Positions 1-64,000 of a DNA stretch of 64,000 nucleotides are shown here, in pieces. The DNA comes from Siphonodentalium dalli (Eukaryota; Mollusca; Scaphopoda; Gadilida; Siphonodentaliidae): NCBI GenBank assembly GCA_032622095.1, contig CP136068.1:47176443-47240442 (forward strand), given 5' to 3'. The position numbers and the translations under genes are program-made. Position 1 is the stretch's first letter, and the number at the start of each line of letters is the position of its first letter. The notes under the pieces are model-generated. The model did no database searches. It was not told the DNA's origin and saw nothing but the letters and a program-made list of their open reading frames with translations.

Positions 1-620
1 ACTAGCAGGGTTACCCGGCGTTGCCCAGGTTAATGTATGCTGTGGATATTTGTTGGGAATAGAGAATGCTCTTACTTAAAGTGTTATACGTTTTCTCATA
101 AATTGTATATTCAAATAGTTTAACAAAACATGATTATTACAGTCATGGAATATAAGTAGTGGCTCACCTTGTCAATTGTCATTCTGTTTATCGCGATTAA
201 TCCGTTCCATCAATAATGAAGTATTTATTTATTTACAACTGTGTATACATTAGACGTTATAATATGATACATGAACATCATAAATACATTAGTTCGATAA
301 AAGATGATAATTGGGTTTTACATATTGAGATATATCAATCAATCTAGTTGGTTGGACTAAGATCTCGAGGACACCTGGCAATCATATGTCCATGAAGATA
401 CAGATGTTTCAAAGAAATTTCCAGGTTCTCCTCTGTTCATGGTGCTATATATTGGCTAAATATTCTCAGTTTAAACGAAATGTTGCTGCGCAAACATATC
501 AGCTACATGTGCCAGGCACAGAGCGATATTTTAAGTTGTTTATGTCAGTCGATGAGTCTGTTCTAAAATCCTTGTCAGATGTCAGTATTGGTAGGATCCT
601 TAAACGTTTTGTGCTACTAA

Positions 621-2180
621 GGGTGGATACATACATGCATGTAATTTCTGTATGTAAAATCCATGTATTTTACATGGTCACACCAATCATTGATAGCATT
701 AGTCGCCTGCGCGCGATCGGACAATTTTAACAGGCGAGACAAGTGAGAAGTTATAAGCCATTATCAAACTGACTGCTATCAAGAAATTTCAGGCCAGTCA
801 TAAATTCTTTCATGGATGCCGAAATGAATAAATCCTGTCTGATATATGTTGCTGTTTTTCACGAGTTTTAATTCATTTCGAAAAGTGGATTTGAGTCCAG
901 TGTTGAGTCCGTCGATTTTATACTTGATTTGTTTTTCGTCATTTCAGGGTCATCCAAAATAAAAATAAAATGTGCAAAATTTGAAGCTCTTTTAGGGCAA
1001 TTGTGATACACAAGTGTTTAGTGTCACATTAACAATCCGATATGGTGCTCTCATTCCTTGAATAACTGGCATTGGAAAATTAAGACAGACAATACCGGTT
1101 CGTTGAGATTCCTGGGATAGTTTCAGAACGAGCTCGTGTGATAATATTCAATTGGGATTTCCATGAAAATATCAATTACAGCGACAAAAAATTAATGCAG
1201 GTACAGCGTCGAAAGTAAAAAGAGTGACACCCCCCCCCCCCCATTTTTCACCCACAATTTACATAAGTTGAATTAACAGTATATGTTTCTCAAACCAAAG
1301 GTTGAACAAGTTATTAACTGTCACAATTTTAGCATGTACACGCTTGAATTATAACATTTTGGACCATAATCCATGATTGGACGAGAGGGCAGGGGGATGG
1401 TTCTCGAAAGCTTCGAATAACTAAGGGATTTAGTTGAATGTATTAGTCGGGATTATCTGGGCATGAATGTACAATATGTTTAACTTAAATATTCCACAGT
1501 TGTACATTTTGCGTATACATATATAACATAAGAGAGGAAAGGTGACGTTGTTGGGAACTCGTAGAGCAAGACAACCCTTTTCCCCGAATGAAGACACACA
1601 GCAACACTACCTTCTGTACTCTCAAATTTAAAGCTGTAATACTGTGTTCATAATTTCATGAATAGCATTAACTGCTGAATATTAAATTAATCACTCGTAG
1701 CAAACAGAGACGACAGAAATGACTGTCAACTATGATATTTATAAGTCAGGAGTGGCTTCGTGTCTTCATGGGTGGGGATCAGGACTCAGGGTGCTGCATG
1801 CCCCCACTCAACCCGTCGAGGAAATATGCAATAATCAGTCCGGTAGCTTCCGGGATAATATAGCACCCCATGCTGGTGATCATATCCCCTGCGTTGTCGA
1901 AATCATGGGGCCACCACTGGTAGAAAAATCAAGAGAAGACTGACAATGATTTAAACAGAAAGTTCAACAGTTGGGTTATCACGCGAACAATTATTTTAAG
2001 CGGCCTGACGACTTCGTTCAGTCAACGGGTCTCTGCAAGTTCAGAACTTGGCTCACTGTGGTCAAACATAGCCGCAATGATTGGGTTGTCAGCGGACACA
2101 TATTACATGCTCTGTATGATCCATGTAAAACGACAAATACACGATAATTACAGAGATTACATGCATGTGTGTATCCACCC
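621..2180. mobile_element. PIF/Harbinger-like element nested in Helitron copy 1
   Basis: The ends are inverted: GGGTGGATACATACATGCAT at 621 mirrors the sequence ending at 2180 (reverse complement GGGTGGATACACACATGCAT). TAA flanks both sides (618-620 and 2181-2183). The second Helitron copy lacks this insert and has an uninterrupted TGCTAC-TGA-CAG at the equivalent place, an empty site. A 3-bp TAA duplication fits PIF/Harbinger. No transposase ORF is present; the longest open frame (1719-1943) is not recognisable. Confidence 0.7.
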
Positions 2181-2639
2181 TAACTGGATTTTCTTGTATA
2201 TCAGAAGAAATTATATTTGACTGCACACTGTGACCACTATTTTTGAACAGGCCTTCCATATCTCTTGACAAATTGTACCTTTTTGTGGAAACTGTATTGA
2301 ACGGAACAGACTAAATTTTGTTATTATATATATGCAATCCTCTGACGGTTCGAGGTCTCTCAGTTTGCACGAATATATGTATCCCTTCAATAGAATGATA
2401 AATATACGTTTAATGCTTCTTCTAGTTATCTATTTTTGCTAGCTCATTGCGTGAATGCCTTTATTGCCATCCCCATATAAATATGACTGTTAAGAAGATA
2501 TAATTGTTCAAGTGACTTAATAATGTAGGTCACCATATGTCGGGATTGTGAAATGTGAACGCCCAACTACTTAAAATGATATGGAGATGGCCTGGTGACT
2601 GTATATAACTTATATGTGGATATCGGCGAATAGCAATCT

Positions 2640-4300
2640 TATCAATGATAGTGCATATCCGCTCGCCATCCGTGACGCAAATGACACCAAATGTGATTTA
2701 CTTCATGATATATCATTAGAGAAAAACGTGTATGAATTTGGTGGAATTTGGTTTATGAAATCAATTGTTGACGCAACGCTGACTCGAACAACGCCATATT
2801 TCGAAGGTGATTAATTATGTATTCGTTTGGTGGAAATCAGCGACAAAACTATTTCACCATATTTTTTTAATTTTGCCGACCTCCCCCCTTTCTTCCCCTG
2901 ACACCAACAGCGTCATTTTAGAAAATTTTAACCCGCATCATTATCTTCCTTGTAAAAAGTTACCCCCCTTATAACGCCTTGGTGTCATCTCGATTGTACC
3001 GCGTGAAGTTATATATAGAACGCACACAGACCGACAAAAAGACAGACAGACAGCACGATTTGATTTCTTGTGTCATTTGAGAAGAACGTGTCTGAATTTG
3101 ATGGTAATTGGTACTAAAAATATTTTGTATCAGTTTTGGTGACCCTCCCGTCCCTATTTCGGACTCAAGCTGCACACACTAACACTCATTAGAAATTAGA
3201 GATGCATATATATGAAATTGGAGAAAATTGGCGAGTATACAAATTCATATCAAATTTAAGGTCCCCATATCTCTCACCCATAGGGCACCAATTTGGTGTA
3301 TCTAAACCACACGATAAGATTCCTCGTATCACGGAGAAGAATATGTATCAATCTGGTGGAAATCGGCACCAAACATATAGATATAATTTTTTGTGTCTCT
3401 CTCATCTCTATACACCACTGACTCGAATGGCCCCACTTGTCACATCCTTAAACCACACGATTGCACTCCTGATATCATGGAGATGATTGTTTATAAGTTT
3501 GGTGATAATCGGCCACTAAACAAATTGTTTTTATCAAATTTGGTGCCAATCCCTCCCCTCTACATCTCTCACTCAAACAGCACCACAATGGCGTCTTTAA
3601 ATCACGATTAGATTCCTCGTATCATGGATAAGAACGTGTATCAATTTGGTGGAAATTGGCGCTAAAAAAATTGTTCATCTATGTTGGTGCCCCTGTCCCT
3701 TTCAATGCAAACCTGACTCGAATGAGGCCACATTTGACAGATAAAAGCCACACCATTAGACTCCTCATACCATGTGGTGGCAATCGGCGACTTATTATCA
3801 AATTTAGTGCCCACCCCCTCCCAAACTCTCATCCAAAAACAACAATTTGGCTTTGTTAAATCGCACAATTAGATTCATTGTATCATAAAGAAGAATATAT
3901 ATCAATTTGGTGGAAATCGGCGCCAAAATTAGTTTGATTAATTTTGGTGCCCCTCTCCCCTTCTGTTCATCCCTGACTCAAACGACGCCACTTTTGACAC
4001 ATTTAAACCACACCGTTGGATTCTTAATATCATGAGGATGATTATATGTATGTTTCGTAGCCAATCGGCGACAGAAAAAAAATCCGCCCCGCCCCTTCCG
4101 GGCACACCAGACGCGAACGGCGCGACTTTTGCCATATTTAAACCACGCCATTAGATTCCTCATATTATGGGGATGATTATATATAAGTTTGGTGGCAATC
4201 GGCGACAAATTTGTTTTCTGCCCCTCCCCCTTTTCTGCCCCTGACAACAACGGCGTCACTTTAGAAAATTCTAACCCCGACCATTATCTTTCTCGTAAAA
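2640..4300 (-). repeat. Degenerate tandem repeat inside Helitron copy 1
   Basis: Phrases such as ATCAATTTGGTGGAAATCGG, 'cctcgtatcatgga' and 'cctgactcgaat' recur roughly every 180-200 bases, with a half-period near 100. A larger duplication also links about 2880-3050 with about 4215-4385 (both contain 'cgtcattttagaaaatt'-type text and end in CAGA runs). The same repeats in the opposite orientation fill about 50820-52150 in copy 2. Confidence 0.6.
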
Positions 4301-4421
4301 AGCTACTCCTAGTAAACCCCTTTGGCATCATCTAGATGGTCCCCTGTGAATTTCTATAGAACACAGACAGACAGACAGACAGACAGACAGACCGACAGAC
4401 ATTCGCAAATATAGATATAGA

Positions 4422-5226
4422 TTAAATGACATTTCATAACTGAGTACTTAAAGTTCACTTTCTGTCTGAGTAATCTGAACCTACTCAGGATCCCAATTCA
4501 ACTGGTAAGTATTGTGATATCTGCTCCAGAACCGTAACATGGCAGTTATTGTATATACTCGATATCTATTTACATGTATAGGCCTTTTTTTATAAGATGG
4601 TTTGCGGATTTTTTTCCCAGAATAGTGGGTCGGTCGGACGGAAAAAAAAACATGGTTGGGAAAATAAATAAATACACAAACAGTCTGAAAACATGTTTTT
4701 TTTCCAACACTGTTTTATTTATACTAAGGAATTATAGATAATTCTAATATATTGCTATGTGATAGGACATATATTGGCTTGGAATCCTTGAATAAAGAGA
4801 AGTCACAGATGTCAGACATATGCACCATATTTTAAACTGCAGGTCGTGTGGTAGAGATGGTCCGTGTGTGGGTATTGAACTATCTGTATTGATAGTATTA
4901 TTAATATTGAATTGAGACAATATTATTAAAATGTTGATTATTTTTTATTAGTTCATTTAAATCTTCCTCTTCTTGGCACCGACTTTCACGGCGTTTCGGG
5001 GATATTGCCATTTGAATATAGCAGCCTGCACACGGCCTGAACATCAACTGACACGTACAGTCCAATCCGGAATATGTGTGATGTGTCGCCAGTTTGTAGT
5101 CATCAGACTATCTAAGCGCCACATCCTCATCCTAATGTTGAAGGCATATATCTGCCATAGTTCCATTATTGGACAACGTTCTTAACGATCGCATAGTTTC
5201 ACCTTTTCTGTTGAATACGACACAAA
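4422..5226. other. AT-rich non-coding stretch, left remnant of an old TIR element
   Basis: No gene is seen. From 4581 the sequence carries the inward-facing terminal repeat that is mirrored at 14317, followed by poly-A/T-rich text. The ORF at 4973-5185 has no recognisable features. Confidence 0.5.
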
Positions 5227-5232
5227 TATATT
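5227..5232. repeat. Left target-site duplication TATATT
   Basis: The six bases immediately outside the AG terminus are TATATT, identical to the six bases following the CT terminus at 14009-14014. Six base pairs is the duplication length known for Polinton/Maverick integrases. Confidence 0.85.
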
Positions 5233-5284
5233 AGAAGAATAGCCGTCTCGTTACCGTCACATCTAAAAATAGAATCTTTGGGGT

Positions 5285-5520
5285 CTAAAATTGGTTGTAC
5301 TAAAATATTCCCAAAACTTCCAAAATATCAAAACCCAAAAAAAAATTTCAAAACTTCAAAAATTTATTTTTTCAAAAAATTATTTTTTCCAAAAATTATT
5401 TTTTCCAAAAATTATTTTTTCCAAAAAATTTATAAATTTCCAAACTTCCAAATTATCAAAACCCCAAAATTTCCAAACTTCCAAATTATCAAAACCCCCA
5501 AAATTGTTTAAATAAAAAAT
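5285..5520. repeat. A/T-rich low-complexity subterminal tract (left)
   Basis: Repeats of CCAAAAATTATTTTTT and CCAAACTTCCAAATTATC. The left copy has one extra unit of about 16 bp relative to the mirror tract at about 13740-13950, which accounts for the shift in mirror sum from 19257 to 19241. Open frames across it (5278-5515) are lysine/phenylalanine-rich by-products. Confidence 0.75.
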
Positions 5521-5562
5521 TTATAACGAGTTTTCGGTTTCTGATAAACTCGAAATTAAAAA

Positions 5563-6084
5563 ATGTCGAATGTTAAATTATTTGCGCGTAATATCTTTCG
5601 TAATATTTTTTGTTCAAATATTTTTCATGAATTTATTAATCGATGTTTAGAAAATAGCTTTATTGGACATTGTGACCATCGATATGAATGCATACATTCC
5701 AGTGTTTTATCGGACGCAGTTCATATAATTGTCATACCTGAAAATAGACACTATTACTTTTACATAAATAATAAAGAGCGTTTATTCTTTACACTCTCTC
5801 TATCCCATATGACAGGTGTGTATTATCGTGAATTATTGGAAGTATTGAGACTAACGGTCGAAAATTGTAATGTGAAATTAGAACCCTCCAGAATGAATTG
5901 TTCGCTGTACACGCAATCACACGCGACATTGGTCGTGTGTCACACCTTTGCTTTACCAAATGAATTATATTATTTCCCCGCTCACAGTTATATGGTATTC
6001 AGAAAACATATCGATTTAATGTCTGAACAAAACGGGTTAGTATCAATTAAGGTTGATAAACTGTGTCATTCACACGATAATTAG
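5563..6084 (+). CDS. Unrecognised 173-aa Polinton-borne protein, left copy
   Basis: I do not recognise this protein. The ORF runs ATG to TAG over 173 codons just inside the element terminus and points inward. It is rich in Phe, His, Cys and Asn, with a basic, Phe-rich start (MSNVKLFARNIFRNIF), a possible C/H cluster near residues 38-47, and alternating hydrophobic stretches suggestive of beta strands. There is no signal peptide or clear membrane helix. Its exact conservation in the mirror copy at 13173-13694 argues for recent duplication or gene conversion, and the open frame in an AT-rich context argues that it is coding. Candidates by position include a small Polinton virion or accessory protein, but nothing in the sequence proves this. 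Confidence 0.6.
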   Translation: MSNVKLFARNIFRNIFCSNIFHEFINRCLENSFIGHCDHRYECIHSSVLSDAVHIIVIPENRHYYFYINNKERLFFTLSLSHMTGVYYRELLEVLRLTVENCNVKLEPSRMNCSLYTQSHATLVVCHTFALPNELYYFPAHSYMVFRKHIDLMSEQNGLVSIKVDKLCHSHDN

Positions 6085-6305
6085 TTAGCCAAAACATGCA
6101 TACATATTACGTCAGGTCGTGAGACACTCAATTATAGAAATTGCTTTGATGACATTGTTATAACAACATTACGTAATAACCCCTTATCACTCCAGTCACA
6201 CTTACGATCATATACCGAAACTACAGGTAGCACCGATGATGTAACATTATATCACTGCTATTGTACCAATGATAGGTTCAGACATGTTCCATGTTTAGAA
6301 AAGAA

Positions 6306-6359
6306 AAGTTACCTATAATTCTGCTGTGGTTAAGCAGTCCATTAGTTAGGGCATACCTG
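6306..6359 (+). repeat. Half copy of the TA-flanked MITE family in the left arm
   Basis: AGTTACCTATAATTCTGC, then TGTGGTTAAGCAGTCC and AGGGCATACCTGTA, closely follow the right end of the MITE found at 22220, 30998, 35936 and 37722 (AGTTACCCATAATTCTGC ... AGGGCATTACTGTA). Only one half is present. It is mirrored at 12898-12951, so it was in the arm before the arm was duplicated. Confidence 0.6.
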
Positions 6360-6376
6360 TATGTAGGCCTACCAGT

Positions 6377-6555
6377 GGATGAATAGTCTGCCGGAGAAGT
6401 ACTGTGTAGACAGGTCTTGTCGGTAAGAGAGTCAGACGAGTAGTGAAGGCTCGGCTATTAAAACATAGTAACGCGATAGCGAACATCAAACGAGTCTGCG
6501 CACGCATATCTGTCAAAGGATACAAGGGCAGTCATTGGTCAATTTATCCCCGGTG
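6377..6555 (+). repeat. Internal repeat A of the left arm
   Basis: About 180 bp beginning GATGAATAGTCTGCCGGAGA and including CAGGTCTTGTCGGTAAGAG and ACGAGTCTG. It is repeated in the same orientation at 9260-9455, nearer the centre, with scattered differences and a short insertion there. Together with the two mirror copies it occurs four times in the element. No function is known. It contains a donor-like GTCGGTAAGAG. Confidence 0.75.
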
Positions 6556-7448
6556 TCAGCTCAGTACCCAATCGGGACGAAGCCGAAGGTCAACTCATTT
6601 TTTTTTTGCTCATTATAGTACGTCACTTGGACATTTTATCAGTTTATCACGTCATCACTAAATGTGGCAATCGGGTATCCACCGATGCCTGCAATTTATT
6701 ATTTATAATAATTGGACTCATTGATCTCACGTAAATAATACTCTTAGTTGTTCCAATAAAATAGTTATCAAATTCGATCACCAATAGATTTGACTGTGGA
6801 ATATAATGACCTTTAACTTATTTATCGATCTATGTTAGAACATGGTCTTAACAAAAAACTTGACCATAACAAAAATTACCTTACATTTATGCATGAATCT
6901 AATTAGACCATGCGTAAATATTGTCAGCTTATCGTCTGATGAGCAAATCCGATGTTTATCAAAAATAGTACAACTTCCAGTTGGTAATTACTCTTACGAA
7001 TGAAGAGCGTTGAACATATACGAAATTACTACACGAATGAACTGAAATTTATATTTCACATCTTACCAACAACAGATACAGACATAGTCATAGTGTTATA
7101 CTATCTTACATGTACACACGCTATGACATCATTCGAAGGGGCACTACACTCAAGGAGTTAAAGTGACACGAAACAAGGGACGTGATGCAATATTGGTGTT
7201 TGAATATTAAAAGGAACACAAGACACTCTAAAGGGACACTCATTATGAATGAATGTTAACAATACAAGCGCAGTGGTTGAAAGTTAAAATGACAGATCAA
7301 TATTTAAGGGTCAAATTTTCGGGGCACTTAATGCACCTTTTATCATTACGTATCGTTTCTCACTCTACAATTCCCAATAATCCACACACTCTCTCCCTCC
7401 CCCAGCTTATAGATATATAACGAAAACGAGAATATCATGTTGATGAAG
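6556..7448. other. Non-coding Polinton interior, left arm
   Basis: About 0.9 kb between repeat A and the ATPase 3' end. It is AT-rich with no ORF of note and is mirrored at about 11809-12701. Nothing further can be assigned. Confidence 0.5.
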
Positions 7449-7454
7449 TTTATT
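7449..7454 (-). terminator. Polyadenylation signal of the left ATPase gene
   Basis: TTTATT on the plus strand, i.e. AATAAA on the minus strand, begins five bases after the stop codon of the ATPase gene. It indicates a very short 3' UTR, as in compact viral genes. Confidence 0.6.
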
Positions 7455-7459
7455 GAAAT

Positions 7460-9160
7460 TTAATCGTCCGAATTGTCATCACTTTCGCCAGAAGTGTCAT
7501 ATGTTACGTCCATGAATTTTTCTAGCATCGGTTTGTACTTTAATATTGACATTTTCACTGCATCATATTCTCCATAACCATTATTCAAATATTTGTCGAC
7601 TTTATCCATGACTCTGTTGTGCAGAGTCCCATTGCGCAGCTGCAGATACGATACTATTGTCCAAGCATAATCAGTCATAAAGTGTATCATATCTTTACTT
7701 TTAAGATCCTTGTCAGCTTGTTCTTTTGCTTCTGCGTCTTTAGGGCCATTTTCCTTATACGTGTCCACTTTATCACTCCATTCCTCACGTGTTTTATCTC
7801 TACTTTCATCACGCAAACTTTTGAAGTATTCATCTTCATTCAATTTAATTTCCTTATTCTGACTATCATCCGGGTCCTCAGTTAATTTTCGTTTTAACTT
7901 ATTTTCTTGACACCAGTTTTTTACGTGTCTCTGAACATCATAATGATCTGCGAACAAAAGCCCGCATTCATTACAAGGGTACGACATGTCTTCTTGAATG
8001 TCTCTGTTTTGATGGTTCTTCTTATTAATTTCATCGAGCTCACCAGGTGGCCGTATGTCGTTAGTATAGTCATTATGTTGACCCTGGGGCACAATATAAT
8101 TATATGTTATGCCCTTCTGTTGACCGGGGAGTTCTCTGTCATCGTATTTCATCGCATTATGTTGACCCTGGGTCTCAGTGTCTTTTGTATGTTTTATCAT
8201 CCCATTCTGTTCATCTGGGTGTTCTCTGTCTTTTTGGAGATTATATTTCATGCCATTCCATTCACCCCTATGTTGGTTCGTGTCCTCTTTTAGTACATTC
8301 TGTCGCAGACGTAATGTGTCCGGTGTTGCGGCTTTTAAATCCACCAGTAGGTAACCGTACGGTTCACTCGTCGCTTCCGAAAACTCTCGAACCATACGCT
8401 GAGGACATTCAGGATACATCTGTCTTGATAATGTTGAAATTAATCCCTTGTCGATTGGGTTATTGAACAATACCAAATATTGACAATTTCGTCGTTGCGT
8501 TGGATCTTTGTTGTAGTAGAAATTCTGGTTCAAACTTATCAAAGATAAGTTCAAATGGTGACTTCCTTCGGAATGCAAATCATTAACTCTCTGGTCTTTT
8601 GATGAAGTTTGCATCAAGTCATCGAGTATAACTAGATTTTTATACCGGGGGTTGATAAGCGAATCCAAGTTTGCTGGTATTCCTCGTATAAAGTTGACCT
8701 GAGGGGTGACGGTATACTTTAATTCGTCATATAGGGGCTGCCAATATTTATAAAACCATATTATTCTGTCAGGTGCGGGTGATATTTTTGAGGCAGACTT
8801 TTGTAGTAAGGTTTTCACGAAGTATGTCTTACCACAAGATGTCGGTCCACTTACACATGCCGTGAATGGATGCTTGAAAATAAAATCTTCATGGACATTG
8901 GCCATTGGATCATCTAAGCAGGATGTTATGTCGCTTTGTTGCTGTGTCCCCTGCTGGTGTTGTAGTATCTGGTGTGGCTGTAATGGCTGTTGTTGTGGCT
9001 GATGATACTGCTGCCTGTTGCTGCTACGGTCTGTTGCTGTTGCTTGGTGCTGCTGCTGGGGGTGTCGGTTAACAAACTCAGTGTGCTTAGATTGTACATG
9101 TCTTATCAAATCATGGTTCCGCACATACCCCCTAGAGCAAATTGAACACTGGTGCTTCAT
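7460..9160 (-). CDS. Polinton-type packaging ATPase with zinc fingers, left copy
   Basis: 566 codons. Residues 5-26 form a C2H2 finger (CSIC ... HVQSKH). Residues 33-77 are a Gln/His-rich linker. An FtsK/HerA (A32-like) ATPase core runs about 94-290: Walker A GPTSCGKT (105-112), Walker B NLVILDDLM (175-183) and a polar sensor segment SLNQNFY (209-215). A charged, repetitive linker follows, then a second C2HC-type finger (C396, C399, H412, C417) and an acidic helical tail. In Polintons and related DNA viruses this family pumps DNA into capsids (family knowledge). The zinc-finger fusion is seen directly; its role as a DNA- or partner-binding module is inference. The gene points away from the palindrome centre. 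It differs from the mirror copy by four residues (Leu/Phe82, His/Gln334, Asn/Ile367, Pro/Ser near 480), all outside the ATP-binding motifs. Confidence 0.75.
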   Translation of the reverse strand: MKHQCSICSRGYVRNHDLIRHVQSKHTEFVNRHPQQQHQATATDRSSNRQQYHQPQQQPLQPHQILQHQQGTQQQSDITSCLDDPMANVHEDFIFKHPFTACVSGPTSCGKTYFVKTLLQKSASKISPAPDRIIWFYKYWQPLYDELKYTVTPQVNFIRGIPANLDSLINPRYKNLVILDDLMQTSSKDQRVNDLHSEGSHHLNLSLISLNQNFYYNKDPTQRRNCQYLVLFNNPIDKGLISTLSRQMYPECPQRMVREFSEATSEPYGYLLVDLKAATPDTLRLRQNVLKEDTNQHRGEWNGMKYNLQKDREHPDEQNGMIKHTKDTETQGQHNAMKYDDRELPGQQKGITYNYIVPQGQHNDYTNDIRPPGELDEINKKNHQNRDIQEDMSYPCNECGLLFADHYDVQRHVKNWCQENKLKRKLTEDPDDSQNKEIKLNEDEYFKSLRDESRDKTREEWSDKVDTYKENGPKDAEAKEQADKDLKSKDMIHFMTDYAWTIVSYLQLRNGTLHNRVMDKVDKYLNNGYGEYDAVKMSILKYKPMLEKFMDVTYDTSGESDDNSDD

Positions 9161-9259
9161 TTATACTTGACTAAAATGTCTCGGTATATGGATTTCCTTT
9201 ATACAAATGTTCCTTATAACCTAAAAATATGTCATGTCCGTATGTTTGATAACTTTATG

Positions 9260-9455
9260 TAGATGAAATAGTCTGCCGGAGAAGCACTGTGTATACGGGG
9301 AATCAACAGGTCTTGTCGGTAAGAGAGTCAGACGAGAAGTGAAGTATCGACTATTAAAACATAGTAATGCGATAGCGAACATCAAACGAGTCTGGACACG
9401 CATATCTGTCAAAAGATACAAATAGCCGTCATTGGTCAATCTATCCTCGGTATCA
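9260..9455 (+). repeat. Internal repeat B of the left arm
   Basis: Second copy of the repeat at 6377-6555, starting AGATGAAATAGTCTGCCGGA. It lies in the 5' leader region of the ATPase gene next to the GC-rich centre, so a promoter role is possible (inference). Confidence 0.75.
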
Positions 9456-9514
9456 CTTTTCGTTTTACAAAATCAATTTCACCGAGAGGTTCCCTCGTCA
9501 TTTGTAGTGACGTA

Positions 9515-9527
9515 ATTGTGGCACCGC

Positions 9528-9558
<31 letters not shown>

Positions 9559-9742
9559 ATTGCGGTATTTGCCGGCGGCGGCGGCATTGCGGTATTTGCC
9601 GCCGGCGGCGGCGGCATTGCGGTATTTTACTGCGGCGGCTGCATGCGGACCCCGCAGTAAAATACCGCAATGCCGCCGCCGCCGGCGGCAAATACCGCAA
9701 TGCCGCCGCCGCCACCGCCGCCGCCGGCGGCGGTGCCACAAT
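9515..9742. repeat. GC-rich hairpin centre of the palindrome
   Basis: Long runs of GGC/GCC triplets interspersed with ATTGCGGTATT units: three on the left, two on the right in reverse complement. The innermost stem is ATTGCGGTATTTTACTGCGG (9615-9634) against its complement ending at 9671. The unpaired spacer is 17 bp (9635-9651) and contains GCATGC. The left side has one additional ATTGCGGTATT unit. The triplet runs contain shorter self-complementary GCCGCCGGCGGC blocks. This is the only GC-rich island in the element and forms the dyad axis. Confidence 0.85.
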
Positions 9743-9801
9743 TACGTCACTACAAATGACGAGGGAACCTCTCGGTGAAATTGATTTTGTAAAACGAAAA
9801 G

Positions 9802-9997
9802 TGATACCGAGGATAGATTGACCAATGACGGCTATTTGTATCTTTTGACAGATATGCGTGTCCAGACTCGTTTGATGTTCGCTATCGCATTACTATGTTT
9901 TAATAGTCGATACTTCACTTCTCGTCTGACTCTCTTACCGACAAGACCTGTTGATTCCCCGTATACACAGTGCTTCTCCGGCAGACTATTTCATCTA
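9802..9997 (-). repeat. Internal repeat B, right arm
   Basis: Mirror of 9260-9455, in the leader region of the right ATPase gene. Confidence 0.75.
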
Positions 9998-10096
9998 CAT
10001 AAAGTTATCAAACATACGGACATGACATATTTTTAGGTTATAAGGAACATTTGTATAAAGGAAATCCATATACCGAGACATTTTAGTCAAGTATAA

Positions 10097-11797
10097 ATGA
10101 AGCACCAGTGTTCAATTTGCTCTAGGGGGTATGTGCGGAACCATGATTTGATAAGACATGTACAATCTAAGCACACTGAGTTTGTTAACCGACACCCACA
10201 GCAGCAGCACCAAGCAACAGCAACAGACCGTAGCAGCAACAGGCAGCAGTATCATCAGCCACAACAACAGCCATTACAGCCACACCAGATACTACAACAC
10301 CAGCAGGGGACACAGCAACAAAGCGACATAACATCCTGCTTTGATGATCCAATGGCCAATGTCCATGAAGATTTTATTTTCAAGCATCCATTCACGGCAT
10401 GTGTAAGTGGACCGACATCTTGTGGTAAGACATACTTCGTGAAAACCTTACTACAAAAGTCTGCCTCAAAAATATCACCCGCACCTGACAGAATAATATG
10501 GTTTTATAAATATTGGCAGCCCCTATATGACGAATTAAAGTATACCGTCACCCCTCAGGTCAACTTTATACGAGGAATACCAGCAAACTTGGATTCGCTT
10601 ATCAACCCCCGGTATAAAAATCTAGTTATACTCGATGACTTGATGCAAACTTCATCAAAAGACCAGAGAGTTAATGATTTGCATTCCGAAGGAAGTCACC
10701 ATTTGAACTTATCTTTGATAAGTTTGAACCAGAATTTCTACTACAACAAAGATCCAACGCAACGACGAAATTGTCAATATTTGGTATTGTTCAATAACCC
10801 AATCGACAAGGGATTAATTTCAACATTATCAAGACAGATGTATCCTGAATGTCCTCAGCGTATGGTTCGAGAGTTTTCGGAAGCGACGAGTGAACCGTAC
10901 GGTTACCTACTGGTGGATTTAAAAGCCGCAACACCGGACACATTACGTCTGCGACAGAATGTACTAAAAGAGGACACGAACCAACATAGGGGTGAATGGA
11001 ATGGCATGAAATATAATCTCCAAAAAGACAGAGAACACCCAGATGAACAGAATGGGATGATAAAACATACAAAAGACACTGAGACCCAGGGTCAACAGAA
11101 TGCGATGAAATACGATGACAGAGAACTCCCCGGTCAACAGAAGGGCATAACATATAATTATATTGTGCCCCAGGGTCAACATAATGACTATACTATCGAC
11201 ATACGGCCACCTGGTGAGCTCGATGAAATTAATAAGAAGAACCATCAAAACAGAGACATTCAAGAAGACATGTCGTACCCTTGTAATGAATGCGGGCTTT
11301 TGTTCGCAGATCATTATGATGTTCAGAGACACGTAAAAAACTGGTGTCAAGAAAATAAGTTAAAACGAAAATTAACTGAGGACCCGGATGATAGTCAGAA
11401 TAAGGAAATTAAATTGAATGAAGATGAATACTTCAAAAGTTTGCGTGATGAAAGTAGAGATAAAACACGTGAGGAATGGAGTGATAAAGTGGACACGTAT
11501 AAGGAAAATGGCTCTAAAGACGCAGAAGCAAAAGAACAAGCTGACAAGGATCTTAAAAGTAAAGATATGATACACTTTATGACTGATTATGCTTGGACAA
11601 TAGTATCGTATCTGCAGCTGCGCAATGGGACTCTGCACAACAGAGTCATGGATAAAGTCGACAAATATTTGAATAATGGTTATGGAGAATATGATGCAGT
11701 GAAAATGTCAATATTAAAGTACAAACCGATGCTAGAAAAATTCATGGACGTAACATATGACACTTCTGGCGAAAGTGATGACAATTCGGACGATTAA
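10097..11797 (+). CDS. Polinton-type packaging ATPase with zinc fingers, right copy
   Basis: 566 codons, mirror copy of 7460-9160, with the same N-terminal C2H2 finger, Gln-rich linker, Walker A (105-112), Walker B (175-183) and distal C2HC finger, all intact. The start is the first ATG after a run of in-frame stops and places the zinc finger at residue 5; a TATAAATG overlaps the start. It differs from the left copy at four positions. Both copies are full length, so neither has decayed since duplication. AATAAA follows the stop by five bases. A packaging role is inferred from the family, and no capsid gene is present here to act with it. Confidence 0.75.
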   Translation: MKHQCSICSRGYVRNHDLIRHVQSKHTEFVNRHPQQQHQATATDRSSNRQQYHQPQQQPLQPHQILQHQQGTQQQSDITSCFDDPMANVHEDFIFKHPFTACVSGPTSCGKTYFVKTLLQKSASKISPAPDRIIWFYKYWQPLYDELKYTVTPQVNFIRGIPANLDSLINPRYKNLVILDDLMQTSSKDQRVNDLHSEGSHHLNLSLISLNQNFYYNKDPTQRRNCQYLVLFNNPIDKGLISTLSRQMYPECPQRMVREFSEATSEPYGYLLVDLKAATPDTLRLRQNVLKEDTNQHRGEWNGMKYNLQKDREHPDEQNGMIKHTKDTETQGQQNAMKYDDRELPGQQKGITYNYIVPQGQHNDYTIDIRPPGELDEINKKNHQNRDIQEDMSYPCNECGLLFADHYDVQRHVKNWCQENKLKRKLTEDPDDSQNKEIKLNEDEYFKSLRDESRDKTREEWSDKVDTYKENGSKDAEAKEQADKDLKSKDMIHFMTDYAWTIVSYLQLRNGTLHNRVMDKVDKYLNNGYGEYDAVKMSILKYKPMLEKFMDVTYDTSGESDDNSDD

Positions 11798-11802
11798 ATT
11801 TC

Positions 11803-11808
11803 AATAAA
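11803..11808 (+). terminator. Polyadenylation signal of the right ATPase gene
   Basis: AATAAA immediately downstream of the TAA stop codon (11795-11797), mirror of the minus-strand signal at 7449-7454. Confidence 0.6.
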
Positions 11809-12701
11809 CTTCATCAACATGATATTCTCGTTTTCGTTATATATCTATAAGCTGGGGGAGGGAGAGAGTGTGTGGATTATTGGGAATTGTAGAGTGAGAA
11901 ACGATACGTAATGATAAAAGGTGCATTAAGTGCCCCGAAAATTTGACCCTTAAATATTGATCTGTCATTTTAACTTTCAACCACTGCGCTTGTATTGTTA
12001 ACATTCATTCATAATGAGTGTCCCTTTAGAGTGTCTTGTGTTCCTTTTAATATTCAAACACCAATATTGCATCACGTCCCTTGTTTCGTGTCACTTTAAC
12101 TCCTTGAGTGTATTGCCCCTTCGAATGATGTCATAGCGTGTGTACATGTAAGATAGTATAACACTATGACTATGTCTGTATCTGTTGTTGGTAAGATGTG
12201 AAATATAAATTTCAGTTCATTCGTGTAGTAATTTCGTATATGTTCAACGCTCTTCATTCGTAAGAGTAATTACCAACTGGAAGTTGTACTATTTTTGATA
12301 AACATCGGATTTGCTCATCAGACGATAAGCTGACAATATTTACGCATGGTCTAATTAGATTCATGCATAAATGTAAGGTAATTTTTGTTATGGTCAAGTT
12401 TTTTGTTAAGACCATGTTCTAACATAGATCGATAAATAAGTTAAAGGTCATTATATTCCACAGTCAAATCTATTGGTGATCGAATTTGATAACTATTTTA
12501 TTGGAACAACTAAGAGTATTATTTACGTGAGATCAATGAGTCCAATTATTATAAATAATAAATTGCAGGCATCGGTGGATACCCGATTGCCACATTTAGT
12601 GATGACGTGATAAACTGATAAAATGTCCAAGTGACGTACTATAATGAGCAAAAAAAAAATGAGTTGACCTTCGGCTTCGTCCCGATTGGGTACTGAGCTG
12701 A
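11809..12701. other. Non-coding Polinton interior, right arm
   Basis: Mirror of 6556-7448. It is AT-rich and no gene is seen. Confidence 0.5.
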
Positions 12702-12880
12702 CACCGGGGATAAATTGACCAATGACTGCCCTTGTATCCTTTGACAGATATGCGTGCGCAGACTCGTTTGATGTTCGCTATCGCATTACTATGTTTTAAT
12801 AGCCGAGCCTTCACTACTCGTCTGACTCTCTTACCGACAAGACCTGTCTACACAGTACTTCTCCGGCAGACTATTCATCC
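12702..12880 (-). repeat. Internal repeat A, right arm
   Basis: Mirror of 6377-6555. Confidence 0.75.
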
Positions 12881-12897
12881 ACTGGTAGGCCTACATA

Positions 12898-12951
12898 CAG
12901 GTATGCCCTAAATAATGGACTGCTTAACCACAGCAGAATTATAGGTAACTT
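12898..12951 (-). repeat. Half copy of the TA-flanked MITE family in the right arm
   Basis: Mirror of 6306-6359. It carries small differences (AAATAATGG here against CCATTAGTT on the left). Confidence 0.6.
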
Positions 12952-13172
12952 TTCTTTTCTAAACATGGAACATGTCTGAACCTATCATTGGTACAATAGC
13001 AGTGATATAATGTTACATCATCGGTGCTACCTGTAGTTTCGGTATATGATCGTAAGTGTGACTGGAGTGATAAGGGGTTATTACGTAATGTTGTTATAAC
13101 AATGTCATCAAAGCAATTTCTATAATTGAGTGTCTCACGACCTGACGTAATATGTATGCATGTTTTGGCTAA

Positions 13173-13694
13173 CTAATTATCGTGTGAATGACACAGTTTA
13201 TCAACCTTAATTGATACTAACCCGTTTTGTTCAGACATTAAATCGATATGTTTTCTGAATACCATATAACTGTGAGCGGGGAAATAATATAATTCATTTG
13301 GTAAAGCAAAGGTGTGACACACGACCAATGTCGCGTGTGATTGCGTGTACAGCGAACAATTCATTCTGGAGGGTTCTAATTTCACATTACAATTTTCGAC
13401 CGTTAGTCTCAATACTTCCAATAATTCACGATAATACACACCTGTCATATGGGATAGAGAGAGTGTAAAGAATAAACGCTCTTTATTATTTATGTAAAAG
13501 TAATAGTGTCTATTTTCAGGTATGACAATTATATGAACTGCGTCCGATAAAACACTGGAATGTATGCATTCATATCGATGGTCACAATGTCCAATAAAGC
13601 TATTTTCTAAACATCGATTAATAAATTCATGAAAAATATTTGAACAAAAAATATTACGAAAGATATTACGCGCAAATAATTTAACATTCGACAT
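13173..13694 (-). CDS. Unrecognised 173-aa Polinton-borne protein, right copy
   Basis: Identical in amino-acid sequence to the product of 5563-6084. It lies just inside the right terminus and points inward. I do not recognise the family. The identity of the two copies, against four changes in the longer ATPase, fits a very recent duplication or homogenisation. Confidence 0.6.
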   Translation of the reverse strand: MSNVKLFARNIFRNIFCSNIFHEFINRCLENSFIGHCDHRYECIHSSVLSDAVHIIVIPENRHYYFYINNKERLFFTLSLSHMTGVYYRELLEVLRLTVENCNVKLEPSRMNCSLYTQSHATLVVCHTFALPNELYYFPAHSYMVFRKHIDLMSEQNGLVSIKVDKLCHSHDN

Positions 13695-14008
13695 TTTTTA
13701 ATTTCGAGTTTATCAGAAACCGAAAACTCGTTATAAATTTTTTATTTAAACAATTTTGGGGGTTTTGATAATTTGGAAGTTTGGAAATTTTGGGGTTTTG
13801 ATAATTTGGAAGTTTGGAAATTTATAAATTTTTTGGAAAAAATAATTTTTGGAAAAAATAATTTTTTGAAAAAATAAATTTTTGAAGTTTTGAAATTTTT
13901 TTTTGGGTTTTAATATTTTGGAAGTTTTGGGAATATTTTAGTACAACCAATTTTAGACCCCAAAGATTCTATTTTTAGATGTGACGGTAACGAGACGGCT
14001 ATTCTTCT

Positions 14009-14014
14009 TATATT
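14009..14014. repeat. Right target-site duplication TATATT
   Basis: Directly follows the CT terminus of the Polinton and matches 5227-5232 exactly. Confidence 0.85.
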
Positions 14015-14789
14015 GTTTGACCGAATTTGCGGGCGCGGCCATGTTTATGTACCAAAAGCGGAAGTTCTAATAGGGGAATTCCCCATGTGTAGTTGCCATA
14101 GTGTAAAAATAGGAATAACAGAAACGGACGATTTATGCAGTTTATATTTCCTATTTTTGTCGACATCACGATCAACGATGTTGCTCAATGAAATCAATAT
14201 TTTTATTTTTATGTCATCAGGTGGGCTTGTAAAGGATCGGCGTCAAAAAATAAAATGAAATTGAAAAACGAAAATGTTCGGTCGGTCGGATCCGCAAACC
14301 ATCTTATAAAAAAGGCCTTATCACCGCAAACGCCTTTAGGCACTTTCATTTGTTTTCTCCCAATAGATATGCCACATAGTTGAGCATTGTCTCTATTTAA
14401 ACAAGAATAATGATATGTATAGACATACAAGCCTGCATGTTCTGATAGTTGCGAGAAATAAGTATATATAGGATACAACTTAAGACGTGTTTACAGTTTA
14501 ATATCACTAGCTAACAGCAACTATAGAATGTACGTAAGATAGCGATATTAAACTACAAACAATGATTAAGGTGTAGCCTACTTATAACCATTTATTGCAA
14601 CTTTAAGTAATAATGACATATTTCGAAAATATTTTAGTGAATCAATCTGATAATTGTGTATCCAGACAGCATGTCGACTGGGAGTATATGGACATTACGA
14701 ATAGTGTCTAAAACTCCAATAAATACGGTAGCACATGTTCTGAAAACACAAGTTCGCGCATTTGTAAATAAACACCTAAAAAAAAGCCC

Positions 14790-15500
14790 CACCCCGTATT
14801 ATATTCCGTAATATTTTATGAGATATTTGATTGATTTTAACGAAACTGTACACAAATGGTTAGTGAGATCTGATAAACAACCTGTGTGAGGCACCGTCCT
14901 GTAAATTATGTTATGGCCGGCTGAGCATGAATTGAATGGAAGAGGGGTGCTTTTCAAAATTTGCAAAACACTGACATAGAGTGGACAGTCACTCCATTGT
15001 TCACACAAATTGTTACTGGCTGTAAATGTGTTATAAATGTGACAGTGAGTCCATGATAACATGCGTGTCATCTTCGGGACGCAATGTTCCTGCTGCATTC
15101 CCAGGCCATTCAGTCTAACCACACACCTTTGGAATGACACCTTGAAGTTTCATGCTGTGAGCGACACAGAGTTATTGAAATCAGTCTCTTTGAAACCATT
15201 TTTCAGTAAACCATTGTTCCCACCTTGTAGGCCATTGAGGTACCATGACATAAGGATGTGCCAAGCATGTGCGAGAAGTGGGGACCAAGGCACATCTGAA
15301 TGTCTGATCACTCTACCTTTGTTTTTGCAACTTTTGAAAAGTGCCCCTCTTCCATTCAATTTGTGCTCACTCAGCCATATCTCATCTCACAGCACAGTAA
15401 TGAGCACACTTGGTGTCGTTGGTTCCACAAACCATTTGTGGAAACTTTCATCAAAATCTATCCAATATCTCATAAAATATTACCGAATATATTAGGGGTA
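14790..15500. mobile_element. Foldback element
   Basis: The left text (CGTAATATTTTATGAGATAT from about 14808, then ACAAATGGTT and GAATGGAAGAGGGGTGC) is matched in reverse complement at the right (CATAAAATATTACCG near 15472, ACAAACCATTTGTG, GTGCCCCTCTTCCATTC). The arms are about 200 bp and clearly diverged. No transposase is seen. The ORFs at 14799-15495 follow the repeat and are not credited. Confidence 0.6.
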
Positions 15501-16439
15501 AATTACCATCCCTCCTATAACTGAGAGCCTTATCACGTCCGTGCTTCGATACTGTGATGGACACCCCCTGATAAAATGGAACCACGTTCCTGCCTCGATG
15601 TGTTATGATAAGAGTAGTAGATCAGTGTGAAAGCATAGGATGGGCACAATATATATAATGTTATACCATCAAAATAATATTTTGTTTTCATAAACTGAAT
15701 GGTTGTAATTTGTGAAAACAATGATACCAAATTGGTTGTAGTACTCGATATTACACTGACTTGTTCTTACATACACACTCTACAAACGAACATTTTTTAG
15801 TTAACTTTGCGCAGACAAGTGGTCATCAACTTAGAAATCCGTGTACCGATTGGATAGCTCTGATAAGCGATCAACCTCTCAACTTATGATCGGTTAATTC
15901 TTTTGTAACTTTGGCTTGCCGTGATTCAATATATTGTGAATCACTCACAGGTGACGGTTTACCCGTAAGCAATCTACAATAATCAACAGTTTATCTTTGT
16001 GAAATATGAGAGTTTTTGTTACCTCATCGTTTCATTGTACCGGCGATATCACTAATCACAAAAATAATAGCACGCATTGTAACTTTCCCAAATTCCCATA
16101 GAAATTGCTGTCAGTTATTTTAGCTCTACATGTCAACAATAATGACAACGTGAGCTTGTATGTGGTGAAAATATTTGTGTCAACTTATCGGTATGAAATT
16201 TCCGACTGTTGAGAAATATTTTGACCAACGTTGGGGGCACCCACCAAGCCGTCCAACACCCCACATGTCACACCCCGGCGTCGTCGAAGAAGTCAGTCTG
16301 GTTTTGAAGTTATCATATTGACTAATGTTCATTTTGGGGTAAACGGTAGTTAGCATGTGTTTTATAGCCTAAGTCATTGACAACCATGTGCCCCTATACA
16401 GCTTTCCCAAAGGATTGCCAAGCATTGACCGTGTGTGTC

Positions 16440-16497
<58 letters not shown>

Positions 16498-17412
16498 CCG
16501 TTCATTACTCGTTATGCCGACATGTGTGCAAATGTACCACGAACTCCATGTCTGTACAACAGCCTCTTTAAAACTCCGGCGATTATCCAAGAGACTGCCT
16601 CTAACACTATCGCTACCATCAGACGAACGTGGTAATCTACTTGGTATAATAGCAGAAACGACTCGTTTTCTTGTATCAGAACAGTGTATAGCCAGCCACT
16701 GTATGTATAATATGATAGATAATATGCAGGTATTTTTTCTAAGCGCGCATTCTGGAGCAGCCTTTCTATATTTATCACAAGAACAGATTGCCATTGAAAT
16801 TTACCCACGGTGGCCGTTTGATAGATGAGCCATCGTCAATTGGAAGTGGAACGCTCAGTAACATGTATATATCAGCATATGTTAAAGACAAAGATCCAGT
16901 TTACTTAAAGGGACTCAATGCATTCGAAGTGGGTTCCTGTGAAATAACATAAACGTCGATAAAACAACTGTCATCAGCAAGTATATATATGAAACAATAT
17001 ATTGAGTTTTGTTATTTTCAGTACAAATAACTCTCCAATAATGAGATGTTGGATGCCAAACCATCGTGATGTATAAATACTATAAATTACTGTTATACTG
17101 CAAATAACGACACAAGTCCAATGATATGCCAAAAAGTAATCAACATTTCATGGTAGGCATTGACAAAGGTCAAAATATTGAGAAATATTCTGAAAATCAT
17201 ATTCATGCGAAATTTAGTTATTCGAGAACTATCAATAATAATTATTAGAACAAACAATGGATTTTAAGACGTTTTAGAGGTTGAAATTAATGTTTTCTTT
17301 TCTGTCCCTTTCGGTACAAAGAACTTCGAGAAAATAATTAATAATTTCACACAACAATCCAATAAGCAAATATCTTATTGGCGTGGCACTATGCGAGTAG
17401 ACTTAATTTTTG
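15501..17412. other. Non-coding AT-rich DNA with a TA microsatellite
   Basis: No gene is seen apart from a perfect TA run at 16443-16494. Open frames across the run translate to Tyr-Ile repeats and are not genes. Confidence 0.5.
16443..16494. repeat. (TA)n microsatellite
   Basis: Uninterrupted TA repeat of about 52 bp. Confidence 0.95.
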
Positions 17413-17884
17413 CCAACTGTTGCAGGGGGGGGGGGGGTCATTCACTTTTTTCCATACAGTAGGCCGGGGTGGGTGGTTCAGCCGCGAAAAAAGTCACCTT
17501 TTTCCAAGTGGTCACAGTTTTTTCCTCTTACAACATTTCTGCAATATAATTGCCTCAAAGTGTTCAGCAACGTTGTTATGGTATGTATGATGCTTTAGGT
17601 CAGGGCTTAGGGGGTAGTTAGTGTGGATATAGGCATAATGCTTCTCAGAAATCCCGGTTACAAACCAACACTCACAATTTCGTCTTTTGCATCAGATCAC
17701 ATTGTCAAGTACCAACACCACTTGTTCAAGATGAAAATGGACAGCTATGACACCCATTATTAAAGTAAATAAAAATGAATAAAGTTATTCATTTATATCA
17801 TTAATGTTTACTCATTAGACCTGATCAGACATCATAAGAGGCAAAACATGGAAATCTCATCATGATAGAAAGTATTGAATGCTA

Positions 17885-18399
17885 TTTAAAGGTGGATTAT
17901 CTCTTTGTAAACATGTATTATATAGTTACCAGGGTATAAAATATTAGATTTGAATCGAAGACTCCTGTCCGGAAATGCTTCTATCGATTAATATTAATTT
18001 TATTTCGAATATTTTCTGGTCTAAAAAGGTGTGTTTGTTCAGGTAACGAACAATAGTGGTTACTGTTAACAGAGACCAGAATTTTTTTTGTACAATTTTG
18101 TCACAAATAAACGTTAATTATACTCATTATCGCTTATATATGTGGAACAAAACAATACAAACAATCAATCTGGGACATTTGACTTTCGGTGCGTAGCCAT
18201 AGGAACAGCCCAGTGCTCTATATCGCATGGTCTGTTCTAAAAATAGACACATAAATGGTCCCGATTTGATATTCGAAATAAAATCAATATATTAATTGAT
18301 AGAAGCTTTTCCGGACAGGGGTATTCAGTTCATATATATTATTTTATACCCACGCAACTATTTAAAATTTGTTATTTAAAGAGATAATCAATCTTTAAA
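17885..18399. mobile_element. Foldback MITE-like element
   Basis: TTTAAAGGTGGATTATCTCT at the left mirrors AGATAATCAATCTTTAAA at the right. Inner blocks (CCGGAAATGCTTCTATC / GATAGAAGCTTTTCCGG, TTTATTTCGAATAT / ATATTCGAAATAAA, TCTGGTCT / TGGTCTGTTC) continue the inverted symmetry for about 200 bp per arm. Confidence 0.65.
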
Positions 18400-18772
18400 G
18401 CCACATCCAGATTTTTTAGTTTAATTTATTGGGGTTTTTTTTGGACACAATTTCATGCTGATCAATCTGTTAAACGCCATGTTGTCAGATGGTATAAGAT
18501 CGATTCGTGTGGGTCCATTACTATTTAGCATAAATGTTTTGCCTAAATTTTTATTTTATACTTTCGATACAGTTGTATTTGAAGTGATTACAGACAAGCA
18601 TTGGAAATATGGTAAAATGTTCATATAACTTGTTTACAAGTCATGAGTCAATTGATAAACAAAAACAAACAGGATAACAATGGGTGCCGCAGGTTTATAC
18701 GATTCTTATCTGTTCTCAGACTTTATAACTGAAACAAATACCAAGCCTAAATGGTGTGAGACTACAGATTTT

Positions 18773-18900
18773 TAGGTAAAACGTGGGTGGGTACCCTGCA
18801 TGAAATTGGAAAAAAAATTACTTCAAATAAGGGGTGATTTCGCTGGATTTTGAGGTAAAAAGGGGGTGGGTACCCCGCATGAAATTGGAAAAAAAATTTC
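18773..18900 (+). repeat. Tandem duplication of about 75 bp
   Basis: GGGTGGGTACCCTGCATGAA at 18784 recurs as GGGTGGGTACCCCGCATGAA about 75 bp later, each followed by ATTGGAAAAAAAATT. Confidence 0.8.
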
Positions 18901-19782
18901 AGCCTACTGTCATGGCACTTTTTTCCGACCCCCCTGACTGTTGAGTTAAATTTTAATTGCATAACATAACATCATACCCACATATACTATAATGGAAAAT
19001 AAAGCAGTAACAAATATTCCAGCCAAATGAAAACAAATGTTGATATGCAGTGTAGTCCACTCAAGCAAGGAGCAATCGACTGGAATTAGGCCAAAGTGTC
19101 AACTGACAATGGTGGTCAGATTTAACTTAACTTTGTCAGCTTAAACATATTTCATCGCAGCCCAATTTTGCATGTTCGGCAGTCATGACAAGGACATTCT
19201 CAGATATTGAATATTATTTATGGGTAGTTGCCTTTCAAAATGAAGATAATCGTTACATTTCACGACTCAAGAATAATTAAGTCTCCTCTCATGGTCTTCA
19301 TATATGATATCGTTGATACTTGAACTGCTCTTAAGAACAAAATATTTTAAAGAAGTTCTTGGTGCCTAAAAACAGTGAAAATGTAACTTTTTGTCATGCC
19401 ATAAGAGGATATGTAGTTATAATTCCGAACCGTTTGATGATTCTTAATTATTGTGTCACAATAATTACGTTACATTACGTATAAATACTATGCTATTACA
19501 GCCCAAAAAAATAGTGTATTATATGTTTGCGTATATCGAAGTTTAATTTTGAACAAATCTGCACCGGACAGCTGTTATTCCTGGACAACTGTTACTGCGA
19601 CAAAATCCACGTGCAATTTCCAATCACACGAACCGTGTCAAGGGGCGTCGTTTTTCTGTACGCCAATGACTATTTTTTGCCCACAGAAAATGTTCGTAAA
19701 CGTCTCATTTATCGATATTTATCGGAATTTTTCATCTGTATCAATGTAGCTTCTCCTTGTATATACAAATGCGTTTTAAGTC

Positions 19783-19891
19783 GGTTAATGTGTGCATGGA
19801 CGAGCTACTGGACATTCGTGAACTAAATAGTCTCGGGCTGCGCCCTCGACCAACTAGTTTACGAATGTCCAGTATAGCTCGCACATTAACC
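19783..19891. repeat. Short foldback element
   Basis: GGTTAATGTGTGCATGGACG and CTACTGGACATTCGTGAACT are mirrored by GTTTACGAATGTCCAGTA and GCTCGCACATTAACC, around a loop containing TCGGGCTGCGCCCTCGA. Confidence 0.75.
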
Positions 19892-20459
19892 CTGACTAAA
19901 TGGCTTCTCCAAAGGACTTTTGAGTATTCGTAAATATTTATATTTAGACATATATTATACATAAAACGAACATAATTATACACATAATTCGTAAATGTAT
20001 GTCACATTGAATAATATAACGGGTTATGGAATCTACTTATCATGTAGAATAACTACCTTCTCAATTTTCAATATTGGTCCAACATTTATTAGCAATATAT
20101 ATGTATATAGAATAATAGTGTACACTATGTGTTATGTTTGGCTGTTTATCTATAGTTTTGGCAGTCGAATTAAGCACCCTCGTATAACGTACAGCTTAGT
20201 TTGTATAAATGAGCTGTGCACATGATAACATGAACAACATGAACGTTATAAGGGTTATACCACGATTCCGTAAAACATAGGCATGTTGTTTTACATATCA
20301 CACGAATGTATATAAATGCATAAAATGTACATTCTAGCTTTATGAAGAATCATGAAATTGGTAAACAAAAATTGAGATTGGGGGCATGTTAACCGAAAGT
20401 ATTTTTATCCAAATAGACCATCCGGTGTGTGATTCCATGCGGTGATAATGTCGACGGTT

Positions 20460-20990
20460 ATTGCTACAACTCCGGCAAAAATGGGCTGACCGAATCCAAA
20501 TTATACTCCTGGAGTGTCATGTGGCTAATCTACAAACACACACTTTGAAAACAGTCACACGACTAAAACTAAAGTTATCATCCATGCAGAAACCAAAATT
20601 ATCGGCGAATTATAATTCGACAAGGACCATAATTCAAGCAAAAATTGGTGGGCGGAACCAAAATTCGAACTTTAGCTGTACTTTGGGCTAGTAAACTCAC
20701 ACACCAAACTGCATTCCATTCAGTTCAGAATTACTAAAGTTATCATCCAGAAATGAAAATTGAGTACAAATTCCAACAAAAAGAGCCGTAACTCTGGTGA
20801 AAATTGGCGGGCGGAATCCGAATACGAATTTGACCTGTATTTACTGCTAGTAAACACACATACCAAATTTCATTCCATTCAGTTTAGACTTACTAAACTT
20901 ATCCGGAAAAGCAAAAAAACGAACGGACAGAAGGCTAGACGGATCGACAGACGGCAGAACCAATAACATAATACGTTCCGGTTTTTTTTC
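20460..20990 (+). repeat. Three-unit dispersed repeat with GACAGAC-type tail
   Basis: The phrase 'aaaattgg.gggcggaa.cc' with following CACACACCAAA and CATTCCATTCAG occurs three times (near 20475, 20640 and 20795), a period of about 155-170 bp. The unit series ends in GAACGGACAGAAGGC and GACAGACGGCAGAACC. This resembles the 3' region of mollusc dispersed retroelements or SINEs, but no reverse transcriptase or tRNA promoter is seen. Confidence 0.5.
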
Positions 20991-22217
20991 AAAACGGGCA
21001 TATAAAAACTTGCCCAGATATACGAATAAATGTTAAACTTTTATTGTTTACGAACACCCCTAAGTCACATTTTCACAGACTTTGGACTGAAAAATATTCG
21101 GTTTGAGACGAAGAAAACATCCTTAAATGCAGTTATTAAACTTTGATTTTTGAAATATATTTATTTTCTACACTTCGAATTCCTTGTGATGTCTGGTTCA
21201 CAGTGGCAACTGTCACAAAAGTAAAACAAATTCCTCCACGTGTGATGAGCGTGTCTGTTTTCACAAATAAGACATGATTACTGAATATACCTAAGTATCC
21301 GTATGCCACCCATATAACAAGATCCTCAATTATGTTTCTGACGATAATTTTCGTCATATTTTTATTCAAAACACAATTTCCGATCTGCCAAAGCCACCGC
21401 AAATTGTGACCTTGATTGACCTTTCAACCTCTGGTTATATCCACGTTGTCTTTATATATTTGCGATATACGTTGTGTTATGCTGACAAATATTCGAGGTG
21501 GATAAAATAGATCGTTTTCACAAATCTAAATCTAATAACTTTGAACTTTAAAACAATATACGCTCTGTATGCACCTGATACAGACCAATGTTACTCTGTA
21601 GTAACACAAAACTATTAGTTAAAAGGCCTCAGTGGTATAGGGTATGTGGCATGCTACGCCAGCCGTTGAGGCATGCCACATATCCCATAATATGTCAAAT
21701 ATAGCGAATTATCGAAATATGAAATACAACGAAAAAGCGAAATAGGAAAATACAGCGAAATAGCGGAATAAAAAATGCATCGAAACGACGAAATAGCGCG
21801 AATTATAGAAATAAGAAATTATTTTTATTAACTAAATAACGGAGATATTTGAAGAAGTGTTTTTGACGAAATAACGGAAATATGTGACTATTTCCATACG
21901 AAATAAGCCCATATTTACATTATTTAACATACCTTTTTTTCAGCGACACGATTTACCAGATTCATGCTCTGTATAATGTGTTTTCACTGCGGTCCAATAT
22001 CGATATATGTGAATATTTCTATCCAATTTCAACCTATTTTCACGAGGATATGTTGAAAAAAACACTACACGGCCAGCAATCCGAGTGCAAATCACCACAT
22101 TATACACGGCGTATATATGTATCGACCCTAAACATAACTACCAATGGTTTATCATAAACGTTTTATTGTACAATGTGTTCCATTTCGTACATGCAGACGG
22201 GTCCAGTCTGTTATAAT
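20991..22217. other. Non-coding stretch with a hairpin and a GCGAAATA-rich tract
   Basis: No gene is seen. GGGTATGTGGCATGC (about 21640) pairs with GCATGCCACATATCCC about 30 bp later. From about 21700 to 21910 the sequence is a degenerate run of CGAAATA / GCGAAATA units. Confidence 0.5.
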
Positions 22218-22219
22218 TA

Positions 22220-22401
22220 CAGTAATGCCCTAAGTAATCGACCCCTTAACCACGGCATAATTATGGGTAACTGTTCAGGATTTAGTCGGAAATATCGATT
22301 GTTGCCATTGAATGACAACAAGCAATATTTTCGACTAAATCCTGAAAAGTTACCCATATATTCTGCTGTGGTTAAGGGGTCGATTATTCAGGGCATTACT
22401 G
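22220..22401. mobile_element. TA-flanked MITE (Tc1/mariner type), copy 1
   Basis: Full-length 182-bp inverted-repeat element bounded by TA on both sides. It begins CAGTAATGCCCTAAGTAATC and ends in GGGCATTACTG. The arms also mirror GGATTTAGTCGGAAATA / TTTTCGACTAAATCC. A TA duplication with a CAGT start fits Tc1/mariner-derived MITEs. Confidence 0.75.
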
Positions 22402-22463
22402 TAATTTGATCAGAGGAACACGATTCCTCGCCTCAAATCAAATATTTTTTTTCAGCCCGAATC

Positions 22464-22632
22464 CGAAGAAATCGAGGATCTACAACGAGTCTCCAGTTTA
22501 TATTGCCATTTACCAAACGAGTACAGTAAACTAGGTTTGGACCGAGCCTTTGACGAGGTCCAGACCAAATTTACAGGACGAATTTGGTACATTCCTCTAT
22601 AAAATGATGACTCGTAGATCCTCGATTTCTTC
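22464..22632. repeat. Foldback element
   Basis: GAAGAAATCGAGGATCTAC with ACGAGTC at the left mirrors GACTCGTAGATCCTCGATTT at the right. The inner segments GAGTACAGTAAACTAGGTTTGG and GACGAGGTCCAGACC keep partial symmetry. Confidence 0.65.
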
Positions 22633-23230
22633 ATATTCTATTTATTACACGATCCAAAAACTTCGATGCATGTCGATAAAACATACTAAAATCAACAAAT
22701 GGGACGTGAAACTAACATCGGCGTCAATAGGGCCTGCGATGACATTTCACGTAACTATGTGTTGTTTGCCCGCGTAAAGAAATAGTCCCAGATATATAAA
22801 TAAAGACTATATTATATGACGCATTTAATGGCGTAAATTTAATGAAATAACCTTTCAAATTCTTCATTCGTTAGAGTTTTTGGACAAATATTGGAAGCCA
22901 TACATGCAGTTGTTTCAGACGTATAACGTACGGAATGTAAACAGACAACCCGGAAGCCAAAGGTCACGTTTGCGCAACAATAATACATTTTGGTACAACT
23001 GGCTCAATGCTTGTTCGTTGCATATCACAATGGGTTTATTGAAGGGCAGGGTCATGTAATAAATAGTAATATAGTGATGTCTAATTTGATAAGGCATATT
23101 TAAAAAAAAACGATTCCATTTACCCCGTCACATTATGGTCGCATGTTATAAAATCGTCCACTGCTTCTTTATTCCGAACATAGTACAATAAAGAGCTTTT
23201 GTTTCAGTGATATTGTGCGATTTATATATA

Positions 23231-23380
23231 GAATATGCAGCTAATGTCGTCGCTTAAAGTGTTTATGTCCGTGAGGGAGATTTGAGCATATATTGGGCGA
23301 GGCTCTGCCGAGTCCAATAGCTACCAAATCCGCCGAGCGGATATAAACAGTTTAAGCGACAACATTAGCTACATATTTTA
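23231..23380. repeat. Foldback element
   Basis: AGCTAATGTCGTCGCTTAAA is mirrored by TTTAAGCGACAACATTAGCT. The loop contains GGGCGAGGCTCTGCC, resembling the loop of the foldback at 19783. Confidence 0.75.
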
Positions 23381-24570
23381 TTTATCCATCGCACAAAACT
23401 TGCCTTTTGTGAAGTAAATCTGTCATTTTCCTCAGTTTCACATTCGTTATTTTGATGACGCCCTTGCATTTATTAGGTCAAGCAAACTAATTAGCATTAA
23501 TGAGGTGCAAAAACCGGAGTGCATCTTAGAGCGAAATAGTTCGTTGATTTGTTTTGTAGTTAGTCCAAGCTGGCTTTGTACTAATGGTTGATAGATGTTT
23601 TAGAGCGAAAACACATATCCGTTTACGAATTTTGTATTAATTGCGGTGAATTATGGACGATAAAAACGTCCCAAAATCACAATGGAGTCATTTAGGTCGG
23701 TTGACGTCCCTAGTTACCTGCGCAATTTGCATATGCGATTACGTCATAAAAGTAGTACTAACCTAATAAAGCTACGTTGACCTAATAAAGCTACATTGAC
23801 GTAACGTTTATTATGCAGGCTTTATGTAGGTAATAGAGGTAGTGAGGGGTGAATAAACTACGTTATTGTATCAGCAAATCATTATTATTATCGACACGTG
23901 GGGCGCGCAGTTCTTCACTTTACAAACATAAAACAAAAATCCAGGTAATATATATCTTAGCTCATACATGTTCGTTATTAAGTTATGACAGTAATATGTC
24001 AGCAATTGTGACTGTACACGTACCGACCGAAGATTGCATGATATAGGTATGTGTGAGCTGTTTTCGATCTTCGACACTGCACCCATGAAATAATCAATGT
24101 TTATCACGAAATAGGCTCACAAAAGTCTCCTAAATCAATGCAATATGATGACTTTCGCCTTCTGGTATTACATTCTTAAGAAGCAGCTATTAACTAACAT
24201 ACATACTACCGGCAGTGCATTATTTGTTCAATAGTATAGCGCTCTCTGTTATAACTATAACAATACAGTTAGTGTCTTTGTTTTGAACTGGTGCAATATG
24301 ATATCTACGGGCCAGAGTAGAGATTCGTGCATTATATGAGGCTTGACCAGCAAACATAAACACGTGTCCCACACCAGGGGTGGGGGATTATCCCTCGTCA
24401 ATAGCGAGTAATGTCTCCCATATTGCCGCGCACGGCCGAGAATGCAAAACTATCGCAGACTGTTATTCATATCAATGCTTGCTTAATTGGTACCAGAGCC
24501 CTCACGCGAGAGATAGTAACGCTGTGTTTATCGTAGGAGGACCCCCTGCTACCGACAGAAATAATTATCT
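23381..24570. other. Upstream non-coding region of the RLC gene
   Basis: No gene is seen. It contains a tandem CCTAATAAAGCTAC(A/G)TTGA pair near 23761 and an E-box CACGTG at 24361-24366 about 250 bp before the proposed distal start site. The E-box is a plausible but unproven control element. Confidence 0.4.
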
Positions 24571-24573
24571 ACC

Positions 24574-24648
24574 TATATAAAGAGTTGGTATAGAAGGAAC
24601 TGCGATCAGTCGGAATTCTCATCTCAAGGAACACAGGTCTAGCCGTCG
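24574..24648 (+). promoter_or_regulatory. Distal core promoter and non-coding first exon of the RLC gene
   Basis: TATAAA at 24576-24581 stands 32 bp before the A of TCAGTC (A at 24608), an ideal TATA-initiator spacing. The short putative exon 24608-24648 ends at GTCG followed by GTAGGT, a usable donor. The first coding exon has an acceptor upstream of its ATG, so a 5' non-coding exon must exist, and no competing plus-strand gene is seen between here and 35820. The link is inference and needs transcript data. Confidence 0.45.
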
Positions 24649-24849
24649 GTAGGTAATATTCTACACTATTTTTCGGGATTTATAATAACAATTGTGTGAT
24701 ATTCTACGTGTGAGTTAGCAATTTTAAAACAGTTTTCAAATTGTGTTTGGATTTTTTTTTCTGTAATTTTTATACATGTATATGTCGTTGTTGATGCTTC
24801 TTAAAAACAATTCTACATATGGCATAATTTATAAGAAAGTCTGAATGTT

Positions 24850-24853
<4 letters not shown>

Positions 24854-24938
<85 letters not shown>
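24854..24938. repeat. (TA)n(TG)n microsatellite
   Basis: TA repeat of over 70 bp passing into TG. It lies in the presumed 5' intron of the RLC gene. Confidence 0.95.
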
Positions 24939-25629
24939 CACGTTCCTACATATACATGATTCAAAAGTTAAATATTTATGTGACTATTTTATTGGATTAA
25001 CTTTAGATGTTGATATGATCATTAATGGCGACATTCACTAGTGTAATACTTTTCTCTAAATTCGGAGCGATTGTGTCGGCAATGCAAGACTGATAACTGA
25101 GTTGGATTAATATACATTTTGTTCAAATTGATTAAAATATATATCCCAATTTAAAGCTGATCGCTGGTGAATGTTTTTTTACTTCTTCGATTTCCTATTA
25201 TTTTTTTTTAAACACTGATTAGCTTGTGCAGACGACAAGGACAAACTTCATTGTTGCTTTCTTTTAAATTAATTAAACTCATTAAACGCATAACCAGTAC
25301 CTCCAGCAAATATAAAATTCTGCATTTGACAAGAGTATAAGAGGTACTGTGGCAAATGATGCGGACATCTAAATTGTTGGCAATACACATGTATATAAAG
25401 GCTGTGTTGCTAACACATGAACTACATAACAGGCACATATGCTTGACTAAGTATGCATTTATTTTTAAAGTACTAACATAATATGTGATTGTTTTAAAAC
25501 TAAGTTTCGGTGGACGGATTTATATTCCATATAGACTTCCCATTCTCGTGCCATCGCGCTATAGTGTTAATTGTCGCGGGGCACCTCAGGGGGCACTTCC
25601 TGCATATAATTAGATTTCTTGTGAGTGAC

Positions 25630-25686
25630 TATATATATCGGAGCTGTACCATCGCTACCCTCACTCTTTCTTTCTCTGCAGTACAG
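25630..25686 (+). promoter_or_regulatory. Proximal core promoter and non-coding first exon of the RLC gene
   Basis: TATATATA at 25630-25638 is followed, about 31 bp later, by the initiator-like TCACTCT (A at 25663). The tiny putative exon 25663-25686 ends in CAG followed by GTAAGT, a consensus donor. This is as good a first exon as the distal one, so the gene may have two promoters. Without RNA data either could be false. Confidence 0.4.
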
Positions 25687-28600
25687 GTAAGTGTTCGCGT
25701 CGTTAATTATCGGATGTGGGTGTGTGTTGTTAACACTCGGCGAGCCGATACCAGATGCTTTAATTTGTTCCATAATATGGCATTTTGTACTTCGATTAAA
25801 ACAAGAAACTGGATATCAAGTACCGTTGATTCTTGGAGGTGTTGATGTTTTTGTTAACACTCGGAGAACCGCCCTAAGTTAATTGACAATTTAAATGATT
25901 TATTTCTTGTGGCACTTTGCATTTCTATTAAAATATCGTTTTAACATTATTTTTCTGATGTGTGATGTTTATTGTTAACAAATTTTGACGAGTCCGTCTT
26001 GAATATTTAATTCATCGGACAATACATGCATATACTTATAACAAGAATATGGATACAGGATTCCCAAAATGTACTTACTTCTGACATTGAACAATCGGAT
26101 ACTCAATGCGTAACACACGTATTTCAATCATCGTCAAGACGTGCTGATATTTATGCAATTGTGAGCACATATTTGAAGTAAAGACGCAGTAATTTGGTAA
26201 CCTTTCGACCAAAGTGTATTTATTTTTAATAAATACTGTTCTGCTAAGAAAACCACTGTATTCACTGAAGATGCCCGATAACAAATCTTGTTCATATCAC
26301 CCCGCTAAATATACCTGCAAATGAATATAAATGGATGAGGTCCAATACATGGGAATTCTTTTTAATGTATTTACCTTTATTATGCAATGTTCGTTGCCTT
26401 TCCCTTCCGACGGGATTACCCGAATTATAGTCACACGTGGATAAATTCGCCGTGTCGGATTTACAGTTCGAGGAAAGGATTACTTTAATTTATCTGGTTA
26501 GCTGTGTTATTATCGGATTATCGTGGATGTATTATTAACACGAAACTATATATAATACCACGTACACGCCATTCGAAACCAAGGATATTACGACACTAAA
26601 ATATTTCATGTTTCACTGACCTTGCGGACACCCGTGATACATTCTTGTAAAGTTCTTCGATGTTGACGAACCTATGTGTCCCATGGCGACCATCAAAATT
26701 CCCCATATCGTGTCCATGATTTTGTTTTTATGATGATGGAATTATGGAATTAACCTCACTTAAAATTGCTTCTTACCGGTCAGGTTCCGAGATTAAAATA
26801 GGTCGAACAATACGTGAACTACTTGCTTACGGACTATATACATGTAATGACACACGAGGGTGTAATTTAGACAAATCTGGTCTTGACTGCATGTAACAAT
26901 ACTAAGAGCTTTAAATGTTACCAAATTCCTGATATGGTAGAAATAAAGAGCGTTTTGTAGACTAATTTCGGGCAAATGTCAGTAAACTGTTTAATATATG
27001 GTATTACATAAATCTTACTGTGAATATTTTACACGTGAAGAGTGTGAATTTTATAAGTAGTTTGTCGTTCAAATATTGGCACCCTACAGCCCTCTACGAC
27101 GCACTGCTTGTTCATTTGTCATTCAAACTTACCAGGGTGTGAACGTACGCTTGATCGCTAAACAGCGAGTCGATTCAATTCAATTCAATGATTTATTCAT
27201 TCAAAACGTCAAATATGACATAATAGAGCGTGGTGGAATACAACTGAACAGTGCATATCATTTCTGTGCAAAAATACAAAAGAGGTGCGCGGTGAAAATT
27301 ACACATATGTTAATAAAGCAGTTGATTGAGAGCAGCCCGTAGTTGTGCAGATATCGGATTTTAATGTATTACGTATATAGTATGCATACGTATAGTATAT
27401 ACGTATACAGGAGTTTTTGAATAAATTCAGGACCCGTCTGATGAATACAGAAAGGTTTGCAGTTAAAAGTTCGCTTAATTTTATGGTATTTGGTATACAA
27501 TAATAGTATTTGTGTATGTATTGCGTGCAAGATTATAGAGCGTGTCGTCATTCAATAGGCTGTTCAGCGAATTGTAATTTATGTCATACTCAGCATAGGT
27601 GTTCAGAGTTTAAAGTCAATTATAACGTGAAACACCTAGCTCAACTATATATATATAGCTACATAGTGCATAAACAATTTTGAGAATTTCAAACTGGAAA
27701 ATAGACTGGTGACATATTTTATTTAATTCCCCAGCCAATATTATGTGTAAAGTGTGTGGTGTGGATGCGTTATGGCTACTTAGACCACTCGTATACTCAT
27801 GAGGAAGTTGGAAAAATGCCCTCTGCATTCTGGAAATGGGTGCCCATTTTTTGTTGAATTATCCAACATTTAAAACAGTTGAGTTTCATACTGATCATAT
27901 CAGTATGGAGATCAGAAAAGTTGTAGTCAATTGGCTCCAAAAGGTTGTTGGAAATGTAATCTATCTCGCCGAGGTGGAACAAAGCCATGTACTGTCAGTT
28001 TATTGCCCTTTAAATTTAATTGCTTTTCGCGTTGGATGAGCCATAAACATGCAGGGAGTAGCCTGTTAAATGCCAGCATGGGGCCATAATGTGAGGTAAA
28101 CCAATTTTAGTAAAACAGCAGGCCATAGCAATTACCCACATTGTTGAAACGTGTGCGACTATATGTTCGCAAATGATCGGTCGCGAAATTGTGTAACGCA
28201 TTAATGTGCCTCTATAAAATTATCTCCGTTCTAATAATGATTTGTCGAACAAAGGTGGGAACATTTTTATTTATTGAGTAAATAAATATAAGAAGATGAG
28301 ACAGACAGACGCAGAGCACAAACATTAGAGTAACGATACGTTGAGACGCATACTATTTTTGCGCTCACACATTCTTTGTCCTGAATTAGTTTATTCCGGT
28401 TTTCAAACCAAGCCTTCACTGCTAAACGTCAGTTAATCGGAAATATTGTTTTTTTTTCCGCACGCTAGATAAGCCGGAGACGAATGCGCTACAATAATGT
28501 AACAATTCAATTAGATTAAATTTATTTCTGTTAATCGATATGCAGATATTACAGACAAAATATATATGACATCAAAATATTCAATTATGACACATAACAA

Positions 28601-29729
28601 CAATAAATTTCACACGAGCAATACATGAGTGATTAGATATTTGGTAAGTTTCCGTTCGGGAGATGATTTCAGGTAGAGTGGGCGGTTATGATCAGGGATG
28701 TAGGTATTTTTTTTTTTAAATAGGGGTGGGTAAATGGAATATCAGTGTTATAGCGCTCGCCTGCATATATGCGGGGAAACTCATACACACAACGTGCCTC
28801 CAAAACAAGGTTAATACAATAGTACATTGCTGTACATGCAGGTGTTGACGGAAAGAAAGACTTCATCTTTAATTATAGGAGTAACTGAGTGCCTTCCGCT
28901 GAATTATAGTTTCCATTCTGAGAAACATACGTTACGCCAAATCCATAGACTCAAACATACGCATCCCAGAGTTAAGGGATTAAGGTGGAAACGTGTCTAC
29001 GATATTGCAATGCGAATTATAACCATACGTCTATGACTCTTCAATTAGTTGCGATTACGTGTAACTCCACACTACTTGGCCAAATCCCCTATAAGCTCTG
29101 TATAAGAAATAAATTACCAAATCATACTTTCTCTTGTATATTACCAGTATTGGCACGGATGGTGCTGTATTTTTCCCATCCTGTCTGCATTCGCTTTTAT
29201 CGAGAAATTTGTGCCAAAAATACCGTGCTATCATCGTCGCATTATTTCATCGAATTTAATACTTTATGCTTTACTAAGAAACCCATTACGTACGCCAATA
29301 TAAAGTAAATTACGCAACGCTTTATCTCTTGCTAGTCGATTGCGATTAAATTGCCTTGTTCAAATTCCGTGTACAATCGCTGTTGGCATGTTGATAGATC
29401 TGATTTTGAGACTTAGTTTCGAAGTCAGTTCACATTAATGGTATCGCTAAATATACAGGGCCCATACAGTTACGTACACACCATGGAATTTCTCCGGGAA
29501 ATTTTCCGAAAATAATTTTCAAATGGCTATTCTTTGCGCACCAGCAATACTAGGGACATATGGCTAAAGATATATGGCTATGTATTATTAACTTGTGGGA
29601 TACTCGCATTTCTCTAAACTTGTAATTTACATTTGCATAATTTATATTATACTTGCAATGGAGCCGACGGCAATTGGTACGATATATATATAACTGATAT
29701 GGGCGCATTAATTTAAGCATATACTGGTT

Positions 29730-30160
29730 ACACTATAGAGACTTCAATATACCCCCAGGCAGGCAGATATAGATACAACCATTCCGTCGTATAGGTTGAT
29801 TAAACTGCGTGGGATATATACTACACTATAGAGTAACTAACAGTTATACACAAGCATGTCGATCTTATGATGGTTAAACTGCATGGTGTACAACAAACGC
29901 CAGTTATACGCGCGCTATTCTGCATTATGGTGGTGAACAATTAAACTACATAACATACCATAGGCCTCATATAACTATATAGTTATATATATGATGCACG
30001 CGCGGACGATGCGAGTGCCCATTCTACTTTGGAGTGGTTAAACTACAAAATATATAATACGTCTCGAATTACTATAATTAATACAAGCGACCACTCCGCC
30101 GTAGCATGGTTAAACCATAGAACGTATAATACGCCTGGAATAACTGGCAGTTTTGTACCT
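29730..30160 (+). repeat. Degenerate tandem repeat, unit about 80-85 bp
   Basis: GGTTAAACTACA, ATGGTTAAACTGCATGG and ATGGTTAAACCATAGAACG recur, each followed by a run such as TATAATACG and a GCCAGTTAT / ACTGGCAG motif. At least four diverged units. Confidence 0.45.
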
Positions 30161-30997
30161 AATTTCCCCCAACAACAGGCGTGTGTCTTTCATCTGGTTA
30201 CGGCCGCTGGGTCTTCACAGATGAGCTTTCCATATCTTAGACTTTACCTGGCAACACAAGGTATCAGGTATCTGAAGCGAGAATTGTTTCTATCTTGCTA
30301 CTAATCAACATCCTGGCAGTAGGTACAATCTACACACAAACTCAATTCACAGACGGTGGCGGCTGTACCACGATGGTTCGTGATGTAGTTGTAACGTTGG
30401 ACCAAGTGATTCAGACACCCAAGTACAAGAAAACCATAGTCAGAAATGGTAACGCCCTCTAGATAATATTATTAGGCACATTATAATATAAAAAATATAT
30501 AATGGTTTCATGAATGCACCACCTCCGAATTCCGTTAAAACTATACCAACCCTTCAAATTATAAAAAAAACTGCGGCTTATTACTGCAGGTTTCTCATTC
30601 ACCACACCAGAAAGCCTCTAAATTCGGACCAAACATATTATAATCGGATTAAATACACACCCAATACTTCGCAATACAACCTTTATGTTATATTCCAACT
30701 GAGACATACCTCATCAGAAAAATTAGCTGTTATATTATGTATTGTGTTCCGAAAATAAAATCTCAAGAGTGGCCCAGCCATTCTTCATACCTAAACAACG
30801 AAAGCAATTAACGCGGTCATAAAAGTTACATACTGCAATAATGAGACATCCGCGAAGAATCATCCGCGAAAACCGGAAATGTGTTGTCGTGCAAGATATC
30901 GCAATCATTATAACTCAAATGATACGGTCATATCAGCCTTACTACTATTTCATAAAATAACTCGCATCGAGTGAAACCCGAAATGTGTTGTCGTGCC

Positions 30998-31073
30998 ATA
31001 TTTCTGACTACATCCTGAAAAGTTACCCATAATTCTGCTGTGGTTAAGCAGTCGATTACTTAGGGCATTACTG
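30998..31073 (+). mobile_element. TA-flanked MITE, half copy
   Basis: Only the right half is present: CTGAAAAGTTACCCATAATT to GGGCATTACTG, followed by TA. It is the same half type found in the Polinton arms. Confidence 0.65.
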
Positions 31074-31579
31074 TATGTCCTAATGGAACTTGAGTCAATA
31101 CGTATTTAGTGTGGAAAAGGTTAAACCAAAAATCATTGTTACATATACCAATACAGAGCGTTAGTCATTTCCTAATATGGCAACAATAAAGAGCGTTTAT
31201 CTCGCTTCTTTGAAGTAAGTTGAAAATGGTTGATATGACTTCTACGACGGTAACCCATGTTTGGCATATAGAGTACGCGTAACAGTACCGGTATATCAAG
31301 TGAAATACTACTATCTTTATCTTGAACCTTTGCTGCATCTGGTTTTATGATCAACGTATGCAATTGAGTTGAATCTCGGCACAGTGACTGTCAAATAGCT
31401 ACGCCATATCACGATGCTGACAGGTCTACGGGTGGATTAGAGACATGTTCATTACACACGATAAACACACCAATACAGGTAGAATCAAGTCAGTCAAACC
31501 ACCGACCTCCTGAAAGCAATAGTTGACAAACGAACCGGGTAACCTCTCCTGTGGGCTTGTCAATGACACATATAACGTT

Positions 31580-31830
31580 CTCCCGAAAATACGCACATTA
31601 TCAGCTTATAATATAACTTGTTTTATGTAGCTAATCTCCTGAGAATAGCCTCATTTTGAGTCAATGTGCTGAAAATGAGAGCGTTTTAGCATGTTATCGA
31701 CTCATTTTGATGCGATTCTAAGATGATTATGCGTCGACAATAACACAAAGAAGACAACTCACGACGTTTCAGGTATACGATCTTCAACATATGTTTTCAC
31801 TGTGGCCCGCGCCATAAAACGAAATAACTG
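31580..31830 (-). repeat. Dispersed repeat, copy opposite to 39229-39480
   Basis: CGCACATTATCAGCTTATAA at the left and CGCCATAAAACGAAATAAC at the right are found in reverse complement at 39229-39480 (ATTTCGTTTTATGGCGCG and TATAAGCAGATAATGTGCG), with similar text between. Confidence 0.7.
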
Positions 31831-32836
31831 GCTCCATTATCTGCTTATTTCATAATCAGATTTTTAATTAAACTATGTACCTATTTCACTTAATAGGTCG
31901 ATCATGTGTGTATATGCTCGAGGATATGCTGCAATGACAAATAATCATGTACGATATATTATTATAATGAATGTATATGTTCACAAATGCGATCTTCTCT
32001 TTGACAAAACCAAACAATAATATTTGCATGGCCTTGTTGATGCTCACCCGACACATGTTTGCGGCTATATTGTTGTTGGAACATAATATACCCCTGACTG
32101 ATTTTGCCCATCATATGGCGGGAGAAGTGGTGAAGTTATTATTATTATTAGTTAGCTATCTTCTGGCGTTGGAAGTGGATGGGGATCGGGTATTCCTCGG
32201 ATAGCAGCATATGTTCGTATAATTAACGTAGCTTAGACTCTATCATTGGCAGCCGTCAAAGGAGCACTATTCATTAAGTCAGGGGTATTTTGAGTATGCG
32301 ATAAATCTGTAACGAGTAGACAACACTGCGTGATTCATATATTCAGCTATCATGTATCATGCTACCATGTTAATGGGCCACACAAAACCTCTATGAACAC
32401 TATACATGTATATACACAATTTGATGTGCACTATACATACACAAGTTCACGAGTATATATACATACAGCCTGCACATGTTGTACAATCAGCAACGGCGGA
32501 GCTGGACTGATTCCCACACATATACACATAACGTTTAATAGATATATTAATATTGGCGTGTGATGCAACAAACTAAGGGTTCATTCATATATGAGCACAT
32601 GTGTCGATAAATTATAGACACAAATGACCATAACGCAGGGACTTGGATCAAGGATGATATCTCCATCGGTAATATTATGGCGATAAAAAAGTCAATGACT
32701 TTATAGGCATTGTTACATTAATTATATTGGCAACACTGCACCACCACCTGTGCAACATTATAGGGAAGTCAACTTTAATTAAATAAAATATGTTCTGATA
32801 ACTGGGGGGTACAGTATTCATCGCGGTCATCTGTTT

Positions 32837-33118
32837 CAATATACACAATGCAACGACCCTGGTGCAATATACACAATGCAACGACCCCGGTGCAATATAC
32901 ACAATGCAACGCCCCTGGTGCAATATACACAATGCAACGACCCTGGTGCAATATACACAATGCAACGACCCTGGTGCATAATACACAATGCAACGACCCT
33001 GGTGCAATATACACAATGAAACGACCCTGGTGCAATATACACAATGCAACTACCCTGGTGCAATATACACAATACAACGACCCTGGTGCAATATACACAA
33101 TGCGACGACCCTGGTGCA
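32837..33118 (+). repeat. 28-bp minisatellite, about 10 units
   Basis: Unit of 28 bp made of CAATATACACAATGCAACG and ACCCTGGTG, ten nearly identical copies. Because 28 is not a multiple of three, every frame stays open for a while, which produces the cysteine-rich spurious ORFs here. Confidence 0.95.
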
Positions 33119-33209
33119 AACATTTTGTAGGTATCTAGTTTAAAACTTGATTTAACAATGTATTTACTAAATACTCATTGATGAGTAAATGTAGTTACCT
33201 TAGGAATTG

Positions 33210-33410
33210 TTCAGGCAATGAGTTCAACAAACGATAGTCATTTGTTGAACTTATTATCTGAACATTTCCAACCAATGAATACAAATTATGCAGCACTAGT
33301 AATATCTTCTGGTTATACTGTCGTCTGATGATTTATCAGAACACCCCTCCAAATGAATTATAAACATTTCCATACTTTTATGAATTAATGGGATAATTCA
33401 TCACATTAAG
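33210..33410 (+). repeat. Diverged dispersed repeat, copy 1 (copy 2 at 36100-36300)
   Basis: Shared blocks in the same order: TTCAACAAACGA, TGAACATTTCC, ACCAATG, CTCCAAATGAAT and TGGGATAAT / GAGATAATCCA. The repeat is of moderate identity, and its family is not recognised. Confidence 0.5.
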
Positions 33411-35820
33411 GATTACAACAAAAGGGACAGATTTGAGACCAATGTGTTATTAATTGTGTTATGAATTCTGACGACTAGAATGCGCATGGCACAAACGAGT
33501 CCCAGTAAAGCCCGACCCTACAAACATATATACGTCGACACCATTGATTACTATCAGCTAAGACACACCAGCTTAGCATATATATTCTGCAGACGGGGAA
33601 AAAACTTCTATACAGAAGTGTTATCTTTGCTACGTGAAGAGTTTGATATCGCTCGGCTGTTTCCACTCTTCATCGCTGAAGATTTGCCAGAGGCAACACG
33701 CATATTGCAACATCCACTATTAAGTTTATTACCTCTCGGATACATGTGAATTGTGCAGCCTGTTTCCACTTATCCCTTTCGTCAGTAATATTCTAACCTT
33801 TATGTAAGATTATGTCAAGCAAAACATACCACTGGAACACATTTGCGGGTTTAATAACACTATAATTATATACTCGTATGTCTTATATACTCGTTCGCTC
33901 ACTCGCGTTCTCTAGTGCGATATCACTTTGTCTCTCCGTTTCGTTCTGCGATATTTTCCTCTTTTCATTCTTTCCCCCAATCTACATGTATAAATGTGTT
34001 TGGCTCAATTATATCTCAGAATATAAACCGCACTATGCGACTTGTCCTGCCTCGGTTCCGTTATGGCATACTATAGCTCACATATTGAGGTAAATATCTG
34101 CATGTATTTCAGTGTGATAATAGAGTACAAGTGCGCAAAACGCTTGGTCAACATCAGTAAGTGAAGACTTTTGTTGGAAATGAAATTTCAATATTATATG
34201 AAATTATATAAATTGTATCCGTCACTTGATACTGCAACACGCAACATATTAATATCAGGCACTGCACATGAAATACCCCTCAGTAATGGAGGGAATTCTC
34301 ATTCGTGTATCTTTGAATTGTTCTCGTATTGGTCGTCAGTCGGTGGTTTCTACCTGCAGTGATGTGGTCTCGCGGAGAAATTAACCCTCGATGTACCCTT
34401 TCTCTGTCAACGTCGTAGTGTGGCCTTGTGGCCGAAAACGAAGCAATGAACCACCAACCTCAATCGAGTGTATATATTTCAACTGAAAGAGCATTTAAGA
34501 ATACGTAAATAAATATAAGCTTAATTGTGACAAGTGATGCCTTTGCCATCTTAAGCAGACAAAGGCGGCATTGAGAGCAACAGAGTCTACAAATAAACCT
34601 ACATGCAGTAACGCGGTAACAACATTGATAGTGACTCGCGATCAAAGTCACGTGTTGTAAGTACTCAGATTCCATCAGCAGCAGTATAGTATCGCCCCAA
34701 CCACCATCGCGCTCTTCCCAAATTTGTCAATCCGAAGACTAATTAACTCTGGGCCGCTCAGCGCCAACCTGAAACGAATTGCCGCAGTGATGGCAGAGCC
34801 AAACTTCTGCGGATAAAAATAGCGCGGGGTAGGCCGTCTTGTGTTGTGAAGCGCATTAATTCTGTTGGCGTATATTAATCATATACATTCTCGCGATAAT
34901 CACCGAGTACATGTGTTATCATTCATGCTGGTGTAGCTCGTCATCGCATTATCAGCATTCTTATCTTGTTATTTCTGTTAGTTTACTTCTAAGAGAGACA
35001 ATTAGTTGTGAAGGTACTAAGACTCGCTGATCATTTGGAATGCTGTTTAGGAATAGTCTTGTTATTGTCATAGCAACGCAGGGCACGGTATATATTATGT
35101 AGTATTTTGGTGGTATGTCATCCACTCGTTGATGGTTCAGTTGAGTGCTTCTTCGATGTGTCCTTGTTATCGAAACACGACATGTGATCCAGAAACAGGG
35201 TATTGCCATTGTGGCTTGTCAGGGTGATTACTAAATTTCCTCAATGTTGGGTTGTTATAGCAACAGTATGTATAGGCATGGACATCAATTAGAATCCCGG
35301 GGAGCACACTGTGACTTGTTCATAAACCAGTTGTAAATGGCTCTCGCCATATAATACTGGCTACTCCACCAGTGAGGTAGTGACAAACAAGTACATGAGC
35401 GCCCCAACCACGATGCATGCGTGTATTGGTTGTCATTGACAACATGCACAGGAAACATAATTTACCATCCCAGATAAACGAAGTTCAAATAAGAGTGAGA
35501 AGAGTGTATTATCATATTTTTCCAATGCATGTGCATATGCGCTATATGTATGGCATCATACGACACAGGGCTAAATTTCAACCACGATAAAGAGGAAAGC
35601 CGACCCATTCATTTGCGGTTACTCCACGAGTCGTATGAATTTCGCAAACGTATACATTTTTTGCAAGGTTGTATTACTGATAACTATATCCTCGATTTGC
35701 CTTGTTCGATAGATACTGATTGTGTATCTTATATACGGTGTTATTTTGTTCGGAGTCTCTTGTTGTCAACAAGTAATTGTTAACATGATGTAAACAACAC
35801 TCTGTTTTTATCTTCCACAG

Positions 35821-35908
35821 AACATAAACAGCCGACATGGGTGACGAAAAGAAAGTATCAGGTGCCTTCACCAGGCTACCACAGAAGGTCATGCAGGAGT
35901 TGAAAGAG
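35821..35908 (+). CDS. RLC coding exon 1 (CDS starts 35837)
   Basis: Preceded by acceptor TATCTTCCACAG. Sixteen non-coding bases lead to ATG at 35837, and 24 codons (MGDEKKVSGAF ... QELKE) end in phase 0 at GAG/GTAATT. The segment TRLPQKVMQELKE is the conserved N-lobe entry helix. An acceptor ahead of the ATG proves a non-coding exon upstream. Confidence 0.9.
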
Positions 35909-35935
35909 GTAATTGACTATTTAACCCTTTATTTA

Positions 35936-36070
35936 CAGTAATGCCCAAATTAATTGACCACTGTCGAGAGCTTTCCGATGAATGGCAACAAGCCATATTT
36001 CCGACTAAATCCTGAAAAATTACCCATAATTCTGCTGTGGTTAAGTAGTCAATTACTTTGGGCATTACTG
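35936..36070. mobile_element. TA-flanked MITE in intron A, internally deleted
   Basis: Starts CAGTAATGCCCAAATTAATT 27 bp after the exon 1 donor and ends GGGCATTACTG before TA. Compared with the full copy at 37722 it has lost most of its left arm and retains the middle (GAGAGCTTTCCGATGAATGG) and right arm. Confidence 0.75.
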
Positions 36071-36099
36071 TACAGACTGCTCATTGGCGTGTAGTTCCC

Positions 36100-36300
36100 T
36101 CAGATTATACTTTCAACAAACGACCATTTATCATTTGAACATTTCCCACCAATGGTTATAAATCATTCTGCTCTTGTTTTATCATGTTTTCTGTCTTTCA
36201 TCTGCTTTCATTAAACCAACACTTCTCCAAATGAATAATATACCGTTCCAATGTATAATTTTATAACTGAGTGAGATAATCCACTCAGAATAAACAAGGG
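36100..36300 (+). repeat. Diverged dispersed repeat, copy 2
   Basis: Same order of shared blocks as 33210-33410; both lie in RLC introns in the same orientation. Confidence 0.5.
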
Positions 36301-37361
36301 TTAAATGCATTTGGCGGTTTGCATCACGCGGATTTGCAGCGAAATCTGTGTGTCGTCCCTATATCCATAGATATGCAGACCGGCTATACGTCAATGTAGT
36401 AAACAAGGAACAAGCAAACGATACCCACGTTAACGATAACAACCAAACTTAGTCGATATATAAAAAAACCGATGTCAATAGGGTTGGATCTGTGAAGCAT
36501 TCAATGAAGACCATCTTCGTATGAATACCTGTATTTAAGAAACCCGCGAGACCTAAATGCCACGCTCCCTTGGGCCGGTATACATAGAAGCACATAATGT
36601 TTGCTATACACTGTTCAATATTAATTGTATCCTCTGTCATAACTAGTAGTTCGCCTACAAATATGATGGGGTGGGCAGGAAGACAGCCATGCACTAATTA
36701 GGGTATGCCAACCACACCCATCTCAGAGTCAGCAGGGTGTAGATTGCGCTATATCTATATCCTGCTGAACCTCAACTGGGCATGTAGCTGATCATATAAT
36801 ACTAGATAATCCAATATTAGTTATAACCATGTTTGTATTTCCTGTATTATTTCAATATGTATGCACTTTGCTAATAAATCCTTTCTCTCTTCATCTATAT
36901 AAAATACTACCACCAATCCACCAACTCCGGTTCTAACCATACTATTTGATTTATGTCCATGCACCAATTATGTATGTGAAGAATGTAATTATCAAGATTA
37001 GTTTGACACAAACTGGAGTGGCTGACCCAACAGTGAATTTTATCCTCACTCTAGAATCTTTTCAGATAAAAAATGATAACGCAATACAAAATACTCTCAA
37101 TGTTAGGCTGATAAGTCTTGGAATTAAGAAAAATCAGCATTATGATCAGAATCAGATTTTGTGAAAATAAATATATATTTCAGTCGTAACTTTAATTGTC
37201 TGAAAGGAATATTTTTTGTCATAATTTGTTTCTGGAGTACTATAGCAGTACTGGTGGCCACACTACCTTGATATTGTGGTCTTGTTTGCTTTATTGGCGC
37301 GTAGATCATAATTAAATCTTTGAATATGATGACGGTTGATATTTGTTTTCTATTTATGTAG

Positions 37362-37437
37362 GCTTTCGCCATGATTGATGGCAACAGGGACGGCCTCATC
37401 GATCTGGACGATCTCAAGGAAATCTACTCACAGTTCG
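37362..37437 (+). CDS. RLC coding exon 2, EF-hand 1
   Basis: Residues 25-49 plus the first base of codon 50. It encodes AFAMIDGNRDGLIDLDDLKE and then IYSQF: the complete 12-residue loop with Asp, rather than Glu, at position 12, typical of RLCs. Acceptor TATGTAG, donor G/GTTAGT. Confidence 0.92.
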
Positions 37438-37721
37438 GTTAGTATATTAAGTTGACGAAATTCAAAGTAGCCCCCACCCTCGCGTTTATGTATGAGTCCA
37501 TAATATAGTGGCATATACTTATTAGATGCTATTTAGCCAAGTAAAAGTCTTACTACGGAAACATAGATCGAATAGGTCACGAATGAGCGTTCACTTACAA
37601 AGAAATATTTCTCAATTACCAACAATTTCGTCGCCATAAAATCAGTTTGTGTTTACTAACGAAATAATACATGTTCAAGAAAGTATACGACTTGTAGTCT
37701 GTCAGCTTAGTGAACAGCGTA

Positions 37722-37916
37722 CAGTAATGCCCAAAGTAATTGACCACTTAACCACAGCATAATTATGGGTAATTTTTCAGGATTTAGTCGGAAATATGGC
37801 TTGTTGCCACCGAGAGCTTTCCGATGAATGGCAATAAGCCATATTTCCGACTAAATCCTGATCAATTACCCATAATTATGCTGTGGTTAAGTGGTCAATT
37901 ACTTTGGGCATTACTG
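37722..37916. mobile_element. TA-flanked MITE, full copy
   Basis: 195 bp with TA at both edges. Long arms: CAGTAATGCCCAAAGTAATT ... AACCACAGCATAATTATGGG mirrored by CCCATAATTATGCTGTGGTT ... GGGCATTACTG. A short loop (about CACCGAGAGCTTTCCGATGA) separates them. Confidence 0.8.
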
Positions 37917-38133
37917 TATGTTCGTTGTTATATGCGGACTTTAATACTTTTCATTCACTATATTGAAATGGATATACACGAAGTTGCACGATGTAAACAT
38001 GTTTTGCTTCAAGTAACATAGTCATGATGGTAATTTTGTACATTGACTTTTATAACATACGGAAAGTTAAACTGATTCTGATTTCACATTCCACGGAGGC
38101 ACAACATGACACATAGCTATAGAGCCCATTTAA

Positions 38134-38604
38134 CCCTTTCAGTGCCAAGTCCGATTTTTGTATCAACCCATATACCCTGTGCCAATGCATTCTCTTATAT
38201 ATGCGAGTCGACCATAGGTCGCCTCGCATATATAATAGAATGCATTGGCCTAACATATTTTCATCATTTGTTATTATTTTTTACAATTTTAATATTTTTT
38301 TCTTATATTCTACTCTCTTTCAGTGCCAGACTTATTTTGTAGGTTTAGTGCCAGGGAATCTTACGTTTTTCATGGCATCAAAATTATTACTATGAATACT
38401 TGGTGATAGTTTTGAGTTATAACATGCCCCTAAGGTTTTAACCAGTTTGTTTTCAAATTCGCTATAGCATGCTTAAGCATACTCAAAAAGAATTCAACCA
38501 AAAAAAAAAACAATCGGAAAAAAAAACAAAACAAAAAATTTATAGGGCCGATTTTACAGACCGTAAATTAGGGCCGATGAGATCGGCCCCTGGCACTGAA
38601 AGGG
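38134..38604. mobile_element. piggyBac-type MITE, copy 1
   Basis: Flanked by TTAA on both sides (38130-38133 and 38605-38608), with ends CCCTTTCAGTGCC / GGCACTGAAAGGG. TTAA plus CCCTTT is the piggyBac signature. An internal palindrome at 38181-38250 (CCAATGCATTCTCTTATATA mirrored, centred near the GTCGACC / GGTCGCC text) is nearly perfect. A second copy is at 62123-62567. Confidence 0.85.
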
Positions 38605-38672
38605 TTAAACGAAACTGCGGTTCGCAAGGAATGGATGGACACACATTTAATCAATTTGTTTACACAATTCAG

Positions 38673-38774
38673 GAAGGACACCAAACGATAAAGACCTGAA
38701 TGAGATGTTGAAGGAGGCTCCCGGCCCACTCAACTTCACCATGTTCCTCACACTGTTCGGTGACAAAGTTGGGG
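38673..38774 (+). CDS. RLC coding exon 3
   Basis: Completes Gly50 and encodes residues 51-83, including EAPGPLNFTMFLTLFGDKV, the most conserved RLC segment. Donor GGGG/GTGAGT. It starts and ends in phase 1 (102 bp). Confidence 0.92.
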
Positions 38775-39228
38775 GTGAGTATCTCATACCGTTGGCTTCC
38801 GCCCAAGTTGGTTGGCCGCATTTCCGAGTTCATGGTTCAATGGCACTTGAGATATAGATAGACATTCAAGGGACCCAATGCAACTACGAAATGCATTAAG
38901 AAATATATATACTGTGTTCTTATATTAATTATACTGATACCTCTCCAATTGTTTTGGCCTGAATTGGATGACACATACAATAAATTCATGTAACCATATT
39001 TGGAAATATCTGGACAATTTATGAAATTCCCCATACAGTATCCGATAATGGTCTGCTGGAAGATATTACATTTACATGTGATATAATTTGATTCATATGG
39101 TTCAAATGTTTGGACTGTTTATGGTGTCCATAAAATTAGAACACCGGCTACAAAATGTTTACTCTGTAATGAACTTCTGACATACCTATCGGCCATCTCC
39201 CAGTTCAATATTGCGTTTATAGTAGAGA

Positions 39229-39480
39229 CATGTCCGTTATTTCGTTTTATGGCGCGAGCCACAATGAAAACACATGTTAAAGAGCGTACACCTGAAAAGT
39301 CGTGTATTGGCTTATTTTTGTCATTGTGCACACATAATCTGCTTCGAATCGCCTTATTACATGTCGATAATGTAATTAAAACGCTCCCAATGTCAGCATA
39401 TTATCCACTCAAAATGAGGCGATTATCAGCAGATTATCTACCTAAAACAAGTTATATTATAAGCAGATAATGTGCGTTTT
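39229..39480 (+). repeat. Dispersed repeat, copy opposite to 31580-31830
   Basis: Same family in reverse orientation in another intron of the same gene. It starts CGTTATTTCGTTTTATGGCG and ends GCAGATAATGTGCG. Confidence 0.7.
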
Positions 39481-39655
39481 TTTTAAAGAGAACAGGCTGG
39501 CTCGTTACGCAACCATTGAATACAAACCGCTCAGCAAATGGTGCTTCATTGTTGAGGATACTGCCATAGACGACGAATGTGTATCTTATTCGCTTAGTGA
39601 GACGAAATGGTCATAGAACATTTTTATTTGTATTGCCTATAGTGGGTCGTCGTCA

Positions 39656-40166
39656 ATGTATGAGGGTATCACCCCCCCCCCCCTTTCGGTACGCGGGATT
39701 CATGGTATTTTGAAGCCGTACGCGGGATTCATACCCCCGAATTAACTGGTATTCGGGTTCAAGCAAAACATCTTGGACGCAGGTTTTGATGCCGCAAAAT
39801 AATATTTTGTGCTAGTTATCTGTATGAATGAGTAGAATAGCTTCTTAGGCATATTCGACCACCATGCCATCATAAAGTATCATTAATCGTGTCATAACGG
39901 CATCATAACGCCTATAACGCGACCGGCGTCACTTCGGTCGTTAACCGGAAAGCGTCCGGAAACTATATGTGTCTATGTAACTTATGCTTGTATCTGTCTG
40001 ATATTAAAACAGTCAACTTGTATGTCATTTATCGCATATTATTTCTTAACATGTATTCAGGATTCACCTCCCAGAATTAACTGGTATTCATGATTCACCC
40101 CCCCCCCCCCCCCAAATTAACTGGTATTCATGATTCAGGGGGGGGTGACACCCTCATGCATTACAT
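39656..40166. repeat. Poly-C/poly-G foldback element
   Basis: ATGTATGAGGGTATCACCCC at the left mirrors GGGGTGACACCCTCATGCAT at the right. Internal ATTAACTGGTATTCATGATT phrases recur three times, with poly-C runs. Confidence 0.65.
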
Positions 40167-40365
40167 ACCGGTACATAAATGCGTCTGTTTTATAAAGTAC
40201 AAGTAATTCGGTTGATGAGCGGATAATTCCATCATCGATAGTTTGTCGAAATCAATACACGAATAAACCCATTTTCCGACTTGCTGGTGTTCTTCATGTA
40301 TTTATGAAATAGTTCTAATGCACATGTGTGTTCAGCATTTAAAACGTCCCTTTTCTCACTTGCAG

Positions 40366-40444
40366 GGACTGACTCTGAGAGCACATTGTATGACGCTTTC
40401 AAGATGTTCGACGAGGAAGGAAAAGGCAAAATCCCAGAGGCATA
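40366..40444 (+). CDS. RLC coding exon 4
   Basis: Completes Gly84 and encodes residues 85-109 (TDSES ... FKMFDEEGKGKIPEA) plus two bases of Tyr110. This EF-like loop lacks acidic ligands at positions 5 and 12 and should not bind calcium. Donor GTAAGT. It is separated from the next exon by the 10.3-kb satellite intron. Confidence 0.92.
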
Positions 40445-43400
40445 GTAAGTATATATTTGTGAATGGTTGGCACATTGTGACATTTTGTGTGGATTCGATG
40501 TCGATGTGAAATAATATTGAACACACCAATAGGTATTATTTAAAATAAAAAATTTCGATATATACGTGGAGTACTTTGATACGGACTGTAGACTCATCCA
40601 ATACATCGAATATAAAAAAAATCGGATCCCGCCTTGAAACAGGAAGCAAATTTAGTGTCCATTGTTAGCCTATTCCTTACGATATTATTTTAGAGCGTTT
40701 GCCACAACGCAGTGCAAAACATTTAAAAACAGTTGCAAAATATCTATGACTTTGGTAAGTTCGTTTCGACTTATATTTTTCCTGATACCAAATTACGTAG
40801 TTATGTCTTGGTTCAACTGAGCCATGTCCGTTTTACTGAATCAGTGATCGCTAATACAATACACTAGTGTCGACGTAACAGTAACATATCGCCAATGTTT
40901 TACTGAATCAGTGATCGCTAATAAAATACACTAGTGTCGACGTAACAGTAACATATCGCCAATGTTTTACTGAATCAGTGATCGCTAATAAAATACACTA
41001 GTGTCGACGTAACAGTAACATATCGCCAATGTTTTACTGAATCAGTGATCGCTAATACAATACACTAGTGTCGACGTAACAGTAACATATCGCCAATGTT
41101 TTACTAAATCAGTGATCGCTAATAAAATACACTAGTGTCGACGTAACAGTAACATATCGCCAATGTTTTACTGAATCAGTGATCGCTAATAAAATACACT
41201 AGTGTCGACGTAACAGTAACATATCGCCAATGTTTTACTGAATCAGTGATCGCTAATAAAATACACTAGTGTCGACGTAACAGTAACATATCGCCAATGT
41301 TTTACTGAATCAGTGATCGCTAATACAATACACTAGTGTCGACGTAACAGTAACATATCGCCAATGTTTTACTAAATCAGTGATCGCTAATAAAATACAC
41401 TAGTGTCGACGTAACAGTAACATATCGCCAATGTTTTACTGAATCAGTGATCGCTAATAAAATACACTAGTGTCGACGTAACAGTAACATATCGCCAATG
41501 TTTTACTGAATCAGTGATCGCTAATAAAATACACTAGTGTCGACGTAACAGTAACATATCGCCAATGTTTTACTGAATCAGTGATCGCTAATACAATACA
41601 CTAGTGTCGACGTAACAGTAACATATCGCCAATGTTTTACTGAATCAGTGATCGCTAATACAATACACTAGTGTCGACGTAACAGTAACATATCGCCAAT
41701 GTTTTATATAACATACACTAGTGTCGACATAACAGTAACATATCGCCAATGTTTTATATAACATACACTAGTGTCGACATAACAGTAACATATCGCCAAT
41801 GTTTTATATAACATACACTAGTGTCGACATAACAGTAACATATCGCCAATGTTTTATATAACATACACTAGTGTCGACATAACAGTAACATATCGCCAAT
41901 GTTTTATATAACATACACTAGTGTCGACATAACAGTAACATATCGCCAATGTTTTATATAACATACACTAGTGTCGACATAACAGTAACATATCGCCAAT
42001 GTTTTATATAACATACACTAGTGTCGACATAACAGTAACATATCGCCAATGTTTTATATAACATACACTAGTGTCGACATAACAGTAACATATCGCCAAT
42101 GTTTTATATAACATACACTAGTGTCGACATAACAGTAACATATCGCCAATGTTTTATATAACATACACTAGTGTCGACATAACAGTAACATATCGCCAAT
42201 GTTTTATATAACATACACTAGTGTCGACATAACAGTAACATATCGCCAATGTTTTACTGAATCAGTGATCGCTAATAAAATACACTAGTGTCGACGTAAC
42301 AGTAACATATCGCCAATGTTTTACTGAATCAGTGATCGCTAATACAATACACTAGTGTCGACGTAACAGTAACATATCGCCAATGTTTTACTAAATCAGT
42401 GATCGCTAATAAAATACACTAGTGTCGACGTAACAGTAACATATCGCCAATGTTTTACTGAATCAGTGATCGCTAATAAAATACACTAGTGTCGACGTAA
42501 CAGTAACATATCGCCAATGTTTTACTGAATCAGTGATCGCTAATACAATACACTAGTGTCGACGTAACAGTAACATATCGCCAATGTTTTACTGAATCAG
42601 TGATCGCTAATACAATACACTAGTGTCGACGTAACAGTAACATATCGCCAATGTTTTATATAACATACACTAGTGTCGACATAACAGTAACATATCGCCA
42701 ATGTTTTACTGAATCAGTGATCGCTAATAAAATACACTAGTGTCGACGTAACAGTAACATATCGCCAATGTTTTACTGAATCAGTGATCGCTAATAAAAT
42801 ACACTAGTGTCGACGTAACAGTAACATATCGCCAATGTTTTACTGAATCAGTGATCGCTAATACAATACACTAGTGTCGACGTAACAGTAACATATCGCC
42901 AATGTTTTACTGAATCAGTGATCGCTAATACAATACACTAGTGTCGACGTAACAGTAACATATCGCCAATGTTTTATATAACATACACTAGTGTCGACAT
43001 AACAGTAACATATCGCCAATGTTTTACTGAATCAGTGATCGCTAATACAATACACTAGTGTCGACATAACAGTAACATATCGCCAATGTTTTACTGAATC
43101 AGTGATCGCTAATACAATACACTAGTGTCGACGTAACAGTAACATATCGCCAATGTTTTACATAACATACACTAGTGTCGACATAACAGTAACATATCGC
43201 CAATGTTTTACTGAATCAGTGATCGCTAATAAAATACACTAGTGTCGACGTAACAGTAACATATCGCCAATGTTTTATATAACATACACTAGTGTCGACG
43301 TAACAGTAACATATCGCCAATGTTTTACTGAATCAGTGATCGCTAATAAAATACACTAGTGTCGACGTAACAGTAACATATCGCCAATGTTTTACTGAAT

Positions 43401-46400
43401 CAGTGATCGCTAATACAATACACTAGTGTCGACGTAACAGTAACATATCGCCAATGTTTTACTGAATCAGTGATCGCTAATACAATACACTAGTGTCGAC
43501 GTAACAGTAACATATCGCCAATGTTTTACTGAATCAGTGATCGCTAATACAATACACTAGTGTCGACGTAACAGTAACATATCGCCAATGTTTTATATAA
43601 CATACACTAGTGTCGACATAACAGTAACATATCGCCAATGTTTTACTGAATCAGTGATCGCTAATAAAATACACTAGTGTCGACGTAACAGTAACATATC
43701 GCCAATGTTTTATATAACATACACTAGTGTCGACATAACAGTAACATATCGCCAATGTTTTACTGAATCAGTGATCGCTAATAAAATACACTAGTGTCGA
43801 CGTAACAGTAACATATCGCCAATGTTTTATATAACATACACTAGTGTCGACGTAACAGTAACATATCGCCAATGTTTTACTGAATCAGTGATCGCTAATA
43901 AAATACACTAGTGTCGACGTAACAGTAACATATCGCCAATGTTTTACTGAATCAGTGATCGCTAATACAATACACTAGTGTCGACGTAACAGTAACATAT
44001 CGCCAATGTTTTACTGAATCAGTGATCGCTAATACAATACACTAGTGTCGACGTAACAGTAACATATCGCCAATGTTTTATATAACATACACTAGTGTCG
44101 ACATAACAGTAACATATCGCCAATGTTTTACTGAATCAGTGATCGCTAATACAATACACTAGTGTCGACATAACAGTAACATATCGCCAATGTTTTACTG
44201 AATCAGTGATCGCTAATACAATACACTAGTGTCGACGTAACAGTAACATATCGCCAATGTTTTATATAACATACACTAGTGTCGACATAACAGTAACATA
44301 TCGCCAATATTTTACTGAATCAGTGATCGCTAATAAAATACACTAGTGTCGACGTAACAGTAACATATCGCCAATGTTTTACTGAATCAGTGATCGCTAA
44401 TACAATACACTAGTGTCGACGTAACAGTAACATATCGCCAATGTTTTACTAAATCAGTGATCGCTAATAAAATACACTAGTGTCGACGTAACAGTAACAT
44501 ATCGCCAATGTTTTACTGAATCAGTGATCGCTAATACAATACACTAGTGTCGACATAACAGTAACATATCGCCAATGTTTTACTGAATCAGTGATCGCTA
44601 ATAAAATACACTAGTGTCGACGTAACAGTAACATATCGCCAATGTTTTACTGAATCAGTGATCGCTAATAAAATACACTAGTGTCGACGTAACAGTAACA
44701 TATCGCCAATGTTTTACTGAATCAGTGATCGCTAATAAAATACACTAGTGTCGACGTAACAGTAACATATCGCCAATGTTTTATATAACATACACTAGTG
44801 TCGACATAACAGTAACATATCGCCAATGTTTTATATAACAGTGTCGACGTAACAGTAACATATCGCCAATGTTTTACTGAATCAGTGATCGCTAATACAA
44901 TACACTAGTGTCGACGTAACAGTAACATATCGCCAATGTTTTATATAACATACACTAGTGTCGACATAACAGTAACATATCGCCAATGTTTTAATGAATC
45001 AGTGATCGCTAATAAAATACACTAGTGTCGACGTAACAGTAACATATCGCCAATGTTTTACTGAATCAGTGATCGCTAATACAATACACTAGTGTCGACG
45101 TAACAGTAACATATCGCCAATGTTTTATATAACATACACTAGTGTCGACATAACAGTAACATATCGCCAATGTTTTACTGAATCAGTGATCGCTAATAAA
45201 ATACACTAGTGTCGACGTAACAGTAACATATCGCCAATGTTTTACTGAATCAGTGATCGCTAATACAATACACTAGTGTCGACTTAACAGTAACATATCG
45301 CCAATGTTTTACTGAATCAGTGATCGCTAATACAATACACTAGTGTCGACGTAACAGTAACATATCGCCAATGTTTTACTGAATCAGTGATCGCTAATAC
45401 AATACACTAGTGTCGACGTAACAGTAACATATCGCCAATGTTTTACTGAATCAGTGATCGCTAATACAATACACTAGTGTCGACGTAACAGTAACATATC
45501 GCCAATGTTTTACTGAATCAGTGATCGCTAATAAAATACACTAGTGTCGACGTAACAGTAACATATCGCCAATGTTTTACTGAATCAGTGATCGCTAATA
45601 CAATACACTAGTGTCGACGTAACAGTAACATATCGCCAATGTTTTACTGAATCAGTGATCGCTAATACAATACACTAGTGTCGACGTAACAGTAACATAT
45701 CGCCAATGTTTTATATAACATACACTAGTGTCGACATAACAGTAACATATCGCCAATGTTTTACTGAATCAGTGATCGCTAATAAAATACACTAGTGTCG
45801 ACGTAACAGTAACATATCGCCAATGTTTTACTGAATCAGTGATCGCTAATACAATACACTAGTGTCGACGTAACAGTAACATATCGCCAATGTTTTATAT
45901 AACATACACTAGTGTCGACATAACAGTAACATATCGCCAATGTTTTACTGAATCAGTGATCGCTAATACAATACACTAGTGTCGACGTAACAGTAACATA
46001 TCGCCAATGTTTTACTGAATCAGTGATCGCTAATACAATACACTAGTGTCGACGTAACAGTAACATATCGCCAATGTTTTATATAACATACACTAGTGTC
46101 GACATAACAGTAACATATCGCCAATGTTTTACTGAATCAGTGATCGCTAATAAAATACACTAGTGTCGACGTAACAGTAACATATCGCCAATGTTTTACT
46201 GAATCAGTGATCGCTAATACAATACACTAGTGTCGACGTAACAGTAACATATCGCCAATGTTTTACTAAATCAGTGATCGCTAATAAAATACACTAGTGT
46301 CGACGTAACAGTAACATATCGCCAATGTTTTATATAACATACACTAGTGTCGACATAACAGTAACATATCGCCAATGTTTTACTGAATCAGTGATCGCTA

Positions 46401-49400
46401 ATACAATACACTAGTGTCGACGTAACAGTAACATATCGCCAATGTTTTACTGAATCAGTGATCGCTAATACAATACACTAGTGTCGACGTAACAGTAACA
46501 TATCGCCAATGTTTTATATAACATACACTAGTGTCGACATAACAGTAACATATCGCCAATGTTTTACTGAATCAGTGATCGCTAATAAAATACACTAGTG
46601 TCGACGTAACAGTAACATATCGCCAATGTTTTACTGAATCAGTGATCGCTAATACAATACACTAGTGTCGACGTAACAGTAACATATCGCCAATGTTTTA
46701 CTAAATCAGTGATCGCTGATAAAATACACTAGTGTCGACGTAACAGTAACATATCGCCAATGTTTTATATAACATACACTAGTGTCGACATAACAGTAAC
46801 ATATCGCCAATGTTTTACTGAATCAGTGATCGCTAATAAAATACACTAGTGTCGACGTAACAGTAACATATCGCCAATGTTTTACTGAATCAGTGATCGC
46901 TAATACAATACACTAGTGTCGACGTAACAGTAACATATCGCCAATGTTTTATATAACATACACTAGTGTCGACATAACAGTAACATATCGCCAATGTTTT
47001 ACTGAATCAGTGATCGCTAATAAAATACACTAGTGTCGACGTAACAGTAACATATCGCCAATGTTTTACTGAATCAGTGATCGCTAATACAATACACTAG
47101 TGTCGACGTAACAGTAACATATCGCCAATGTTTTACTAAATCAGTGATCGCTAATAAAATACACTAGTGTCGACGTAACAGTAACATATCGCCAATGTTT
47201 TATATAACATACACTAGTGTCGACATAACAGTAACATATCGCCAATGTTTTACTGAATCAGTGATCGCTAATAAAATACACTAGTGTCGACGTAACAGTA
47301 ACATATCGCCAATGTTTTATATAACATACACTAGTGTCGACATAACAGTAACATATCGCCAATGTTTTACTGAATCAGTGATCGCTAATAAAATACACTA
47401 GTGTCGACGTAACAGTAACATATCGCCAATGTTTTACTGAATCAGTGATCGCTAATACAATACACTAGTGTCGACGTAACAGTAACATATCGCCAATGTT
47501 TTACTAAATCAGTGATCGCTAATAAAATACAATAGTGTCGACGTAACAGTAACATATCGCCAATGTTTTACTGAATCAGTGATCGCTAATAAAATACACT
47601 AGTGTCGACGTAACAGTAACATATCGCCAATGTTTTACTAAATCAGTGATCGCTAATAAAATACACTAGTGTCGACGTAACAGTAACATATCGCCAATGT
47701 TTTATATAACATACACTAGTGTCGACATAACAGTAACATATCGCCAATGTTTTACTGAATCAGTGATCGCTAATACAATACACTAGTGTCGACGTAACAG
47801 TAACATATCGCCAATGTTTTACTAAATCAGTGATCGCTAATAAAATACACTAGTGTCGACGTAACAGTAACATATCGCCAATGTTTTATATAACATACAC
47901 TAGTGTCGACATAACAGTAACATATCGCCAATGTTTTACTGAATCAGTGATCGCTAATAAAATACACTAGTGTCGACGTAACAGTAACATATCGCCAATG
48001 TTTTACTGAATCAGTGATCGCTAATACAATACACTAGTGTCGACGTAACAGTAACATATCGCCAATGTTTTACTAAATCAGTGATCGCTAATAAAATACA
48101 CTAGTGTCGACGTAACAGTAACATATCGCCAATGTTTTACTGAATCAGTGATCGCTAATAAAATACACTAGTGTCGACGTAACAGTAACATATCGCCAAT
48201 GTTTTACTGAATCAGTGATCGCTAATACAATACACTAGTGTCGACGTAACAGTAACATATCGCCAATGTTTTACTAAATCAGTGATCGCTAATAAAATAC
48301 ACTAGTGTCGACGTAACAGTAACATATCGCCAATGTTTTATATAACATACACTAGTGTCGACATAACAGTAACATATCGCCAATGTTTTACTGAATCAGT
48401 GATCGCTAATACAATACACTAGTGTCGACGTAACAGTAACATATCGCCAATGTTTTACTAAATCAGTGATCGCTAATAAAATACACTAGTGTCGACGTAA
48501 CAGTAACATATCGCCAATGTTTTACTGAATCAGTGATCGCTAATACAATACACTAGTGTCGACGTAACAGTAACATATCGCCAATGTTTTACTAAATCAG
48601 TGATCGCTAATAAAATACACTAGTGTCGACGTAACAGTAACATATCGCCAATGTTTTATATAACATACACTAGTGTCGACATAACAGTAACATATCGCCA
48701 ATGTTTTACTGAATCAGTGATCGCTAATACAATACACTAGTGTCGACGTAACAGTAACATATCGCCAATGTTTTACTAAATCAGTGATCGCTAATAAAAT
48801 ACACTAGTGTCGACGTAACAGTAACATATCGCCAATGTTTTATATAACATACACTAGTGTCGACATAATAGTAACATATCGCCAATGTTTTACTGAATCA
48901 GTGATCGCTAATAAAATACACTAGTGTCGACGTAACAGTAACATATCGCCAATGTTTTACTGAATCAGTGATCGCTAATACAATACACTAGTGTCGACGT
49001 AACAGTAACATATCGCCAATGTTTTATATAACATACACTAGTGTCGACATAACAGTAACATATCGCCAATGTTTTACTGAATCAGTGATCGCTAATAAAA
49101 TACACTAGTGTCGACGTAACAGTAACATATCGCCAATGTTTTACTGAATCAGTGATCGCTAATACAATACACTAGTGTCGACGTAACAGTAACATATCGC
49201 CAATGTTTTACTAAATCAGTGATCGCTAATAAAATACACTAGTGTCGACGTAACAGTAACATATCGCCAATGTTTTACTGAATCAGTGATCGCTAATACA
49301 ATACACTAGTGTCGACGTAACAGTAACATATCGCCAATGTTTTATATAACATACACTAGTGTCGACATAACAGTAACATATCGCCAATGTTTTACTGAAT

Positions 49401-50729
49401 CAGTGATCGCTAATAAAATACACTAGTGTCGACGTAACAGTAACATATCGCCAATGTTTTACTGAATCAGTGATCGCTAATACAATACACTAGTGTCGAC
49501 GTAACAGTAACATATCGCCAATGTTTTACTAAATCAGTGATCGCTAATAAAATACACTAGTGTCGACGTAACAGTAACATATCGCCAATGTTTTATATAA
49601 CATACACTAGTGTCGACATAACAGTAACATATCGCCAATGTTTTATATAACATACACTGGTGTCGACGTAACAGTAACATATCGCCAATGTTTTATATAA
49701 CAGTGTCGACGTAACAGTAACATATCGCCAATGTTTTATATAACATACGTTGACACTAGTATCGACGTAACAGTAACATATCGCCAATGTTTTATATAAC
49801 ATACACTGGTGTCGACGTAACAGTAACATATCGCCAATGTTTTATATAACATACGTTGACACTAGTATCGACGTAACAGTAACATATCGCCAATGTTTTA
49901 TATAACATACACTAGTGTCGACGTAACAGTAACATATCGCCAATGTTTTATATAACAGTGTCGACGTAACAGTAACATATCGCCAATGTTTTATATAACA
50001 TACACTAGTGTCGACGTAACAGTAACATATCGCCAATGTTTTATATAACATACACTAGTATCGACGTAACAGTAACATATCGCCAATGTTTTATATAAAA
50101 TACACTAGTGTCGACGTAATGTAACATATCGCCAATGTTTTATATAACAGTGTCGACGTAATGTAACATATCGCCAATGTTTTATATAACAGTGTCGACG
50201 TAACAGTAACATATCGCCAATGTTTTATATAACAGTGTCGACGTAACAGTAACATATCGCCAATGTTTTATATAAAATACACTAGTGTCGACGCAACAGT
50301 AACATATCGCCAATGTTTTATATAACAGACGTAAAAGTAACATATCGCCAATGTTTTATATAACAGACGTAAAAGTAACATATCGCCAATGTTTTATATA
50401 ACAGACGTTCGACTGGTGAATGGACTTGGAAAACAATTTTCAATAAAAAAAAAACGATATCTCGTTTGTTTTATTGTTTTACCTTGGGGGGGGGGGGTTA
50501 TAGTCGTGTTTTGTGATTTTATCACGTAGCTTTGTTTAGATCTACACACGAACATATTAGATACTGTACATCTAATTGGATTATGGCGCAACATAACCTC
50601 ATGTCGCCGTTGAAAAGAAGCTATATCTGTACACTGTTGTGATACTTTTCCGTTTACATGTACTGTAAAAACGAAAGCAGCAAACGTTTGAGTTAAATAT
50701 AATACATAATATATTATTATTATTTCCAG
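40445..50729 (+). other. RLC intron D, almost entirely satellite
   Basis: 10,285-bp intron with donor GTAAGT and acceptor TATTATTATTTCCAG. About 93 percent of it is the tandem array at 40831-50408. The remaining flanks (40445-40830 and 50409-50729) show no feature except a poly-G run near 50486. Confidence 0.85.
40831..50408 (+). repeat. Satellite array with higher-order structure (67/50-bp units)
   Basis: About 9.6 kb, of the order of 150 units. The long unit (67 bp) runs TTTTACTGAATCAGTGATCG, CTAATACAATACACTAGTGT, CGACGTAACAGTAACATATC, GCCAATG. The short unit (50 bp) replaces the first 28 or so bases by TTTTATATAACAT. Variants are linked: long units carry GTCGACGTAAC, short ones mostly GTCGACATAAC; long units split into GAATC+TAAAATAC (A), GAATC+TACAATAC (B) and AAATC+TAAAATAC (C). 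The left end reads B, AABC, AABC, AAB, B, then eleven short units in a row (41701-42250). Later parts often read A-B-C-short. The 3' end is decayed to 43- and 38-bp units. Every full unit holds the palindromes ACACTAGTGT and GTCGAC. Confidence 0.97.
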
Positions 50730-50778
50730 TCTGAAAGATCTCCTCCAAAACATGGGCGACAACTTCACAGCAGATGAG
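50730..50778 (+). CDS. RLC coding exon 5
   Basis: Completes Tyr110 and encodes residues 111-126 (LKDLLQNMGDNFTADE), then a phase 0 donor GAG/GTATCT. The donor is weak from position +4 because a Helitron-like element begins at about 50782. Acceptor TTATTATTTCCAG. Confidence 0.9.
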
Positions 50779-50781
50779 GTA

Positions 50782-53078
50782 TCTATCTATATCTATATAT
50801 TTGCGAATGCTTGTCTGTCTGTCTGGTTTAAATATGTCAAAACATGGCGTCGTTCGAGTCAGGGATGCACGGAAGGGGAGAAGAGCACCAAAATTGATAA
50901 AACTAATTTTAGCGCCGATTTCCACCAAGTTGATACATATTCTTCATGATACAAGGAATCTAATTGTGCGATTTAAAGACGCCAAATTGGTGTCGTTTGG
51001 ATGAGAGATTGTGGGGGGGGGGGGTGAGCACTACATTTGATAATAATGGATTTAATCGCCGATTGCCACCACACTGATACAAAACCATCCCCATGGTATG
51101 AGAAGTCTAATGGTGTGACTTAAATCTGTCAAAAGTGGCCTCATTTGAGTCAGGGGTACATTGAAATGGAGAGGGGCACCAAAATGGATACACAATAATT
51201 TTAGCGCCAAGTTCCACTAAATTGATAGATGTTCTTATCCATGATACGATGAATATAATCGTTTGATTTAAAGACGCCATGGTGATGTTTGGTTGAGAGG
51301 TGGGGGATGGGTGGGCACCAAATGTATTTAGTCACGGATTAGCACCAAACTTATAAATAATCATCTCCATGATGTCAGGAGTGTAATTGTGTGATATAAG
51401 GATGTCACAAGTAGGGCCATTTGAGTCAGTGGTGCATAGAGGTGAGAGGGACACAAACGGTTTTAACAATATGTTTAGCTCCGATTTCCACCAGACTAAT
51501 ACATATTCTTCTCCGTGATACGAGGAATCTAATCGTGTGGTTTTGATACACCAAATTGGTGCCGTTTAGATGAGAGAAATGGGGACCTTAAATTTGTTAC
51601 GAATTTGTATACTCGTCAATTTTCACCAATTGTATATATATGCATCTCCATAATGAGTCTAAGTGTGTGGTTTAATGGTGACAAAAGTGGCACCGCTTGC
51701 GTCCGAACTAGGGACGGGAGAGTCATCAAAACTGATAAAAAATCGCCGATTTCCACCAAACGCATACATAATCACCTCCGCGCTATGGCGATGTTCGAGG
51801 GGGGGGGGGGGGCATCAACAATTGATTTAATAAACTATTTTTAGCGCAGATTTCCACCAAATTGACATATCATTCTTCTCCATGCTACGATGAATATAAT
51901 CGTATGATTTAAAGACTCCAAATTGCTGCCATTTGGGTGAGAGATGGGGTGGGGGTCTCATAATTATGATAAGATTTTGTTTAATTGCTGATTACCACCA
52001 AACCTATATATAATCATCTCCAGTATATCATGCATCCATGAGTCTAATGGACGTGGTTTAAATATGTCAAAAGTGGCGCAATTAAATTAATGCAAGAGGG
52101 TGACAAAGCTGTTTCAAATATATTTAGCACTAATTTCCACCAAATTTATACACGTTCTTCACTAATGATACGATATCTTGATATGGTGATGGGAATGATG
52201 GCATTCACATAATGAGCTAGCAAAACAGATACATAGAAGAAGCATTAAAAGCATGTTTATCATTCTATTTAAGAGATATATATATATATATATATATATA
52301 TTCTTGCAAACTGCGAGACCTCGAACCGTCAGAGGATTGCATATTATAATGGCTCATGTAGATATTATAACACAATCGAGTCTGTTCCATTCAATACAGT
52401 TTCACAGTGTGCAGTCAAATATATTTTATTCTGATATGAAAGAAAACGCTGTCAGTAGCATGTGATTTTTCATGATCCTCTAATACTGACATCTGACAAG
52501 GGTATATCTGCCCGATACAGCGGATTGTTTTAGAACAGACTCATCAACTAACATTAACAACTCAAAATATCGCTCTGTGTCGGGCGCATATAGCTGATAT
52601 ACTGCGCAGCAACATTTCTTTTAAACTGAGAATATTTAGCCAATATATAGCACCATGATCAGGGGAGGACCTGGACACTTATTTAAAACATCTGTATATT
52701 CCTGGAGATATGATAGCCATGTGTCAAATTCTTAGTCTAACCCAATTGTCGTCTTTTATTTTTGCAAACTAATGTGTCTATAATGTTCATTTATCATGTT
52801 ATAACGTCTGAAGTATACGCAGTTGTAAATAAATGAATACTTCTTTATTGATGGAACGGATTAAACGCGATAATCAAAATGACAACCGACAAGGTGAGCC
52901 ACTACTCATAGTCCATGACTGTGTAAGAATCATGTTTTGTGATGCTAGTTGAATATAAAATTTATGAGAATACGTGCAACACTTTGGACAAGAGTATTCT
53001 CTATTCCCAACAAATATCAACAGCAAGCAGAGGGTTTCACATCACTTTAACCTGGGCAACGCCGGGTAACCCTGCTAG
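50782..53078 (+). mobile_element. Helitron-like non-autonomous element, copy 2, in intron E
   Basis: The 5' end TCTATCTATATCTATATATT is preceded by A (50781). The 3' end has the hairpin ACCTGG-GCAACG-CCGGGT (53050-53067), then AACCCTG and CTAG, followed by T (53079). The exact 5' base could be 50782 or 50786. It contains tandem repeats (about 50820-52150), a TA run (52276-52301) and a non-repeated 3' part matching 1-620 and 2184-2640 in reverse. No replicase gene is seen. Confidence 0.65.
52276..52301. repeat. (TA)n microsatellite within Helitron copy 2
   Basis: Short TA run at the site where copy 1 has only a few TA units, so it expanded after the copies diverged. Confidence 0.85.
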
Positions 53079-53246
53079 TGTATAAATAATTACGTTCCAG
53101 TTCTGTTATTTTGACCATCTTTTCGTCCTTGACCACCACCGTTACGGCAAATAAAATTGCTGATATCGAGAACGTGCCTGCCTTATATACTCACATTATA
53201 TTTATAATTGATGATATTGTTGTCTGACTGCAGGACAGTTTGTCAG

Positions 53247-53932
53247 CTGGACGTTTCGGAACCAGGTTCAACCTGCTTTTCGGGACGTTTCGGTGATTAG
53301 GCTTTCAGCACTTGGTTGTTTCGGCCCATGAACTTGGACATTTCGGCATTTCATCGAATATGTTTCGGCACATGGTTTATTTGTTTATTTGTGACATTTT
53401 ATAGTATATGCAATCGAACTGTTTTAGATGTAGTTGAGCCACTCTGGATGCCGCCGTCTCTGGGTTTTACTAACACAGTTAATATATACACATATGTATC
53501 TGGTAATTCCAAGAAAAACGTAGATATATTCAAAGAACTGTAAATAAATGTTTGCTATATTAATACGCGGAATGTATATACACCTCGATAAAGATTAGAG
53601 ATACAAATGTGTTTTCAACATTTCGTAAGAAGTGAGACAAACGGAATTTATTGTCTCAGTTATCTGGAGTTATATACCGAACAAGGAATTCTGTATTAAT
53701 GTTAAGTGATGCCTGCGGTGTTCAATACTCACCGCGATCGTTGTCATTTGTTCCTTCCGGTGTTCGTTTTTTCCCCACCATTTTACATGTTTTTTTTCAC
53801 ATTTTATTGAAATGAAGAATGGAACTAAAAGTAATTTCTAGACATCACTGATAATTTCGTTGGTACGCAAATTAACAGGCGCCGAAGTGCCGAAATTCGG
53901 TTGGTGAAACATCCAGGTGCCGAAACGTCCAG
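53247..53932. mobile_element. Foldback element with CGAAACGTCC ends
   Basis: CTGGACGTTTCGG (53247) is mirrored by CCGAAACGTCCAG (ending 53932). Further GTTTCGGCAC / GTGCCGAAA motifs lie inside each end. The interior has no recognised gene (the ORF 53316-53543 overlaps the repeats). Confidence 0.6.
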
Positions 53933-54109
53933 CATTCTTTGAAATAACATTTGAGGGGGCATATTTACGTCCGACAGGTAATGTAGCACTACGTTGTACA
54001 TACATGTGACCACACTATGGACATACACTGTTTTACCTGGTATCACCGTGAATATATGACATTGCGTATGCAACATTATACTCACGTATTATTCTTTGGC
54101 GTGTTCCAG

Positions 54110-54208
54110 ATCAGACAAACGTGGAAGGAAGCACCAATCAGTGGCGGACAGTTCGATTTCGCTGAGTTTGTCAGCATCGTTAAGGGAAAACAATCAGATG
54201 ATGCATAG
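54110..54208 (+). CDS. RLC coding exon 6 and stop
   Basis: Residues 127-158 (IRQTWKEAPISGGQFDFAEF, then VSIVKGKQSDDA), then TAG. The KEAPI..G.FD..EF pattern is the C-lobe end of RLCs. The acidic tail is short, as in molluscan RLCs. Confidence 0.92.
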   Translation: MRQTWKEAPISGGQFDFAEFVSIVKGKQSDDA

Positions 54209-55240
54209 GCTCCATAATATTCAACATCATCAAACGACTCTCATATCACCCCAGAATGCAATTCGCGATATGTGATAAAACATTGACGCCCCCTAGTGGA
54301 AACAAGAAACTTCGCATTCATCAAGGGACACAACACATCGGGCTGCTATGTTAGTTGTCATGAAGACAAACTAACATCGAGTTATCGATCTTGGAAGCTT
54401 CGACATTGACCTTGTCGATCCTCTTTTCGTTGTCATCGTCACCCGGCTGTTTGAAAAGACTGGTTCGAAAGAACATCACCGAACCGGAGAGTTATGGAGA
54501 TTGGAGGTTCGACCGAGCTCCCCCGCGATGTGTGGTACAAGCATTACTTATTTGTGTCCATCACCCCATAGAACTCTACAGGAAAATTTGCTCATATAAT
54601 GTATGATCTTTGTTGACCAAATTTACATATGCAGACCATTTTGTGTTACCAAGGTTACCATTATGCTCAATAGGGTGTCTACCTCTCTCGGAATGCAACG
54701 AGAACATGTGCATGAAAAACGAGAGACCAACATGTGTCCGGTTTATTTCGTCAACAAAGGACCGGAAGTGTGATTCCGTCAAACCCAATCGCTCCTTATT
54801 TTGTGTTATAACACATAATATAGGGGTGAACCCTAGAACCCTTTCCCCAAACATCTACAAGGAATTCACAATGTGTTGTAAATACCCTCCTTCGTCATGA
54901 CGGTTTGAATCTCATCGTGACGCGGCGAGGGCTAACTATTTTGTATTACCGATGATAAGTTTAGCGGATTAATTTTATAGTACATCTCCACCATGTGTTT
55001 TGAAGTCACCACCTCACGTTTGATGTGCGAGATTTCCAAGTGAAAGGGAACAGCATTCCTTTTTTATAATCAGTTAATCATCAGCGCAATTGAATTTCAA
55101 GGCCTTGAAATTACCATCAAAATTTCAATGTTATGTGTAAATATTATACGAATCCTGATAAAAGTATAGAAACGACTGTGTTATAATGTTTGTACTATAT
55201 TAATTTATTCCAACTCAATAAACTTTATCACCTGTTTTAT
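54209..55240 (+). other. RLC 3' untranslated region (about 1 kb)
   Basis: Runs from the stop to just beyond AATAAA (55217-55222), followed by a T/GT-rich stretch fitting a cleavage region. Open frames in it (54391-54606, 54610-54900) lack family features. Confidence 0.6.
55217..55222 (+). terminator. Polyadenylation signal of the RLC gene
   Basis: AATAAA with downstream TGTTTTATTTTTGG. It is the first convincing signal after the stop codon. Confidence 0.65.
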
Positions 55241-56090
55241 TTTTGGACTTCTTTGTATGCGTGCCATTGATGTTGCAGTCGAGAATATATATCCAGGATA
55301 AGAACGGCTAACTGCTACTACAGCATATGGTATATTCATGCAGCATGGATATTTGCCTGGTAAAAAAGGTGTTAATTGGGTTTTCCCAGAATTTCCAAAA
55401 ATATAACCCAATCAGCGCGCTGCGAATGCGGCAAGTGGGTTGTCGCCCTTGCTTTGAAAAGTTGAAAAAGTTAAAATAGTAACGGCGAGAGCCAGTCTAA
55501 CAACACTGAATGAAATAGTTCCGTCGACAGATTGCACTAGTGCGATTCTGAGAATTATCACACGCCTGGAACGTCGTGCGATCATGTGAATTACGTTGAT
55601 AGATATGTAATAGCTATTAGAGTAACATATAATAGCGTGTGTTTATGTCTAATTAGAGCGTTGGAATACCAATAGTTATTGCACGATTTATTCTTGATGG
55701 GTTATTTGAAGGCTGGTGTCCTGAAATTATCAGTTACATAACAACTTTTGGAATTTACATAGATCTAACTACGTACGTACTTAACTGTTGCGCATGTAAA
55801 TTTTATAACGTCGGTGGGATTCAAAGAAGTCGTAAAACTGTTAAAATCGTATTTTGGCGCGAATTTTGTTATTGCAAATTCGTAATCTACGCGGTCGATT
55901 ACACCCCTAAAATTCTTATCCTTGTTCTAATCCAACCAGCAATGAGCTTTTAGGCCATGTGATGGAAATTCGTATCCTTGGTTGGACAAATTTCTTACTT
56001 CAAAAATGTCGTATAAAGTATACGACATATTTGAAGTAAAACATATGACCATAACGTCAGTTACGTTGTTCTCAGAACGTCGTATATAGC

Positions 56091-59000
56091 CCGGGAGCTA
56101 ATAGGGGTACCCTTGCACCCACCTGGGACTTAACTTCACCCCACTCATTTTGTTCCTTATTATGCCCCTTCAACTTTTAAGCAATGTTAACAAGAAAAAA
56201 AAAATGGCCGTGTAGACTCCAGACAATATGGCGTCCATCATGGCCGCCGTTTTTCAGACCAGACCCTAAGTGAGTTTTATGCAAATTATAGCGTGAAAAT
56301 CTAGTAAAATGTATATATTTTCGTGAAGCTAAGACACAATAATACCTTTTTGGGCCAAAATTGAAACTCACCATCCAAGATGGCCGCCAAAATGGCCGCC
56401 GAACTTGAAAATATGACATTTTTTCACAATATCTTCTAGATCAATTCATGCTGTTTGGAAATGGTTGAGTAATATGACTTTATTTTGTGTTTTATATATT
56501 ACCTGATCATTGGAGCAATTAAAATGGAATTATTGGGGTCCTAACCCCTTCCGATCCCTCAAACATTCGATTTTACAGAATGCGGTATAAAACTTCACAA
56601 AAAATCACAATTGGGATTCTAGTCATATTTCAACAAAAATGAAAAGAACTTTGTAATGTAAGTGAGGCATATCATTACCTACGAATATTCCAACTTTTGG
56701 TTGATGTATAAAATAGGCTATTCTGCATTAAATACATTGAATACTAACGTGTCTGATGCATCATGTTTAAATTTTACTGTTGTCACCACTGACATCACCA
56801 AAATATTGAACTTTTCACTCAAAAACTTGACATAAATATCGGCAAAAATTGACTTTTTAGGTTTGGACCATTTTTTGTTTCAGGTAAAATGTTACTATCT
56901 TTGGATTGAAAGGTTCTTATTGTTTTTGGACTATCTTAAATGCGTCATACTTCGGTGTGTATTGACCAAATTGCTCAAGATGGCTTCCAAAATGGCAACC
57001 AAACAGTATATCCCGAACATTATTCTCGGCGTTATCCGAAAAGGTAGCAAATTGTGACTCACTTGGTTATTATACTTGATAGTTAATTAACTGACAACTA
57101 CATGTTCTATTCTGGTTGTCGCAGTTTAGTATGGGGCATGGCAAATTCATTTTAAAGTGTGTAAGTTTGCTGAGAACCTTTAATTTTTTTTATTTTGGAT
57201 TTATTGAAAGGAAATGTGCAGAACTTTGAGACAGAACTGAGATGGTCCATAAGCTGTGGCTATTCTGGTCCATTATGATAAAACAAAAAGTCAACGGGAT
57301 ACAGTGTGGATGCTAAGATCGTAGCCAGGGAGTTACTCTATGATCATAGGTGAGGTGAATAGGTATACAGGGAGTTATTGTATGTCATGTCTGATGTGAA
57401 TAGGTATATAGTGAGTGACTATATGGTTATGAATGGGTTGTCAACGGTAAGATGCATAGGTATACAGGGAGATGTCGTGAGGTGAATCGGTATACATGGA
57501 GTGACTGTATGGTTGTGTATATCCAGTACGGGTGCACACGGTGTATGGATATAGCTACATGGTCATATATGTGCTGATTATGTATATATATGGAGTGACT
57601 GTAAGGTCATGGGTGGGATGTACATGTGTTGTCTGTATGATCATGAATGGGGTGTGTGGGTAAATAGGGAGTGATTTTATGATTACGGGTAATGTGTATA
57701 GGTATACATGGAATGACTACGGTCATGATTGAATATGAATACCTGGTGTAAGCTGGGTGGACATTATCGTGTGGGTATATAGGGAGTATCTTTGTGGTAA
57801 CGGGTGGGATGTATATTTATATATCTCGTGGATGTATTATCATTGGTGGGTGTATAGGGATATCTGTATTATCATAGATGGCGTGTATGATTATACAGTG
57901 AATTGCTGAATTGTCAAGTGTGAGATGTATATGCAAGTATGGATGGTACATGTGGTCGTGTGTGCGGGCTTTTTGTATATCTGGAAGGGCTAAATGGCCA
58001 TTGATAAGGTTTACATGTATACCTGGAGTGAATCTATGGGCTGCACATATATACCGAGTGGTTATATGACTATATGTGTCGAATAGGTATACAGGTAGTG
58101 ACTGTATGGTTAATGGTGAGATGAGTACATGTAGGTATACAAGTAGTGACTGTATTATCATAAATGTAATGGATACCTATACAGGGGTGACTAAATGGTC
58201 ATGTGTCAGGCGTATGAGTATACCTGGTGTTCATGTTTGGTGACTCGTGGTGGTATGTCATGGGCGAGGGGTATGTGTATATAGCGAGTGGCTATATTGT
58301 CATGGATGAGGTGCTTATGCATACATGGAGTGACTATACTGACATGGCTGGGGTGTATTCGTATATCTTGATCGGCTATTCGGCTATGGTGTGACAAATA
58401 GGAATACATGGAGTGACATGGTCAATGTTGAGGTGAATATGTATACAAGGATTGACGATGACCATGTATGAATGTTTTGAATATGTACACACGGGGTGAC
58501 TATATGGCCATCTGTCAGGTGAAGAAGTATACCAGGTGCATGGGTGAGGGTATGTGTATGAAGCGAGTGGCTATATGGCAATTGGGGAGGTGCATATGTA
58601 TACCCGAAGTGACTTTATGGTCATTGATGTGGTGTTGGTGAATGTATTGATTGTCTATTTGACCATATGAGTGGATAATATGTATACAGGGGATGACCTT
58701 ATGGTCAATGGTGAGATGGATGGGTCTACAAGGAGTGACTATATGGTTATGGGTCATGTTTAGGAGTATACTCGGTGTGCCTGCATTGTGACCCGTGGCT
58801 GTATGGTCATCCGTGGTCATGGGTCAGGTGTACATGTATACAGTGGGTCACTATATTATGTATATGGTGTTATGTATATATGGAATGACTGTGTGATAAT
58901 GGGTGACTTTCCACGCTTAACGTTTCCTCCATGTACATAAACACCATCAAGACGGAGAACTCTATGACATGACCTCTCTATTGACTAGCATATCCTTGAG

Positions 59001-60785
59001 TTATTGTGGAAAGCGATAGCCACCCAAGATACACACGAACAACCCACCCATCACATCAGTCACTCCATTTGTATATAAACGCCACACAAATGACAACATA
59101 GTCACCCACTTTATACACGTTCACCTGAGCATGCAGCCGTAGTGGTTATACCACTACATACCACGCCTGAACACCAGGTATACACCTACAACCGACACAT
59201 GACCATATAGTCACTCTATGTATACATATTCACGACATTCACGATCATACAGTCACTAATTGCATATATATTCACCTCACCATGGACCATACAACCACTA
59301 CATGTATACATATTCGCCATACCCATGACCATATCCACGAGCCAATCTAGGTATACATATACACATCACCAATGGTGAGCCCTTCCAGATATACCAATAC
59401 ACGCACATACGACCATAAGTTCCATACTTGCCATAATCATACACGCCGTCCATGATCATACATCTACTCCCTATACACCCCAATGATAACACATCCACAA
59501 CATATATCAATATACGTCCCACCCGTTACCAACAGTCATATTGGACCAGAATACCCACATATCATGGTTCATCTCAGTTCCGTCTCAAAGTTCTGCCCAT
59601 TCCCTTTCAATAATATGACCAGAATCACAAAAGAGGTTCTCCGCAAAATTCCATACTGCAACTTTAAAATGAATTTGTCATGCCCCATACGGAACTGAGA
59701 CAAACATAACAGAACGTAGTTGTCCGTTAATTAACAAACACGTATAATAACCAAGTGAGTCACAATTTGCTACCTTTTGGTTGACATTTTGGAAGCCATC
59801 TTGAGCAATTCAGTCTACAAACACCGTAGTGTGACACAATTAAGATAGACAAAAACAATAAATACCTTTGATACCAAAAATAGTTGCATTTTACCTGAAA
59901 AAATGGTCGAACCCTGAAAAGTGAGTTTTTGCCGATATTTATGTCAAGTTTGTGAGTGAAAAATTTAATATTTCTGGTGATGTCAGTGGTGACAACAGTA
60001 AAAATGGTCCATGGTGCATCAGACATGTCAGTATTCAATGTATAGAATACAGAATAGCCAATTGTATACATCAACTGCAACTTGTAAGCGATTGCAAGAC
60101 ACCCTGGGGCAATATTTACCATTTACATATATTTTGGCGACCATTTTGAGTCAAGGTAAGAATTTTGGTTTCAGTGAGTTTAAATATTCATAGGTAATGA
60201 TATGCCTCACTAACTTTATAAAGTTCTTTTCATTTTTTGTTGAAATATGACAAGAATCCCAATTGTGATTTTTTGGGAAATGTTATACCGCATTCTGTAA
60301 AATCGAATTTTTGAGGGATCGGAAGGGGCTAGGACTCCAATAATTCCATATTTAATTGCTCCAATCATCAGTTAATATACAAATAATAAAGTCATATTAC
60401 AATACCAGTTCCAATCAGCATTAATTGATCTAGAAGACATTTGTGAAAAAAATGTCTTATTTTCAACTTCCGGCGGTCATCTTGGATTGTGAGTTTCAAT
60501 TTTTGGCCCAGAAAAGTGTCATTATGTCTTATCTTCACGGAAATATATACATTTGTATACATTTTACTAGATTTTCCAGCTATAATTTGCATAAAACTGA
60601 CTTAGGGTCTGGTCTGAAAAATGGCGGCCATGATGGACGCCATCTTGCCTGTAGTCTACACGGCCACTTTTTTTTCTTGCTAACATTGCTTAGAAGTTGA
60701 AGGACATAATACGGAACAAAATGATTGGGGTGAAGTTAAGTCCCAGGGGGTGCAAGGGTACCCCTATTAGCTCCCGGACTAATAC
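56091..60785. mobile_element. Large foldback element with inverted minisatellite core
   Basis: Left arm from CCGGGAGCTAATAGGGGTAC (56091) to about 57290; right arm from about 59530 to GGGGTACCCCTATTAGCTCC-type text ending at 60777. The arms match through many blocks (e.g. AAAAGGTAGCAAATTGTGAC / GTCACAATTTGCTACCTTTT, and CAGAACTTTGAGAC in both). TATATAGC stands at 56083-56090 and again at 60786-60793, a possible 8-bp target duplication if the last 8 bp (ACTAATAC) belong to the element. The arms contain no protein I recognise. Confidence 0.7.
57290..59530. repeat. Minisatellite core of the foldback, inverted at about 58905
   Basis: Degenerate units of roughly 40 bp (GGTATACA.GGAGTGACT, TATGGTCATGGGTGAGGTG). 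From 57290 to about 58900 they read on the plus strand, and from about 58920 to 59530 on the minus strand (AGTCACTCC, CATGACCATA). The left block is much longer, so the palindrome is lopsided. Confidence 0.75.
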
Positions 60786-62118
60786 TATATAGCATGATAT
60801 TATAGAATGATATGGGATTGGCAAGAAACTTGGTATTATAGCGGCATCCGTTTCGGAAGCCTCACAAGTTACTCGGGTTTGTTGCCACTGTGTCGTTTCA
60901 GCTATCTAGTTTAACTATCGAATTACGACATACTTGGCTAACTGAGTGATCCCATATAACCGTCCATTATCGGAAATGTAATTAGTATAATGGAAATGGA
61001 ACCAAGCTAACTGTTTTCTCGGCAGAAAAAAAAGGTCGTATAAATTGAAATTATGTGATGTCGAGGCATAAAGTTGTTTCAAATTTGTCGTATAAATTTC
61101 AAAACGTCGTAAAATTTTGCCGCGAAAAAAAAATTATTTCAAAAAAGTCGTATAAGCTCATTTCACAGTTTTCTCTTTATAGACTGGTGTAAAATCGTCA
61201 GTTTCACAATAGTTCGATGCCCGGGATGTGTATCGATGGATTTGCTGCACTGTTGTTCGTCTGAATATAACATATCAAAATATAATCAGTTTTTTGTCTC
61301 TCCTGTAAAATGACTAAAAAGTGCGGGAATTTTGTATACGACATGTTTGAATCCCACCGACGATAAGTAGATTGCCGTTCATATCCGATCGAACTGCAAC
61401 CATGTACGACGATTTGATGGGATGTCATCATACAGGCTATGGTGAACTATATAGTGATTTAAATACTGTTTGTAAAATTAAAATGCAATCGTTTACAAAA
61501 CTATATTCCAGCTGAGTTATTAGGAAATGGGTTATGTAATATAACATTCATTCCACATGCAAGTAGTACAGTAATTGTCGTCTATCCTAAGTCATCTTCG
61601 ATCATATGGTGAAACAAACAAACCAATCGGCCACCAAGCACGGAATACATATCCTAAATTAAATGCACATGATTATCAGTGTCAACAAATAACCATCCAC
61701 ATTCATTACCTATCAATTTGCCTAGTAAATTTGTCACCAAGTTGCAGCTCACAAATTATCACAACGCATTTAAATTGTATTTGTGAGCTACAAACGAATA
61801 TATGTCTGTCATACCACAAGGACAAATTGAATTCACATTGTGAACGGTGTCATCAAATCAAATCATTGCATTTTCTACATTCCGCCACATCTATCTATCT
61901 TTACCATGTGACACTGAATGGACTAATCATTGAACGTGGGCATGTGAAGCGCACTATATTTGGTAACATCAATACAGAGGTGTGTATAACAGTATTGACT
62001 CACATACTTACGGATCAGCATCACTATATGCTGATAATATTCAATATCATTGGTGTCATTAGACATTAGACTGATAACACATAGCAACAAAGACCTCAAC
62101 ATTTACTGATTTATTGAA
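60786..62118. other. Non-coding stretch
   Basis: The first 580 bp belong to the older GTCGTATA element. The rest is AT-rich DNA. A 164-codon open frame (61575-62069, plus) has no recognisable family, domain or start context and is not credited. A hairpin AGCTCACAAATTA / TATTTGTGAGCT lies near 61747-61790. Confidence 0.4.
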
Positions 62119-62122
62119 TTAA

Positions 62123-62567
62123 CCCTTTCATTGCCAGGTCCGATTTTTGTATCAAACCCATATACCCTGGGCCAATGCGTTCTCTTATATATGCGAGTCG
62201 ACCATAGGTCGACTCGCATATATAAGAGAATGCATTGGCCTAACAATTTTTCATCAATTGTTATTATTTTTTACAATTTTTTACAATTTTAATAATTTGT
62301 TCTTATATTCTTTAACAGACTTATTTTGTAGGCTTAGTGCCAGGGAATCTTACGTTTTTCATGGGCATCAGAATTATTACTATGACTACCTGGTGATAGT
62401 TTTGAGTTATAACATGCCCCTAAGGTTTTATCCAGTTTGTTTTTGTTTTCGCTATAGCATGCTTAAGCATACCCAACAAAATTCAACCCAAATTTTTATT
62501 TTTTTTATAGTCGATTTTACAGACCGTAAATTAGGGCCGATGAGATCGGGCCCTGGCACTGAAAGGG
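62123..62567. mobile_element. piggyBac-type MITE, copy 2
   Basis: TTAA at 62119-62122 and 62568-62571, with ends CCCTTTCATTGCC / GGCACTGAAAGGG. The internal palindrome at 62171-62240 is more perfect than in copy 1 (CGAGTCGACCATAGGTCGAC core). It spans part of a 175-codon frame that is a by-product. Confidence 0.85.
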
Positions 62568-62838
62568 TTAATATCTCTCAATCAATCGAACCCATCTCAG
62601 TTTGGCCTGCACCCGCTACTATATTGGCAATGGGCACTTCTTTCCCCACACAATTGTCTGCAGCTCACAATTAAGGGTTCATGCACATGCAAGTAATAAA
62701 TTGAATAACACACAATGAATACTTGTAAATCATATCGGTATGTCCATCCCAAAATTGCCGCCAAATTAACCAAATTCGAATATTTAATATTGGGAAAAAT
62801 TGATTAGCTGGTCCTGTGAGATCACAAACGCTTATTAT

Positions 62839-63001
62839 CAGGGAGCAAATTAACTGGCATCACATCGTAATTTGCTACCCAAATTTGGATAATAGCTATG
62901 CAATTCGGTATGAATTTGATATGATTTTTGAACAATGCTATCTCATCATGTCAATGTGAGGTTATTTGCTGATCAAAATTTCAAAAGTAATTTGCTCCCT
63001 G
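62839..63001. mobile_element. hAT-type MITE
   Basis: 163-bp element with ends CAGGGAGCAAATTA / TAATTTGCTCCCTG and an exact 8-bp duplication CTTATTAT (62831-62838 and 63002-63009). An 8-bp duplication and a CAGGG start fit the hAT superfamily. Confidence 0.8.
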
Positions 63002-63009
63002 CTTATTAT

Positions 63010-64000
63010 ACGAGAAGAATGACTGCAGAGTATAACATTATACTGTTGGCGCCCGCGATTGAGTGAGGCACGGGGATTTGTTGCCCGCTCGAGAATTTAA
63101 TTTGTGCAACTATATTGTGTCTTTTTTTTGGCTTGTGGCAATCACAAATACTAGGGTTTTCTACGAATTGATTTGAAGGGTACAACGTTCTAGTTCTGAC
63201 ACCAAACGATGCTACTACACGACCAGATATGCTACACGTAGTTTGCAATCGTAAAATTATATTTCTTTATGGGTCAAATTTGATAACTCAGTTTGGTGTA
63301 GATCATACCACAAAGCTCTAATCTGATTACGCCCATAAATTACAATAATATTCCACCAGTTCACAGCCTGGGAATTTTTTTCTTTTATGCATGACGAGAA
63401 ATTTATAACATTGAAAAAAAGCAACGCATGTAATATATTTATTATTATAACCTGTCCCTATGGTTGCCCACTTTCAACAGTTCAGATGCCGCTTCTGGTG
63501 TACACATAAGCAAATTGCCTTTACTTGACCTCTTGGTCAAAGATTGACTAGATTATGGAGTCTTTATTCAGCATCTTTGTGCGCTGGGAGCCTGTGACAC
63601 CTTTGCGCACAGTTTTATCATTTGAACATTTTAATTTAAAAAATAAAAATATTTAATTACATTCAAAACAAACAAAAATAATTTTAATTTTAATTTGTGT
63701 TTCTTCTTAGATTCAACTCCTTACTCAATTTAACAACACTATATTTTCATTTGTTTAAATTAAATTTGTCTTTATATCAAAAATTTGAAAACCGGACGCA
63801 GTTGTACCATCCGCCTGGTTACCCCGAGTCACTACACCTAATTTGGTTGAATATATAAACAGATATATACATATGTAAACACACCAAACTGTGTCTTTTC
63901 GTGTAAAAAATCTATCACAAACAAAGTGATGAACAGCACATGAAGCTCGTGTTGAGAGAAATACCCTTTGCCAAATTTATTTAAACCCAGAATAAGATCG
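63010..64000. other. AT-rich non-coding DNA, nothing assigned
   Basis: No gene, inverted repeat or tandem repeat stood out. A minus-strand frame at 63006-63248 has no supporting features. Confidence 0.4.

What the first reader, a model, noticed from the sequence alone, without database searches (positions are those of the whole stretch)
5227..14014. A fully palindromic Polinton with exact target duplication
Seen: AG...CT ends, TATATT on both sides, two 4.4-kb inverted arms, each with an intact ATPase and an intact 173-aa gene, and nothing else of the usual Polinton gene set. Known: Polintons duplicate 6 bp and carry an FtsK-like ATPase; related protein-primed DNA genomes can snap back to give palindromic defective genomes. 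Inferred: this is a helper-dependent, defective-interfering-like Polinton that kept both origins and was integrated in trans. Palindromic Polintons of this kind are not something I know to be described.
Basis: partly seen in the sequence, partly recalled or inferred. Interest (0 to 1): 0.92.

Follow-up and report, generated by a model that had tools for sequence, protein, structure and literature searches.

The report
Palindromic hairpin satellites of Polintons
The palindromic element is real and is one of a large family of mirror-image mobile elements that share the ends of Polintons (virus-like transposons) in the same genome, carry their own packaging-type ATPase or other cargo, and often have a T-shaped DNA hairpin at their centre, which suggests a self-folding satellite that lives off those Polintons.

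Summary
Confirmed and extended. Window 5233-14008 is an 8776-bp inverted palindrome flanked by TATATT, and not a one-off. The same 2.23-Gb genome holds 1007+969 matches of its end motif. Of 42 end pairs delimited on contig 1, 22 span 7-10.3 kb and 10 span 15-18 kb. The one 16.3-kb element read is a Polinton (integrase, pPolB, ATPase, protease-like ORF) that shares only its terminal repeat with the palindrome. Of 20 mid-size elements examined, 18 show inverted arms and one more partly. All 9 copies held with both arms have perfect, different 6-bp target duplications. In the terminal repeat the two arms of a copy are sisters in 9 of 9 copies, although copies differ by a median of 9-15% there, suggesting that each palindrome is rebuilt from one arm. 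A GC-rich T-shaped hairpin core (278 genomic matches) sits at many centres, in several different arm contexts. The inner module encodes a zinc-finger-fused paralogue (30% identity) of the Polinton ATPase. Best reading: helper-dependent Polinton satellites with self-complementary genomes made by fold-back replication. Structure and family are shown; fold-back, helper dependence and packaging are inferred. I found no such element in the papers searched.

The parts
5227..5232 (.). left copy of the 6-bp target site duplication TATATT
14009..14014 (.). right copy of the target site duplication TATATT
5233..6302 (+). left outer part (arm 1-1070): Polinton-type terminal inverted repeat, about 88% identical to the TIR of the 16.3-kb Polinton L041/L042
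12955..14008 (-). right outer part, mirror image of 5233-6302
   Evidence: coordinate mirrored by hand, allowing for the 16-bp indel
5563..6084 (+). 173-aa ORF inside the left TIR; not open at that length in the 8 other copies checked
13173..13694 (-). 173-aa ORF inside the right TIR
6303..9497 (.). left inner module without DNA match to the Polinton copy examined
9760..12954 (.). right inner module, mirror image of the left
7460..9160 (-). 566-aa protein: N-terminal C2H2 finger, A32/FtsK-type ATPase domain, second C2H2-like finger
   Evidence: Pfam zf-C2H2 5.3e-6 and Pox_A32 1.3e-5, both above the curated cut-off; 30% identical to the Polinton ATPase over 206 aa
10097..11797 (+). second copy of the 566-aa ATPase, divergent from the first
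6375..6558 (.). direct repeat within the left arm (85% to 9259-9455)
9259..9455 (.). direct repeat upstream of the left ATPase ORF
9802..9998 (.). direct repeat upstream of the right ATPase ORF
12699..12882 (.). direct repeat within the right arm
9498..9759 (.). GC-rich (68%) palindromic centre with inward-facing GGCGGCGGCATTGCGGTATTT-type repeats
9628..9665 (.). T-hairpin core, shortened in this copy (TTTTACTG...GCAGTAAAA, placed by eye); full in 8 of the 10 class A copies held

Best explanation
The element is one of a family of satellites of Polintons. Each satellite consists of two head-to-head copies of a half-unit: a Polinton-type TIR at the outside, a cargo (here a zinc-finger/packaging-type ATPase) and, in most, a GC-rich T-shaped hairpin at the inside. 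Polintons of the same genome would supply the protein-primed polymerase and integrase, which act on the shared TIR. Copying starts at a TIR, reaches the hairpin, and the nascent or displaced strand folds back there and copies its own arm. This regenerates a self-complementary genome with a TIR at each end and makes the two arms identical. The integrase then inserts this palindromic duplex with a 6-bp duplication. The satellite's own ATPase probably steers packaging of its DNA into helper capsids or competes with the helper's packaging. Shown: palindrome, family, shared ends, target duplications, arm homogeneity in the TIR, hairpin fold (predicted), ATPase homology, absence of the other Polinton genes. 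Inferred: fold-back replication, helper action in trans, packaging.
For: Family: the arm query gives 18 places, 17 with both inverted arms listed; of the 77 ATPase ORFs listed, 64 form 32 pairs, all -/+ divergent, 820-1149 bp apart; of the 13 unpaired, 8 were examined and 7 have an inverted counterpart, one over only ~380 bp. Shared ends: 1007+969 end motifs, control 0; 40 of 42 delimited contig-1 pairs carry the same 4-letter variant at both ends, chance 0.117. The end AGAAGA is a doubled trinucleotide, as are the doubled AGT ends reported for vertebrate Mavericks (passage of PMC8097293). Candidate helper: TIR 95.6%; rve 1.4e-14, chromodomain 8.6e-8, DNA_pol_B_2 2.9e-51 above cut-off; Peptidase_C5 5.8e-4 and Pox_A32 0.0032 below cut-off; no Pfam match for the capsid-like ORFs. 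48 pPolB ORFs listed without stops, none within 20 kb of another or of the 77 ATPase hits. Target duplications: 9 of 9; of 15 further elements 14 by script (11 palindromes, 3 of 16 kb) and the 15th by eye. Arm homogeneity: outer 330 bp differ 0.3-1.1% within a copy and a median of 9-15% between copies; the arms are sisters in 9 of 9 copies in the TIR tree, 8 with starred support; in the outer 852 positions, 18 within-copy substitutions against 150 sites where copies differ and both arms agree. Hairpin: one core folds as a perfect three-way T, -49.6 kcal/mol, z -10.8; a second gives -43.7, z -8.75 with a few unpaired bases; 0 of 200 shuffles as stable for either; 143+135 genomic matches, control 0; same core in different arm contexts, by eye.
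Against: No replication intermediate or particle was seen. A pattern scan did not find the core in 9 of 20 contig-1 mid-points (3 of these stretches do not hold the palindrome's centre), one of 10 class A copies lacks it, and it is shortened in the window itself, so integrated copies persist without it. Outside the TIR the two arms are not clearly each other's nearest: in the inner tree only 5 of 9 copies group, one with starred support, the rest unresolved, and in the ATPase or middle region some arms are closer to another copy than to their partner, though differences there are very few. At 7 of 64 columns two copies have an arm difference, one of them in the ATPase, so homogenisation is not proven for every cycle. 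Indels were not counted: 186 gap-mismatched columns in C9_210, 100 in C3_266, 0-32 in the others. Elements of 15-18 kb also carry matching ends, so end homogeneity is not specific to palindromes. No Polinton with a TIR nearly identical to the window's was identified: other matches reach 94% over the whole query, 96% over a part, and their elements were not typed. Selection on the ATPase is unproven: 2 synonymous and 0 non-synonymous changes in the ATPase domain, but 4 and 17 in the C-terminal part, between two classes.
Confidence: 0.6

Rival explanations
1. Ordinary non-autonomous Polintons that happen to be palindromic: the palindrome arose once or a few times by recombination, is copied as a whole linear molecule, and arm identity is kept by occasional gene conversion. 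The hairpin has no role.
For: TIR ends and 6-bp duplications as in the 16-kb elements; some copies lack the core; a few arm differences recur in two copies; outside the TIR the arms of a copy are not resolved as sisters in 4 of 9 copies.
Against: At least four different arm contexts end in the same core, by eye, so palindrome formation is linked to the core and not to one founding event; arms agree almost completely in the most divergent part of the family.
Confidence: 0.25
2. Sporadic defective-interfering derivatives of the helper, formed repeatedly by snap-back of the Polinton itself.
For: Outer 1.07 kb matches the Polinton TIR; class C palindromes carry a further ~470-bp piece of the Polinton.
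Against: The inner 3.3 kb does not match the one Polinton copy examined; the ATPase is a distant paralogue, 30% identical; inner modules are nearly identical across copies on different contigs, which is descent and not repeated formation.
Confidence: 0.1
3. Assembly artefact: false inverted duplication from long-read chimeras.
For: Long palindromes are a known artefact type (recalled).
Against: Both sides have different flanks with a 6-bp duplication, at 9 of 9 loci; arms carry private substitutions; a fold-back chimera would be expected to invert the flank too.
Confidence: 0.02
4. An independent parvovirus-like or other hairpin virus that adopted Polinton ends, with the ATPase as a replication protein and not a packaging protein.
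For: The T-shaped core has the topology of the AAV terminal repeat (AAV structure recalled); weak, below-cut-off match of the ATPase to PF00910 RNA_helicase, E 0.043.
Against: No Rep/NS1 or capsid domain in the two ORFs scanned; the ATPase is related to the Polinton one and also matches Adeno_IVa2 weakly, E 0.0097, below cut-off.
Confidence: 0.03

Closest known systems
Polinton/Maverick elements
   Same: doubled-trinucleotide AGAAGA ends, TIR of ~1.1 kb, 6-bp target duplication, packaging-type ATPase (6-bp duplications, TIRs and end motifs of intact vertebrate Mavericks: passages of PMC8097293)
   Different: about half the length, whole element is one inverted repeat, no pPolB, integrase, protease or capsid gene found, zinc-finger-fused ATPase, central T hairpin
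Hairpin/palindromic deletion derivatives of protein-primed linear plasmids (kalilo of Neurospora: Vierula & Bertrand 1992, seen only as a reference title in PMC11071308; pGKL1-derived forms of Kluyveromyces, recalled)
   Same: protein-primed replicon with hairpin and duplex forms
   Different: those are deletion derivatives of one plasmid; here many integrated genomic copies, own gene cargo and a shared hairpin module
AAV terminal repeat and self-complementary/snap-back AAV genomes (snap-back AAV genomes: start of the abstract of PMC8235507; ITR and scAAV structure recalled)
   Same: T-shaped hairpin of a stem and two short arms; in self-complementary genomes an internal hairpin joins two inverted arms; helper dependence
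   Different: no Rep domain found, no sequence comparison with AAV made; integrated double-stranded element with Polinton ends
Foldback-type DNA transposons (e.g. Galileo; PMC4168063, search listing only)
   Same: very long inverted repeats
   Different: Galileo is a P-superfamily element (listing); here Polinton ends, coding arms, GC-rich core
Phage satellites (PICI/P4 type; recalled)
   Same: short helper-dependent element with its own packaging-related gene
   Different: eukaryotic, palindromic; packaging redirection not shown

Membership tests
Polinton/Maverick | 6-bp target site duplication | tested here: met
   9 of 9 copies; 14 of 15 further elements by script, the 15th by eye
Polinton/Maverick | TIRs shared with Polintons of the same genome | tested here: met
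   arm 54-1070 at ~88% to the TIR of L041/L042
[quoted passage not shown]
   tblastn of the 952-aa pPolB against the element: best E 0.19
Polinton/Maverick | retroviral-type integrase | tested here: not met
   tblastn best E 2.0
Polinton/Maverick | capsid proteins and protease | tested here: not met
   capsid-like 421-aa ORF best E 1.7, protease-like ORF 0.37; the capsid label is a guess from position and length, without a Pfam match
Polinton/Maverick | A32/FtsK-type packaging ATPase | tested here: met
   Pox_A32 1.3e-5; paralogue of the Polinton ATPase, 30%; packaging role not tested
Polinton satellite (helper-dependent) | candidate helper present in the same genome | tested here: met
   L041/L042 and 48 pPolB ORFs listed without stops
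Polinton satellite (helper-dependent) | mobilised by the helper in trans | not testable with these tools
   inferred from shared ends and missing genes
Parvovirus/AAV | T-shaped palindromic terminal hairpin | tested here: inconclusive
   predicted DNA fold of the core is T-shaped, but it is central and not terminal in the integrated form
Parvovirus/AAV | Rep/NS1 with HUH and SF3 domains | tested here: not met
   above the Pfam cut-off the two ORFs show only a zinc finger and Pox_A32; PF00910 at E 0.043 is below cut-off
Defective-interfering deletion derivative | all sequence derived from the helper | tested here: not met
   arm beyond ~1070 has no blastn match to L041/L042, one Polinton copy
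Foldback-type transposon | long inverted repeats making up most of the element | tested here: met
Foldback-type transposon | relation to a foldback transposase superfamily | tested here: inconclusive
   no transposase domain in the two ORFs scanned; ends not compared with foldback elements

The most novel reading that the evidence does not exclude
A previously undescribed class of eukaryotic satellite: self-complementary, hairpin-centred genomes that parasitise Polintons, carry their own packaging ATPase to capture helper capsids, and spread by fold-back replication at a dedicated T-shaped element that can turn different half-units into a palindrome.
Probability: 0.45. Interest if true: 0.93.

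Novelty: new variant of a known kind. Interest (0 to 1): 0.86.

Why it matters
If right, Polintons have their own parasites, as phages and giant viruses do. That would support their having, or recently having had, a real replication and packaging cycle in this host, and would give a marker for it: self-complementary DNA of known size. It would also be a natural eukaryotic counterpart of self-complementary AAV-type genomes built on protein-primed replication, and would explain how very long palindromes arise and persist in a genome. The question whether Polintons make particles becomes testable by looking for this DNA.

Tried and rejected
Flip/flop of the core: the core appears in both orientations (143 against 135), but a palindromic element has no defined orientation in the genome, so this was not used as evidence. 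Selection on the ATPase: too few changes. Relatives elsewhere: viral-contig scans with the ATPase and the 173-aa ORF gave 12 and 4 pattern matches and no relative, phage records none, PDB 12 weak matches, all to zinc-finger entries, best E 0.1, PHROGs only weak matches (E 0.25 and 0.014), Rfam and tRNA none in the window. Searching the closest TIRs did not single out a helper. Structure prediction was not run and genome contigs was not scanned. The species was not identified. Literature searches; passages of two papers that held the terms proved unrelated to palindromic Polintons.
Full report
OBSERVATION. The window lies at C8:47176443-47240442 of a 2.23-Gb genome in 9 contigs, by size a eukaryote; its name was not given. 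The element is 5233-14008, flanked by TATATT. Its arms are inverted copies over about 4.3 kb with 9 substitutions and one 16-bp indel outside the centre. Each arm carries a 566-aa and a 173-aa ORF. The 566-aa protein has a C2H2 finger and an A32-type ATPase domain above Pfam's cut-offs. Of 11 ORFs of one Polinton copy, only the ATPase has a match in the element.

A FAMILY, NOT A ONE-OFF. Searching the genome with one arm gave 18 places; at 17 both inverted arms are listed, and only 18 of 3891 candidates were scored, so this is a lower bound. The eighteenth (C8:46.17 Mb) has the same right flank as the window's element and an opposite end at 46173465; it looks like a segmental duplicate of the window's copy with part of the left arm missing. 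The ATPase search listed 77 ORFs without stops, of 5300 candidates: 64 of them form 32 pairs, all divergent, 820-1149 bp apart, and 13 are unpaired in that list. Five of the 13 lie in elements already seen: four in palindromes and one in the duplicate. I fetched the upstream side of the other 8: 7 have an inverted counterpart, one of them over only ~380 bp and one with a nested second palindrome, and the eighth (L073) is a single-arm element whose end joins the centre directly; its outer flanks show CATAGG on both sides (by eye).

CANDIDATE HELPER. The end motif has 1007 forward and 969 reverse matches at up to 2 mismatches, control 0. Only the first 100 places, all on contig 1, are listed. 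From 84 of them I delimited 42 inward-facing pairs; I left out 8 inner duplicates of ends, five of the six plus ends of a tandem array and 3 single ends. 40 of 42 carry the same 4-letter variant at both ends (chance 0.117); 22 are 7-10.3 kb, 10 are 15-18 kb, 10 are other lengths. The 16.3-kb element at C1:82.68 Mb, read in two pieces, has TIRs of about 1.2 kb (95.6%), an integrase with chromodomain and a 952-aa pPolB by Pfam, and an ATPase and a protease-like ORF with Pfam matches below cut-off; its capsid-like ORFs have no Pfam match. It is the only long element read. The window arm matches it only over its first 1070 bases; the 173-aa ORF lies there, and the corresponding open frame in that copy is 131 aa. 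Forty-eight pPolB ORFs without stops were listed of 2328 candidates; none lies within 20 kb of another or of any of the 77 listed ATPase hits.

OTHER PALINDROMES. I fetched the mid-points of 20 mid-size elements of contig 1 (7.7-13.5 kb). Seventeen hold inverted repeats there, four of them only 300-520 bp within the stretch held. Of the other three, one has arms inverted at 93.9% over 1180 bp and one partly; the third (L040, 13.5 kb) was not followed. Left halves of eight show two further classes: ATPase with another N-terminal finger (L046 open at 584 aa; L043 and L044 split into two ORFs), and no ATPase ORF but a 189-aa finger protein and ~470 bp matching the Polinton (L045, L047-L050). Target duplications are exact in 9 of 9 copies with both arms held and in 14 of 15 further elements by script (11 palindromes and 3 of 16 kb, of which only one was read); in the fifteenth AACCAG is seen by eye, with two changed bases in the left end.

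ARMS ARE MADE FROM EACH OTHER. In 9 copies the outer 330 bp differ by 0.3-1.1% within a copy and by a median of 9-15% between copies; the closest two copies differ by 1.1%. In the tree of the outer 1070 bp the two arms are sisters in 9 of 9 copies, 8 with starred support. The inner part differs little anywhere: its tree groups 5 of 9 pairs, one with starred support, and leaves 4 unresolved, and some arms there are nearer to another copy than to their partner. Substitutions between arms occur at 64 columns: at 57 in one copy only (49 with one allele found nowhere else in the set, 4 with both alleles elsewhere, 4 with neither) and at 7 in two copies; 243 sites differ between copies with both arms agreeing. 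Indels were left out of this count. Arm differences thus look mostly later than insertion, which is what regeneration from one arm predicts, but the strong signal comes from the TIR, where 16-kb elements also carry matching ends.

THE CENTRE. Nine class A centres are 262-426 bp, 68-74% GC. The core TTTTACTG...CAGTAAAA encloses two side-by-side inverted repeats; one version folds as DNA into a stem with two 10-bp hairpins and only loops unpaired, a second into the same shape with a few unpaired bases. It is full in 8 of 10 class A copies held, shortened in the window and absent in one. A pattern scan finds it in 11 of 20 contig-1 mid-points and in 8 of 8 of the ATPase-singles set, three of these 19 in shorter form; 3 of the 9 mid-points without it do not hold the palindrome's centre. 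Its flanks differ between classes: TGACGTAATTGTGGCACC, CATTCATCGGAAAGCTCTC, TTCAAAAATAAGACCCC and CAA repeats, by eye. It has 143+135 genomic matches, control 0. Of 13 contig-1 cores listed, 7 fall in a delimited end pair (6, one): six at 0.50-0.54 of its length, one at 0.305.

MECHANISM. Protein-primed genomes keep their TIRs alike through end annealing (recalled). If the inverted repeat is extended to the middle, the whole strand can fold on itself. The core gives a ready turning point: copying that starts in the TIR and folds back at the core yields a palindrome with two TIRs, the substrate for the helper's integrase. Every step beyond the structure is inference. The ATPase, a 30% paralogue of the Polinton one, suggests packaging steered by the satellite; this too is inferred.

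KNOWN WORK. 6-bp duplications, TIRs and doubled end motifs of intact Mavericks: passages of PMC8097293. General Polinton gene set: passages of PMC6431247 and PMC11071308; the latter's reference list names a hairpin and duplex deletion derivative of the kalilo plasmid. AAV snap-back genomes: start of the abstract of PMC8235507. Judged by titles and abstract starts, none of the papers listed describes palindromic Polintons; not every matching paper was listed (20 of 44, 15 of 35), I opened passages of five papers only, and most subscription journals are not held.

Noticed in passing
window 40830-50406: 9.6-kb minisatellite of 67- and 50-bp units (ATACACTAGTGTCGACGTAACAG...) outside the element.
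   Followed up: no
C8:46173465-46181009 (L003): Apparent segmental duplicate of the window's element about 1 Mb away: same right flank, left arm partly missing.
   Followed up: partly
C1:159746532-159783967 (L079): Six element ends in the same direction about 5.4 kb apart followed by one opposite end, as in a head-to-tail tandem array; the one junction fetched shows a fresh end after finger-protein-like sequence, by eye.
   Followed up: partly
L073 (C4:185268379-185270179): Single-arm element: the end (1-287) joins the central hairpin directly, with CATAGG on both outer flanks.
   Followed up: partly
L077 (C6:128782473-128784273): Nested palindrome with two cores.
   Followed up: no
window 6303-6364 (arm position 1071-1132): At the border of TIR and inner module lies about 60 bp of a dispersed repeat also found near window 22344, 31017, 36014, 37720 and 37866.
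   Followed up: no
L045, L047-L050: Palindromes without an ATPase ORF that carry a 189-aa C2H2 protein, ~470 bp matching the Polinton and an internal copy of end sequence near the centre.
   Followed up: partly
C1:46816177-46820900: 4.7-kb element with the same ends, GATACC on both sides by eye and a minisatellite of AAATGAGCA-type units inside.
   Followed up: partly
C1:113158717-113171916: 13.2-kb element with a divergent ATPase pair and the core off centre at 0.305 of its length.
   Followed up: no
window 3122-4013 and 50821-51743: Inverted 0.9-kb repeat pair, 80% alike.
   Followed up: no
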